A DNA stretch of 43,178 nucleotides from an uncultured Lachnospiraceae bacterium (GTDB lineage: Bacteria > Bacillota > Clostridia > Lachnospirales > Lachnospiraceae), in assembly GCA_902782995.1 (NCBI GenBank), contig CACZPJ010000011.1, forward strand, positions 1-43,178. Reading direction: 5' to 3'. Each line of letters starts with the position of its first letter. Position 1 is the stretch's first letter. The notes below the pieces were generated by a model, which saw only the letters and a list, made by a program, of their open reading frames with translations, searched no databases and was not told the DNA's origin. The translations under genes and the position numbers were made by a program. This document shows, piece after piece, positions 1 to 43,178 of the stretch.

Positions 1-14
1 ATTTTTATATGTAT

Positions 15-87
15 GGGATATTAGCTCAGTTGGTAGAGCACTTGACTTTTAATCAAGTTGTCCGGGGTTCGAATCCCCGATGTCTCA
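15..87 (+). tRNA. tRNA-Lys(UUU)
   Basis: Full cloverleaf: acceptor 15-21 pairs with 80-86, D stem 24-27/36-39, anticodon stem 41-45/53-57, and T stem 63-67/75-79 with a TTCGAAT loop. The anticodon TTT is at 48-50 and the discriminator is A87. No CCA is encoded. A terminator follows at once. Confidence 0.97.
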
Positions 88-91
88 TTTG

Positions 92-117
92 AGATAAGCA
101 AAAGCTTATCTTTTTTA
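92..117 (+). terminator. Rho-independent terminator of tRNA-Lys
   Basis: GATAAGC (93-99) and GCTTATC (104-110) form a perfect stem with an AAAA loop, followed by a run of T (111-116). It starts 5 nt after the tRNA end. Confidence 0.85.
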
Positions 118-546
118 TTATCTAAAATCAAATCTGAGCCATGAATCTTGTAGTTGTCTGAAACGCAAAAACCTCATAAACCTTGATTTTATACGGATTG
201 CAGAGGGATGAAGATGAAATTCCGGATGTAGTATCTGTGTGCAGATTTCTATGGATTCTGAATCCGTATTTTTCTTTTGATAATCCCAAAAAGTATAATT
301 GAAATCAACATGTCCCAAAAGTGTCTCACAAAGCGTCCGCATCATATCCCCAAAATATCCATCCCGTTCTAAAGTATTTTAAAATAGATGACGATATAAA
401 TATTACATGGATGGCACTGTATTTCAAAGGAATGAAATTGAGATACGGTGTTTTTTATTTGTTTTGTTACCGGAATATTTTAAGGACGTAATATGGTAAG
501 CGTTCGGTTTGTCATGGATTCGGCTTGTCATAGAAGGGAGAAATGA
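118..546. other. Gap without a convincing gene
   Basis: AT-rich stretch between the tRNA terminator and the next gene. A 75-codon open frame on the minus strand (118-345) has no good ribosome binding site and no recognisable domain. The last bases (about 534-541) hold the AAGGGAG-type ribosome binding site of the gene at 547. I see no structured RNA or repeat here. Confidence 0.5.
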
Positions 547-1845
547 ATGGGTGTAGAAGCGGTTCAGTATAAGAGAGGATTTTACAGCAGGACAGAAGCG
601 GTTGGAAAGAGTAATTGGAATGCTGGGGACACCGGATTTCTGGACATGGGATCAGCATCAAGGAAGACGACATCGTCCGATAACGGAAAGACGATAGGAC
701 TTACCACGGCCGGAAGTACCGGATATGAAGCCAGATATGCGGATTCCTCGACAGCAGATAATCCGATCGTGAAGGTGGGAGACTACGAGGTAAGTATCAA
801 TGATGTAGATCCATCAAACGCCACAGAGCTTGAAATGTTTACATTGCTGTCTTATATGGAGGACACAGGGGCAATTCCAAAGCACGGCATAGCAGCCTTT
901 TCAAAAATGAAAGCATATGCATCACAGGCGGAATATGACGGAGCATGCTCCGGTATTTATGATGAAAAAGCATTTGAAAGTAAGAAGCAGGACTGGCTGG
1001 CAATTCTTAGTCAGGCAAAGCAAAGCTATGCAAGTGTACCGGATACGTATGCGCAGTCTTTGGAATGTGCCAAGTTATTAGCATACTTTGCGAAAATGGA
1101 ATCAGGATCAGATAAACGGGAAAAATTGCATTCGGCAATACAGGACTACGTTGAGACGAATAAGCTTAATGCGCTTGACTTGAAAAAAGATAAGGATTGG
1201 CGTGAGATGTCAGATGATGAGTGGGACAAAATGCTCGAGAACCTTGATGAATACTTAGATGCTTATAAGGAACAGTTAAAGCAGATGAAGGAAAAGCAGG
1301 ACGAGGCTGCCGAGAAAGCGGCAAGTGAAGCAGATCCTGACAAAAGAGCAATCGCAGCATCTTCCGCAGCACTTCATGCGGCAGCGAATGGAGTGACAGA
1401 CAGTCTGCCACCGGAGGAAGCAGACCATGAGAAAAACTGGACGAAGAATTTAAAAACCGATGATCAGACGATTTTACGGACAGCGCAGGAAGCACAGAAG
1501 ATGGAGCGGATGGCGATGTCAAAGTTACAGGAAGTGCAGTTGACCGATCATACGATTACCGGTCTGTCAGAAGCAGAAGGTGTCATGGAGAGTGCATCGG
1601 TAGAAGTAGATGAAGATCAGGAAAAAATATGGACGATTACTACTTATAATGAAGATGGAATGATCTGTCAGAAATGCAAAAATGGCAAGATTATAGACCG
1701 TTGGGAGATCAAGTACAAAAATCCGGATGATGCGAAAAAAGTCTGGGATTATCTTGCGAGCTTGGATGCGGAGGATGATCTGGCATTTGCCGGTTCAAAG
1801 GAGTTCTGGGAAGACTTTTTAAAGAACCAGGATACAAAATTATAA
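547..1845 (+). CDS. Unrecognised 432-aa protein
   Basis: I do not recognise the family. The ATG has a good AAGGGAG ribosome binding site. The first 75 residues are rich in Gly, Ser and Thr and look flexible. Residues about 75-190 look like a compact alpha-helical region. Residues about 200-340 are charged, rich in Lys, Glu, Asp and Ala and probably coiled-coil. The last 80 residues look like a small globular domain with a CxxC (near residue 376). No signal peptide or membrane segment is seen, so it is probably cytosolic or exported by a non-Sec route. It lies just upstream of a sugar kinase (41-nt gap), which says little about its role. Confidence 0.75.
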   Translation: MGVEAVQYKRGFYSRTEAVGKSNWNAGDTGFLDMGSASRKTTSSDNGKTIGLTTAGSTGYEARYADSSTADNPIVKVGDYEVSINDVDPSNATELEMFTLLSYMEDTGAIPKHGIAAFSKMKAYASQAEYDGACSGIYDEKAFESKKQDWLAILSQAKQSYASVPDTYAQSLECAKLLAYFAKMESGSDKREKLHSAIQDYVETNKLNALDLKKDKDWREMSDDEWDKMLENLDEYLDAYKEQLKQMKEKQDEAAEKAASEADPDKRAIAASSAALHAAANGVTDSLPPEEADHEKNWTKNLKTDDQTILRTAQEAQKMERMAMSKLQEVQLTDHTITGLSEAEGVMESASVEVDEDQEKIWTITTYNEDGMICQKCKNGKIIDRWEIKYKNPDDAKKVWDYLASLDAEDDLAFAGSKEFWEDFLKNQDTKL

Positions 1846-1886
1846 GTATAGAATAATAGAGGGGAAAAGGACACAAGGGGGTAAGC

Positions 1887-2882
1887 ATGTTGCAGAATAC
1901 GAAGGATACTGATTGCAGAGTGATGTATGATATTACCGTATTTGGAGAGATCTTAATTGACTTTACTTCGCAGGGCTATAGTGAAGACGGACAGATGCTG
2001 TATGCGAGAAATCCGGGCGGAGCACCGGCAAATGTGGCAGTTGCAGCGCAGAAGCTAGGGGCAAAGACGGCATTTTTAGGGAAAGCAGGAAAGGACATGC
2101 ATGGAGAATTCCTGCGTGCAGTCTTACAAAAGGAGCAGGTAGATACATCCGGTATGATTCTGGATGAAGATTATTTTACAACGCTGGCATTTGTAGAGGT
2201 CAGTAATACCGGGGAACGTACTTTTTCTTTTGCAAGAAAGCCGGGTGCAGATACGAAGATCCAAAAGGAAGAGATCAATGTGGCTGTCCTCGATCACACC
2301 GGTATTTTTCATGTCGGTTCCTTATCGCTTACGGATCAGCCGGCACGGGATACTACTTTTTATGCCCTAAAGCGGGCAAAGAGTAAGGGCAGTATTATTT
2401 CCTATGATCCGAACTACCGCGCATCCTTATGGAAGGATGAAAAAACAGCGCGGGAGCATATGCGTAGTCTTGTCCCTTATGTAGATCTCATGAAGATCTC
2501 CGATGAAGAAACAGAACTTTTGACAGATCATCAGGACGTTGAGGCAGCAGCAAAGGCATTATACGAGCAGGGCGTTAAGATCGTAGCAGTTACACTTGGT
2601 GGCAAAGGTGCTTATATCTACAGTAAAAACGGTGGCTGTGAAGTACCGGGATTTGAGGTGACAGATGTTGCAGATACCAATGGCGCAGGCGATTCTTTCT
2701 GGGGAGGCTTCTTATATAAGATCAGTATCTGCGGAAAGCAGATCGAAGAATTAAGCAAAGAGGAACTGGAAGAATATGCAAGATTCGGCAATGCGGTTGC
2801 AAGTCTTTGTGTTGAGAAAAAGGGCGCAATTCCGGCTATGCCGCAACTGGCACAGGTAGAAGAAAGGTTAAGAAAATCTTAA
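1887..2882 (+). CDS. PfkB-family carbohydrate kinase (fructokinase-like)
   Basis: Ribokinase/PfkB-fold sugar kinase of 331 aa that phosphorylates a sugar, most likely fructose, with ATP in the cytosol. The N-terminal motif (FGEILIDF, then NPGGAPANVA) and the C-terminal signature DTNGAGDSFWGGF with the catalytic Asp in GAGD are both present, and the length fits bacterial fructokinases. The start at 1887 has an AAGGGGG ribosome binding site. An internal Met at 1923, where homology usually starts, has only a weak one, so the protein may carry a 12-residue extension. The exact sugar cannot be read from the sequence. No sugar transporter or glycosidase is adjacent. Confidence 0.88.
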   Translation: MLQNTKDTDCRVMYDITVFGEILIDFTSQGYSEDGQMLYARNPGGAPANVAVAAQKLGAKTAFLGKAGKDMHGEFLRAVLQKEQVDTSGMILDEDYFTTLAFVEVSNTGERTFSFARKPGADTKIQKEEINVAVLDHTGIFHVGSLSLTDQPARDTTFYALKRAKSKGSIISYDPNYRASLWKDEKTAREHMRSLVPYVDLMKISDEETELLTDHQDVEAAAKALYEQGVKIVAVTLGGKGAYIYSKNGGCEVPGFEVTDVADTNGAGDSFWGGFLYKISICGKQIEELSKEELEEYARFGNAVASLCVEKKGAIPAMPQLAQVEERLRKS

Positions 2883-2952
2883 ACAGCTTTTTGCATCGGA
2901 ATCGGCTACAATAGGTACAGGTATTGTAGTACAAATCAGATGCAGGGAGCGT

Positions 2953-4401
2953 ATGGATATGGAACTAATGGAAATGGTGAGGAGCTATCTTCCGCTTGGA
3001 ATCATAGCAGTTGTTGTGTTTGCCGGAATGATCGGGATCGGTTATGGACTGATATACCGGAAGATTTTAAAGGGCAGCAGGCAGATTGGCATAGGGAAGC
3101 TGATCTGGCTGGTGCTCTTTTGTGGGTATCTGTTTGTTGTATGCAGTCTGACCCTGCTTGACCGGGGAGGTGGGTATAAAGGAAGGTTCTACCCACTGTT
3201 TGCGTCTTATAAGGAAGCATGGTATGAATTTTCCATGCAGGACTGGCGCAATCTGATCTTAAATATCATCCTGTTTGTCCCATTTGGATTTCTACTGCCG
3301 GCCGGGATCAGATGGATGCAGCACTTTTACCGGACAACCTTGTGCGGACTGATCTTTACACTGGCGATCGAACTGACACAGTTTGCTGCCGGACGCGGTG
3401 TGGCTGAGTGGGATGATGTATTAAACAATACACTTGGTGCAATGATCGGATATGGACTCTTTTGTATCTTCTATGCGGTCTTTTTACGGAAAAAACAGCA
3501 GGAAAAGCTGCGTGTGGGAGTGGTACTTTGTTGTCAGATCCCGCTGTTACTTACCTGTCTTTCCTATGCGCTGATCTTTGGAATCTATGCGGGAAAGGAT
3601 CTTGGCAATCTGCGTTCTGAGGAGGTTACAGCCTTCCGAAAAGGAAGTATACAGGTCAGTTCTGATCTCTCCTATGACAGCAGCGTACAGGAGCTTGCGG
3701 TCTATGAATTGCAGAAGCGGGATCGACAGGAATGTGAGGAATATGCGGCGCAGTTTTTCGAGAATCTGGGCGATGAATTAGACAAAGACGAGACGATCTT
3801 CTATGATACGACAGATGTTTTTTTAAGCAAAAAGGGGAATCATTTCTGGATGGACGTAGAGGGACTGACCTGGGATTACACGGACTTTGATTCCGTTTTC
3901 TGGGGTGGTGACGAAGAAGAGGATGACAGGGAAGCGGACAACGATACAGCAAGTCCGGTCACAGATGCAAAGGAAGCAGACATCCGGGCATGTCTTGAGG
4001 GATATCAGGTGACACTGCCTACGGAAGCTGTTTTTGAAAAAGGGGAAGAGGGCAATTACAAGTTCAAGGTCAGTAATCTGATCAAAGATGACCGGATCTA
4101 TGATGGCGAGTTAGACTGTACCTATTATTCGAATGGTAAGATGGAATCGATCTATAATCAGATCCGTACCGGTACTTATTATGGCAGTTATCCGGCAATC
4201 TCCGAGCAGGAGGCATACGAGCGGCTTTGCGCGGGCAGGTTCTATTTGTGGAATGCATCTGCTGATTCCTATGAGATCACAGTCGATCAGGTAACACTGT
4301 GTTATCAGAAGGATTCGAAGGGATTTTATCAGCCGGTATATGATTTTACCGTGAAGATCAATGGAGAAGAAGATGTGATTGAGATTCCGGCACTGAAATA
4401 A
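2953..4401 (+). CDS. VanZ-like membrane protein with C-terminal extracytoplasmic domain
   Basis: 482 aa. The first 215 residues contain five or six hydrophobic segments and the VanZ-family pattern: the segment reading NLILNIILFVPFGFLLP and then IELTQF with GVAEWDDVLNNTLGAMIGY. VanZ-like proteins are membrane proteins, some linked to glycopeptide (teicoplanin) tolerance; most have no known role. The remaining 265 residues are hydrophilic and acidic, rich in Tyr, Asp and Glu, and I do not recognise them; they probably sit outside the membrane. AGGGAG lies 3 nt before the ATG at 2953, so ATG 2959 is an alternative start. An inverted repeat CTACAAT/ATTGTAG (2906-2929) lies upstream. Confidence 0.8.
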   Translation: MDMELMEMVRSYLPLGIIAVVVFAGMIGIGYGLIYRKILKGSRQIGIGKLIWLVLFCGYLFVVCSLTLLDRGGGYKGRFYPLFASYKEAWYEFSMQDWRNLILNIILFVPFGFLLPAGIRWMQHFYRTTLCGLIFTLAIELTQFAAGRGVAEWDDVLNNTLGAMIGYGLFCIFYAVFLRKKQQEKLRVGVVLCCQIPLLLTCLSYALIFGIYAGKDLGNLRSEEVTAFRKGSIQVSSDLSYDSSVQELAVYELQKRDRQECEEYAAQFFENLGDELDKDETIFYDTTDVFLSKKGNHFWMDVEGLTWDYTDFDSVFWGGDEEEDDREADNDTASPVTDAKEADIRACLEGYQVTLPTEAVFEKGEEGNYKFKVSNLIKDDRIYDGELDCTYYSNGKMESIYNQIRTGTYYGSYPAISEQEAYERLCAGRFYLWNASADSYEITVDQVTLCYQKDSKGFYQPVYDFTVKINGEEDVIEIPALK

Positions 4402-4484
4402 TCGTAAAAAAGTGCGGAACTGCATGACATATGGTACAATAATCGTAGTAACGGAGAAAAGATTAGACGAAAGAGGAAAACGCC

Positions 4485-5700
4485 ATGCAGATTGGAATGC
4501 TTACGATTATCGCACTTGCAGTCAGTACAACCTTATGTGCAGTTGCGGCTGTATCATTTAGGAGATCAAATGTATTTCGTGACAGAAGACAGAATTATAT
4601 TATCCTGACCATGGGAATTGCGGGAACACTATGGAATATCATGCTGATCGGGTACAGTATCTCGACGGACGCACGGCTTTATAATCTGTTTTTTTATCTG
4701 CTGATTGCAGCGTTTGATCTGTATGTCGCGGCACTCTGCTTTTATATTGGCAGGCTGATCGGGATCAGCGGAAGGGTGTATTCTGCATTTTACTGGTCTA
4801 TCTTTCTTTTAAAAAGAATGCCTTAAAGCGGCAGCATATATTCGTGTTAAAGATCGTGCTGGTGAATCTCGTGATGTTTCTTCTGGCACTGCCGGATACA
4901 CTGCTTCCGCTGTTTGGCATACCGTCCTATCCAAGCTCCGGGATCGGAGTCACGATCGCATTTATCGGTACGATCTTCTGGACGACGAAGGAAAATACCT
5001 TTCATATTTCAAAATCCAACATTATCGATGCAATTTACAATGAAGCAAATATCGCGATCATAGCCTTAGATGATGCAGGAAACATGGATAGCTGTAATGG
5101 TTATGCAAAAAATATGCTTGCCATTGATGAAAGCAGGGACTGTAAGCTGTCGGATCTGCTAGAAGCCAATGAGCAGCAGCTTTCGCGGATCATGGAAGGA
5201 AAGAAGTTATCCGAGCATCTGATGTCGAAAAAAACAGGGATCTCATGCAGTGTCTGTTCCGCTGTTTCAAGGGATACTTATGGTGACAGCTATGGCGTTG
5301 TGGTGATGATCACGGATGCGATCATCAATAAGACGGACCGTCTGACCGATGAGGAATTCGCAGAGATCAAAAAGCATCCGGTGATCGGTGGGGAGATTCT
5401 TTCCGGGATCTCAGAAATGCCGGATATTGAGGTTGGTGCAAGATGGCATCATGAGAAATACGACGGAACCGGATACCCGGACTGCTTAAGCGGGGAGGAT
5501 ATTTCCGAGGTGGCAAGATGATCGGTGTTGCGGATGCGTATGACGCGATGACTTCCACGAGAAGTTACCGGGATTGTCTGCCGCAGGATGTTGTCCGGGG
5601 CGAGATTGAGCGGGGCATGGGCAAACAGTTTGATCCGGAATTTGCAAAGCTTATGTTAGAGATCATGGATGAGGATACGGACTATAAGCTGCATGAGTAG
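4485..5700 (+). pseudogene. Decayed membrane PAS/HD-GYP c-di-GMP phosphodiesterase
   Basis: Pieces of one gene lie in three frames. Frame A (4485-4826) encodes the start and N-terminal membrane helices and stops soon after a T/A run at about 4807-4815. Frame B (to 5521) resumes with the expected continuation, further membrane helices and a PAS-like region, then jumps straight to LTDEEFAEIKKHP, the second part of an HD-GYP domain. The segment that should carry the HD pair is missing. Frame B ends in VAR, and frame C (5518-5700) continues at once with MIGVADAYDAMTS, the usual next stretch, implying loss of one base. HD-GYP proteins hydrolyse c-di-GMP; this copy lacks key metal ligands and cannot be active. 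Single-base shifts could be sequencing errors, but the internal deletion could not. Confidence 0.85.
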
Positions 5701-5711
5701 ATATGGAAAAG

Positions 5712-5739
5712 GTCGCTGCAATCAGCAGTGACTTTTTTC
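5712..5739 (+). terminator. Rho-independent terminator
   Basis: GTCGCTGC (5712-5719) pairs with GCAGTGAC (5725-5732, one G-T pair) across a 5-nt loop and is followed by six T. It ends the decayed HD-GYP gene. Confidence 0.85.
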
Positions 5740-5798
5740 TATAATGATGTTAAAATCAATCAGGTACAAATTATGTGGAAATAAAAGGAAGATTAGAA

Positions 5799-7172
5799 AT
5801 GGATATGACAAAAAATAAACGAAGCAGCTTTTCCGGAAAGATCGGATTCGTCCTCGCAGCAGCAGGTGCATCCGTAGGACTTGGAAACATATGGAGATTC
5901 CCATATCTGGCAGCAAAGTATGGAGGAGGAATCTTTTTACTGATCTATATTCTGCTGGCACTTACCTTTGGTTATACGATGATCGTTGCAGAGTCCGCAC
6001 TTGGACGGATGACAAGAAAAAGTCCGGTCGGTGCTTTTGCAGCCTTCGGAAAGAAAAAGAGATGGGCATTTGGCGGCTGGATCAATGCGGTTATTCCGGT
6101 GCTGATCGTACCGTATTATTCGGTGATCGGTGGCTGGGTCATCAAGTATCTGTTGGAATATATCAGGGGCGATGGCGGGATGTTAGCGAATGATGGCTAT
6201 TTCTCAGAATTTATCGCGGCTGGAGCTTCTACAGAGCTTTGCTTTATCATATTCAGCCTGTTTACCCTGCTGATCATCTATGCGGGAGTCCAAAATGGCA
6301 TTGAGCGTGTGTCAAAGTGTATGATGCCGGTACTGATCGTATTATCCGTGATCATTGCGGTTTATTCCGTGACAAGACCGGGTGCACTTGCCGGTGTGAA
6401 GTATTTTCTCGTACCGAACCTGAAGAACTTTTCCTGGATGTCGGTCGTGGCTGCCATGGGACAGATGTTTTATTCGCTGTCGATCGCAATGGGTATCCTG
6501 ATCACATTCGGTTCTTATATGAAAAAAGATACCTCGATCGAGGATTCAACCAGAAATGTTGAGGTGTTTGATACGGCGATTGCCATTATGGCAGGTCTTA
6601 TGATTATCCCGGCAGTGTTTGCTTTTTCCGGTGGTGATCCGGATACCTTACAGGCAGGACCAGCACTGATGTTTATTACGATCCCGAAGGTATTTGAGAA
6701 TATGGGATTTGGAACGGCGATCGGAATCCTGTTCTTTTTACTGGTGCTGTTTGCGGCACTGACGAGTTCCATTGCGCTGACGGAGAGTGCGGTGTCTACC
6801 TTTGAAGATGAGATCGGCTGGAACCGGAAAAAATCGACCGTAGTGATCGGAATCATTATGATCGCACTCGGAAGCCTGTCCTCCTTAGGATATGGCCCGC
6901 TTGCCGGTGTGAAGATCCTTGGCATGCAGTTTTTGGATTTCTTTGACTTTTTGACAAATTCGGTTATGATGCCGGTTGCAGCACTTATGACGAGTCTGTT
7001 CGTATCCCGTGTTGTGGGAATCGAACAGATAGAGGCAGAGATTACCTCCGGGGAAGGCAGATTCCGCAGGAAAGCAGTTTTTGTTGTGATGATCAAGTAT
7101 CTGTGTCCGATCTTTGCACTCATTATTTTACTGAGTTCAGTTGCAAATGCGTTCGGATGGATTTCGATGTAG
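5799..7172 (+). CDS. Sodium-dependent transporter, NSS (SNF) family
   Basis: 457-aa polytopic membrane protein with about 11-12 hydrophobic segments, of the neurotransmitter:sodium symporter family, which takes up amino acids or related amines with Na+. The diagnostic N-terminus is clear: GFVLAAAGASVGLGNIWRFP followed by KYGGG (first helix, Na+ and substrate site). The ATG at 5799 is chosen because AAGGAAG lies 7 nt upstream; an in-frame GTG at 5775 has no such site. Substrate unknown. It is followed 31 nt later by a small SseB-like gene, possibly in one transcript. Confidence 0.93.
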   Translation: MDMTKNKRSSFSGKIGFVLAAAGASVGLGNIWRFPYLAAKYGGGIFLLIYILLALTFGYTMIVAESALGRMTRKSPVGAFAAFGKKKRWAFGGWINAVIPVLIVPYYSVIGGWVIKYLLEYIRGDGGMLANDGYFSEFIAAGASTELCFIIFSLFTLLIIYAGVQNGIERVSKCMMPVLIVLSVIIAVYSVTRPGALAGVKYFLVPNLKNFSWMSVVAAMGQMFYSLSIAMGILITFGSYMKKDTSIEDSTRNVEVFDTAIAIMAGLMIIPAVFAFSGGDPDTLQAGPALMFITIPKVFENMGFGTAIGILFFLLVLFAALTSSIALTESAVSTFEDEIGWNRKKSTVVIGIIMIALGSLSSLGYGPLAGVKILGMQFLDFFDFLTNSVMMPVAALMTSLFVSRVVGIEQIEAEITSGEGRFRRKAVFVVMIKYLCPIFALIILLSSVANAFGWISM

Positions 7173-7203
7173 ATGGTGAAGACATAGCAGAATGGAGAAG
7201 CAT

Positions 7204-7626
7204 ATGGAAAAAGAAAATCAGGACGAAGGACTAATCGGAAATGAGAAAATAGAAGAAGCTATTTTCGCACTGCAAAAAGAGGCAACGCCGGAGAGACTGG
7301 CGCATGCACTGACCGTGATCCGCAGACGGATGCGGGAAGGCGGTGAAGTGATCGTGGCAGTTGAACCGTCCATCGATCAGACCGGAGTAAAGCTGCAAGC
7401 GGTCACAGCCTCCGATGGCAGTCTCTGGTGGTCTGCATTTACCAGCTTTGAAGAGGAATTAAAGGGTGCAGACCAGGTGAAGTCGACCTTCTTGTCAGAT
7501 ATAAAAAAGCTGTTTGAGGCAGCGCAGGGTGTACCGCAGATCCGGGGGATCATTTTAAACCCATGGAACCGGACGATCATGTTAGACAAGCATCTGATCG
7601 GAATTATTCTGGGTGATGAAAAATAG
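7204..7626 (+). CDS. SseB-family protein
   Basis: 140-aa soluble protein that matches the SseB N-terminal-type domain in layout: an N-terminal helix (ALQKEATPERLAHAL), a beta-rich core with a central WWSAFTSFEE, and a C-terminal strand pattern ILNPWNRTIMLDKHLI. The family was named from a type III secretion enhancer, but in Firmicutes its role is unknown and there is no secretion system here. The ATG at 7204 is preferred because GGAG lies 6 nt before it; an ATG at 7192 in the same frame lacks a site. It follows the NSS transporter closely. Confidence 0.72.
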   Translation: MEKENQDEGLIGNEKIEEAIFALQKEATPERLAHALTVIRRRMREGGEVIVAVEPSIDQTGVKLQAVTASDGSLWWSAFTSFEEELKGADQVKSTFLSDIKKLFEAAQGVPQIRGIILNPWNRTIMLDKHLIGIILGDEK

Positions 7627-7644
7627 AGAGAACCGGATAAAAAG

Positions 7645-7653
7645 TGGTATACT
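7645..7653 (+). promoter_or_regulatory. Extended -10 promoter element before DegV gene
   Basis: TG-G-TATACT, an extended -10 element, ends 27-30 nt before the start of the DegV-family gene. No clear -35 box is seen at 17 nt upstream, as is common for extended -10 promoters. Confidence 0.45.
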
Positions 7654-7682
7654 AGAAGAAAGAGATAAAGGATGGAAAAGTG

Positions 7683-8471
7683 ATGGGAACAACAGGAGTT
7701 ATGACAGACAGCCATAGTGGCATTGGAGCAGAAGAAGCAGTCAGACTTGGGATCAAAGTTCTGCCGATGCCGTTTTATGTAAATGAGAAGCTATACCGGG
7801 AAGGTGTGGATATTTCCAGAGAGGAATTCTATGATAAGCTGCGTGAGGGCGTAGATGTAGCAACTTCACAGCCGTCACCGGAAGAAGTAATGGAGCTCTG
7901 GGATCAGATGCTTACGCAGTATGAGGGCAAGGTCTTTGTCGTGGATAATGGCCGTGTATCGACACCGATGCACCGTTCCGTATTAGATGCAGTCGAGATG
8001 GTAAAAAAGGGCTATTCCGCAGAGAAGATCAAGACACTCCTTGAGGCAGTCCGTGAAAAAATGGTGATCTATGTGGGATTAAGTACTGTAAGCTACTTAA
8101 AAAAGGGCGGCCGGATCTCTTCTGTTGCGGCACTTGCAGCAGATATGTTAAAGATTAAGCCGGTCATGCGCTTTGGTGTGGGTAAGTTAGACGTATACCA
8201 GAAATGCCGTGGACTTAAGAATGCCAGAAAGACCATGATCGATGCAATCAGGGAAGAGTTCCAGACGAACTTCAAGGAAGCCTATGAAGCAGGTAAGGTC
8301 TATTTGATGGCAGCTTCGAGCAGTACAAAAGAGGTTACCGAGGAGTGGGTCGCACAGATCAAGGAGAATTTTCCGGGTATGGAGGTTATGTGTGATAACC
8401 TGTCACTCGGACTCTCCTGTCACATCGGACCGGATGGACTTGGGATCGCCTGTTGCTGTAAGCCGGAGTAG
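7683..8471 (+). CDS. DegV-family fatty-acid-binding protein
   Basis: 262-aa cytosolic protein of the DegV family, which binds a fatty acid; related proteins (FakB) present it to a fatty-acid kinase. The sequence has the family layout: an N-terminal TDSHSGI with the ligand-contacting Ser, then P-rich strands (VLPMPFYV), TSQPSPEE, a central helix and YLKKGGRISS, and a C-terminal GLSCHIGPDGLGIACC, where HxGPGxxG is usual. Either GTG 7680 or ATG 7683 may be used: AAAGGA sits 7 or 10 nt upstream. No FakA kinase is adjacent. Confidence 0.9.
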   Translation: MGTTGVMTDSHSGIGAEEAVRLGIKVLPMPFYVNEKLYREGVDISREEFYDKLREGVDVATSQPSPEEVMELWDQMLTQYEGKVFVVDNGRVSTPMHRSVLDAVEMVKKGYSAEKIKTLLEAVREKMVIYVGLSTVSYLKKGGRISSVAALAADMLKIKPVMRFGVGKLDVYQKCRGLKNARKTMIDAIREEFQTNFKEAYEAGKVYLMAASSSTKEVTEEWVAQIKENFPGMEVMCDNLSLGLSCHIGPDGLGIACCCKPE

Positions 8472-8539
8472 ATGAGCGGCTCTGACCGGACAGGGTAAGA
8501 AAATCGATTGGAAAACAGGGAAAGAAATGAGGTAAGACG

Positions 8540-9712
8540 ATGAATTATTATGAAAGGGCACTTGAATTAAAGGAAGAAACGATAAGCTGCCGCAGACATC
8601 TGCATGAACATGCAGAGACCGGCTTAGATCTGCCGGATACGGTAAGCTATGTTATGGAGAAGCTGACGGAAGCAGGTTATCAGCCGAAAAAATGCGGTCA
8701 TGGTGTAACAACAACTGTTGGACATGGCAGCCCGGTGCTGCTTCTCCGTGCAGATATGGACGGACTGCCGATCACAGAGGAAAGCGGAGAACCATTTGCT
8801 TCTAAAAATGGCAGGATGCATGCCTGTGGACATGATTTTCATACGGCAATGCTTTTAACAGCGGCAAAGATGCTCAAGGAAAATGAAGCGGAATTAAAGG
8901 GAACGGTAAAGTTCATGTTCCAGCCGGCAGAAGAGACCTTCGAGGGATCGAAGGATATGATTGCGAACGGCATCTTAGAAGATCCAAAGCCGGACGCAGC
9001 ACTTGCTTATCATGTTGCGATCGCAAAGATGCCATATACCATGTATATGTATAACGCAGGAAGTACGATGATGAATTCGGTGGATGGTTTTCAGATTACG
9101 GTCACCGGTCAGGGAACACATGGTGCGTGCCCGCAGCAGGGCGTAGATCCGATTAATATCGGTGTGCATATCCACCTTGCCTTGCAGGAACTGATCGCAA
9201 GAGAAAGTGATCCGAAGAATGCCTGTGTCTTAACGATCGGAAAGTTTGAAGCGGGAACAGCAGCAAACATCATCCCGGATACCGCTGTATTACAGGGAAC
9301 ACTCCGCACGGATGATCCGAAGGCGAGAGAGCATCTGATGAAACGTCTGCATGAAGTCTGTGAAAAGACAGCAGATGTGTACGGAGGAAGTGTATCCATA
9401 GAAGCGTTATCGGATGTACCGCCATTGATCTGTAACGGAGAACTGACCGAAGAGATGGCAGGTTATATGAAGGAGTTAGACATTCCGGGACTGACCCCGT
9501 ATCCGGACTGTTCAGCAACAGCATCGGAGGACTTCGCAGTGATAGCAGAGCAGATCCCAAGTACCTATATGTATCTGTGTGCGGGAACAATGGATGAACG
9601 CAGCGATTATCCGGTGCATCATCCAAAGGCACGTTTTAATGAGGATATATGCCCGATCGGAGCCTCCTGTTATGCACATTGTGCAACGGAATGGTTAGCA
9701 CATCATGCATAA
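8540..9712 (+). CDS. M20D-family amidohydrolase / N-acyl amino acid deacylase
   Basis: 390-aa metallopeptidase-family enzyme that hydrolyses the amide bond of N-acyl amino acids or related conjugates in the cytosol. Visible motifs are CRRHLHEHAE near the N-terminus, RADMDGLPITEE, the metal-binding HACGHDFHTAML, FQPAEE with the catalytic Glu, and the C-terminal HHPKARFNED. A smaller dimerisation domain lies between (about residues 185-295). Length and motif order fit the IAA-amino acid hydrolase/hippurate hydrolase group. GAGGTAAG precedes the ATG. True substrate unknown. Confidence 0.92.
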   Translation: MNYYERALELKEETISCRRHLHEHAETGLDLPDTVSYVMEKLTEAGYQPKKCGHGVTTTVGHGSPVLLLRADMDGLPITEESGEPFASKNGRMHACGHDFHTAMLLTAAKMLKENEAELKGTVKFMFQPAEETFEGSKDMIANGILEDPKPDAALAYHVAIAKMPYTMYMYNAGSTMMNSVDGFQITVTGQGTHGACPQQGVDPINIGVHIHLALQELIARESDPKNACVLTIGKFEAGTAANIIPDTAVLQGTLRTDDPKAREHLMKRLHEVCEKTADVYGGSVSIEALSDVPPLICNGELTEEMAGYMKELDIPGLTPYPDCSATASEDFAVIAEQIPSTYMYLCAGTMDERSDYPVHHPKARFNEDICPIGASCYAHCATEWLAHHA

Positions 9713-9726
9713 TCCTGTAAAAAGTA

Positions 9727-9756
9727 TTGGCTTTTTTAGAAAGGTCATGCTATACT
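9727..9756 (+). promoter_or_regulatory. Promoter of the folT transcript
   Basis: TTGGCT (9727-9732), an 18-nt spacer and TATACT (9751-9756, preceded by TGC). It would start RNA about 20 nt before the THF riboswitch. Confidence 0.6.
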
Positions 9757-9779
9757 ATTTTTTGACAAATAAAAAGTGA

Positions 9780-9880
9780 AAGCAGAGTAGGACAGTGCGC
9801 GTTAAGTGCCGGGTGAACAGGGAGTTGTCATCTGGACGAAAAGAAATATCTTGCGGTGCATTGTCCGCATCCCGCTGCTA
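9780..9880 (+). promoter_or_regulatory. Tetrahydrofolate (THF) riboswitch
   Basis: The conserved folT-type THF aptamer is clear: AGCAGAGTAG at the 5' end, GCGTTAAGTG, GGGAGTTGTC, ACGAA, TTGCGGTGCA and TTGTCCGCATCCCGCTGCT at the 3' end. The closing stem pairs 9781-9785 with 9875-9879. A second hairpin (9878-9903, CTACA/TGTAG arms) shares bases with the closing stem and lies before the AAAGGAGG of folT, so it may form part of the expression platform. THF binding is expected to reduce folT expression. Confidence 0.93.
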
Positions 9881-9931
9881 CATATAGGAATCTCTATTTG
9901 TAGTAACAGGACTGCGAAAGGAGGTTTCATT

Positions 9932-10459
9932 ATGATGAAGGATTCTTGGAAAGAATTCAAAAACACACGATCACTGACAACCATGGCATTGCTCATGGCA
10001 CTTACGATCGTACTTGGTTACTTTACCATTCAGATTGGTGACTTTTTAAAAATCGGTTTTGCCGGATTGCCACATCAGTTGGTATCCATCCTGTTTGGAC
10101 CGGCAGCAGGCGCAGTATTTGGCGGACTTGCCGATATTCTGAAGTTCATCATCAAGCCGACCGGAGCATTTTTCCCGGGCTTTACGATCAGCGGAATCGT
10201 ATCCGGTCTGATCTATGGAGCGATTCTGTATAAGAAGCCGCTGAAGCTGTCACGACTGATCGTGGCAAATGTGGTTGTAACCGTTGTCGTGAATATGATC
10301 ATGAACACATACTGGCTGACACTGCTGTACGGAAAGGGCTTTTTCGTAATTCTGCCTGGACGTGTAGTGAAGGAAGTCGTGATGTGTGGCATTACCATTG
10401 TGCTGATGTATGCATTATGTGGCACAATGAAGGCGGTAGAAGCACACCGCAATGCATAA
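9932..10459 (+). CDS. folT: Folate ECF transporter S component
   Basis: 175-aa membrane protein with about six hydrophobic segments. It is the substrate-binding S component of an energy-coupling-factor transporter and works with shared EcfA/EcfA'/EcfT subunits encoded elsewhere. The family features are the N-terminal TTMALLMALTIVLGYFTI, the segment reading LPHQLVSILFGPAAGAVFGG and the motif FFPGFTISG. Folate as substrate is inferred mainly from the THF riboswitch in the leader. The start at 9932 follows AAAGGAGG by 7 nt; the frame is open further upstream, but that part is riboswitch. Confidence 0.92.
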   Translation: MMKDSWKEFKNTRSLTTMALLMALTIVLGYFTIQIGDFLKIGFAGLPHQLVSILFGPAAGAVFGGLADILKFIIKPTGAFFPGFTISGIVSGLIYGAILYKKPLKLSRLIVANVVVTVVVNMIMNTYWLTLLYGKGFFVILPGRVVKEVVMCGITIVLMYALCGTMKAVEAHRNA

Positions 10460-10488
10460 CTGACATAGTCAGATTAACAATATCATAA

Positions 10489-10577
10489 GAAAACAGGGGA
10501 GCTTGCGTAAGCAGGCTGAGAGTAAGCTGTATTGCTTAGACCCGGAACCTGATTTGGATAATGCCAACGTAGGAGTA
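10489..10577 (+). promoter_or_regulatory. TPP riboswitch (THI element)
   Basis: Aptamer core motifs in order: ACAGGGGAGC, GGCTGAGAG, GACCCGGAACCTGAT, TTGGATAATGCCAACGTAGG. They match the thiamin pyrophosphate riboswitch. It is followed 16 nt later by a perfect intrinsic terminator, so TPP is expected to cause early termination ahead of thiC. Confidence 0.96.
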
Positions 10578-10592
10578 TATGAAATGAATGAG

Positions 10593-10629
10593 ACTGCATA
10601 TATACGTTGAGTGTATATGCAGTTTTTTA
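10593..10629 (+). terminator. TPP-riboswitch-controlled terminator
   Basis: ACTGCATATATAC (10593-10605) pairs perfectly with GTATATGCAGT-type bases (10611-10623) and is followed by six T. Its place directly after the TPP aptamer makes it the likely expression platform. Confidence 0.9.
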
Positions 10630-10657
10630 TGTAATGGGAAATTGCATCCTTTTGCAT

Positions 10658-10694
10658 AAAAGCACTGCGTGCTAAGATGCGCACACTTTATTTT
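10658..10694 (+). repeat. Truncated copy of dispersed palindromic repeat
   Basis: Reads AAAAGCA, then TGCTAAGATGCGCACACTTTATT. This matches the two ends of the repeat at 16518-16617 with the middle deleted. It lies just after the TPP terminator. Confidence 0.5.
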
Positions 10695-10704
10695 AGTTTA
10701 TGGA

Positions 10705-11013
10705 ATAAGATTTTGGTATCAAAGGATATTTTTTTCGTATGTCGTATCGTATCTCTATTCTGAATTTGTGACTTATGGAGAATCTTAGATTTTCTTGATG
10801 TTCTGTAGATCTATCAGCAATGTAGCAACAGGGATGTTGCTACAAGCAAAATCCATGGCATGGATGCCATGTCTTTTGTGGTTGCGGGAAAAAAATGAAT
10901 TTTGGCAGAACATTTAGAAAATATTAGATTCGTAATTCGGAACAAATCCGGAATAGAGATAGGATATGACAAGAAAGAATCAACATAGTATCTTTTGATA
11001 CCGGAATCTTTAT
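10705..11013. repeat. MITE-like element with terminal inverted repeats before thiC
   Basis: The ends (10705-10728 and 10989-11013) are imperfect inverted repeats: GGTATCAAAGGATA on the left against GGTATCAAAAGATA on the right complement, with an extra match to ATAA-GATT outside. The inside carries two perfect hairpins, TGTAGCAACA/TGTTGCTACA (10821-10844) and CATGGCAT/ATGCCATG (10854-10871), and no gene. No target-site duplication is clear. It separates the TPP terminator from thiC and so adds about 300 nt to the thiC leader. It could instead be a structured leader RNA. Confidence 0.4.
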
Positions 11014-11052
11014 GTAATTAGTTTCTAAAAAACGAAAAGCGAGGAAAAGAAG

Positions 11053-12357
11053 ATGAGAGAGTACGCAACACAGATGGAAGCTGCCAGAAAGGGCATCGTA
11101 ACAGAGGAATTGAAAAAGGTTGCAGAGAAAGAGCGCATGACCGTAGAAGAACTGATGCCGCTTGTTGCAGCTGGTAAGGTTGCTATTTGTGCCAATAAGA
11201 ACCACAAGTGTATTGATCCTCAGGGTGTTGGTTCCATGTTAAAGACCAAGATCAATGTCAATCTTGGTGTTTCAAAGGACTGCAAGGACTATGATGTGGA
11301 GATGGAAAAGGTTATGGCAGCAGTCGAGATGGGGGCAGATGCGATCATGGATCTTTCCTCACACGGTGATACCACAGGATTTCGCCGTAAGCTGACATCG
11401 GAATGTCCGGCAATGATCGGAACCGTTCCGGTATACGACTCCGTGATCCATTATCAGAGAGATCTGGATACACTTACCGCAAAGGACTTTATTGATGTTG
11501 TCCGTCTGCATGCACAGGATGGTGTGGACTTTGTCACACTCCACTGCGGAATCACCAGAAAAACGATCGAGCAGATCAAAAAGCATAAGCGTAAGATGAA
11601 CATTGTATCAAGAGGAGGTTCTCTTGTTTTTGCATGGATGACCATGACAGGAGAAGAGAATCCGTTCTATGAATATTATGACGAGATCTTAGACATCTGT
11701 AGAGAATATGATGTAACGATCTCCCTTGGTGATGCATGCAGACCGGGCTGTCTTGCAGATGCATCGGATGTCTGTCAGATCGAGGAATTGGTACGTTTAG
11801 GAGAGTTGACCAAGCGTGCATGGGAAAAGGATGTACAGGTTATGGTAGAAGGTCCGGGACATATGCCGATGGATCAGATTGCTGCCAATATGAAGATCCA
11901 GCAGACAATCTGTATGGGTGCACCGTTTTATGTATTAGGACCACTCGTAACCGATATTGCACCGGGTTACGATCATATTACTTCTGCGATCGGTGGTGCG
12001 ATTGCAGCACAGAACGGAGCTGCATTCTTATGCTATGTAACTCCGGCAGAGCATCTGGCACTTCCAAACGTAGAGGATGTAAAACAGGGTATCATCGCAT
12101 CGAAGATCGCCGCACACGCAGCAGATATTGCAAAGGGTGTCCGCGGTGCCATGGAGATGGATAACAAGATGGCAGATGCAAGACGCGTCTTAGACTGGGA
12201 TGCACAGTGGGCATGTGCGATCGATCCGGAAACAGCAAAAGCAATCCGTGAGGACAGAAAGCCGGAGCATGAAGATACCTGTTCCATGTGTGGAAAGTTC
12301 TGTGCAGTCCGCAGCATGAACAAGGCATTAAATGGAGAACATATCGATATTCTGTAA
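11053..12357 (+). CDS. thiC: Phosphomethylpyrimidine synthase ThiC
   Basis: 434-aa radical-SAM enzyme that converts aminoimidazole ribotide to hydroxymethylpyrimidine phosphate in thiamin synthesis. The C-terminal [11 protein letters not shown] is the ThiC CxxCxxxxC motif that binds the [4Fe-4S] cluster, and [22 protein letters not shown] and [15 protein letters not shown] are family hallmarks. It has the short form usual in clostridia, without the long N-terminal domain of proteobacterial ThiC. A TPP riboswitch and terminator lie upstream (10489-10629). No other thiamin gene follows, so it is probably transcribed alone. Confidence 0.98.
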
Positions 12358-12385
12358 AAGTTAAAACATATTAAAAAATTCATAA

Positions 12386-12462
12386 GAGTTTGCCGAAGAA
12401 AATATTTAGGATTATTCGTTATAGTATATGTCATAAGTATTTCGGAGGCAGGCTCTTTTTTT
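12386..12462 (+). terminator. Probable terminator of thiC
   Basis: GAGTTTGCC (from 12386) pairs with GGCAGGCTC (12447-12455, with G-T pairs) and is followed by seven T. The loop is long, so confidence is moderate. Confidence 0.5.
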
Positions 12463-12473
12463 GTGGAGGTTTC

Positions 12474-12547
12474 CTTACAGAAGTGTAAGATTCCACGGCA
12501 GATTGTAAGGTGAATCGATGGCAGGGATAAGAGCGGAAGTATATGAT
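12474..12547 (+). promoter_or_regulatory. BceR-like double operator and -10 box
   Basis: The inverted repeat CTTACA-GAAG-TGTAAG (12474-12489) fits the TnACA-N4-TGTAA pattern of BceR-type regulators. A second TGTAAG starts exactly 20 nt after the first (12504), followed by GAATCGATGG. A -10-like TATGAT lies at 12542-12547, 38 nt from the second half-site. The same parts with the same spacing precede the BceAB-type transporter at 39146-39221. The next gene is the 59-aa membrane peptide. Confidence 0.65.
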
Positions 12548-12586
12548 AATTACATAAGGTAATACAAACAGGAAAGGGGAATAAGC

Positions 12587-12766
12587 ATGAGTAAATTAAA
12601 AGCAGCAGGAATTATTATTGGAGCATTGGCAGCAGGGGCAGTAGTCGGATTTTTGTGTGACCAGATGAGTATCGCAGCGGGTGCAGTCGTACCGGCAGTG
12701 GCATGGGTACTTGCAGTAAGAGCAGAAGAGAAAAAAGATAAGGACTTGAAACTCTGCATCCGTTAG
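12587..12766 (+). CDS. Small membrane peptide, candidate member of the Bce regulon
   Basis: 59 residues, with a GGAAAGGGGA ribosome binding site 6 nt before the ATG. Two hydrophobic stretches (about residues 6-23 and 28-45, rich in Ala, Gly and Val) flank a short polar turn CDQMS, then a charged tail with EEKKDKD. I do not recognise the family. Its promoter carries the same double operator as the BceAB-type transporter, so it may be made in response to a cell-wall-active peptide. That is an inference from the shared site; the function is unknown. Confidence 0.7.
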   Translation: MSKLKAAGIIIGALAAGAVVGFLCDQMSIAAGAVVPAVAWVLAVRAEEKKDKDLKLCIR

Positions 12767-12785
12767 GGGATAGTTGCTACAGAAG

Positions 12786-12811
12786 CTTTTTCATATAGGA
12801 AAAAGATTTTT
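12786..12811 (+). terminator. Weak intrinsic terminator
   Basis: CTTTTTC (12786-12792) pairs with GAAAAAG (12799-12805), followed by ATTTTTA. It lies 20 nt after the small membrane peptide gene. Confidence 0.4.
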
Positions 12812-12916
12812 ACAAAAACTTTACGTCAGCTTGAGCCGGATTTGATCTTGACCCCGTATACTGAAAAGAGTGTCATAAATGAATGGGTCACAGAATAGAA
12901 TCATAAGGAGAAGAAT

Positions 12917-13582
12917 TTGGCAAAGAGCAAGGGGAAGAAAATTATAGAAGCAGTTATAGAGAACGAAACAGGAACAGATATCAGAGAAAAACTGGAGCTG
13001 CCGCAGGTCTATCTGCGTTATCAGTATGCGATCGATCTGATGATGGCGAAGCTGCGCCTGATGAATGCGGACTTATCCGGTGCATGCGGCAGACAGGTGA
13101 TACGGAATATGTCAAGCCGGATCAAGACCGCGGACAGTATTATCAAAAAGCTGATCAAAAAGGGACGGAATGTAGATTTTGAAACAGCGGTTACGACCTT
13201 AAATGATATAGCCGGGGTGCGTGTTGTCTGCTTTTTTGGGGATGACATCTACCGCGTGGCAGATTCCGTCCGCAGTCAGAAGGATCTTCGGCTGATCAAG
13301 GAAAAGGATTATGTGAAGAATCCGAAAAAGACCGGCTACCAGAGCGTGCATCTGATCGTGGGCGTACCGTTTACCTATATAGACAGCACGCAGGAGATCC
13401 GGGTCGAGCTGCAGATCCGGTCATTTGCGATGGATTACTGGGCAGAGTTAGATAACCAGATGTGTTATAAAAAGAATGTAAGTGAGATCGAGAATATCGG
13501 ACGTGAAACGAAAAATTATTCCGATGTCATCGCAGAGGTCGACAGTAAGATGTTAGAATTGCGGAAGCGGATCTGTCCATAG
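12917..13582 (+). CDS. Small alarmone synthetase, RelQ/YjbM-type GTP pyrophosphokinase
   Basis: 221-aa cytosolic enzyme with a single RelA/SpoT synthetase domain; it makes (p)ppGpp from ATP and GTP/GDP. Motifs are TLNDIAGVRVVCFFGDD (nucleotide site), NPKKTGYQSVHLIV and VELQIRSFAMDYWAELDNQM. Length and lack of HD, TGS and ACT domains fit the RelQ group. The start is TTG, chosen because AAGGAG lies 6 nt before it and no ATG is suitably placed; the rare start may keep expression low. The gene stands alone. Confidence 0.92.
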   Translation: MAKSKGKKIIEAVIENETGTDIREKLELPQVYLRYQYAIDLMMAKLRLMNADLSGACGRQVIRNMSSRIKTADSIIKKLIKKGRNVDFETAVTTLNDIAGVRVVCFFGDDIYRVADSVRSQKDLRLIKEKDYVKNPKKTGYQSVHLIVGVPFTYIDSTQEIRVELQIRSFAMDYWAELDNQMCYKKNVSEIENIGRETKNYSDVIAEVDSKMLELRKRICP

Positions 13583-13585
13583 CAG

Positions 13586-13648
13586 ATCTTTTGACAGATT
13601 GGGGTGTCAAAAGATGTTTTCAAATTTTATAAATCATCTTTTGCCCCC
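13586..13648. repeat. Competing hairpins with repeated ATCTTTTGACA arms
   Basis: ATCTTTTGACA (13586-13596) pairs perfectly with TGTCAAAAGAT (13605-13615). The second arm, as CAAAAGATG, can instead pair with CATCTTTTG (from 13635), extended by GGGG/CCCC. A further related copy, ATCTTTGACA, ends at 13660 and supplies the -35 box of the next gene. GATT..GGTGTCAAAAGAT also occurs at 16627-16645 and 42636-42652. No T run follows, so a simple terminator is unlikely. Confidence 0.5.
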
Positions 13649-13654
13649 TGATCT

Positions 13655-13683
13655 TTGACAGAAAAAAGTGGATATGCTACGCT
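13655..13683 (+). promoter_or_regulatory. Promoter of acyltransferase gene
   Basis: TTGACA (13655-13660), a 17-nt spacer and TACGCT (13678-13683). RNA would start near 13690, so the ATG at 13684 cannot be the start; translation must begin at 13717. Confidence 0.7.
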
Positions 13684-13716
13684 ATGCACGAAAACATGTG
13701 TAGAAACGAGGAAAAC

Positions 13717-15033
13717 ATGCAGCGTAGGAAAAAAGTCCGCATGGAGCGGACACATTTATTTTTGCCGGATGCGGTGATCGTGATGAAGGCAGAGATCTAT
13801 CCGAATCAGGAAAAATTCAGGGAATTATATGCAAAAAAAGAACATAGAAGTGCGATTTTCGCACAGATCAGGGAAGCCATCATGCAGGCATCTATGGTAA
13901 ATGAGACACTTCACAGCAGGCTTGTCATGGATGCACATGGAGAAGTCTGTTATGAAGCGATGAAGGAGCCGGGAACGATCTGCGAGGTATGTGCGGAGAA
14001 TACAGACTGGAAGCAGTTGGCTGCTACGCAGCAGAAGCAGCCGTTTGATTTAGAAAAGGGAAAGCTGATGCGCTGTTTTCTGATTCCACAGAATGATGGG
14101 ATAACGCTTGTCGTGATGATGCATCATCTGGCAGGAGATGGGAGGTCAGGGATCACGTTTTTAGAGGATGTAATGTCTGCCCTGAATCAGAAGCCGCTTA
14201 CAGATAAGCCATTGTCGATCCTGAAACAAAGCGATTTTCCACGAAGAACCGGGCTGCGGCTTCCGGTAAGACGGCTGATACGGTCACTTAATCATGCATG
14301 GAAGCGGGAAGGTACTGTCTTTCGCAGGCAGGATTATCTCAGAGTCTGTGATGGCTACTGGAAGCAGCATGAGCCAAAGATCGCAGACTGGATCTTTACC
14401 GAGAAGGAAACAGCACAGATCAGACAGATGGCAAAGCAGGAAGGGGTGACCGTTCATACCTTTTTAACAACAGCGATCTTGAAAGCATATGGAAAACAGG
14501 CAGAGGTCAGCTATGCGGTCGATGTGTGTGGAACTGCCAGAAACGGTATGGGGAATTTTGTGAGCGGGCAGAATTTTACGGCTGCTTATGATGATACGAA
14601 CAGCTTTGCAGAGAATATGAAGCAGATCCATGCTATTTATCAGGAGAAGAAGCTGGATGTAAGAAATCGGTATTTTACCCTGCGTTTCTTAGATGCGCTT
14701 GCGCCCACCCTGATCGATTGTGCGGCAGTGCAGACGTATACGGACTATGATTCCGAAGTGGGCAGGACGATCGCGCACCTGCTCGGCTATGATGCAAAGC
14801 AGGACGGGGTCAGTATTTCGAATCTGACCGGCTTTCATCTGAGTGGGGAAGAGGACAGCTACCGGATGCGGGATCTGCTTTTTGTGCCGCCGATGATCCC
14901 GTATGACAGCAGACTGTTTGGTATTGTCACATTAGAGAACCGGCTCGGACTGACCTTGCACTACCGTGAGGGTGAGATAGATGGCGAGAGATTACTGGAT
15001 CAGGTAGTCTGGGCAGTCCGGGCAGGCAGTTAG
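13717..15033 (+). CDS. Condensation-domain-type acyltransferase
   Basis: 438 aa, of the superfamily that includes nonribosomal peptide condensation domains, PapA and alcohol acetyltransferases. The hallmark HHxxxDG is present as HHLAGDG near residue 136, with a second-half segment VDVCGTARNGMGNFVSGQNF at the place of the usual floor-loop region. These enzymes transfer acyl groups from CoA or a carrier protein to an amine or alcohol. There is no adenylation or carrier domain and no NRPS gene nearby, so it is free-standing; substrates unknown. GAGGA before ATG 13717 and the promoter position both support this start. Confidence 0.75.
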   Translation: MQRRKKVRMERTHLFLPDAVIVMKAEIYPNQEKFRELYAKKEHRSAIFAQIREAIMQASMVNETLHSRLVMDAHGEVCYEAMKEPGTICEVCAENTDWKQLAATQQKQPFDLEKGKLMRCFLIPQNDGITLVVMMHHLAGDGRSGITFLEDVMSALNQKPLTDKPLSILKQSDFPRRTGLRLPVRRLIRSLNHAWKREGTVFRRQDYLRVCDGYWKQHEPKIADWIFTEKETAQIRQMAKQEGVTVHTFLTTAILKAYGKQAEVSYAVDVCGTARNGMGNFVSGQNFTAAYDDTNSFAENMKQIHAIYQEKKLDVRNRYFTLRFLDALAPTLIDCAAVQTYTDYDSEVGRTIAHLLGYDAKQDGVSISNLTGFHLSGEEDSYRMRDLLFVPPMIPYDSRLFGIVTLENRLGLTLHYREGEIDGERLLDQVVWAVRAGS

Positions 15034-15064
15034 TAGAAAAATAGACTACATCAAGAAATGATAT

Positions 15065-15093
15065 TTTACAAATCCGGTCAACACGCCTATAAT
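15065..15093 (+). promoter_or_regulatory. Promoter of aminotransferase gene
   Basis: TTTACA (15065-15070), a 17-nt spacer and a perfect TATAAT (15088-15093). The gene starts 52 nt downstream. Confidence 0.75.
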
Positions 15094-15144
15094 AAGAACA
15101 GGCTATCTGTAAAGCGTACGGACAGAGGCAGATTGGAGAAGAAT

Positions 15145-16332
15145 ATGGTAAATCAGAACTTATATGAATTAGGAACAAAGCCAAGTGCAATCCGGGAATT
15201 GTTTGAATATGGGAAGAAAAAGGCAGCAGAGATCGGGGCAGAAAATGTCTATGACTTCAGCATCGGTAATCCGTCGATCCCGGCACCGGAATGTGTGAAG
15301 GAAGCAATCATAGATGCCGTTTCCAATATGGATTCGATTTCCCTGCATGGTTACACATCTGCACAGGGTGATGCGGCAACCAGAGGTGCGATCGCAGAAT
15401 ATCTCAATCAGACGTATCAGACGAACTTTCATGCAGATAACTTCTATATGACCTGTGGTGCAGCAGCATCCCTTTGTATTGTTTTTCATGCATTGACCAC
15501 ACCGGAACAGGATGAATTTATCACGATCGCTCCGTTTTTCCCGGAGTATCGTGTATTTGTGGAAAATGCAGGCGCAAAGCTGGTGGTTGTTCCGGCTGAT
15601 ATACCGGACTTTCAGATCGATTTTGCAGCATTAGAGGCAGCACTTACCCCAAAGACAAAGGGCGTGATCGTGAATTCCCCGAACAATCCATCCGGAAGTA
15701 TCTACGGGGAAGAAACTGTGAAAAAGTTAGCTGCATTATTGGAGAAAAAGTCCGCAGAGTATGGACATGCCATTTATCTGATTGCAGATGAACCATATCG
15801 AGAGATCGCCTATGATGGCGTGAAGGTACCTTATCTGACGAATTACTATAAGAATACGATCGTTACTTATTCTTACAGCAAGTCCCTTTCTCTTCCGGGA
15901 GAACGTATCGGTTATGTGTTAGTGCCGGATGAGGCAGACGAGAGCCGGGAGATCTATGCGGCAGTCTGTGGATCGGGAAGAAGCCTTGGCTATGTGTGTG
16001 CACCGAGTCTGTTCCAGAAGGTGCTGGTAAAATGCATGGGTCAGACCGGAGACATCAGCGAATATCAGAAGAACCGGGATCTGCTGTATGGCAATCTGAC
16101 GAAGATGGGTTATGAGTGTGTCAGACCGCAGGGTGCGTTCTATCTGTTTGTAAAGGCATTAGAGCCGGACGCAGCAGCTTTCTGTGAGAAGGCGAAGGAG
16201 AAGAATCTGCTCTTAGTAGCCGCAGATGGATTCGGATGTCCGGGATATGTCCGTATCTCTTATTGTGTGGATGGGGATATGATCCGTCGTTCCCTTCCGG
16301 CATTTGAGGCACTTGCAGCAGAATATAAGTAA
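15145..16332 (+). CDS. Class I/II PLP aminotransferase (aspartate aminotransferase-like)
   Basis: 395-aa cytosolic fold-type I enzyme that transfers amino groups between an amino acid and a 2-oxo acid. Visible elements are the N-terminal YDFSIGNPS, the PLP-contacting SPNNPSG, ADEPYREIAYDG, and the Schiff-base lysine in SYSKSLSLPGERIGY, with a C-terminal GAFYLFVKA. The start at 15145 has TTGGAGAAGA before it and lies downstream of a strong promoter (15065-15093), which rules out the open frame extending back to 15058. The amino acid used is not certain. Confidence 0.93.
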   Translation: MVNQNLYELGTKPSAIRELFEYGKKKAAEIGAENVYDFSIGNPSIPAPECVKEAIIDAVSNMDSISLHGYTSAQGDAATRGAIAEYLNQTYQTNFHADNFYMTCGAAASLCIVFHALTTPEQDEFITIAPFFPEYRVFVENAGAKLVVVPADIPDFQIDFAALEAALTPKTKGVIVNSPNNPSGSIYGEETVKKLAALLEKKSAEYGHAIYLIADEPYREIAYDGVKVPYLTNYYKNTIVTYSYSKSLSLPGERIGYVLVPDEADESREIYAAVCGSGRSLGYVCAPSLFQKVLVKCMGQTGDISEYQKNRDLLYGNLTKMGYECVRPQGAFYLFVKALEPDAAAFCEKAKEKNLLLVAADGFGCPGYVRISYCVDGDMIRRSLPAFEALAAEYK

Positions 16333-16444
16333 AGCCGGAAAAGTTCACAGAATTTTCAAATTCTCAACAAAAATAGAACACATTTGATTTCTATACTATA
16401 AGCATCACTTGAAACAGTGATTAAAATTTTTCATAATCTCCCCT

Positions 16445-16481
16445 GAGAGCCCGTCACCATTTGGTGGCGGGTTCTCTTTTT
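16445..16481 (+). terminator. Rho-independent terminator
   Basis: GAGAGCCCGTCACC (16445-16458) pairs with GGTGGCGGGTTCTC (16463-16476, two G-T pairs) over an ATTT loop and is followed by TTTTT. A weaker hairpin ATCACT/AGTGAT (16404-16421) with a T-rich tail lies before it. Confidence 0.85.
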
Positions 16482-16646
16482 GCTGTATAGGAAATTCCGT
16501 TGGAATTCCTATACAGCAAAAGCAAGTAAACTTGCTAGGATGCGCACCTCGCGGAGTGGAAGATTATGCGATGCATCCGCTCGGGCGCGAGCGTGTGCGG
16601 CAAGCGCACACTTTATTGCTGTATAGGATTCAGGTGTCAAAAGATA
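16478..16646. repeat. Dispersed palindromic repeat, full copy
   Basis: It starts with an inverted repeat, TTTGCTGTATAGGAA (from 16479) and TTCCTATACAGCAAA (to 16520), and then AGCAAG/CTTGCT. The core (16539-16617) can fold by CTCGCG/CGCGAG and by GTGTGCG/CGCACAC around GCAAG. TTGCTGTATAGGATTC recurs at 16615-16630, then GGTGTCAAAAGAT. The core is repeated at 42679-42757 with only a few changes, and a shortened form lies at 10658-10694. The gap 16333-16853 otherwise holds only the terminator above and the promoter below. Confidence 0.75.
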
Positions 16647-16753
16647 ATTTCAAATTATAAAATTGATAAAATGCACAAAAGATGCTCCGCAAACATTTGC
16701 AACGCTCATCGTGAACGAACTGCCAACCACAGCCATACAAGTTCAGCAAGGAC

Positions 16754-16793
16754 TTGACAATGGCATATCATAAGTGTACTATAATGATAGTAC
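16754..16793 (+). promoter_or_regulatory. Promoter with GntR-type palindromic operator
   Basis: TTGACA (16754-16759), a 17-nt spacer and TACTAT (16777-16782). The palindrome GTACTAT-AATG-ATAGTAC (16776-16793) overlaps the -10 box. Such GTAC-ended palindromes are typical of YtrA-type GntR repressors, but no GntR gene lies nearby. The first gene downstream is the MutS-like ATPase. Confidence 0.65.
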
Positions 16794-16874
16794 AATAACA
16801 CAATAAAACAATAAAACATAGATAACAAAGAGATTGTAAGCACAAGTATCGCTGTGTCTGGATTGGAGAGACTT

Positions 16875-18533
16875 ATGGAAGCAGGAATTATCGTAATTGC
16901 ATTTTTTATTATTTTTATTGGATGCGCTATTGTTTCAGCGAACGATCAACGGAAGATGAGAATGAGACGCATCCGTGACAGCTATGGAAAGATTCCGCAG
17001 GAGATCACTTACCCGCGTGACAAGGTGGGCTTCTACTGGGATGTCCGTAAAAAGCATATCCCTAAGACAGAGGTGGTTGATGATGTGACCTGGAATGATC
17101 TGGAGATGGATAAGGTCTATGCACGGCTGAATTCCTGTGTTTCTTATGCCGGAGACCAGGTGCTCTATGCAAGGCTGCATGAACAGCTCCCGCAGGAGAA
17201 GCTGGCTGATTATGAGAAGCGGATCACTGAGATGCAGACTGCGGAAAAGAAAAGAGAGCACATCCAGGAGAAGCTGCTTGGAATCGGCAAGGAAGAAAAC
17301 AGTTATTATCTGCCGACCTTCATCGGCAATGTAGAATCTTTTTCTATCCCGAATGTCTGGATGTACCGGGGACTTCAGATCCTGTTGCTGCTTGCACTTA
17401 TCACAGCGATTGTCATGCACAATGTGGAGTGGCTGGTTGCATTTCTGATGGTCTATGGACTGAATGCATGTATCTATGTGGCAAAAAAGCAGCAGTTTTC
17501 CGCTTATATCGATTCCCTTGGCGGACTGATCCGTGTCGAGAAGATGGTACGTGCACTTACGAAGGATGAATACACGAAGGAGGATGTTCCGGCGGAGGTA
17601 GAGGAGAGCTTAAAGAAGTTTGCCGTTTTGGAAAAAATGATCGGAATGTTCCAGAACAGTCAGATGGCAACTATCACCGGGGATGTGCTTGCAGTTTTAA
17701 GAGAGTATCTGGTCGGTGCAACACTGATCGATTTTACCAACTGCGACCGGATCTTACGGATGCTGCGCGGCAGACAGGAAGATTTTATGCGGATCTATGC
17801 CTATGCAGGGGAGCTTGATCTTGTGATCTCAGTCGCATCCTTCCGGGAAAGCCTTCCGTTATATTGCAGACCGGTGTTTGGCGAGGACAGACAGATTACG
17901 ACGCAGAAGATCTATCATCCGCTTTTGAGCGATCCGGTGTGTAATGATGTTACATTAGATAAAAACTGTATTATTAGCGGTTCAAATGCATCCGGTAAGT
18001 CTACCTTTATCAAGGCAGTAGCCGTGAATGCGATCTTAGCCCAGAGTATCCATACCTGTATGGCAGAGCAGTTTATCCTGCCGTCCTGCCGGATCATTAC
18101 CTCCATGGCGATCCGGGATGATATGTGCGAGGCAGAAAGCTATTATATGAAGGAGATCAAGTATCTGAAGCGGATCGTAGACAGTCTTGAGGAAGGAAAA
18201 ATGGTGCTTTGCGTGATCGATGAGATCCTGCGTGGTACGAATACCGAGGAACGGATCGCAGCATCGACAGCGGTACTGCGTTATGTGAACCGGAAGAACT
18301 GTTTAGCGATCGTTGCATCCCACGATTATGAGCTGACGCAGCAGTTAGAAAAAGAATATGATTTTTATTACTTCTGTGAAAATATGGGCGATCAGGATAT
18401 TATCTTCGACTATAAGATCCGCAAAGGTGTTGGCAATACGAAGAATGCGATCCGGCTGTTAGAGTTTGTTGGATTCCCACGAAGCATCATTCAGGAGGCA
18501 AGGGAACTGACGGGGAAACCAGCCGTATTTTAA
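16875..18533 (+). CDS. Membrane-anchored MutS-like ATPase
   Basis: 552 aa. The C-terminal part is a MutS-type ABC ATPase domain: Walker A GSNASGKST near residue 369, CEAESYYMKEIKYL and Walker B VLCVIDEILRGTNTEER, followed by ASHDYELTQ. Unlike true MutS or MutS2 it has an N-terminal hydrophobic helix and two more in the middle (about residues 160-205), and no mismatch-recognition or Smr domain. Such MutS-related membrane proteins are common in Firmicutes and have no settled function. ATG 16875 follows GGAG at good spacing; an in-frame GTG at 16854 has no site. It is under the promoter with a GntR-type operator at 16754. Confidence 0.82.
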   Translation: MEAGIIVIAFFIIFIGCAIVSANDQRKMRMRRIRDSYGKIPQEITYPRDKVGFYWDVRKKHIPKTEVVDDVTWNDLEMDKVYARLNSCVSYAGDQVLYARLHEQLPQEKLADYEKRITEMQTAEKKREHIQEKLLGIGKEENSYYLPTFIGNVESFSIPNVWMYRGLQILLLLALITAIVMHNVEWLVAFLMVYGLNACIYVAKKQQFSAYIDSLGGLIRVEKMVRALTKDEYTKEDVPAEVEESLKKFAVLEKMIGMFQNSQMATITGDVLAVLREYLVGATLIDFTNCDRILRMLRGRQEDFMRIYAYAGELDLVISVASFRESLPLYCRPVFGEDRQITTQKIYHPLLSDPVCNDVTLDKNCIISGSNASGKSTFIKAVAVNAILAQSIHTCMAEQFILPSCRIITSMAIRDDMCEAESYYMKEIKYLKRIVDSLEEGKMVLCVIDEILRGTNTEERIAASTAVLRYVNRKNCLAIVASHDYELTQQLEKEYDFYYFCENMGDQDIIFDYKIRKGVGNTKNAIRLLEFVGFPRSIIQEARELTGKPAVF

Positions 18534-18681
18534 GGACAAAATAAAGTAAATGCTGATTTCTACTTTTCGCTTTTAAAAGAATCTTATATAATAAAAGACA
18601 TCGGATCCGATCAGGGTGATAGGATCTGTGGTACTCAGGATACATGCAGATCGGATATGGATAGAAGAATGGAGACATGGG

Positions 18682-19353
18682 ATGTATAAGATTTTTATTG
18701 TAGAAGATGATGAGGTAATTGCCAGAAGCCTGCAAAATCATCTGAAGTCATGGGATTATGAAGTAAAATGTGTGCAGGATTTTTCAAATGTAATGGCGGA
18801 ATTTGCAGCCTTCGACCCGCAGTTAGTGCTGATGGACATTACACTCCCGTTTTTTAATGGGTATCACTGGTGCCGCGAGATCCGCAAGGTGTCAAAGCTG
18901 CCGATCATTTTCCTGTCCTCTGCTTCGGATAATATGAATATTGTCATGGCAGTCAATATGGGCGCAGATGACTTTATCCCGAAGCCGTTTGACTTAGATG
19001 TACTGACCGTAAAGGTACAGGCGATGTTACGCCGTAGCTATGACTTTACCGGAACAAGCAGTGTCTTAGAGCATAAGGGTGTGATGCTGAACCTGACCGA
19101 GGCAACCCTGACTTATCAGGAAGAGAAGCTGGAGCTGACGAAAAATGACTTAAAGATCATGCAGGTATTAATGGAGAACAAGGAAAAAGTGGTTTCAAGA
19201 GATACCCTGATGACAAAGCTCTGGGAAAGTGACAGCTATGTCGATGAGAATACACTTTCCGTCAATGTGAACCGGCTCCGTAAGAAGTTAGATGCGATCG
19301 GATTAGAGGATTACATCGTCACCAAGAAAGGAATCGGGTACCGCTTAGGATGA
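18682..19353 (+). CDS. OmpR-family response regulator, BceR type
   Basis: 223-aa DNA-binding regulator. The receiver domain has the acidic pair EDD (residues 8-10), phospho-acceptor Asp52 in LVLMDITLP, and Lys in IPKPFD. A winged-helix domain follows, ending DENTLSVNVNRLRKKLD and TKKGIGYRL. The adjoining kinase is of the intramembrane-sensing type, so this pair resembles BceRS, which senses bacitracin-like peptides. Its likely targets carry CTTACA-N4-TGTAAG sites and lie elsewhere in the window (12474 and 39146); that link is inferred. It overlaps the kinase gene by 4 nt (ATGA). Confidence 0.9.
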   Translation: MYKIFIVEDDEVIARSLQNHLKSWDYEVKCVQDFSNVMAEFAAFDPQLVLMDITLPFFNGYHWCREIRKVSKLPIIFLSSASDNMNIVMAVNMGADDFIPKPFDLDVLTVKVQAMLRRSYDFTGTSSVLEHKGVMLNLTEATLTYQEEKLELTKNDLKIMQVLMENKEKVVSRDTLMTKLWESDSYVDENTLSVNVNRLRKKLDAIGLEDYIVTKKGIGYRLG

Positions 19354-20345
19354 GAACATTTGGATATTGGTTAAGAAGAAACGGCCGGTGGATCGCGATT
19401 GATGTGATCAGTCTTGCCATTATGCTTCTGGTTGTCACACTGAATCACGTATCGGTCAGTGAATGGATCTATGGTGTGGGGATCAACCTTTTTCTGATTG
19501 TAGTGCTTGGTGGTGTGGACTATGTGACTTATGCAAGAAAGCATCAGAATCTGTGCCGGATGCGTGAGGTAATACAGATTTCAGTCGATGCCTTAGAGCC
19601 GCCCACAGATGTAATCGAGGCTGACTATGAGGAACTGATCCGGCTGGTACATCGTGATAAGATGCAGCAGATGACAGCATTTGAAAATAAGAAAACAGAT
19701 ATGACCGAATACTATACCATGTGGATGCATCAGATCAAGACACCGATCGCTGCGATGCGTCTTTTGCTGCAAAGTGAGGATCATCCGTCCACCCCGGAGT
19801 TGTCAGAAGAACTGTTCCGTATCGAGCAGTATGTGGAGATGGCTCTGCAATATCTCAGATTAGATTCCGATACCAGCGACCTTTTGATCCAGCGGTATGA
19901 ACTGGATGATATTATAAGAGAGGCAGTGCGTAAGTATGCGAAGCTGTTTATCCGTAAGAAGATACGGCTGAATTACAAATCGGTTGACATGAAGGTATTA
20001 ACGGATGAGAAGTGGCTGGAATTCGTGATCGAGCAGGTTCTGTCGAATGCGATCAAGTATACACCGTCCGGCAGTATTTCAATCTATAAAAAGCCGGATG
20101 AAAAACAGGTGCTTGTGATCGAAGACACCGGAATCGGCATCCGTGCAGAAGATCTGCCACGGGTCTGTGAACGTGGTTACACCGGATACAATGGACATAC
20201 GGATAAGCGTTCGACCGGAATCGGACTGTATCTGTGTAAGCAGATTCTAAAAAAACTGTCCCATGAGATCTGGTTAGAGTCCGAGCCGGGACAGGGAACG
20301 AAGGTCTATATCCGACTGGATGTAACAGAACGGGTGCATGAGTAA
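19350..20345 (+). CDS. Intramembrane-sensing histidine kinase, BceS type
   Basis: 331 aa. Two N-terminal transmembrane helices (about residues 14-33 and 38-57) are joined by only a few outside residues, the mark of kinases that read their signal from a partner BceAB-type transporter. Then come the His box MHQIKTPIAAM, N box EQVLSNAIKYTP, G1 IEDTGIGI and G2 STGIGLYLCKQ. It is translationally coupled to the regulator gene. No transporter follows here; a BceAB-type pair lies 19 kb downstream (39263-42026). Confidence 0.92.
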   Translation: MRTFGYWLRRNGRWIAIDVISLAIMLLVVTLNHVSVSEWIYGVGINLFLIVVLGGVDYVTYARKHQNLCRMREVIQISVDALEPPTDVIEADYEELIRLVHRDKMQQMTAFENKKTDMTEYYTMWMHQIKTPIAAMRLLLQSEDHPSTPELSEELFRIEQYVEMALQYLRLDSDTSDLLIQRYELDDIIREAVRKYAKLFIRKKIRLNYKSVDMKVLTDEKWLEFVIEQVLSNAIKYTPSGSISIYKKPDEKQVLVIEDTGIGIRAEDLPRVCERGYTGYNGHTDKRSTGIGLYLCKQILKKLSHEIWLESEPGQGTKVYIRLDVTERVHE

Positions 20346-20378
20346 GTGCGTATATAAAAAGAAAGGAATATTATTGGC

Positions 20379-20636
20379 ATGGAAGAATTATATCAGGCAA
20401 TCGAGAATAAGATCAAAGAATCCGGGTATCCGAGAAGTGTATCCGGCAGGGAAGTCTACAATGACATCTGTGATCAGATCGATGGAAAAGAGAATGGCAG
20501 CTACATTCTGCTATCTAAGTTTGAAGAGGACGTTGTGTTTGAATATCATATTACGATCATGGACAGTGAATTTAACCTTGGTATCTTAACAATCAAGGCA
20601 CCGGAAGGTGAATTTACGATGGATTTTGACGCCTAG
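20379..20636 (+). CDS. Unrecognised 85-aa acidic protein
   Basis: Small soluble protein that starts with a helix (MEELYQAIENKIKESGYP) followed by what looks like a beta-rich half. It is acidic and has no Cys pair, signal or membrane segment apart from one Cys. AAAGGAA lies about 11 nt before the ATG. It begins 33 nt after the histidine kinase and may be in the same transcript, but I do not recognise the family and give no function. Confidence 0.65.
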   Translation: MEELYQAIENKIKESGYPRSVSGREVYNDICDQIDGKENGSYILLSKFEEDVVFEYHITIMDSEFNLGILTIKAPEGEFTMDFDA

Positions 20637-20741
20637 ACGGGAAGAAGGCAATTAAGAAAACGCTATACAGTTTCATTTCTTTTGTGCTAAAATAAAAGAG
20701 AATGAGCAAACAGTACAGGATATAATTGGAAGTATAGCAAA

Positions 20742-22468
20742 ATGCGTATTAGAAAGAAAAAAGTAATTCTGCCTTTCCTGGTATTCCTGCTTGGAATATG
20801 CATTTTAGGAGGCATTGTATATGGAATCAGAAGCAACCAGCAAAAGCAGAGCCGGGCAAGTGCAAAGCTAAATGCCATGGCATATGCGGGACGTATGAAG
20901 ACCGATTTTATGGAAGGAATCGGGATTACAGATACGTTAGAACAGATCCTGATCAGTGAAGATGGTGAAATTGATAAATTTTATCAGGTAGCGGAAGAGA
21001 TGAAAACCGATTCAATCCAGAGCATCCAGATCGCACCGGATGGCGTGTAACTGAGATTTATCCGGAGACAGGCAATGATGCGGGCAAGATCGATCTTTTA
21101 AATGATCCGGATCGTGGAAAGATCTCACGCTATGCGAGAGATCATGATGTAATGATTATGCAGGGACCATTTGAGTTAAAGCAGGGTGGATACGGAATTG
21201 CGGTGCGTAACCCGGTATATCTCGACAACGAGGATGGATAAGAGTATTTCTGGGGATTTACGATTGTCATTATCCGTGTACCGGATATTTTTTCGGATTC
21301 TGTGCGCGCGCTTTCGAATTTTGGATATAATTATAAGCTTTCAAAGACCGTTGTCCCATGGGAGTCAACCTTCGGGAAGGTCTATGGATATGACGGAGAT
21401 CTGAAGAATTCGGTTTCATACAATTTCGAAGTTGGCGGAAGCCAGTGGAAGTTAGAAGTGATGCCGAAAAGCGGCTGGGTTAACCGGGAGTATCTCTATG
21501 TGGTAATAGGTGGAGGAAGTCTGATTATACTGCTTCTGACCGGACTTACCAGAGCATTGCTGGTTCTTGATGAACACCGGAAGAAGTTTCAGCGGCTTGC
21601 AGCAACAGACAGCCTGACCGGGATTTATAACCGGCATGGATTCGAGGAACAGGTTACACAGTATCTGAAACAGAATCCGGAAAAGCACTGCATAGCGGCG
21701 CAGTTTGATATTGATGACTTTAAGTTTATCAATGATATGTATGGACATGCTTCCGGTGACAGGGCGTTGAAGATTCTGTCGAAAGGAATGCAGAAGTTTT
21801 TCCAGAAGGAAGCAGTGCTTGGTCGAAACGGAGGAGATGAATTCTGCATCTTTTTACCGGATTGTACTTATGAGGATGTAAAGCAGCAGATAGAAGCGTT
21901 TACGAAAATGGAGCGGAAGTTTACCTATGAAGGTGAGGAACACGCTTTTTACATTTCACTGGGATATGCAGAATATCCGTCCCATGCAGAAGATTATGCA
22001 AAGCTGATGCGGTGTGCGGATGCAGCACTCTACGAAGTGAAACTGCGTGGTAAGCATGGCTGTCTGGCATACCGTGAAGGACTCCGGTTAGAGATCCGGA
22101 CACAGCTTGGGTTCGCCCTTAAGGATATCTCAGAGAATCTGCCGGGTGCATTTATCATCTACAAGGCAGATAAGGATAATGATGAGATCCTGTTTGCAAA
22201 CCGAGAACTGATCCGGCTTACCGGATGCAAGGATATGGACGGACTGCTGGCATTTACGCAGGGCAGTTTCCGGAATCTGATCCGTGAGGATGAGCGGGAG
22301 ATGGTAATACAGAGCATCTGGCGGCAGACAGAGGATGGTCATACGAACGACTATGTGTATTTCCATATGAGAAAAGAAGACGGAACGAGCCTACAGATCC
22401 TGGATCATGGAAGAATTGTGGAAAGTATATACTTTTTGTGGACTATAGACATATTTTCTATTAAGTGA
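20742..22468 (+). pseudogene. Decayed membrane sensor diguanylate cyclase (GGDEF)
   Basis: The gene encoded a CHASE-like outside sensor domain between two transmembrane helices, then a GGDEF domain (GRNGGDEFCIF intact) and a PAS-like tail. Three lesions are visible. After IQIAPDGV the frame stops (TAA at about 21049), while the expected continuation TEIYPETG lies one frame over, as if one base were lost. An in-frame TAA at 21239-21241 interrupts NEDG*EYFWGF. At the 3' end the expected final residues ILFVDYRHIFY are out of frame, pointing to a short deletion near 22425. No complete membrane sensor can be made. A GGDEF fragment from 21302 could in theory be translated but lacks a good start. 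Confidence 0.85.
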
Positions 22469-22500
22469 TAAAATATCTTTAGATATTTTATCACTTTTTT
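22464..22500 (+). terminator. Rho-independent terminator
   Basis: AGTGATAAAATATC (22464-22477) pairs perfectly with GATATTTTATCACT (22482-22495) over TTTA, followed by T. Confidence 0.93.
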
Positions 22501-22574
22501 ACTGTAATAGGAAAAAGTGAGCTTGCAGAGATGCACATTTTTTTACATACGGAATACCGTAAAGGAGAACACAT

Positions 22575-23360
22575 ATGAAAATACAAGACTTCACAGACAT
22601 GGATAAATTCCAGGAGATCATGCAGAACTGGGCGAAGGCAACCGGACTCGCAACAGTTGCGGTTGATGCGGAAGGCAACTATTTGTCCGACTGCTATAAT
22701 TTTACGGATTTCTGTATGAAGTATACACGTCAGAGCGCAGAAGGAAAAAAGCGTTGTGAAAAATGCGACAAGGAATGCAGTGGTGTTTACCACTGTCACG
22801 CAGGACTGATCGATTTTAGTCTTGATCTGATCTTAGATGGAGAAAAGCTTGGAGCCGTGATCGGTGGTCAGGTACTCCCGGATCATCCAGATGAGGATAA
22901 GTTCCGAGAGGTTGCAAGAGAGCTTGATATTAATGAGGATGCATATATTGCTGCATTAAAGGATGTCAATGTCCGTTCCGAGGAAGGAATCGAAGCAGCA
23001 GCGTATCTTCTTGGAGATGCACTCAATAACTGTATTCAGGCAGGTTACAATGAGAAATACCGCAATCATCTGATCGAGAACCTTTCCAGTGGAATTACAA
23101 GCTGTGAAAGCCTTGTTATGAAGATTGAATCCAATGTAGACCAGCTCAGCCGTATCCAGAAGAAGCAGAAGATCCTTGCACTGAATGCCAGTATCGAGGC
23201 TGCCCGTGCCGGAGAAGCAGGACGTGGATTTACGATTGTTGCGAATGAGGTTGAGAACCTGTCGAGAGACAGCAGTGCACTGAATGCCGATATTTCAGAG
23301 ACAGTTGAACAGATCGCAGATGTGATCCATGAGCTTATGAATGCACAGCATATTCACTAA
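22575..23360 (+). CDS. Soluble PocR-domain chemoreceptor-like protein
   Basis: 261 aa without membrane segments. Residues 1-165 form a PocR sensory domain with the family's cysteine set (CEKCDKEC and YHCHAGLIDF), which binds small organic ligands or possibly a metal. Residues about 165-261 hold a short methyl-accepting chemotaxis signalling tip: LALNASIEAARAGEAGRGF and IVANEVENLSRDS. The tip lacks the long methylation helices and could contact CheA/CheW in the cytoplasm. AAAGGAG precedes the ATG. It stands alone between two terminators. Ligand unknown. Confidence 0.85.
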   Translation: MKIQDFTDMDKFQEIMQNWAKATGLATVAVDAEGNYLSDCYNFTDFCMKYTRQSAEGKKRCEKCDKECSGVYHCHAGLIDFSLDLILDGEKLGAVIGGQVLPDHPDEDKFREVARELDINEDAYIAALKDVNVRSEEGIEAAAYLLGDALNNCIQAGYNEKYRNHLIENLSSGITSCESLVMKIESNVDQLSRIQKKQKILALNASIEAARAGEAGRGFTIVANEVENLSRDSSALNADISETVEQIADVIHELMNAQHIH

Positions 23361-23378
23361 CGGATAATAGAACAGATT

Positions 23379-23431
23379 CCCAATTATGACCGGATGTCGA
23401 TGCGGGCAGTGGTCATGATTGGGATTTTTTT
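23379..23431 (+). terminator. Rho-independent terminator
   Basis: CCCAATTATGACC (23379-23391) pairs with GGTCATGATTGGG (23411-23423), followed by A and seven T. The loop is 19 nt. Confidence 0.85.
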
Positions 23432-23606
23432 ATAATCGGGATTTTTAATGATAGCAAATGCCGTTAGATGTTCTACGCATATTTCAAAAGTTGTGCTATA
23501 CTTTTGTCAGATAAAGAACAAATGCGTAAGGAGCAGTGTCCGGAGAAACATCTGGATGTTGCAGCAGGCGGGTAACGATAGAAAATTTTTGAGGAAGGAA
23601 AGAAAT

Positions 23607-24140
23607 ATGGAATTACAAAAAGGAAGACCAGCGGATATTGCAGGAAGACTGGAAAAGGAAATTCGTACCTATGACTTATTAGATAAGCTTGGCGTCGCGT
23701 ATGAGCGTGTGGATCATGCACCGGCAATGACCATGGAAGTCTGTCAGGAGATCGATCACATCTTGCAGGCAACGATCTGTAAGAATCTGTTTTTGTGTAA
23801 CCGTCAGGAGACATCCTTTTATCTTCTGATGATCCCGGATACGAAGGTATTTCATACAAAGGATCTCTCGGTACAGATCGGCTCGGCGAGACTTTCCTTT
23901 GCAAAGCCGGAGTATATGGAGCGTTTTTTGGATATCACACCGGGATCGGTGTCTGTCATGGGACTGATGAATGATAAGGAGCACCGGGTACAGCTTTTAA
24001 TTGATGAAGATGTATTAACCGGTGAGTACGTCGGATGCCATCCGTGTATCAATACGTCGAGTCTCCGTTTCCGGACAGCAGATCTGGTAGAGAGGATCCT
24101 GCCGGCTATGGAGCACGATTTTGTAAGAGTAAGGTTGTAA
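23607..24140 (+). CDS. YbaK/PrdX-type aminoacyl-tRNA deacylase
   Basis: 177-aa cytosolic editing enzyme of the YbaK/ProRS-INS family, which hydrolyses mischarged tRNA (for PrdX-type members, Ala-tRNA-Pro). The fold marks are an N-terminal LLDKLGVAYERVDHAPAMT, then ICKNLFLCN (Lys of the active site), LMIPDTKVFHTKDLS and GSVSVMGLMND, and the C-terminal VGCHPCINTSSL. It is free-standing and not fused to ProRS. The start is ATG 23607 after GAGGAAGGAAAG; the frame runs open further upstream but without a site. An extended -10 (TGCTATACT) lies near 23500. Confidence 0.88.
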   Translation: MELQKGRPADIAGRLEKEIRTYDLLDKLGVAYERVDHAPAMTMEVCQEIDHILQATICKNLFLCNRQETSFYLLMIPDTKVFHTKDLSVQIGSARLSFAKPEYMERFLDITPGSVSVMGLMNDKEHRVQLLIDEDVLTGEYVGCHPCINTSSLRFRTADLVERILPAMEHDFVRVRL

Positions 24141-24182
24141 TGCTACCATCTGACTAAAAATGATAAATGAAATGGAGATAGT

Positions 24183-25148
24183 GTGAAAGATATGAAGATA
24201 AAAAAGGTAGCAGTCCTTGGAGCAGGAGCCGTCGGTTCCTATGTGATCTGGGGACTTTCTAAGCGGGAGGATATCCGGTTAGGCGTGATAGCAGAAGGAG
24301 CGCGCGCGAAGCGGTTAGCGCAGGGCTGTAAGATCAATGATACAACTTATTATCCGGAAGTCTGGAGCCCACAGGAGGCAAGGGGAGCAGATCTTCTGGT
24401 CGTAGCTGTAAAATACGGCGCATTACCGGATGCGTTAGAGAGCATCCGTACGATCAAAGCGGAGAATACGACCGTTATGAGCCTGATGAATGGCATTGAC
24501 AGTGAGGATGTGATCGCCGCAGAGGTTGGTGATGATAAGGTACTGCGTTCGCTGATCAAGGTGGCTTCCCATAAGGAAGATGACGGGTATTATTTTAACC
24601 CGGAAACTACGGTTGGGATTATCTTCGGGGAATTGAAAGAGCCATACCGGAGTGAACGTGTACAGGCAATCGAAGCACTCTTTGGTGATACCGGAATCCA
24701 TTATCGTGTCACCGAATACATTCAGGAAGAAATGTGGAGCAAGTTCCGGCTGAATGTCTGCAACAACCTGCCGCAGGCAATCTTAGGTGCGGGCGTGGGC
24801 TGTTATGTAGACAGTATCCATATGAAAGCGATCAGCGACGGATTGCGCAGCGAATTAGAGGCGGTAGCGAAGGCAAAGGGAATCGATATGAGTAAGACAG
24901 ATGCATCCTCCGGACGTGGAAGTGCAGTCCCGGCATCGGCAAGATATTCCACCTTGCAGGATCTCGACGCGGGGCGGCATACAGAGATTGACATGTTTTC
25001 CGGGGCATTGATGCGGATGGGAAAAGAGCTTGGCATACCGGTTCCATATAATGAATTTACCTATCACATGATCAAGGCAATGGAAGAAAAAAACGACGGG
25101 AAGTTTGATTATGCCGGAGACCGGGATAAGACGACCTGGGCAAAGTAA
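24183..25148 (+). CDS. PanE/ApbA-type ketopantoate reductase family protein
   Basis: 321-aa NADPH-dependent reductase of the 2-dehydropantoate 2-reductase family; the classic reaction reduces ketopantoate to pantoate in CoA synthesis. The N-terminal Rossmann motif GAGAVGSYV, the central VVAVKYGALPDAL and NGIDSEDVI, and the C-terminal domain with EEMWSKFRLNVCNNLPQAIL fit the family. GTG 24183 follows GGAG by 5 nt and is preferred to ATG 24192. The family has many paralogues of other function, and no pantothenate genes are nearby. Confidence 0.85.
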   Translation: MKDMKIKKVAVLGAGAVGSYVIWGLSKREDIRLGVIAEGARAKRLAQGCKINDTTYYPEVWSPQEARGADLLVVAVKYGALPDALESIRTIKAENTTVMSLMNGIDSEDVIAAEVGDDKVLRSLIKVASHKEDDGYYFNPETTVGIIFGELKEPYRSERVQAIEALFGDTGIHYRVTEYIQEEMWSKFRLNVCNNLPQAILGAGVGCYVDSIHMKAISDGLRSELEAVAKAKGIDMSKTDASSGRGSAVPASARYSTLQDLDAGRHTEIDMFSGALMRMGKELGIPVPYNEFTYHMIKAMEEKNDGKFDYAGDRDKTTWAK

Positions 25149-25239
25149 AATTAGATTTCCGTTTTTGCAAAGCATGCCGATGACGGGTGTGATAAACTGA
25201 CGGATCATAAAGTCACGAAGACAGAAAAGAGGAATAGGC

Positions 25240-25956
25240 ATGTATCTATGGATGACTGCGGCAGTCGCCGCATATTTTATCAAGGGTCTGTGTGGATTTG
25301 CCAATACACTTGTATTTACAACGATCTTAAGCTTTGGCACACCGAATGCGGATATCTCACCGATCGATCTTTTACTGGGGTATCCGTCGAATCTGCTGCT
25401 TATCTGGAAAAACAGAAAGAGTCTGGATCCGAAGGTGTTTCTTCCACTGGCGGCACTCGTACTTGCCGGAAGTATTCCGGGTGCGCTGCTTTTGAAAAAT
25501 GTTGATACGCGCATGATCAAGCTGGTGTTCGGCGTTGTTGTGGCTGCACTTGGAGCAGAGATGATTCTGCGCGAATACAGCAGAAGAGGGGTGCGCTCAT
25601 CAAGGCTTGCCCTTGCAGTGATCGGTGTGGCATCGGGGGTGCTTTGCGGGCTGTTTGGCGTAGGTGCATTATTAGCCGCCTATGTCAGCCGCGTAACAGA
25701 AAAAAGCAGTGCGTTTAAAGCTAACATCTGTGCCGTGCTGATCGTGGATAACACATTCCGCATGATTCTTTATGGTGCATTACATATCCTCACATTGGAT
25801 GCGCTTAAGATGAGTCTTGTACTTTTTCCGTTTGGCTGCCTTGGGTTGTTTGCCGGAATGAAATGCAGCAGCAGGGTAAGTGACAAGGCAGTCCGCAGAG
25901 TCACCGCGGTTCTTCTGGTGCTTTCGGGAGTCTCGCTGATCTTAAAAAATCTGTAA
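25240..25956 (+). CDS. TSUP (TauE/SafE) family anion transporter
   Basis: 238-aa membrane protein with about seven or eight hydrophobic helices in two repeats. The family marks are the first-half GLCGFANTLVFTTIL and the second-half GVASGVLCGLFGVGALLAAYV. TSUP proteins move sulfite, sulfoacetate or other sulfur-containing or organic anions. It heads a tight operon (gaps 13, 7 and 4 nt) with an Ada/AraC protein, an HD hydrolase and a broken LysR gene, and lies 2 kb before the nitrogenase-like cluster. A sulfur role is possible but not shown by the sequence alone. Confidence 0.87.
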   Translation: MYLWMTAAVAAYFIKGLCGFANTLVFTTILSFGTPNADISPIDLLLGYPSNLLLIWKNRKSLDPKVFLPLAALVLAGSIPGALLLKNVDTRMIKLVFGVVVAALGAEMILREYSRRGVRSSRLALAVIGVASGVLCGLFGVGALLAAYVSRVTEKSSAFKANICAVLIVDNTFRMILYGALHILTLDALKMSLVLFPFGCLGLFAGMKCSSRVSDKAVRRVTAVLLVLSGVSLILKNL

Positions 25957-25969
25957 ATGAGGTGATGGC

Positions 25970-26530
25970 ATGACAAAGCAGGAAATATGGAAGGCAGTTC
26001 AGAATTCAGATGCAAATTACGACGGTATATTTTTCTATGCAGTAAAGACGACCAGAATATTTTGCAGACCTTCCTGTAAATCAAAACTGCCGAAAAAAGA
26101 AAATATCTGTTACTTTGCATCTGCCAGACAGGCAAGGGATGCGGGCTTCCGTCCATGCAAACGGTGCAGGAGTGATCTGTTAGAATATGATCCAATGCAT
26201 GAGATTGCTATAGAGATAAAGCAAAAGCTTAAGAATGCAATAGAAAATGAGCAGAATCAGGTCATGCAGCTGGATGATATAGGACTGACTCCTCGACGGC
26301 TGACCGATATTTTTAAACAGGAATATGGGATGACTCCGAAGGAATATATGGATACGCTCCGGCTGCGTAATGCGAGATACATGCTTGAAAAAACAGATAA
26401 AAAAATTATTGATGTGGCTTATGCATCTGCATTTACAAGTCTTTCCGCGTTCAATCGTTTTTTTAAAAAACATACGGGACAGACCCCGTCTGCATATAGG
26501 AGAATCTGTAAACAAAGTAAGGAGGAATGA
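25970..26530 (+). CDS. Ada metal-binding domain / AraC-type regulator
   Basis: 186 aa. Residues about 5-75 are the Ada N-terminal zinc domain: GIFFYAVKTTRIFCRPSCKS and GFRPCKRCRSD supply the four Cys, of which the first (in FCRPSC) takes a methyl group from DNA methylphosphotriesters in Ada. Residues about 85-186 are an AraC helix-turn-helix pair (LTDIFKQEYGMTPKEYM, then SAFNRFFKKHTGQTPSAYR). The C-terminal O6-methylguanine transferase of E. coli Ada is absent, as in many Firmicutes. It probably senses alkylation damage and activates repair genes. It sits 13 nt after the TSUP gene. Confidence 0.93.
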   Translation: MTKQEIWKAVQNSDANYDGIFFYAVKTTRIFCRPSCKSKLPKKENICYFASARQARDAGFRPCKRCRSDLLEYDPMHEIAIEIKQKLKNAIENEQNQVMQLDDIGLTPRRLTDIFKQEYGMTPKEYMDTLRLRNARYMLEKTDKKIIDVAYASAFTSLSAFNRFFKKHTGQTPSAYRRICKQSKEE

Positions 26531-26537
26531 GATTAAT

Positions 26538-27035
26538 ATGACAATCGCACAGATTATGAAGAAAATGATTGCCTTTTCGGAGGGCAATGTACATGACATT
26601 GACCACTTTATGAAGGTATGGACGTATGCAAAGACGATCGGTGAATTAGAGCAGATCGATGAGAAGACGCAGTATATTTTGGAAGTGGCTGCGATCACGC
26701 ATGATATTGCATGTCCGTTATGCCGGGTAAAATATGGCAATACGAATGGAAAGTATCAGGAAGAAGAGGGAGGACCGTTAGTCACGGAATTTTTGTCGGA
26801 TACAGGGATGACGAAGGAGCAGATCAGCCGCGTTTCTTATCTCGTCGGACATCATCATACGCTCACAGGGATCGAAGGAATGGATTATCAGATTTTGATC
26901 GAAGCGGATTATATTGTAAATGCCACAGAAAGTGGATACAGCAGGGAGAATGTAGGGAACTTTGTGGAAAAGATCATGAAAACAGGTAGTGGAAAAGAGA
27001 TTGCAAGGGATATTTTGCTGACCAAGGAGAAATAG
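26538..27035 (+). CDS. HD-domain phosphohydrolase
   Basis: 165-aa soluble protein with the HD metal-binding pattern: VHDIDHFMKVW, then AAITHDIACPL with the HD pair, VGHHHTLTGIEG and a late Asp in IEADYIVNA. Such stand-alone HD proteins hydrolyse phosphate esters of nucleotides; the substrate is unknown. The start at 26538 follows GGAGGA by 11 nt, 7 nt after the Ada/AraC gene ends; a longer open frame from 26370 lies within that gene. Confidence 0.85.
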   Translation: MTIAQIMKKMIAFSEGNVHDIDHFMKVWTYAKTIGELEQIDEKTQYILEVAAITHDIACPLCRVKYGNTNGKYQEEEGGPLVTEFLSDTGMTKEQISRVSYLVGHHHTLTGIEGMDYQILIEADYIVNATESGYSRENVGNFVEKIMKTGSGKEIARDILLTKEK

Positions 27036-27039
27036 TTTT

Positions 27040-27806
27040 ATGACGATCTTACAATTAAAATATGTGCTTGCCATAGCAGGGGCATCTTCCATGAGGGAAG
27101 CGGCAAGTAAACTATTTGTATCGCAGCCGGCACTTTCAGCTACCATTCGTGAGTTAGAGGATGAACTTGGAATAGAAATCTTTAAGAGAAATAACAAGGG
27201 AGTCATGCTTTTGTGAATACGGTAAAAAAATTCCCTGTAAAAAAGTTTGTCTATTCCGTAAATGAGACGAGGACGGATGAAGTATTAACAAATGTAAAGA
27301 ATCTGAAAAGCGAAATCGGTGTGATCGCATATACAAGAACAAATGAAAATGTTATAAAAAAGTTATTCCGGGAATATCAATTAGATTTTTATCCGTTGAT
27401 GGTACGTGATACTTTTGTATATGTTGGAAAGGAGCATCCGTTAGCGGACAGGCAGGAAGTTTCATTAGAGGATTTGAAGGATTATCCGTGTGTAAGCTTT
27501 GATCAGAACAGTGACAATGACTTTTATTTACCGGAGGAGGCTTTGGGAGATTATAAGTTTGAAAAGCTGATCAAGTCCAACGACCGGGCAACCTCGTCAG
27601 AGATTGTAGCAAAGCTGAATGGATATTCCATAGGAACCGGTATCATGACAGAAAGTGTTACTTTAAAGGATAGCTTCGTCACGATCAAACTGACCGAAGA
27701 AGATCCGCTTACAATCGGTTATATCGTCAGAAAAAATCATAGGCTGAGTGACATTGCTGAAGTATATATAGAAGAATTGCAAAAGTATAAGGAAGAGGGA
27801 CTCTGA
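27040..27806 (+). pseudogene. Broken LysR-family regulator (internal deletion)
   Basis: Codons from ATG 27040 give a complete LysR helix-turn-helix (SSMREAASKLFVSQPALSAT, then ELEDELGIEIFKR) but stop after 58 residues at TGA 27214. In another frame, 27213-27806 encodes about 197 residues of a LysR effector domain starting NTVKKFPVKKFVYSV. The linker helix and first strand (about 50 residues or more) are missing. So a deletion not divisible by three joined the two parts at about 27205-27215. The DNA-binding piece lacks the dimerisation helix and is probably inactive. The gene ends just before the nitrogenase-like cluster, whose promoter has a LysR-type site; in an intact strain it would be the likely regulator. 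Confidence 0.85.
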
Positions 27807-27822
27807 TTGAGTTCCTCTTTTT
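27793..27822 (+). terminator. Rho-independent terminator
   Basis: AAGAGGGACTC (27793-27803) pairs with GAGTTCCTCTT (27809-27819, one G-T), followed by T. It overlaps the end of the LysR reading frame and separates it from the next cluster. Confidence 0.85.
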
Positions 27823-27840
27823 GACTGTATTGGTTCGTTA

Positions 27841-27910
27841 GTGATAAGAAAAAGTTATCACAGACAATAAAACTTGGAAAATTGTCAGAAGAGATTCTGC
27901 ATGATAATAT
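27841..27910 (+). promoter_or_regulatory. Promoter and LysR-type operator of nitrogenase-like cluster
   Basis: A perfect inverted repeat GTGATAA-N7-TTATCAC (27841-27861) contains a T-N11-A LysR-type box. Downstream lie TTGTCA (27882-27887), a 17-nt spacer and TAATAT (27905-27910). With a start near 27917 the palindrome centre is at about -66, the classic position of the LysR recognition site at activated promoters. Confidence 0.7.
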
Positions 27911-27961
27911 TTAACCAATTCAATTAAGGAGAAAAAATATCATTAAAAGGAGGTCACAGCT

Positions 27962-28897
27962 ATGAGTGAGATTAAAGAGAGCGCATTAGAGTTAATCGGA
28001 GGAACACCGATCCTGAAATTAAATGGGTACTCCAAAAAAAGAGAGATTACACAGGCAACTGTACTTGCCAAGTTAGAGTATCTGAATCCGGCAGGTTCCG
28101 TCAAGGATCGAATTGCATTGGCGATGATTGAGGATGCAGAAAAGAAGGGAACATTAAAACCGGGAGCAACCATCATTGAGCCTACCAGTGGTAATACCGG
28201 TATTGGTTTAGCGGCAGTAGCAGCAGCCAAAGGATACAAGGCTATTTTGACACTTCCGGATACCATGAGTGTAGAACGTAGAAATCTGTTGAAAGCATAT
28301 GGAGCAGAACTGGTGCTGACAGAAGGTGCAAAGGGAATGAAAGGTGCCATTGCAAAAGCAGAAGAACTCAATAAGGAAATTGAAGGTTCTGTAATTTTAG
28401 GACAGTTTGTCAATCCGGCAAATCCGAAGATCCACAAGGAAACAACAGGACCTGAGATATGGAAACAGACGGATGGTAAGGTAGATATCTTCATCGCAGG
28501 TGTAGGTACAGGCGGAACGATTACCGGAGTTGGAGAATACTTAAAGGAGCAGAATCCAAATGTTAAGATCGTGGCAGTAGAGCCGGCATCGAGTGCAGTA
28601 CTTTCTACCGGCACGCCGGGTGCACATAAGATTCAGGGAATCGGAGCAGGCTTTGTACCGGAGGTATTAAATACAAAGATATATGATGAAATCATTACGA
28701 TAGAGAATGAAGATGCATTTGCAGAAGGAAAAGCATTTGCAGTATCAGAAGGTATTCTGGTTGGTATCTCATCCGGTGCAGCACTTAAGGCAGCAGAGAT
28801 ACTTGCAAAGAGACCGGAGAATCAGGGAAAAGTAATTGTAGCCCTGCTTCCGGATTCCGGAGACCGTTACTTATCGACACCGTTGTTTAATTCATAA
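27962..28897 (+). CDS. cysK: Cysteine synthase (O-acetylserine sulfhydrylase)
   Basis: 311-aa PLP enzyme that makes cysteine from O-acetylserine and sulfide. Lys48 in [10 protein letters not shown] binds [12 protein letters not shown] forms the substrate loop; [15 protein letters not shown] binds the phosphate of PLP; GISSGAA holds the Ser near the pyridine N. Length and motifs are those of typical CysK. AAAAGGAGG precedes the ATG. It is the first gene after the promoter at 27882 and is followed 28 nt later by a YezD-like gene. Its place at the head of a nitrogenase-like operon suggests that sulfide is a product to be captured. Confidence 0.96.
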
Positions 28898-28925
28898 ACA
28901 CAGAAATCCCGGGGAGGTGGGATTG

Positions 28926-29084
28926 TTGAGCCAGGAAGCAAAAACAATCAGAGAACAGAGATCTTACCTGACAGAGGTGGAACATTATGTGAACAATATG
29001 AGGTATGGAAGTGTCACATTGATCGTACAGGATGGCAAGGTTATACAGATTGATAAGACAGAAAAAATAAGAATCAGAAACTGA
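28926..29084 (+). CDS. YezD-family small protein (DUF2292)
   Basis: 52 residues starting with TTG (28926, or the TTG just before it), after a strong GGGGAGGTGG site. It fits the DUF2292/YezD layout: an N-terminal helix, then YGSVTLIVQDGKVIQIDKTE and a basic end KIRIRN. The family is tiny and of unknown function, and members often lie next to sulfur-assimilation genes, as here, 28 nt after cysK. The TTG start and small size make it easy to miss. Confidence 0.8.
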   Translation: MSQEAKTIREQRSYLTEVEHYVNNMRYGSVTLIVQDGKVIQIDKTEKIRIRN

Positions 29085-29088
29085 CTGG

Positions 29089-29143
29089 AAAGACCAGAGG
29101 TTTTACGTGAATACATGATAAGACGTAAAATCGCTGGTCTTTT
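29089..29143 (+). terminator. Terminator-like hairpin between YezD gene and tRNA
   Basis: AAAGACCAG (29089-29097) pairs with CTGGTCTTT (29134-29142), and inside it TTTTACGT (29101-29108) with ACGTAAAA (29123-29130). Only four T follow, so it may be a partial terminator that lowers read-through into the nif-like genes, or an RNA processing site. Confidence 0.5.
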
Positions 29144-29176
29144 GTTATGAAAGATGAAAAGAAATCATAAAAACAG

Positions 29177-29246
29177 GATGCCGTAGCCGCTGGAATGGCA
29201 TAGGTCTGCAAAGCTGAAGTTGGTGGTTCGAGTCCGCCCGGTATCG
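29177..29246 (+). tRNA. Aberrant tRNA-Cys(GCA)-like gene inside the cluster
   Basis: The acceptor arms 29177-29183 and 29239-29245 pair over 7 bp (one G-T). The D arm starts GCC and ends GGC with GG in the loop. The anticodon loop CTGCAAA gives GCA (29208-29210). The T stem GGTGG/CCGCC closes a canonical TTCGAGT loop. The run GTAGCC...GGC-A-TAGGTCTGCAAA resembles clostridial tRNA-Cys. Two things are wrong for a normal tRNA-Cys: the anticodon stem (TAGGT with GCTGA) has a mismatch and two G-T pairs, and the discriminator is G29246, not the U73 that cysteinyl-tRNA synthetase needs. No CCA is encoded. It may be a decayed tRNA or a specialised tRNA-like RNA. Confidence 0.7.
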
Positions 29247-29294
29247 TTAACGACTGTGGAAGGTCGTATATAGAAGTAAGAAAGCAGGTGACAT

Positions 29295-30167
29295 ATGAGT
29301 AATACATACAAGGATTTGCAGAATTCCCATCCATGCTTTGGAGGACAAAAAAATAATGCCGGAAGGATTCATCTGCCGGTCAGTCCGGGTTGTAACATTG
29401 CCTGCAGGTTTTGTGATCGTACCTTAAATGATGTTGAGGAAAGACCCGGTGTTACATCGAAGCTTCTAAAGCCGGAGGAATGTGAAGATATATTAAGAAA
29501 AGCGTTAAAGATCTGTCCGGATATTAAGGTGGCAGGGATAGCCGGACCGGGAGATACGCTTGCATCCGATAATGCATTGAAGACCTTTGAGATCGTAAAA
29601 GAGAAGTTCCCGGATCTGATCAAGTGTATGAGTACCAATGGACTGCTGCTGAATGAAAGGGCAGAGGATGTGATCCGTGTAGGGATTGATTCACTGACAG
29701 TTACGGTCAATGCCGTAGATCCGGAAATTGAGAATCAGTTAAATGCTTATATCATCTATCATGGGAAAAAAATAGAAGGTGTGGAGGGTGCGAAGATCTT
29801 AATTGAAAACCAGCTGGCAGGAATACGGAAGGTTGCTGCAGCAGGGATCACGATCAAGGTCAATACCGTTCTGGTTCCGGAGATCAATGGGGAGCATATA
29901 GAAGAAATAGCGAAAACAGTAAAAGAGGCTGGTGCAAGTATCTATAATATCATTCCATTGATTCCACAGCACGAATTAAAGAATTATCAGGCACCGACCT
30001 GTGCGCAGATCGATCAGGCAAGGACGAGGGCATCAAAATATATAGATGTATTCCGCCATTGCCAGCACTGCCGGGCAGATGCCGTCGGTGTACCAGGTAA
30101 ATCAGAATTCGGTGATCAGATCTATCAGCGCAGACTGAAGGTAAAGGAGACATTTTCACATGGATAG
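29295..30167 (+). CDS. nifB: NifB: radical-SAM cofactor maturase
   Basis: 290-aa radical-SAM protein that fuses two [4Fe-4S] clusters and inserts a carbide to give NifB-co, the precursor of nitrogenase cofactors. SHPCF (His12, Cys14), the SAM-cluster motif CNIACRFC (Cys33, 37, 40), GIAGPGD, Cys111 in KCMSTNGL and RHCQHCRADAVG (Cys256, 259) are all present, i.e. the full set of NifB cluster ligands. The C-terminal NifX-like domain of long NifB is absent; a separate NifX-like gene overlaps its end. It is preceded by the tRNA-Cys-like gene. Its presence means the downstream D/K proteins probably use a NifB-derived cofactor, unlike DPOR or CfbCD. Confidence 0.93.
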   Translation: MSNTYKDLQNSHPCFGGQKNNAGRIHLPVSPGCNIACRFCDRTLNDVEERPGVTSKLLKPEECEDILRKALKICPDIKVAGIAGPGDTLASDNALKTFEIVKEKFPDLIKCMSTNGLLLNERAEDVIRVGIDSLTVTVNAVDPEIENQLNAYIIYHGKKIEGVEGAKILIENQLAGIRKVAAAGITIKVNTVLVPEINGEHIEEIAKTVKEAGASIYNIIPLIPQHELKNYQAPTCAQIDQARTRASKYIDVFRHCQHCRADAVGVPGKSEFGDQIYQRRLKVKETFSHG

Positions 30168-30531
30168 TCAGGAATACAGGGTAGCAGTGGCATCCAGCGA
30201 TGGAATTGTAGTGAATAATCATTTTGGAAGAGCCAGAGACTTCTACATCTATCAGGTGGATCATACGGAACAAATTCATTTTCAGGAGAAAAGGAGTGTA
30301 ATACCGGTATGTGATGGCGGTAACCATGATGATGATAAATTAGAAGAAAATATAAAAAAGCTGCAGGACTGTAATTATCTGCTGGTGAGCAGGATTGGCG
30401 GCGGGGCAGCAGCCATGGCAGAACGCTATGGAATAGAAAGTTATGAGATACCGGGGCTGATCCCTGATTCAATCGGACAGCTAACCAGGTACATTAAAAT
30501 AAAAAAATTATTTGAAGATCAGAAAGGATAA
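30160..30531 (+). CDS. NifX/NafY-like iron cofactor-binding protein 1
   Basis: 123-aa protein of the dinitrogenase iron-molybdenum cofactor family. The N-terminal VAVASSDGIVVNNHFGRARDF is the family signature, and GGGAAAMAERYGIESYE follows near the end. Such proteins carry NifB-co or finished cofactor between NifB and the apo-enzyme. The start overlaps nifB by 8 nt, and the NifH-like gene begins 3 nt after its stop, so the three are translationally linked. Confidence 0.9.
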   Translation: MDSQEYRVAVASSDGIVVNNHFGRARDFYIYQVDHTEQIHFQEKRSVIPVCDGGNHDDDKLEENIKKLQDCNYLLVSRIGGGAAAMAERYGIESYEIPGLIPDSIGQLTRYIKIKKLFEDQKG

Positions 30532-31383
<852 letters not shown>

Positions 31384-31396
31384 GGAGGTACAGATT

Positions 31397-32392
31397 ATGG
31401 GAATCAGTAAATCGATTGCAGAATTAGTCGGAAAAACGCCTTTACTGGAATTAAGCAATTATGAAAAAAAGCATAATCTGGAGGCAAGAATTCTGGTAAA
31501 GCTGGAGTATTTCAATCCGAATCAGAGCGTGAAGGACAGGATTGCGCTGGCAATGGTGGAGGATGCCGAAAGAAAGGGATTATTAAAACCCGGATATACC
31601 ATTGTAGAAACTACCAGCGGAAACACCGGAATCGGTCTTGCAGCGATTGCAGCAAGCAAGGGATATAAATTCCGTGTATACATACAGGATCAGGTCAGCG
31701 AAGAACGCTTTAAGGTAATCCGGGCATTCGGAGGAGAGACGATCAAGCTTTCCGAGGAACCGGCGGTAGCAAAGACCTTAGAAGAGACCGGTGGAGATTT
31801 TGTAGCTGCAATTCAGGCGTTAAAGGAACAGGTGTTAGATAAAGAAAAGGATATATTCTTTGTAGATCAGTGTTCAAATCCTGCAAATCCAGCCATTCAT
31901 GAAGCGACTACCGGACCGGAGATATGGCAGGATGCAGAAGGAAATGTGGATATCTTTGTGGCAAATGTGGGAACGGGTGGAACAATATCCGGTACGGGAA
32001 AGTACTTAAAGAGTAAAAATCCGGAACTGAAGATCATTGCCATCCAGCCGGGAGAAAATTCACTGCCAAGTGAAGCAAATCCGGCACCGGAAGAAATAAC
32101 CGGAGTACATCCGTTTGAAGGAATACCGAAGGAACGTGTACCATCCACGATGAATCTGGACATCTACGACGAAAAGTTTGAGGTAGAGACCATAGAGGCA
32201 TACCGGGCAGCAAGGGAAGTGGCAAAAACAGATGGTATTTTGATCGGAACCTCATCCGGAGCAGCCATTTATGCAGCAACAGAAGTAGCAAAACGCCCGG
32301 AAAACAGAGGAAAGACAATCGTTGCTGTTTTGCCGGATACCGGTCTTCGGTATCTTTCTACAAAGCTGTTTGAGGAAGAATATCAGGGATAG
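31397..32392 (+). CDS. Second, divergent cysteine-synthase-family PLP enzyme
   Basis: 331 aa, fold-type II. PLP Lys46 ([11 protein letters not shown]), [23 protein letters not shown] and GTSSGAA are kept, so it is an active beta-replacement enzyme. It differs from the first cysK product (311 aa): the segment after YKFRVYIQDQVSEERFKV has an insertion of about 20 residues, and the substrate-side stretch reads GVHPFEGIPKERVPS where CysK has [12 protein letters not shown]. The acceptor or the sulfur nucleophile may therefore differ (sulfide, a thiol, or an activated serine). It lies between the NifH-like and NifD-like genes, with 13- and 11-nt gaps. Confidence 0.9.
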   Translation: MGISKSIAELVGKTPLLELSNYEKKHNLEARILVKLEYFNPNQSVKDRIALAMVEDAERKGLLKPGYTIVETTSGNTGIGLAAIAASKGYKFRVYIQDQVSEERFKVIRAFGGETIKLSEEPAVAKTLEETGGDFVAAIQALKEQVLDKEKDIFFVDQCSNPANPAIHEATTGPEIWQDAEGNVDIFVANVGTGGTISGTGKYLKSKNPELKIIAIQPGENSLPSEANPAPEEITGVHPFEGIPKERVPSTMNLDIYDEKFEVETIEAYRAAREVAKTDGILIGTSSGAAIYAATEVAKRPENRGKTIVAVLPDTGLRYLSTKLFEEEYQG

Positions 32393-32403
32393 GAGAGTGT
32401 GAG

Positions 32404-33870
32404 ATGCCAGTTAATTTATCCAATTCAAATGTAGCAACCAGAGAGAACCGAATCGGTTCCATTACCGGCTATGTCGGAACCTTAAAAGATTTAGCAACAC
32501 AGAGTGAATGTGGAACGTTAAAAGGCTGTTCCAGATGCTTTTCACAATCAAGTACCTGTCTGTCCATGTGTGGATTATCGCAGTTGGCAGGAATCCGTGA
32601 TGTGGCAATCATCCACCATGGTCCGGCAGGCTGTTCCGTAACCGGTGCAAACTCCTACTATATGTCAAAAGTAATGGCAAAAAAGAGGGGCGTTACCAGT
32701 GATACTGTTTATGTCGGAACAGATATGAATGAAAATGATACGATTTTTGGTTCTACGGAGAAGCTGAGAAGCATTATTTTAGATGTCAATAAGAGATATA
32801 AGCCAAAAGCGATCTTTGTGTCAAGCTCCTGTGCCACCGGTATTATTGGTGAAGATATTGACAGTATCGTAGATGAAGTCAGGGACGAAGTAGGTGTACC
32901 GATTGTGGCAGTACATTGTGAAGGCTTTAAGTCGAGAATCTGGGCAACCGGTTTTGACATCTCTGATCATGCAATCCTGCAGGAAATCGTAAAGCCACCG
33001 CGGGAAGGGGTTAAGACCAACAAGATCAATTTTAAGAATTTTTATGAAAGTGCGAGACCTGAGATCATTGAAATGTTTGCGGAATTCGATCTCGAACCGG
33101 TATTTTTATATTGCAATGCTACGATCGAAGAACTGTCGCATCTTTCGGAAAGTATTGCAACGACATGTATCTGTGGTACGCTGGGCAATTATCTTGGGAA
33201 TGCGCTCGAAGAAAAATATGGTGTTCCATATGTCAGAAGTATTAACCAGTGTGGAATCACCGGATTTGAGACATGGCTGCGGGAAATTGGCAAAGTGACC
33301 GGACGCAGTGAGAAAATAGAGCATTATATTGCAGAGCAGCGGAAAATTTATCTCCCACAGATCGAAGAGATCAAAAAGGAACTGAAAGGACTTACGGCAG
33401 TGCTTGGTATGGGTCCCGGCTATACCTTTGAGGTATCAAGAGTGTTAGATGAGCTTGGTATCAAGGTCGTATGGGCACTCGCATGGCATTACGATAAAAA
33501 GTACGAAAATGGAGATGTCCCACCTTCCATGAAATATTTATTAGATCACGATATAGATTTTGAAGCCAGTGTTGCGGATCAGCAGAATTACGAGGTCATG
33601 AATATTTTAAATAAATATAAGCCGGATATGTATCTGTCGCGTCATCCGGGTTCTACGGTATGGGCAATTAAGAATGGAACACCGGCAATTTATGTCGCAG
33701 ATGAATATATGATCTTTGGATATAAACATACGCTGGAGTTTGCAAAGACGATCCTGGATGCAATTCGTAACCGCAGCTTTGAAGAAAATCTGGCAAAGCG
33801 TTCGAAGCTTCCATACACAGACTGGTGGTATCAGCAGAATGTGGATACATTCCTAGAGGAGGCGAAGTAA
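32404..33870 (+). CDS. NifD-like alpha subunit 1 (nitrogenase component 1 family)
   Basis: 488 aa. Three P-cluster-type cysteines are present with nitrogenase spacing: Cys52, Cys77 (HHGPAGCS) and Cys143 (SSSCATGIIGEDI). Cys257, 12 residues before the EEKYG motif, corresponds to the cofactor ligand Cys275 of MoFe protein. At the His442 position it has Tyr430 (GTPAIYVADE), so the second ligand is lost. The N-terminus has four extra Cys: 36, 42, 45 and 56. Downstream NifK-like 1 starts one base after its stop. It is either a catalytic subunit with altered cofactor binding or an assembly scaffold. Confidence 0.9.
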   Translation: MPVNLSNSNVATRENRIGSITGYVGTLKDLATQSECGTLKGCSRCFSQSSTCLSMCGLSQLAGIRDVAIIHHGPAGCSVTGANSYYMSKVMAKKRGVTSDTVYVGTDMNENDTIFGSTEKLRSIILDVNKRYKPKAIFVSSSCATGIIGEDIDSIVDEVRDEVGVPIVAVHCEGFKSRIWATGFDISDHAILQEIVKPPREGVKTNKINFKNFYESARPEIIEMFAEFDLEPVFLYCNATIEELSHLSESIATTCICGTLGNYLGNALEEKYGVPYVRSINQCGITGFETWLREIGKVTGRSEKIEHYIAEQRKIYLPQIEEIKKELKGLTAVLGMGPGYTFEVSRVLDELGIKVVWALAWHYDKKYENGDVPPSMKYLLDHDIDFEASVADQQNYEVMNILNKYKPDMYLSRHPGSTVWAIKNGTPAIYVADEYMIFGYKHTLEFAKTILDAIRNRSFEENLAKRSKLPYTDWWYQQNVDTFLEEAK

Positions 33871-35169
33871 ATGGCAAAACTTTTAGACAAACAAAGATAT
33901 AAATGTGCGCTTGGTGCAATGCAGACCGTTCAGGCAATCGAGCATGCACTCCCAATTCTTCATTCAGGACCGGGCTGTGCGCAAAAGCTTTCGGAAAGTA
34001 CAGGAAGTTCCGGATACTTTTCCCCAAACATTTTTCCTTGTACCAGTATCAATGAAAAGGATGTGGTATTTGGTGGAGTAAAGAAGTTAAATTCTACGAT
34101 CGAGAATGCATTAAAGGTCATTGATGCAGATCTTTATATCGTTCTTACCGGATGTATCCCGGAGATTGTAGGGGATGATTCCGGGGAGGTGGTATCTCGG
34201 TTTCAGGAGGCAGATAAGCCGGTCATCTATGCACCGACGGCAGGTTTTAAAGGTAATAATTATAAGGGACATGAACAGGTCGTTGACGCGATCATTACCC
34301 AGTATCTGAAAAAGTCAGACCATACGGAAAAAGGGCTTGTAAATATCTGGGCGGATGTTCCTTATCAGGATCTGTTCTGGCTGGGAAATATCAGGGAACT
34401 GGAGAAACTGATCCGTGAGCTGGGACTTACACCAAATACGATTTTTGGATTCCACCGGGGAATAGACAATATTAACAAAATCCCGGAAGCAGAATTTAAT
34501 CTGTTGGTATCTCCATGGGTAGGTCTTGGAAATATGAAGAAAATGGAGCAGAAGTTTGGCATTCCATACCTGCATTATCCGACGCTTCCGATTGGTGCAA
34601 CGGAGACAAGTAAGTTCTTAAGAGCCGTAGGTGAATTCGCAGGGGTTGCAAAGGATAAGGTAGAATCCGTAATCAGGGAGCACGAGGACTATTATTACTA
34701 TCTGATTGAACGGTATGCAGATCTGTTTCTGGAAAATCGTGTAATCAATAAGCAGTTTTCTGTTATTGCAGATGCCCAGTATGCATTGGGTATTACCAAG
34801 TTCCTGGTCAATGATCTTGGGCTTGTTCCGGCAAAACAGTTTGTTGTGGATGATACACCGAAAAGCTACAGAGACCGGATCATAGAAGAATTCCGGCAGC
34901 TTAATTTCGGGCTGGAGGCAGAAGTGTCCTTTGAAACGGATGGCTATAAGATCCATGAGGAGATCAGACAGCATGATTATCATGGTTATCCACTGATTCT
35001 TGGCGGATATTATGAAAAAAAGGTCAGTGAGGAGCTGAAAGGAAACTTCTTAAATATTTCATGGCCGGTACAGGATAAGGTGGTCTTAGATGACTTTTAC
35101 GTGGGATATACAGGAGGTATCCGGTTAATTGAAGATATTTATACAGTAGCGGTACAGAGATTTAATTAA
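33871..35169 (+). CDS. NifK-like beta subunit 1
   Basis: 432 aa. It keeps the three P-cluster cysteines of a K subunit: Cys12, Cys36 (HSGPGCAQ) and Cys95 (LTGCIPEIVGDD). NEKDVVFGGVKKL is the usual region between them. It starts directly after the stop of NifD-like 1, with GAGGCGAAGTAA as the site. It forms the heterodimer with that subunit, so an [8Fe-7S]-type P-cluster with six Cys ligands is expected at the interface. Confidence 0.9.
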   Translation: MAKLLDKQRYKCALGAMQTVQAIEHALPILHSGPGCAQKLSESTGSSGYFSPNIFPCTSINEKDVVFGGVKKLNSTIENALKVIDADLYIVLTGCIPEIVGDDSGEVVSRFQEADKPVIYAPTAGFKGNNYKGHEQVVDAIITQYLKKSDHTEKGLVNIWADVPYQDLFWLGNIRELEKLIRELGLTPNTIFGFHRGIDNINKIPEAEFNLLVSPWVGLGNMKKMEQKFGIPYLHYPTLPIGATETSKFLRAVGEFAGVAKDKVESVIREHEDYYYYLIERYADLFLENRVINKQFSVIADAQYALGITKFLVNDLGLVPAKQFVVDDTPKSYRDRIIEEFRQLNFGLEAEVSFETDGYKIHEEIRQHDYHGYPLILGGYYEKKVSEELKGNFLNISWPVQDKVVLDDFYVGYTGGIRLIEDIYTVAVQRFN

Positions 35170-35183
35170 AAGAGAAAAAAACT

Positions 35184-35213
35184 GCCTGTGGGTCTTTGCA
35201 AAAAGCCACAGGC
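35184..35213 (+). other. Hairpin inside the operon
   Basis: GCCTGTGG (35184-35191) pairs with CCACAGGC (35206-35213). The tail TGTTGTTGT is not a good T run, so this is more likely an RNA stabilising or processing element than a terminator. It splits the cluster into a first and a second D/K half. Confidence 0.5.
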
Positions 35214-35239
35214 TGTTGTTGTAGACGGAAGGTGATGAT

Positions 35240-35677
35240 TTGGGTTATAAGATTGCAGTTGGTTCATCTGACGGGGTGAATGTCGATTTAAAGTTTGGCG
35301 AGGTAACAAGATTTCTGATCTATGAAGTGACGGATGAGATCCGGTTGACAGAAGAAAGAATTGTTACGGCTGATGTGGCAGATCAGACGCAGAAGCAGGA
35401 AGCATGTAAGGATACAGGCTGTGGGAACGGCTGTAGTGGAAACGGAAGTGGCTGCAGCGGATCTTCCGATGTTCTTTCAAAAGTATCATTGATTGAAGAT
35501 TGCAGATGCGTAGTGTGTAAAAAAATAGGATTTCAGGCACAAAAGCAGTTTGAGAAAAAGGCGATTTCAGTATTTGACGTAGAGTGTGGAATCGAGGATG
35601 CCTTGGAGAAAATTACGTTTTATTACAATAAAATAGATAAGCATGAGTCGCTTTATGCAGGAAGGAAAGAAAAATAA
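35240..35677 (+). CDS. NifX/NafY-like protein 2 with Cys-rich insertion
   Basis: 145 aa, of the iron-molybdenum cofactor-binding family: YKIAVGSSDGVNVDLKFGEV at the start and a GFQAQKQFEKKAISVF segment near the end. Between them (residues 50-80) is a Gly/Ser/Cys-rich insertion with Cys 56, 61, 65 and 72, followed by Cys 88, 90 and 93, enough to bind a metal or Fe-S cluster. The start is TTG (35240) after GGAAGGTGATGA. The next gene begins 1 nt after its stop. It may be the carrier or chaperone for NifD-like 2. Confidence 0.85.
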   Translation: MGYKIAVGSSDGVNVDLKFGEVTRFLIYEVTDEIRLTEERIVTADVADQTQKQEACKDTGCGNGCSGNGSGCSGSSDVLSKVSLIEDCRCVVCKKIGFQAQKQFEKKAISVFDVECGIEDALEKITFYYNKIDKHESLYAGRKEK

Positions 35678-35678
35678 T

Positions 35679-37133
35679 ATGGCGAATATACAGTATTCCG
35701 GGGTGCGGGAAAGCAGACCGGGAAGAGTCAATGATCTGGGAACAACTGGAAAAGAAGCTGCGGAAAACTATAAAAAGGGCTGTCTGAAAAGGGCAGACAG
35801 AAGCTTTGCGCAGGGACTGCAATGCCAGCAGATCAACAGTATGGCAGCATTGATGTCGCTGGAGGATTCTGTTTTTATTTCACATTCTCCACAGGGGTGT
35901 GTAGGATGTGCGATTATGGCAGTAGACATGTATCGTGTGGGACAGATCCACAGAGGAATCCGGAATGTTAAGAACCCACGTCTTCTGGTAACGAATATTG
36001 ATCAGAAAAGTGTGGTATTCGGTGGCGAGACAAAATTAAGACAGACGGTAAAGCTGGCTGTCGAGCGTTATCATCCGAAAATGGCATTTATCTATGCATC
36101 CTGTGCATCCGGTATTATCGGAGACGATATAGATGCGATCGCAGCTGACTTACAGGCAGAGTACCCAGATACAATTATGATACCGATCCATTGTGAAGGC
36201 TTTAAATCAAAGATCTGTGCATCTGGATTTGATGCTGCATTTATTTCGATCAATAAGTATATATTGAAAAAACAGCAGGTGGAAAAACAAAAGGGACTGA
36301 TCAATCTGTTTGCACCAACGACAGTCAGTTATGCGGATCAGAAGGAAATGGAGCGGATGTTAAAGCTGATCGGTGCAGAAGTCAATTACATCCCATTTTA
36401 TAGTTCGCTGGAAAAGATTAAGCGTATTCCGGCAGCAGAGGCTTCTACATCTATCTGCAAGGTATTTGCAGATGAATTTATGAAAACATTATGGGAAGAT
36501 TATCAGATTCCATATTCCCATACAGTGATGCCGATCGGAATCCGCAATACGGATAAGTGGTATCGTGGAATTGCAAAAGTGCTAGGAAAAGAGACAGAGG
36601 TAGAGACGATCATTGCAGAAGAACATAAGAGAATAGAACCACTGGTAGCAGAGCTGAAGAAAAGATTAGAGGGAAAGCGGGTTTTTATCTGTGGTGGTAC
36701 AGGCCGTTCGTTTGCAGCGGCAGCATTGATTGATGATTTTGGGATGGAGCTTGTCGGTTTGGAGACGCCTACCTATGATGAGAATGCGCAGACAGATATT
36801 GAATATCTGAATGACATCCACAAGAATTATGTAGTGGATATTGCCAATATGCAGCCGTTTGAACAGGTAAATCTGTTACATAAATTAAAACCGGATGCTT
36901 TTATCGGTGTTCCGGAATGGGCTGCAAGACTGGGAATTCCAACAACACACGTATTAGATGGAAAAAGACCGACGATGGGATATGACGGATTACTGTTTCT
37001 GGGAAACAAGATTGCAGATCAGTTAGAGAATCCGGGATTCAATAAAAAGCTGGCAAAACATACCAGACTGCCATATAAAGATACGTGGTATCAGGAAGAT
37101 GCCTTTAAATATATTGAGAAGGGAGGAAAATAA
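35679..37133 (+). CDS. NifD-like alpha subunit 2
   Basis: 484 aa. P-cluster cysteines Cys49, Cys74 (SPQGCVGC) and Cys142 (ASCASGIIGDD) are kept. Cys260 (STSIC) falls 12 residues before the WEDY that replaces EEKY, so it matches the cofactor ligand Cys275. His424 (GIPTTHVLDG) lies ten residues before the GYDG motif, exactly where His442 lies before GFDG. Thus both cofactor ligands of MoFe-type nitrogenase are conserved, making this the better candidate for the catalytic subunit. ATG 35679 has AAGGAAAG about 10 nt upstream; a frame start at 35643 within the previous gene has none. Confidence 0.9.
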   Translation: MANIQYSGVRESRPGRVNDLGTTGKEAAENYKKGCLKRADRSFAQGLQCQQINSMAALMSLEDSVFISHSPQGCVGCAIMAVDMYRVGQIHRGIRNVKNPRLLVTNIDQKSVVFGGETKLRQTVKLAVERYHPKMAFIYASCASGIIGDDIDAIAADLQAEYPDTIMIPIHCEGFKSKICASGFDAAFISINKYILKKQQVEKQKGLINLFAPTTVSYADQKEMERMLKLIGAEVNYIPFYSSLEKIKRIPAAEASTSICKVFADEFMKTLWEDYQIPYSHTVMPIGIRNTDKWYRGIAKVLGKETEVETIIAEEHKRIEPLVAELKKRLEGKRVFICGGTGRSFAAAALIDDFGMELVGLETPTYDENAQTDIEYLNDIHKNYVVDIANMQPFEQVNLLHKLKPDAFIGVPEWAARLGIPTTHVLDGKRPTMGYDGLLFLGNKIADQLENPGFNKKLAKHTRLPYKDTWYQEDAFKYIEKGGK

Positions 37134-37134
37134 G

Positions 37135-38424
37135 ATGTCACAGATTATGGAAAATCCAAAGGGTGGATGTGTGCTGGCTGGAATCAATGCTGTCTTAGGT
37201 GCAATCGATAAGGTTTGTCCGATTTATCATTCAGGACCTGGCTGTTGTATGCAGACAACAGCAGCGGATCAGGGACAGTCCGGACATAAAAGCTCCTGTT
37301 TTGTCAGCAGTGTGTCAATCCCTTCCAGTAATATGCTTGAAAAAGAAGTGGTATTTGGCGGTATCAATAAGCTGCGGACAACGATACAGGGCGCGGTTGA
37401 TATTATGGATGCGGATGCATATTTTGTGCTTACCGGCTGTACAGCGGGAATTATCGGAGATGATATTGTAAGTGTTACCAATGAATTTAAGGAGCAGGGC
37501 TATCCGGTATATCCGATTGAAACACCGGGATTTGCAGGAGACAGTAATCTGGGGTATGAAACAGTCTGGAATACGTTTCTGGATCAGGTCATTGAACACG
37601 ATGTACCAAAGGATGAGAAGCTGGTAAATATATTCGGAATCGTTCCATATCACGATCCATTCTGGAGTGGAACCTTAGAGGAAATTGACCGGATTCTTTC
37701 GAAGCTTGGTCTAAAGGTAAACACATTCTTTACAAAGCATCAGAATATAGAAGATATACGGAAATGCTCTGCTGCGGCGTTAAATATCATTGTCAATCCG
37801 TGGCTTTTTCAGGGACCGGCAAAAAAGTTCGAGGAAAAATTCAATGTTCCGAGTATCCGTATACCGGGACTGTTTATTGGTGCAACGGATACAACCAGGT
37901 TTCTCAGGACGGTTGCCGATGCCTTAAAGCTTGATGAACGTATTGTGGAGGCTGTGATCAGGGAGGAAGAAGATTATGTGTACAGCTATCTGGGACAGGC
38001 AATCGGTGTCGTAAGCTGGAAGCGTTTTGCGGTTGTGGCAGATGCAGGTAATGCTGTGGGATTCTGCCGTTACCTGGCAAATGACTACAGCTTTACACCG
38101 GTGCTTGTCATTATTTCCGAACCGATATTCCGTCAGGAGGACAAGGAACGGATCATAAAGGAAATACAGGACTTAGAGTATGCAGCACCGCCAAAAGTCC
38201 TGTTTCTTACAGATCAATACGAGATTAATAAGGCAATACGGGAGGAGGAGAAAGAGATTACGCTGCTGGTTGGCAGCAGTAATGAACGTGAAATAGCACT
38301 GGAAAAGGATATACAGTTTATATTGGGAGCTTTTCCGATGAATGAGCGACTGGTATTTAATCGTACTTATGCAGGATATAGGGGAAGTCTGACGTTTACC
38401 GAAGATATTTACGATAATAATTAG
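37135..38424 (+). CDS. NifK-like beta subunit 2
   Basis: 429 aa. Cys12, Cys37 (HSGPGCC) and Cys102 (LTGCTAGIIGDD) match the three P-cluster ligands; Cys28, Cys38 and Cys55 are extra. EKEVVFGGINKL is the common K-subunit segment. The start at 37135 follows GGGAGG, one base after the stop of NifD-like 2, showing that the two are made together. It is the last gene of the cluster; no clear terminator follows. Confidence 0.9.
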   Translation: MSQIMENPKGGCVLAGINAVLGAIDKVCPIYHSGPGCCMQTTAADQGQSGHKSSCFVSSVSIPSSNMLEKEVVFGGINKLRTTIQGAVDIMDADAYFVLTGCTAGIIGDDIVSVTNEFKEQGYPVYPIETPGFAGDSNLGYETVWNTFLDQVIEHDVPKDEKLVNIFGIVPYHDPFWSGTLEEIDRILSKLGLKVNTFFTKHQNIEDIRKCSAAALNIIVNPWLFQGPAKKFEEKFNVPSIRIPGLFIGATDTTRFLRTVADALKLDERIVEAVIREEEDYVYSYLGQAIGVVSWKRFAVVADAGNAVGFCRYLANDYSFTPVLVIISEPIFRQEDKERIIKEIQDLEYAAPPKVLFLTDQYEINKAIREEEKEITLLVGSSNEREIALEKDIQFILGAFPMNERLVFNRTYAGYRGSLTFTEDIYDNN

Positions 38425-38429
38425 GATAA

Positions 38430-38463
38430 AAACCGGTATCTTACAAGAAGGTGAGATTGCAAA
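38430..38463 (+). repeat. Direct repeat copy A (decayed BceR-like operator)
   Basis: 34 bp, AAACCGGTATCTTACAAGAA followed by GGTGAGATTGCAAA. It matches copy B (39138-39171) at 32 of 34 positions. The two changes break the CTTACA-N4-TGTAAG palindrome here. Copies A and B flank the mazEF module. Confidence 0.75.
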
Positions 38464-38493
38464 AAATAGTTTGCGGTCAGATTGATATATGTT

Positions 38494-38528
38494 TTCAAAT
38501 AGTATATACTAAGTATATACTATTTGAA
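38494..38528 (+). promoter_or_regulatory. Palindromic operator/promoter of mazEF
   Basis: Perfect 15-bp inverted repeat TTCAAATAGTATATA-CTAAG-TATATACTATTTGAA that ends just before the AAAGGAGA site of mazE. It contains a TATACT -10 candidate (38505-38510). MazE-type antitoxins repress their own promoters through such sites. Confidence 0.75.
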
Positions 38529-38540
38529 AGGAGAAACGGT

Positions 38541-38783
38541 ATGCAGGCACAGATAAAAGAATGGGGCAACAGTCAGGGAATCCGGCTGCCAAAGGAAATA
38601 TTAAAGGATGCAGGAATTTCATTAAATGATGTTTTAGAAGTCACTGTGTTAAATGGTGTAATTATGCTGGCAAAACCATTTCGCCATAAAACATTAGAAG
38701 AGAGAGCAAAGGAGTTTGACGGAAAGCTTATGCTCGATGGTGAGTATGTGTGGGGTGAACCGGTTGGAAGAGAGGTATGGTAA
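38541..38783 (+). CDS. mazE: MazE-type antitoxin (AbrB fold)
   Basis: 80 residues. The N-terminal MQAQIKEWGNSQGIRLPKEI is the MazE/AbrB swapped-hairpin DNA-binding domain; the C-terminal tail (EERAKEFDGKLM to VWGEP) would bind the toxin. AAAGGAGA lies before the ATG and a perfect palindrome upstream. The stop overlaps the first base of mazF. The antitoxin is intact although its toxin is not. Confidence 0.92.
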   Translation: MQAQIKEWGNSQGIRLPKEILKDAGISLNDVLEVTVLNGVIMLAKPFRHKTLEERAKEFDGKLMLDGEYVWGEPVGREVW

Positions 38784-39084
38784 TGGATTTTGTGCATCAG
38801 GGTGATATTTTAAAAATAGAGAAATACAGCATCCGGTATTAGTCGCAAGTAAAGATTTCTTCAATACCAGTGGTGAAATAATCGGATGTCCTATTTTTAA
38901 GAATTCAACCCCCGGACCTCTTCATATATGGACATCAGCCGGGAATACAGAAGGATATATTCAGTGTGAAAAGCTTGCATTATTAGATTTATCTGTCCGT
39001 GGTCATAAAAAGATAGATCATTTACCTATTTCTGAAATGATGAATATATCGGATGCGATTCAGGGAATTTTCGAATATGTGTAA
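38783..39084 (+). pseudogene. mazF: MazF-type toxin, frameshifted
   Basis: The start codon overlaps the mazE stop. The frame reads MDFVHQGDILKIEK and then stops at about 38840. One frame over the MazF sequence continues with QHPVLVASKDFFNTSG, the segment with TPGPLHI and the end IQGIFEYV (stop at 39082-39084). One base is missing at GAGAAATACAG (about 38820-38828). MazF is an RNase that cuts mRNA; only a 19-residue piece can be made. A sequencing error in the short A run cannot be excluded. Confidence 0.85.
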
Positions 39085-39137
39085 GGTGATTGCTAGGATC
39101 ACAGATGCGGATAAAATAGATTATCTGTAAACAATCG

Positions 39138-39221
39138 AAACCGGTATCTTACAAGAATGTAAGATTGCAAAGGAAAATGTAAGCCAAATCGATGGCTTGC
39201 ATTTTTTTTTTTTGTTATCAT
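39138..39221 (+). promoter_or_regulatory. BceR-like double operator and promoter of the ABC transporter
   Basis: Copy B of the direct repeat (39138-39171) holds a perfect palindrome ATCTTACA-AGAA-TGTAAGAT (39146-39165), which fits TnACA-N4-TGTAA of BceR-type regulators. A second TGTAAG starts 20 nt after the first (39178), followed by CCAAATCGATGG. TATCAT at 39216-39221, 38 nt from the second half-site, is the -10 candidate. The layout is the same as at 12474-12547. A long T run lies between operator and -10, and no good -35 box is seen, as expected for an activated promoter. Confidence 0.75.
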
Positions 39222-39262
39222 GGTTACAGTCAGAAAACATGAGGAACATAAAGGAGGCAGTT

Positions 39263-40030
39263 ATGGCAATCTTAGAAGTAAAGAATCTGAAGAAAATATA
39301 TACAACACGTTTTGGCGGAAATCAGGTGCAGGCGTTGAGCAACTTAAGTTTTTCGGTAGAAGAAGGCGAATACGTTGCGATCATGGGGGAATCCGGTTCC
39401 GGTAAAACAACGCTTTTAAATATCTTAGCGGCACTCGATAAGCCGACAAACGGTCAAGTGCTTTTAAATGGAAAAAACATCGTAACGATCAAAGAAAAAG
39501 AGATCTCCGCATTCCGCAGGGAGAATCTTGGATTCGTCTTTCAGGACTTTAACCTGTTAGATAACTTTTCACTGAAGGACAATATTTTTCTTCCACTCGT
39601 ATTATCCGGGGCACAGCCGGAGGAGATGGAAAAACGGCTTGCACCGATCGCACGCCAGCTTGGGATCACAGAGCTGTTAGAGAAGTATCCATATGAGGTA
39701 TCCGGTGGACAGAAGCAGCGTGCGGCAGTCGCAAGAGCACTGATCATAAAGCCGCAGTTGATCCTTGCAGATGAGCCGACCGGTGCGTTAGACTCGAAGG
39801 CAACCGACAGTCTGCTCGCACTGTTTAATGAGATCAACGATGACGGACAGACGATCCTGATGGTTACCCACTCCACGAAGGCAGCAAGCCATGCAAAGCG
39901 TGTGCTCTTTATCAAGGATGGCGAAGTCTTCCATCAGCTTTACCGTGGCAACATGAACAACGAACAGTTATATGCAAAGATTTCCGATACACTGACAATG
40001 CTTACGACAGGTGGTGAACAGCATGAATAA
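39263..40030 (+). CDS. BceA-type ABC transporter ATPase
   Basis: 255 aa. Walker A GESGSGKTT, Q-loop VFQDFNLLDNFS, signature VSGGQKQRAAVARAL, Walker B LILADEPTGALD and the H-loop THST are all in place. It pairs with the long FtsX-type permease that follows. Systems of this type remove bacitracin or other peptides from their lipid targets and signal to a BceS-like kinase. ATG 39263 follows AAAGGAGG; the open frame from 39197 lies partly upstream of the promoter -10. Its stop overlaps the permease start by 8 nt. Confidence 0.95.
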   Translation: MAILEVKNLKKIYTTRFGGNQVQALSNLSFSVEEGEYVAIMGESGSGKTTLLNILAALDKPTNGQVLLNGKNIVTIKEKEISAFRRENLGFVFQDFNLLDNFSLKDNIFLPLVLSGAQPEEMEKRLAPIARQLGITELLEKYPYEVSGGQKQRAAVARALIIKPQLILADEPTGALDSKATDSLLALFNEINDDGQTILMVTHSTKAASHAKRVLFIKDGEVFHQLYRGNMNNEQLYAKISDTLTMLTTGGEQHE

Positions 40031-42026
40031 GGGACTTTATACGAAGCTTGCATTTACAAATATCAAAAAGAACGGAAAGTTCTATCTTCCGTATATCCTG
40101 ACCGGAATCCTTACGGTTGCAATGTTTTATATTATGCTTGCATTACAGGGCAATCCAGGCTGGACGGGAAAAAGAGGTGCAGAAGATATCCGGCTGATCC
40201 TTGCCTTTGGAACAGTTATCATTGGTTTCTTTTCCGTGATCTTCCTGTTTTATACGAACAGCTTTATAATGAAACGGAGGAAAAAGGAACTGGGTGTTTA
40301 CAATATCCTCGGTATGGAGAAAAAGCATCTGGCAAGAGTCTTATTTTTCGAGACACTCTTTGTTGCAGTTGCAGCCATTGGCGGAGGCCTGATCACAGGT
40401 GTGCTGTTTAATAAGCTGATGTGTATGTTGCTCTATCAGTTGATGGGATATGACAGTGGAATCGGCTTTTATATATCAGGGGATGGTGTTTGGATCACGC
40501 TGCTTTTGTTTGCGGGAATCTACCTGCTGACACTGCTCTATGATCTGTTACAGATTAAGCTTGCGAATCCGATCGAACTGCTTCATGGCGGAAATGTCGG
40601 TGAAAAAGAGCCAAAGACAAAGGTATTTCTTGCAATTATTGGCGTGGTCTGCATCGGAGTGGGCTACTATATTGCAATCACAACGAAAAGTCCGATTGAT
40701 GCATTGTCTCTGTTTTTTGTGGCAGTTCTTTTGGTTATCATCGGAACCTACAGCCTGTTTACGGCAGGAAGCATTGCTTTTTTAAAGCTGCTCCGCAAGA
40801 ATAAAAAGTTCTATTACAAGAGCAGACATTTCACCGCAGTTTCCGGTATGATCTATCGTATGAAACAGAATGCGGTTGGTCTTGCAAACATCTGTATCTT
40901 ATCAACGATGGTACTCGTTATGGTATCTACAACGGTCAGTATGTATCTTGGTATTGACGATGAATTAGATTCCCGTTATCCGACGGAGCTTTCCGTTTAT
41001 GCAAGATACACGGATAATGTTGAAGGAACAGATAAACTGAATACGATCGTAAAGGATGCGGTCGCAGACAGTGGAAGAAAGATCACAAAGGCAGAATGCT
41101 ATGCATATCTTACGATTGCAGCCAGACAGGACGGAAACCATATCAGCTACAGAGGGGATATGCAGTCGGCAACCGCCGGCAGCCTGACACTTTTAAAGTT
41201 TATGACCGCAGAGGATTATGAACAGATCTTAGGTGGAAAGACACCAGAGTTAGGTGGTCATGATGTCGTTCTCGTTACCGATGGACAACAGGAGGAAATG
41301 GATACCTTATGGCTTGGGGATGTCGAATATCAGGTCTTAGATCATGAGAAGTTAAAGGAACTCGATGTTGATTTTGTAAATGAATATTATTATGTGATCG
41401 TAAAGGATCAGGCAGCGATGCAGGAGATCAACGAAGCACAGCGGGCGGCTTCCGGGGAAAGCACCAGCTACATGAGTTATCAGATGTTGATCGATATAGA
41501 TGGAACTGCCGAAGAAAAGCTGGAATGCAGAGATCGTATAGATGAGGTACTGACACCGGAATCCGCAAAGGAATACTATTCTTCGATCATGTGTGAATCC
41601 CGTCAGTATAATGCAGACAGCTTCCAGCAGATGTATGGAGGATTATTCTTCTTAGGAATCTTCCTTGGAGCAATGTTCTTAATGATCACCGTACTGATCA
41701 TCTTCTATAAGCAGATTTCGGAAGGTTATGAAGATAAGGAACGTTTTGCGATCATGGAAAAGGTCGGAATGAGCAACGCGGAGGTCAAGGCAACCATCCG
41801 TTCACAGGTACGGATCGTATTCTTCCTGCCGATTGTTACCGCAGCAGTACATGTTGCGGCAGCATTCCCGATGCTGGTACGTCTGCTTGCGTTGTTAAAC
41901 TTAAGCAATGTAGCTCTGTTTGCAGGATGCCTTGCCGGAACGGTTCTGGTATTTGTTGCAATTTATCTGCTGGTATTTACCCTGACCTCAAGAAGCTACT
42001 ATAAGATCGTAGGGGAGCAGGTCTGA
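40023..42026 (+). CDS. BceB-type ABC transporter permease
   Basis: 667 aa with about ten transmembrane helices: one near the N-terminus (FYLPYILTGILTVAMFYIML), groups through residue 310, a large outside domain of about 215 residues (about 315-530) and a C-terminal FtsX-type block of helices from about 535. This layout, with the outside loop between TM7 and TM8, is that of BceB. It follows its ATPase with an 8-nt overlap. The matching kinase is most likely that at 19350, which lacks a transporter next to it. Confidence 0.94.
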   Translation: MNKGLYTKLAFTNIKKNGKFYLPYILTGILTVAMFYIMLALQGNPGWTGKRGAEDIRLILAFGTVIIGFFSVIFLFYTNSFIMKRRKKELGVYNILGMEKKHLARVLFFETLFVAVAAIGGGLITGVLFNKLMCMLLYQLMGYDSGIGFYISGDGVWITLLLFAGIYLLTLLYDLLQIKLANPIELLHGGNVGEKEPKTKVFLAIIGVVCIGVGYYIAITTKSPIDALSLFFVAVLLVIIGTYSLFTAGSIAFLKLLRKNKKFYYKSRHFTAVSGMIYRMKQNAVGLANICILSTMVLVMVSTTVSMYLGIDDELDSRYPTELSVYARYTDNVEGTDKLNTIVKDAVADSGRKITKAECYAYLTIAARQDGNHISYRGDMQSATAGSLTLLKFMTAEDYEQILGGKTPELGGHDVVLVTDGQQEEMDTLWLGDVEYQVLDHEKLKELDVDFVNEYYYVIVKDQAAMQEINEAQRAASGESTSYMSYQMLIDIDGTAEEKLECRDRIDEVLTPESAKEYYSSIMCESRQYNADSFQQMYGGLFFLGIFLGAMFLMITVLIIFYKQISEGYEDKERFAIMEKVGMSNAEVKATIRSQVRIVFFLPIVTAAVHVAAAFPMLVRLLALLNLSNVALFAGCLAGTVLVFVAIYLLVFTLTSRSYYKIVGEQV

Positions 42027-42122
42027 TACACGAAAAAAGCCTTGAAGAATTCCTGAAAACATATTACAATAGCCCATAGGTAAGGAAATTGTGTCCATAC
42101 AGGAAAGAGGGCGTTTAGCGTG

Positions 42123-42545
42123 ATGAAGGAACAGATACAGGATGGTTTAAACTGTGATTTCTCTGACATTCAGGAGAGCTTCAAGGAGAAGCATGAACAG
42201 ATGAAAGAGAACATCCGTGAGAACATCAAGGAGAATATACCTGCCAATGTGCAGGAGAACATCGAGCAGTTCAAGGTGAAGCGCACCAGCAGACAGTATG
42301 CAAGAATGATGGCTGGAGGAATGTGCTCGCTGATCGGAACACTGCTTGCCATCTATGTCGCAGGCTGGCTGATGTTATTTGTCCCGGTCAAGGAAGCATT
42401 CACCGCATTCATGGTTGGTGCATTGACGAAAAAGATGGTGATCACCACTGCGATCAAGTGTGCACTTTCCCTGACAACAGGTGGTGCGATCTGGTGTGGC
42501 GGCTATATCTTAAGCCGCAAGTGCATCGGATATGAAGAAGCGTAG
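42123..42545 (+). CDS. Unrecognised 140-aa protein with helical head and two membrane helices
   Basis: Residues 1-55 are highly charged and probably coiled-coil, with a repeating pattern (EKHEQMKENIRENIKENI). Residues about 66-88 and 105-131 are hydrophobic helices. AGAGGG precedes GTG 42120/ATG 42123. It lies 96 nt after the BceB-type permease and before a strong terminator, so it may belong to the same transcript. I do not recognise the family. Confidence 0.7.
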   Translation: MKEQIQDGLNCDFSDIQESFKEKHEQMKENIRENIKENIPANVQENIEQFKVKRTSRQYARMMAGGMCSLIGTLLAIYVAGWLMLFVPVKEAFTAFMVGALTKKMVITTAIKCALSLTTGGAIWCGGYILSRKCIGYEEA

Positions 42546-42597
42546 TAAGGTATCAGTTGATACAGGAAAACAGAATGATGTGTCCATGTAGAAAAAG

Positions 42598-42628
42598 CTG
42601 CCGCACGATTGTGCGGCAGTTTTTTTTC
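42598..42628 (+). terminator. Rho-independent terminator
   Basis: CTGCCGCAC (42598-42606) pairs perfectly with GTGCGGCAG (42611-42619) over GATT and is followed by nine T and C. It closes the transporter transcript. Confidence 0.95.
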
Positions 42629-42760
42629 TTTATAGGATTCGGGTGTCAAAAGGTGCTTTATAAAAAATGAAAGGGCAGAATGCGCACCTCGCGGAGAGGA
42701 AGATTATGCGATGCATCCGCTCGGGCGCGGGAGTGTGCGGCAAGCGCACACTTCATTTCG
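42629..42760. repeat. Dispersed palindromic repeat, second copy
   Basis: TTTATAGGATTCGGGTGTCAAAAGG (two parts, from 42629) lies before the core here, whereas in the copy at 16478 it lies after it. The core 42679-42757 starts AATGCGCACCTCGCGGAG and ends GCAAGCGCACACTTCATT. It matches 16539-16617 with about six changes, mostly in a loop. The changes GAGC to GGGA weaken the CTCGCG/CGCGAG stem, while GTGTGCG/CGCACAC stays paired. Confidence 0.75.
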
Positions 42761-42829
42761 TAATTGATGACGGCAGCTCATTGCTGAATGAAGCAGGGTA
42801 TGACTAAAATCAGTTTGCCATTTCATAAA

Positions 42830-42996
42830 TGCACCTGGATATATGGAATACTGGGATATAGGGTGCAGAAAATCAAAGAAACAGAGCTTAAAATGCACCC
42901 AATCAGAGTAAAAGCAGATAGTCAGGGTGCAAGGAAATGTATAAAAGTGATAGAAACGTGCACCCAGTCAGGAAGAAGCCATGTAGTCAGGGTGCA
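42830..42996. repeat. Three tandem inverted-repeat units of about 64 bp
   Basis: TGCACCC/GGGTGCA arms (first left arm TGCACCT) occur at 42830/42861, 42894/42925 and 42959/42990. Each pair is separated by exactly 24 nt, and units recur every 64-65 bp. The loops of units 2 and 3 are alike (both end TAGTCA). An open frame runs through it (42788-43036), but the translated text is basic and repetitive with no domain, so I treat the stretch as non-coding. Confidence 0.6.
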
Positions 42997-43043
42997 GAAA
43001 ACGCAAAAAGTGGTGGGGAAATGCCATTGGGTGTAGGATGATT

Positions 43044-43178
43044 TATGACTCAAGTCGAAAGATATGCAATCTAAGTCAAATTATAATTCTCGCCTGACTG
43101 GAATCCTATGACTTAAAACGAAAGATATGTGATCTAAGTCAAATTATAATTCTCGCCTGACTGAAATCTTATGACCTA
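43044..43178. repeat. 63-bp tandem repeat array, open at window end
   Basis: Units start at 43044, 43107 and 43170 (period exactly 63). Each reads TATGACT..., CGAAAGATATG, ATCTAAGTCAAATTATAATT and CTCGCCTGACTG. The two full units differ at only a few bases spread along the whole length, and all frames have stops. The third unit is cut by the window edge. Confidence 0.8.

Follow-up and report, generated by a model that had tools for sequence, protein, structure and literature searches.

Within the 43,178-nucleotide stretch of DNA analysed here (the window), which comes from a rumen-type gut bacterium, positions 27962-38424 carry a one-strand (+) operon encoding NifB, NifH, two NifX-like proteins, two cysteine-synthase-family enzymes and two full D/K pairs of the nitrogenase-like type. 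The operon probably serves inducible sulfur scavenging, with two reductases related to methylthio-alkane reductase (Mar) and nitrogenase (Nif), fixation by CysK-family enzymes, and control through a DUF2292 protein, an attenuator and a leader RNA. The newest part of the finding is this RNA, which resembles tRNA-Cys and ends 48 nt 5' of nifB.

Organization of the operon

Every gene of the set described in an earlier note on this DNA was found, all on the + strand; its inventory had overlooked the DUF2292 gene, a hairpin and the tRNA-Cys-like RNA. The arrangement is not a product of chance, since many other genomes have the genes in largely the same order. Upstream lies an apparently broken LysR-family regulator gene (27040-27806, +), in which a stop follows about 58 codons and the rest, including the part matched by PF03466, is in another frame. 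Intact LysR genes (LysR cluster c3) adjoin cysK1 in other genomes.

The nifB gene (29295-30167) encodes the radical-SAM domain only. Its product covers positions 9-279 of the 441 in TIGR01290, a model that also spans a C-terminal NifX-like part, and scores 264.2 bits against a cut-off of 343.65. All six motifs of the published NifB fingerprint are present (HPC, Cx3Cx2C, ExRP, AGPG, TxTxN and Cx2CRxDAxG; PMC5715403), in agreement with the earlier reading of a NifB with complete cluster ligands. The two NifX-like carriers noted before were also recovered, both as PF02579 matches: nifX1 (30160-30531; 66.7 bits) and nifX2 (35240-35677; 45.4 bits), the latter with a Cys-rich stretch. The NifH-like reductase (30535-31383) exceeds the TIGR01287 cut-off (465.7 bits against 394.35) and, as had been claimed, keeps Cys97 and Cys132, along with the P-loop.

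Linkage to cysteine synthesis

The two cysteine-synthase-family genes differ in character. The first, cysK1 (27962-28897), is a clear cysteine synthase A (TIGR01139, 451.7 bits; cut-off 350.95) with the motifs SVKDR, TSGNTG and GTGGT. The second, cysK2 (31397-32392), lies directly 5' of D1 and encodes a divergent PF00291 enzyme, which falls below the CysK and CysKM cut-offs (TIGR01139, 319.9 against 350.95; TIGR01136, 333.9 against 344.15), retains the catalytic motifs, and has about a dozen extra residues, at roughly 115-145, relative to one solved cysteine synthase.

Linkage of such genes to the nitrogenase-like cluster is widespread, if not universal. A cysK-family gene stands directly 5' of D1 in 63 of 80 named loci, where 15 of the encoded proteins are just 40-44% identical to those of the window's cysK1 and cysK2, and one occurs somewhere in the stretch examined in 69 of the 80. 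The remaining 11 D1 loci have none in that stretch (for six of them it covered the full 9 kb upstream), and cysK is also absent near several more distant Mar-like clusters, which tells in part against the earlier proposal. The linkage itself has been in print since 2012: Dos Santos et al. reported that Cys275-bearing NifDK-like genes are linked to cysteine synthase or OAH sulfhydrylase genes, and also described four-gene D/K sets (PMC3464626). To that extent, the earlier statement that the cluster matches no characterised system has to be qualified.

Other neighbouring genes point the same way. With one representative scanned for each family, PatB C-S lyase, NifS, NifU and Rrf2 exceeded their cut-offs and LysR was assigned by Pfam, while CysE-, SsuA- and MetQ-like proteins and the CymR family remained below the equivalog cut-offs. 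Together with the cysK linkage and the DUF2292 gene, these neighbours support the earlier suggestion of sulfur assimilation toward cysteine. Transporter genes are common but variable: several clusters adjoin genes for an SsuA-like binding protein, a permease and an ATPase, and elsewhere the type is MetQ-like or amino-acid-type. Plasmid pTS2 of Treponema saccharophilum encodes an OAH/cysteine-synthase-family protein, CysK, a NifB-type protein, NifX, NifH and two D/K pairs, with an ABC transporter set between the pairs.

Two distinct D/K pairs

D1 (32404-33870), K1 (33871-35169), D2 (35679-37133) and K2 (37135-38424) all belong to PF00148 and are the only matches to that family found in the window's own assembly (83.8% complete, 182 contigs). 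The D2 and K2 reading frames open at 35643 and 37099, and the inner Met is probably the start of each. Among solved structures, all four proteins are nearest to Mar: D1 and D2 match MarD with 315 and 242 bits and K1 and K2 match MarK with 370 and 234 bits, whereas the next-best molecules in the PDB reach 122 (D1), 102 (D2), 89 (K1) and 106 bits (K2).

The claim that both pairs contain all P-cluster cysteines proved correct. D1 residues C52, C77, C143, C257 and H414 correspond to MarD C66, C91, C158, C270 and H429, and D2 keeps four cysteines (C61, C86, C154 and C272). In alignments whose rows are partly non-independent, the two genome sets overlapping, all MarD cluster ligands (including Cys270 and loop-I His429) are kept in 104 of 104 D1-clade rows, the four cysteines in 28/28 D2 rows, and the three K-side P-cluster cysteines (MarK 32, 56 and 121) in 102/102 K1 and 24/24 K2 rows. 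The position of His429 is a gap in the window's D2 and in all 28 D2 rows; because no second ligand was identified, the cofactor of D2 is uncertain. For D1, the conserved Mar [Fe8S9C] ligands, the P-cluster cysteines and the full NifB support the NifB-type cofactor proposed earlier.

In the D tree, D1 and the Mar-type proteins form one clade (SH-aLRT 97) in which D1 is sister to Mar (support of 98 on the Mar side and of 93 on the D1 side, the latter rising to 96 when one long-branch row is dropped). D2K2 forms a clade of its own and has the full six P-cluster cysteines. The K tree contains distinct K1 (98), Mar-type (91) and K2-side (99) groups, joined in no firm branching order. On the question of a clade of known function, neither pair lies within the Mar clade of Rhodospirillum rubrum, the sole characterised reference in trees that were built without Isr, Vnf, Anf, Bch and Cfb.

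Could the operon nonetheless be a plain Mar system, in which D1K1 frees methanethiol and it is this thiol, not sulfide, that the CysK-family enzymes and C-S lyases take up, by way of S-methylcysteine or methionine? The complete set of Mar metal ligands in D1 would suit such a function, as would the genes for a PatB-type C-S lyase and for cystathionine-gamma family enzymes that often adjoin the cluster. This reading is possible but doubtful, considering that D1 falls outside the Mar clade, that one genome (G322) carries both a window-type D1 and a MarD 57.5% identical to that of R. rubrum, and that the gene most often fixed beside D1 is of the cysK family.

Perhaps, instead, D2K2 is a non-catalytic, NifEN-like scaffold on which the D1K1 cofactor matures. 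Linked four-gene D/K sets have been proposed to comprise scaffold plus enzyme (PMC3464626), and the NifE of NGR234, like D2, has no His in the column of the Mar ligand. Such a role is nevertheless improbable: K2 has every K-side P-cluster cysteine, two of which are missing from NGR234 NifN, and Mar itself holds [Fe8S9C] (PMC12552129). Moreover, the pairs are separable modules. D1 was found without D2 in G215 and G380 (both rated 99% complete, with scoring confined to the three top first-look candidates), and a D2-like protein was found without D1 in G205 (94% complete), so that the two pairs do not form an obligate system.

An Isr-like sulfonate reductase, freeing sulfite from a sulfonate imported by an SsuABC-like transporter, would account for the SsuA-like, permease and ATPase genes beside several clusters and for the ABC set of pTS2, but it too has a low probability. 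As described in PMC11423573, IsrD keeps one P-cluster cysteine and lacks a counterpart of Cys275, and IsrB does not resemble NifB; D1 and D2 retain all of their cysteines, the window has NifB, and the transporter type varies among loci. Ordinary nitrogen fixation, for all the NifH, NifB and P-cluster cysteines, is very improbable indeed, given sulfur genes as neighbours, no PF00148 genes found beyond the two pairs in the 83.8%-complete assembly, and D/K scores far under the curated nif/vnf/anf cut-offs (D1 at best 166.6 against 486.05; K1, D2 and K2 likewise).

Putative regulatory elements and the tRNA-Cys-like RNA

The yezD gene (28926-29084) encodes a small DUF2292 protein (PF10055, 65.1 bits, over the cut-off), a distant relative of OscA of the sulfur starvation response (NF033785, 31.8; cut-off 85). 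It is followed by an attenuator-like element (29084-29147; fold -27.0 kcal/mol, z -6.4), in which a small YYGG..CCRG hairpin overlaps the 5' arm of a strong T-tailed hairpin. The motif occurs 54 times in 140 loci, 39 times with the 3' arm and T-run, as against none when the sequence is reversed and 0-2 when it is block-shuffled.

The tRNA-Cys-like RNA ('tRNA-CysV'; 29177-29246) was detected by ARAGORN and passes the Rfam tRNA model with 38.2 bits. Counting distinct sequences, there are 36 copies (models R1/R2, with pair counts), located an estimated 12-147 nt 5' of nifB, yezD-metK, cysK and further genes, most of them related to sulfur. This RNA is probably a cis-regulatory leader. We tentatively propose, as a plausible reading, a new class of tRNA-Cys-mimicking leaders that would head nitrogenase-like, yezD-metK, cysK/encapsulin-type and other sulfur operons, the window operon among them running two reductases of putative C-S substrates. 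Such leaders could make expression depend on the supply of cysteine by competing with the real tRNA-Cys for CysRS, the ribosome or some other reader of tRNA-Cys.

The alternative is that the RNA is a tRNA-Cys isoacceptor, ordinary or specialised, which is transcribed together with sulfur genes. A GCA anticodon is found in the window RNA and in 34/36 copies, comparison yields a full cloverleaf (although the window RNA on its own has a lowest-energy fold of another shape), and no other tRNA-Cys was found in the incomplete assembly to which the window belongs. CCA follows position 73 in two of the 36, though not in the window RNA. Some methanogens, moreover, have tRNA-Cys with G73 or A73 together with a changed CysRS (PMC8762117). 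Several features make an isoacceptor rather unlikely, however. Position 73 is A in 18 copies and G in 18 (G in the window), and U73 is absent from these and from nine further copies read by eye, whereas all nine canonical tRNA-Cys genes, from eight host genomes, have it. An A.G mismatch in the anticodon stem is invariant, and C33 occurs in 5/36. A single cysS over the cut-off was found in each of 12 genomes searched, ten of which carry the RNA, and the RNA sits immediately 5' of a gene start. Indeed, in four genomes of one genus (G977, G920, G1079 and G1077) the anticodon loop has given way to a GGCA tetraloop with a longer stem, so that there the RNA cannot be a decoder.

A model for sulfur scavenging

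In the scavenging model, NifB would make an [Fe8S9C]-type cluster, the NifX-like proteins would carry it, and the ATP-driven NifH-like reductase would power two different reductases of the MarDK/NifDK type. D1K1 would cut a C-S bond reductively at a Cys/His-held [Fe8S9C], in much the way that Mar does, and D2K2, whose ligation differs, would be the second reductase and act on some other substrate. The sulfide (or thiol) set free would pass to the two CysK-family enzymes, mainly to yield cysteine, with expression tied to sulfur or cysteine status via DUF2292, the terminator-type attenuator and the leader RNA. Genes, ligands, clades, linkage and conserved RNA elements are observations in this model, whereas the identity of the cofactor, C-S cleavage, its product, inducibility and regulation are inferred. 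Methanethiol, the Mar product, is not converted to cysteine by CysK in one step, which counts against the model.

If the model is correct, the short list of NifB-cofactor enzymes (nitrogenases and Mar) would gain two uncharacterised putative clades, D1K1 and D2K2, and the known range of [Fe8S9C] cluster chemistry would widen. The hosts are rumen and gut assemblies of Bacillota, Spirochaetota and Bacteroidota, and products could include sulfide, thiols and small hydrocarbons (methane, for example), with a bearing on rumen gas and sulfur cycling. The RNA would provide a compact regulatory marker of sulfur operons, an aid to finding more.

Relation to known systems

The closest system is MarBHDK of R. 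rubrum (PDB 9FMG; PMC12552129), which shares the NifB-type maturase, the NifH-type reductase, the P-cluster cysteines, a sulfur role and, with D1, the Cys270/His429 ligands of [Fe8S9C]. The window differs in having D1 and D2 outside the Mar clade, no His429 in D2, a cysteine-synthase link, two D/K pairs and the tRNA-like RNA. IsrBHDK of Rhodobacter capsulatus is likewise a nitrogenase-like operon for anaerobic assimilation of organic sulfur, but as reported it has a single D-side P-cluster cysteine, lacks Cys275 and uses a B protein unrelated to NifB, where the window has all cysteines and NifB (PMC11423573). The relatives of Dos Santos et al. agree in linkage and four-gene sets; that paper (PMC3464626) is not known to describe a function for them or the RNA element. 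NifEN is also a second D/K-like pair whose D side lacks the His at the Mar ligand column, but K2 retains three P-cluster cysteines and D2K2 occurs apart from D1K1.

As for the RNA, the E. coli thrS operator is a tRNA-shaped RNA located 5' of a gene. The yjdF riboswitch is another such RNA (as cited in PMC11477304). The window RNA departs from both in mimicking tRNA-Cys (GCA) and in preceding several different sulfur genes. The selC* tRNA-Cys is similarly an odd tRNA-Cys of anaerobes; it keeps U73 and an 8/4 form (PMC7609411), whereas the window-type RNA has a 7-bp acceptor stem, A or G at position 73 and a 4-nt variable region.

Gene Content and Cofactor Sites

On the + strand between 27962 and 38424, the contig carries cysK1, a DUF2292 gene (yezD, encoding 52 residues), a T-tailed hairpin, a tRNA-Cys-like RNA, nifB, nifX1, nifH, cysK2, D1, K1, nifX2, D2 and K2, in that order. 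The cluster is genuine, and the genes and coordinates listed in the earlier note agree with gene calls and Pfam/NCBIfam matches on this strand; that note overlooks both RNA elements and the DUF2292 gene, and the starts of D2 and K2 probably lie 36 nt inside the open frames. Within the incomplete assembly (2.26 Mb, 182 contigs, completeness rated 83.8%), PF00148 matches were found only for these four D/K genes. NifB contains all six of the fingerprint motifs that define the protein in a published survey (motif search against the list in the available part of PMC5715403), and NifH has both Cys97 and Cys132. When compared with solved structures, each D and K protein finds methylthio-alkane reductase (Mar) first, with 315 bits for D1 (next molecule 122), 370 for K1 (89), 242 for D2 (102) and 234 for K2 (106). 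Nitrogen fixation was rejected, as profile scores, gene set and neighbours all speak against it.

According to the available part of PMC12552129, the P-cluster of Mar is held by MarD Cys66/91/158 and MarK Cys32/56/121, and its [Fe8S9C] cluster by Cys270 and His429, the latter in a Mar-specific loop. When the collected homologues are aligned, all five D ligands are kept in 104 of 104 D1-clade rows; the 28 D2-clade rows all keep the four cysteines, and in all 28 the His429 loop is shortened and the His absent. The three K-side cysteines are kept in 102/102 K1 rows and 24/24 K2 rows. The comparison genomes and the named contigs overlap, so these rows are only partly independent. With the D1 ligands and K1 cysteines kept, D1K1 seems capable of binding the cofactors of Mar. 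D2K2 retains the P-cluster site and the Cys ligand, and any second cofactor ligand would differ from the His429 of Mar.

The earlier note took the two pairs as a single system, and this is not borne out. The pairs lie together in four comparison genomes (G226, G016, G136 and G312) and on different contigs in five (G054, G338, G156, G341 and G120), and a D2 of more than 60% identity falls inside the fetched stretch in 17 of 80 named D1 loci (the best 80 of at least 550 relatives). Two D1-bearing genomes rated 99% complete, G215 and G380, gave no D2 orthologue among the best three first-look candidates scored, and G205 (rated 94%) has a D2-like protein and no D1 that could be found. This distribution argues that D1K1 and D2K2 are separable enzymes, apparently able to share NifB and NifH, rather than an obligate pair. 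It also weakens the idea that D2K2 is a NifEN-like scaffold, which is further disfavoured by the retention of the P-cluster cysteines in K2 versus the loss of two of the three K-side cysteines in the NifN of NGR234 (same homologue alignment).

Sulfur Genes and Hosts

The role in sulfur assimilation proposed in the earlier note is well supported by linkage. Among the same best 80 of at least 550 D1 relatives, the first labelled gene immediately upstream of D1 belongs to the cysK family in 63 loci (in 15 of these it encodes a remoter CysK-family protein, with 40-44% identity to that of the window) and is nifH in 14. The survey of cysK linkage suggested in the earlier note found a cysK-family gene somewhere in the fetched stretch in 69 of the 80 loci. 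It is missing in the other 11, including six for which the full 9 kb upstream was examined, and in several more distant Mar-like clusters none lies nearby; the D1 loci without cysK include those of Lacrimispora, Konateibacter and Ruminiclostridium hungatei. A link between D/K genes of this kind and cysteine synthase had already been noted in 2012 (available part of PMC3464626). A limited literature search turned up no paper that we recognised as describing the function of the operon or such an RNA, and does not establish absence from print.

Other neighbours recur as well. With one representative scanned per cluster, PatB C-S lyase, NifS, clostridial NifU and an Rrf2 regulator score over the cut-off, LysR was assigned by Pfam, and CysE, SsuA, MetQ and cystathionine-gamma family proteins score below their equivalog cut-offs. 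In the window itself, an apparently truncated and frame-shifted LysR-family gene (27040-27806) and a TauE/SafE-family (sulfite exporter) membrane protein (25240-25956) lie upstream of the cluster. After K2, a near-repeat starting accggtatcttacaagaa occurs at about 38433 and 39140, with a small MazE-like gene between the copies. Elsewhere, a THF riboswitch, a TPP riboswitch and a TwoAYGGAY RNA sit inside about 1.2 kb (9781-10938).

Judged by record titles, the listed D1 relatives come from hosts such as rumen Lachnospiraceae, Lachnobacterium bovis, Butyrivibrio, Ruminococcus flavefaciens, Treponema, Lacrimispora, Propionispira arboris and Bacteroidales MAGs. The Bacteroidales proteins, up to 88% identical to that of the window, reflect either transfer between phyla or, in part, errors of MAG binning. 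Plasmid pTS2 of Treponema saccharophilum carries OAH/cysteine-synthase-family, cysK, NifB-type radical SAM, NifX, NifH and LysR genes, together with a D1-like D/K pair, a Mar-like D/K pair and an ABC transporter set. No D1 relative was found in the viral contigs searched.

A tRNA-Cys-like RNA and an Attenuator-like Hairpin

The newest part of the system, and a directly testable one, is the RNA at 29177-29246, 48 nt before nifB, which ARAGORN calls as tRNA-Cys(GCA). With a covariance model (R1) built from seven copies, 397 genomes of the same family were searched: 16 scored at least 87 bits, one 60.3 and the rest no higher than 53.5. Among 391 genomes of the class and 392 of the order, a second model (R2) matched seven further ones at 70 bits or more; of the matches just below (56-61 bits), five that were read by eye are ordinary U73 tRNA-Cys. 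Both counts are lower bounds, with 12 first-look candidates scored per genome.

The 41 loci first collected hold 36 distinct sequences, after exclusion of two ordinary tRNAs from one locus that an earlier alignment had contained. Base 73 is A in 18, G in 18 and U in none, and CCA is encoded after it in two. All 36 have an A.G mismatch at the second anticodon-stem position; position 33 is C in five, and 34 carry a GCA anticodon, with ACA and GAA occurring once each. Nine RNAs left out of this set (the odd ones of G312 and G191 and seven later copies, from G723, G1066, G1039, G977, G920, G1079 and G1077) were read by eye as A73 or G73 throughout. Standard pairs fill 99.7% of pair cells in a set of 31 sequences, and two-sided changes are seen at eight of the 19 pairs; none of 500 shuffles and none of the slides matched this. 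Four genomes, all of one genus (loci L357, L358, L359 and L360), have, upstream of yezD-metK, a GGCA tetraloop on a longer stem with compensated, covarying pairs in place of the anticodon loop, which G197 of the same genus keeps. Behind an RNA of this family, G197 also has a D gene with an Isr-like (isethionate reductase) cysteine pattern (the Cys91 equivalent only), grouped with NifH, K, SsuABC-like genes and metK.

Position was tabulated for 49 copies (the 41 loci, G312, G191 and six later copies, G723 being left out), not all of them independent, since G173/L192, G156/L209 and G120/L224 look like the same assemblies. A gene-like frame starts on the same strand an estimated 12-147 nt downstream in 48 of them: nifB in 36, yezD in five, and cysK, nifS and nifH in one each by BLAST, with metK and JAMM-like, peptidase-like and HD-domain genes once each by eye. 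The one remaining copy stands after cysK1, with no more than a doubtful 76-residue frame downstream. Because 25 copies came from loci chosen by D1, nifB is over-represented here; among 23 copies from genome scans, 12 precede nifB. In G312, no such RNA was found before nifB, and an odd A73 tRNA-Cys with a weak anticodon stem (L120, 1750-1820) lies downstream of the cluster, roughly 40 nt ahead of a gene of the NifS family. At locus L185 the RNA precedes genes that resemble, by eye, those for CysK, a JAMM protease, MoaD/ThiF and a family-2 encapsulin shell, with a NifS-family gene too; at L187 a diverged relative precedes genes resembling the latter three (by eye). Both appear to be sulfur-storage operons.

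We read the RNA as a leader element that imitates tRNA-Cys. That it is an ordinary tRNA-Cys seems unlikely to us, and we give the idea slightly more weight because G73/A73 tRNA-Cys occurs in some methanogens, with a changed CysRS (available part of PMC8762117), and because this RNA is the only tRNA-Cys found in the incomplete assembly of the window. A search of 12 genomes, 10 of them with the RNA, found one cysS in each and no second CysRS over the cut-off, and the nine canonical tRNA-Cys genes from eight of 10 host genomes searched are all U73. Folded alone, the window copy does not take the cloverleaf as its minimum-energy form (z -1.66), which counts against a non-translational reading; two tetraloop copies do fold as cloverleafs, and G197 nearly so. 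The RNA may also be a trans-acting tRNA. As the partner of a Cys T-box it was rejected: the T-boxes in four of eight cysS-upstream stretches searched (G000, G322, G054 and G320; specifier UGC, bulge UGGA by eye) fit U73 tRNA-Cys instead.

The second element, at 29084-29147, was spotted by eye and then folded. A consensus scan of 27000-39200, no better than shuffles (promoters 30 versus 29.7, terminators 10 versus 8.9), did not pick it up. The 140 fetched loci contain 54 occurrences of its motif, YYGG-loop-CCRG-AGGT, and in 39 of these the CCRG arm doubles as the 5' arm of a T-tailed hairpin (none in reversed sequence, 0-2 after block shuffling); the pattern was drawn partly from the loci on which it was counted, and some of the 39 hits depend on one another. 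Of these hits, 24 have nifB as the first labelled gene after them, and nine have cysK1, cysK2, D1, nifH or an SsuA-like or other binding-protein gene; the remaining six, among them the window copy (which precedes nifB and is missing from the label table), have none within 700 nt. In the window and 35 further loci the element overlaps a terminator-like hairpin, before nifB, cysK2, D1 or transporter genes. The arrangement resembles a transcription attenuator and is a candidate attenuator of a sulfur regulon.

Proposed Pathway and Relation to Known Reductases

Judging from its motifs, NifB would make the cofactor cluster, which the NifX-like proteins, by family, would carry; NifH, the only one in the operon, would reduce both D/K pairs. 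Kinship to Mar and the conserved ligands suggest that D1K1 cleaves a C-S bond, and D2K2 might, more tentatively, handle a second substrate. The linked CysK1 and CysK2 would fix the product, and the divergent CysK2 may take another thiol. From their position and conservation, DUF2292, the attenuator and the tRNA-like RNA may answer to the sulfur state. Possibly the two reductases work one after the other, with a thiol freed first and then sulfide, together with a hydrocarbon such as methane.

The phylogenetic check proposed in the earlier note was run with R. rubrum Mar and NGR234 Nif as references, Isr, Vnf, Anf, Bch and Cfb sequences being absent, as quick maximum-likelihood trees with SH-aLRT support only (D, 51 of 163 rows; K, 65 of 158; thinned at 85% identity). 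D1 and Mar-type D form one clade (97), within which D1 (93, or 96 without the long-branch G067 row) is sister to the Mar side (R. rubrum MarD and Mar-like proteins, 98); the D2 clade (99) falls outside both. In the K tree, K1 (98), Mar-type (91) and K2-side (99) proteins are distinct, and the branching order among the three is not settled. Mar and the window-type D1 coexist in G322, of the same family as the window host, which has a MarD 57.5% identical to that of R. rubrum, in a MarDK pair (L126, 5901-8829) 54-58% identical to R. rubrum Mar, and a window-type D1K1 operon elsewhere in the genome.

Identity with Isr was rejected by comparison of residues, not by tree. As described in the available part of PMC11423573, Isr has a single P-cluster Cys in D and a B protein unrelated to NifB, whereas D1 and D2 of the window keep their cysteines and the B protein is NifB. 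The window system is a variant of the Mar-type nitrogenase-like reductases, new as such.
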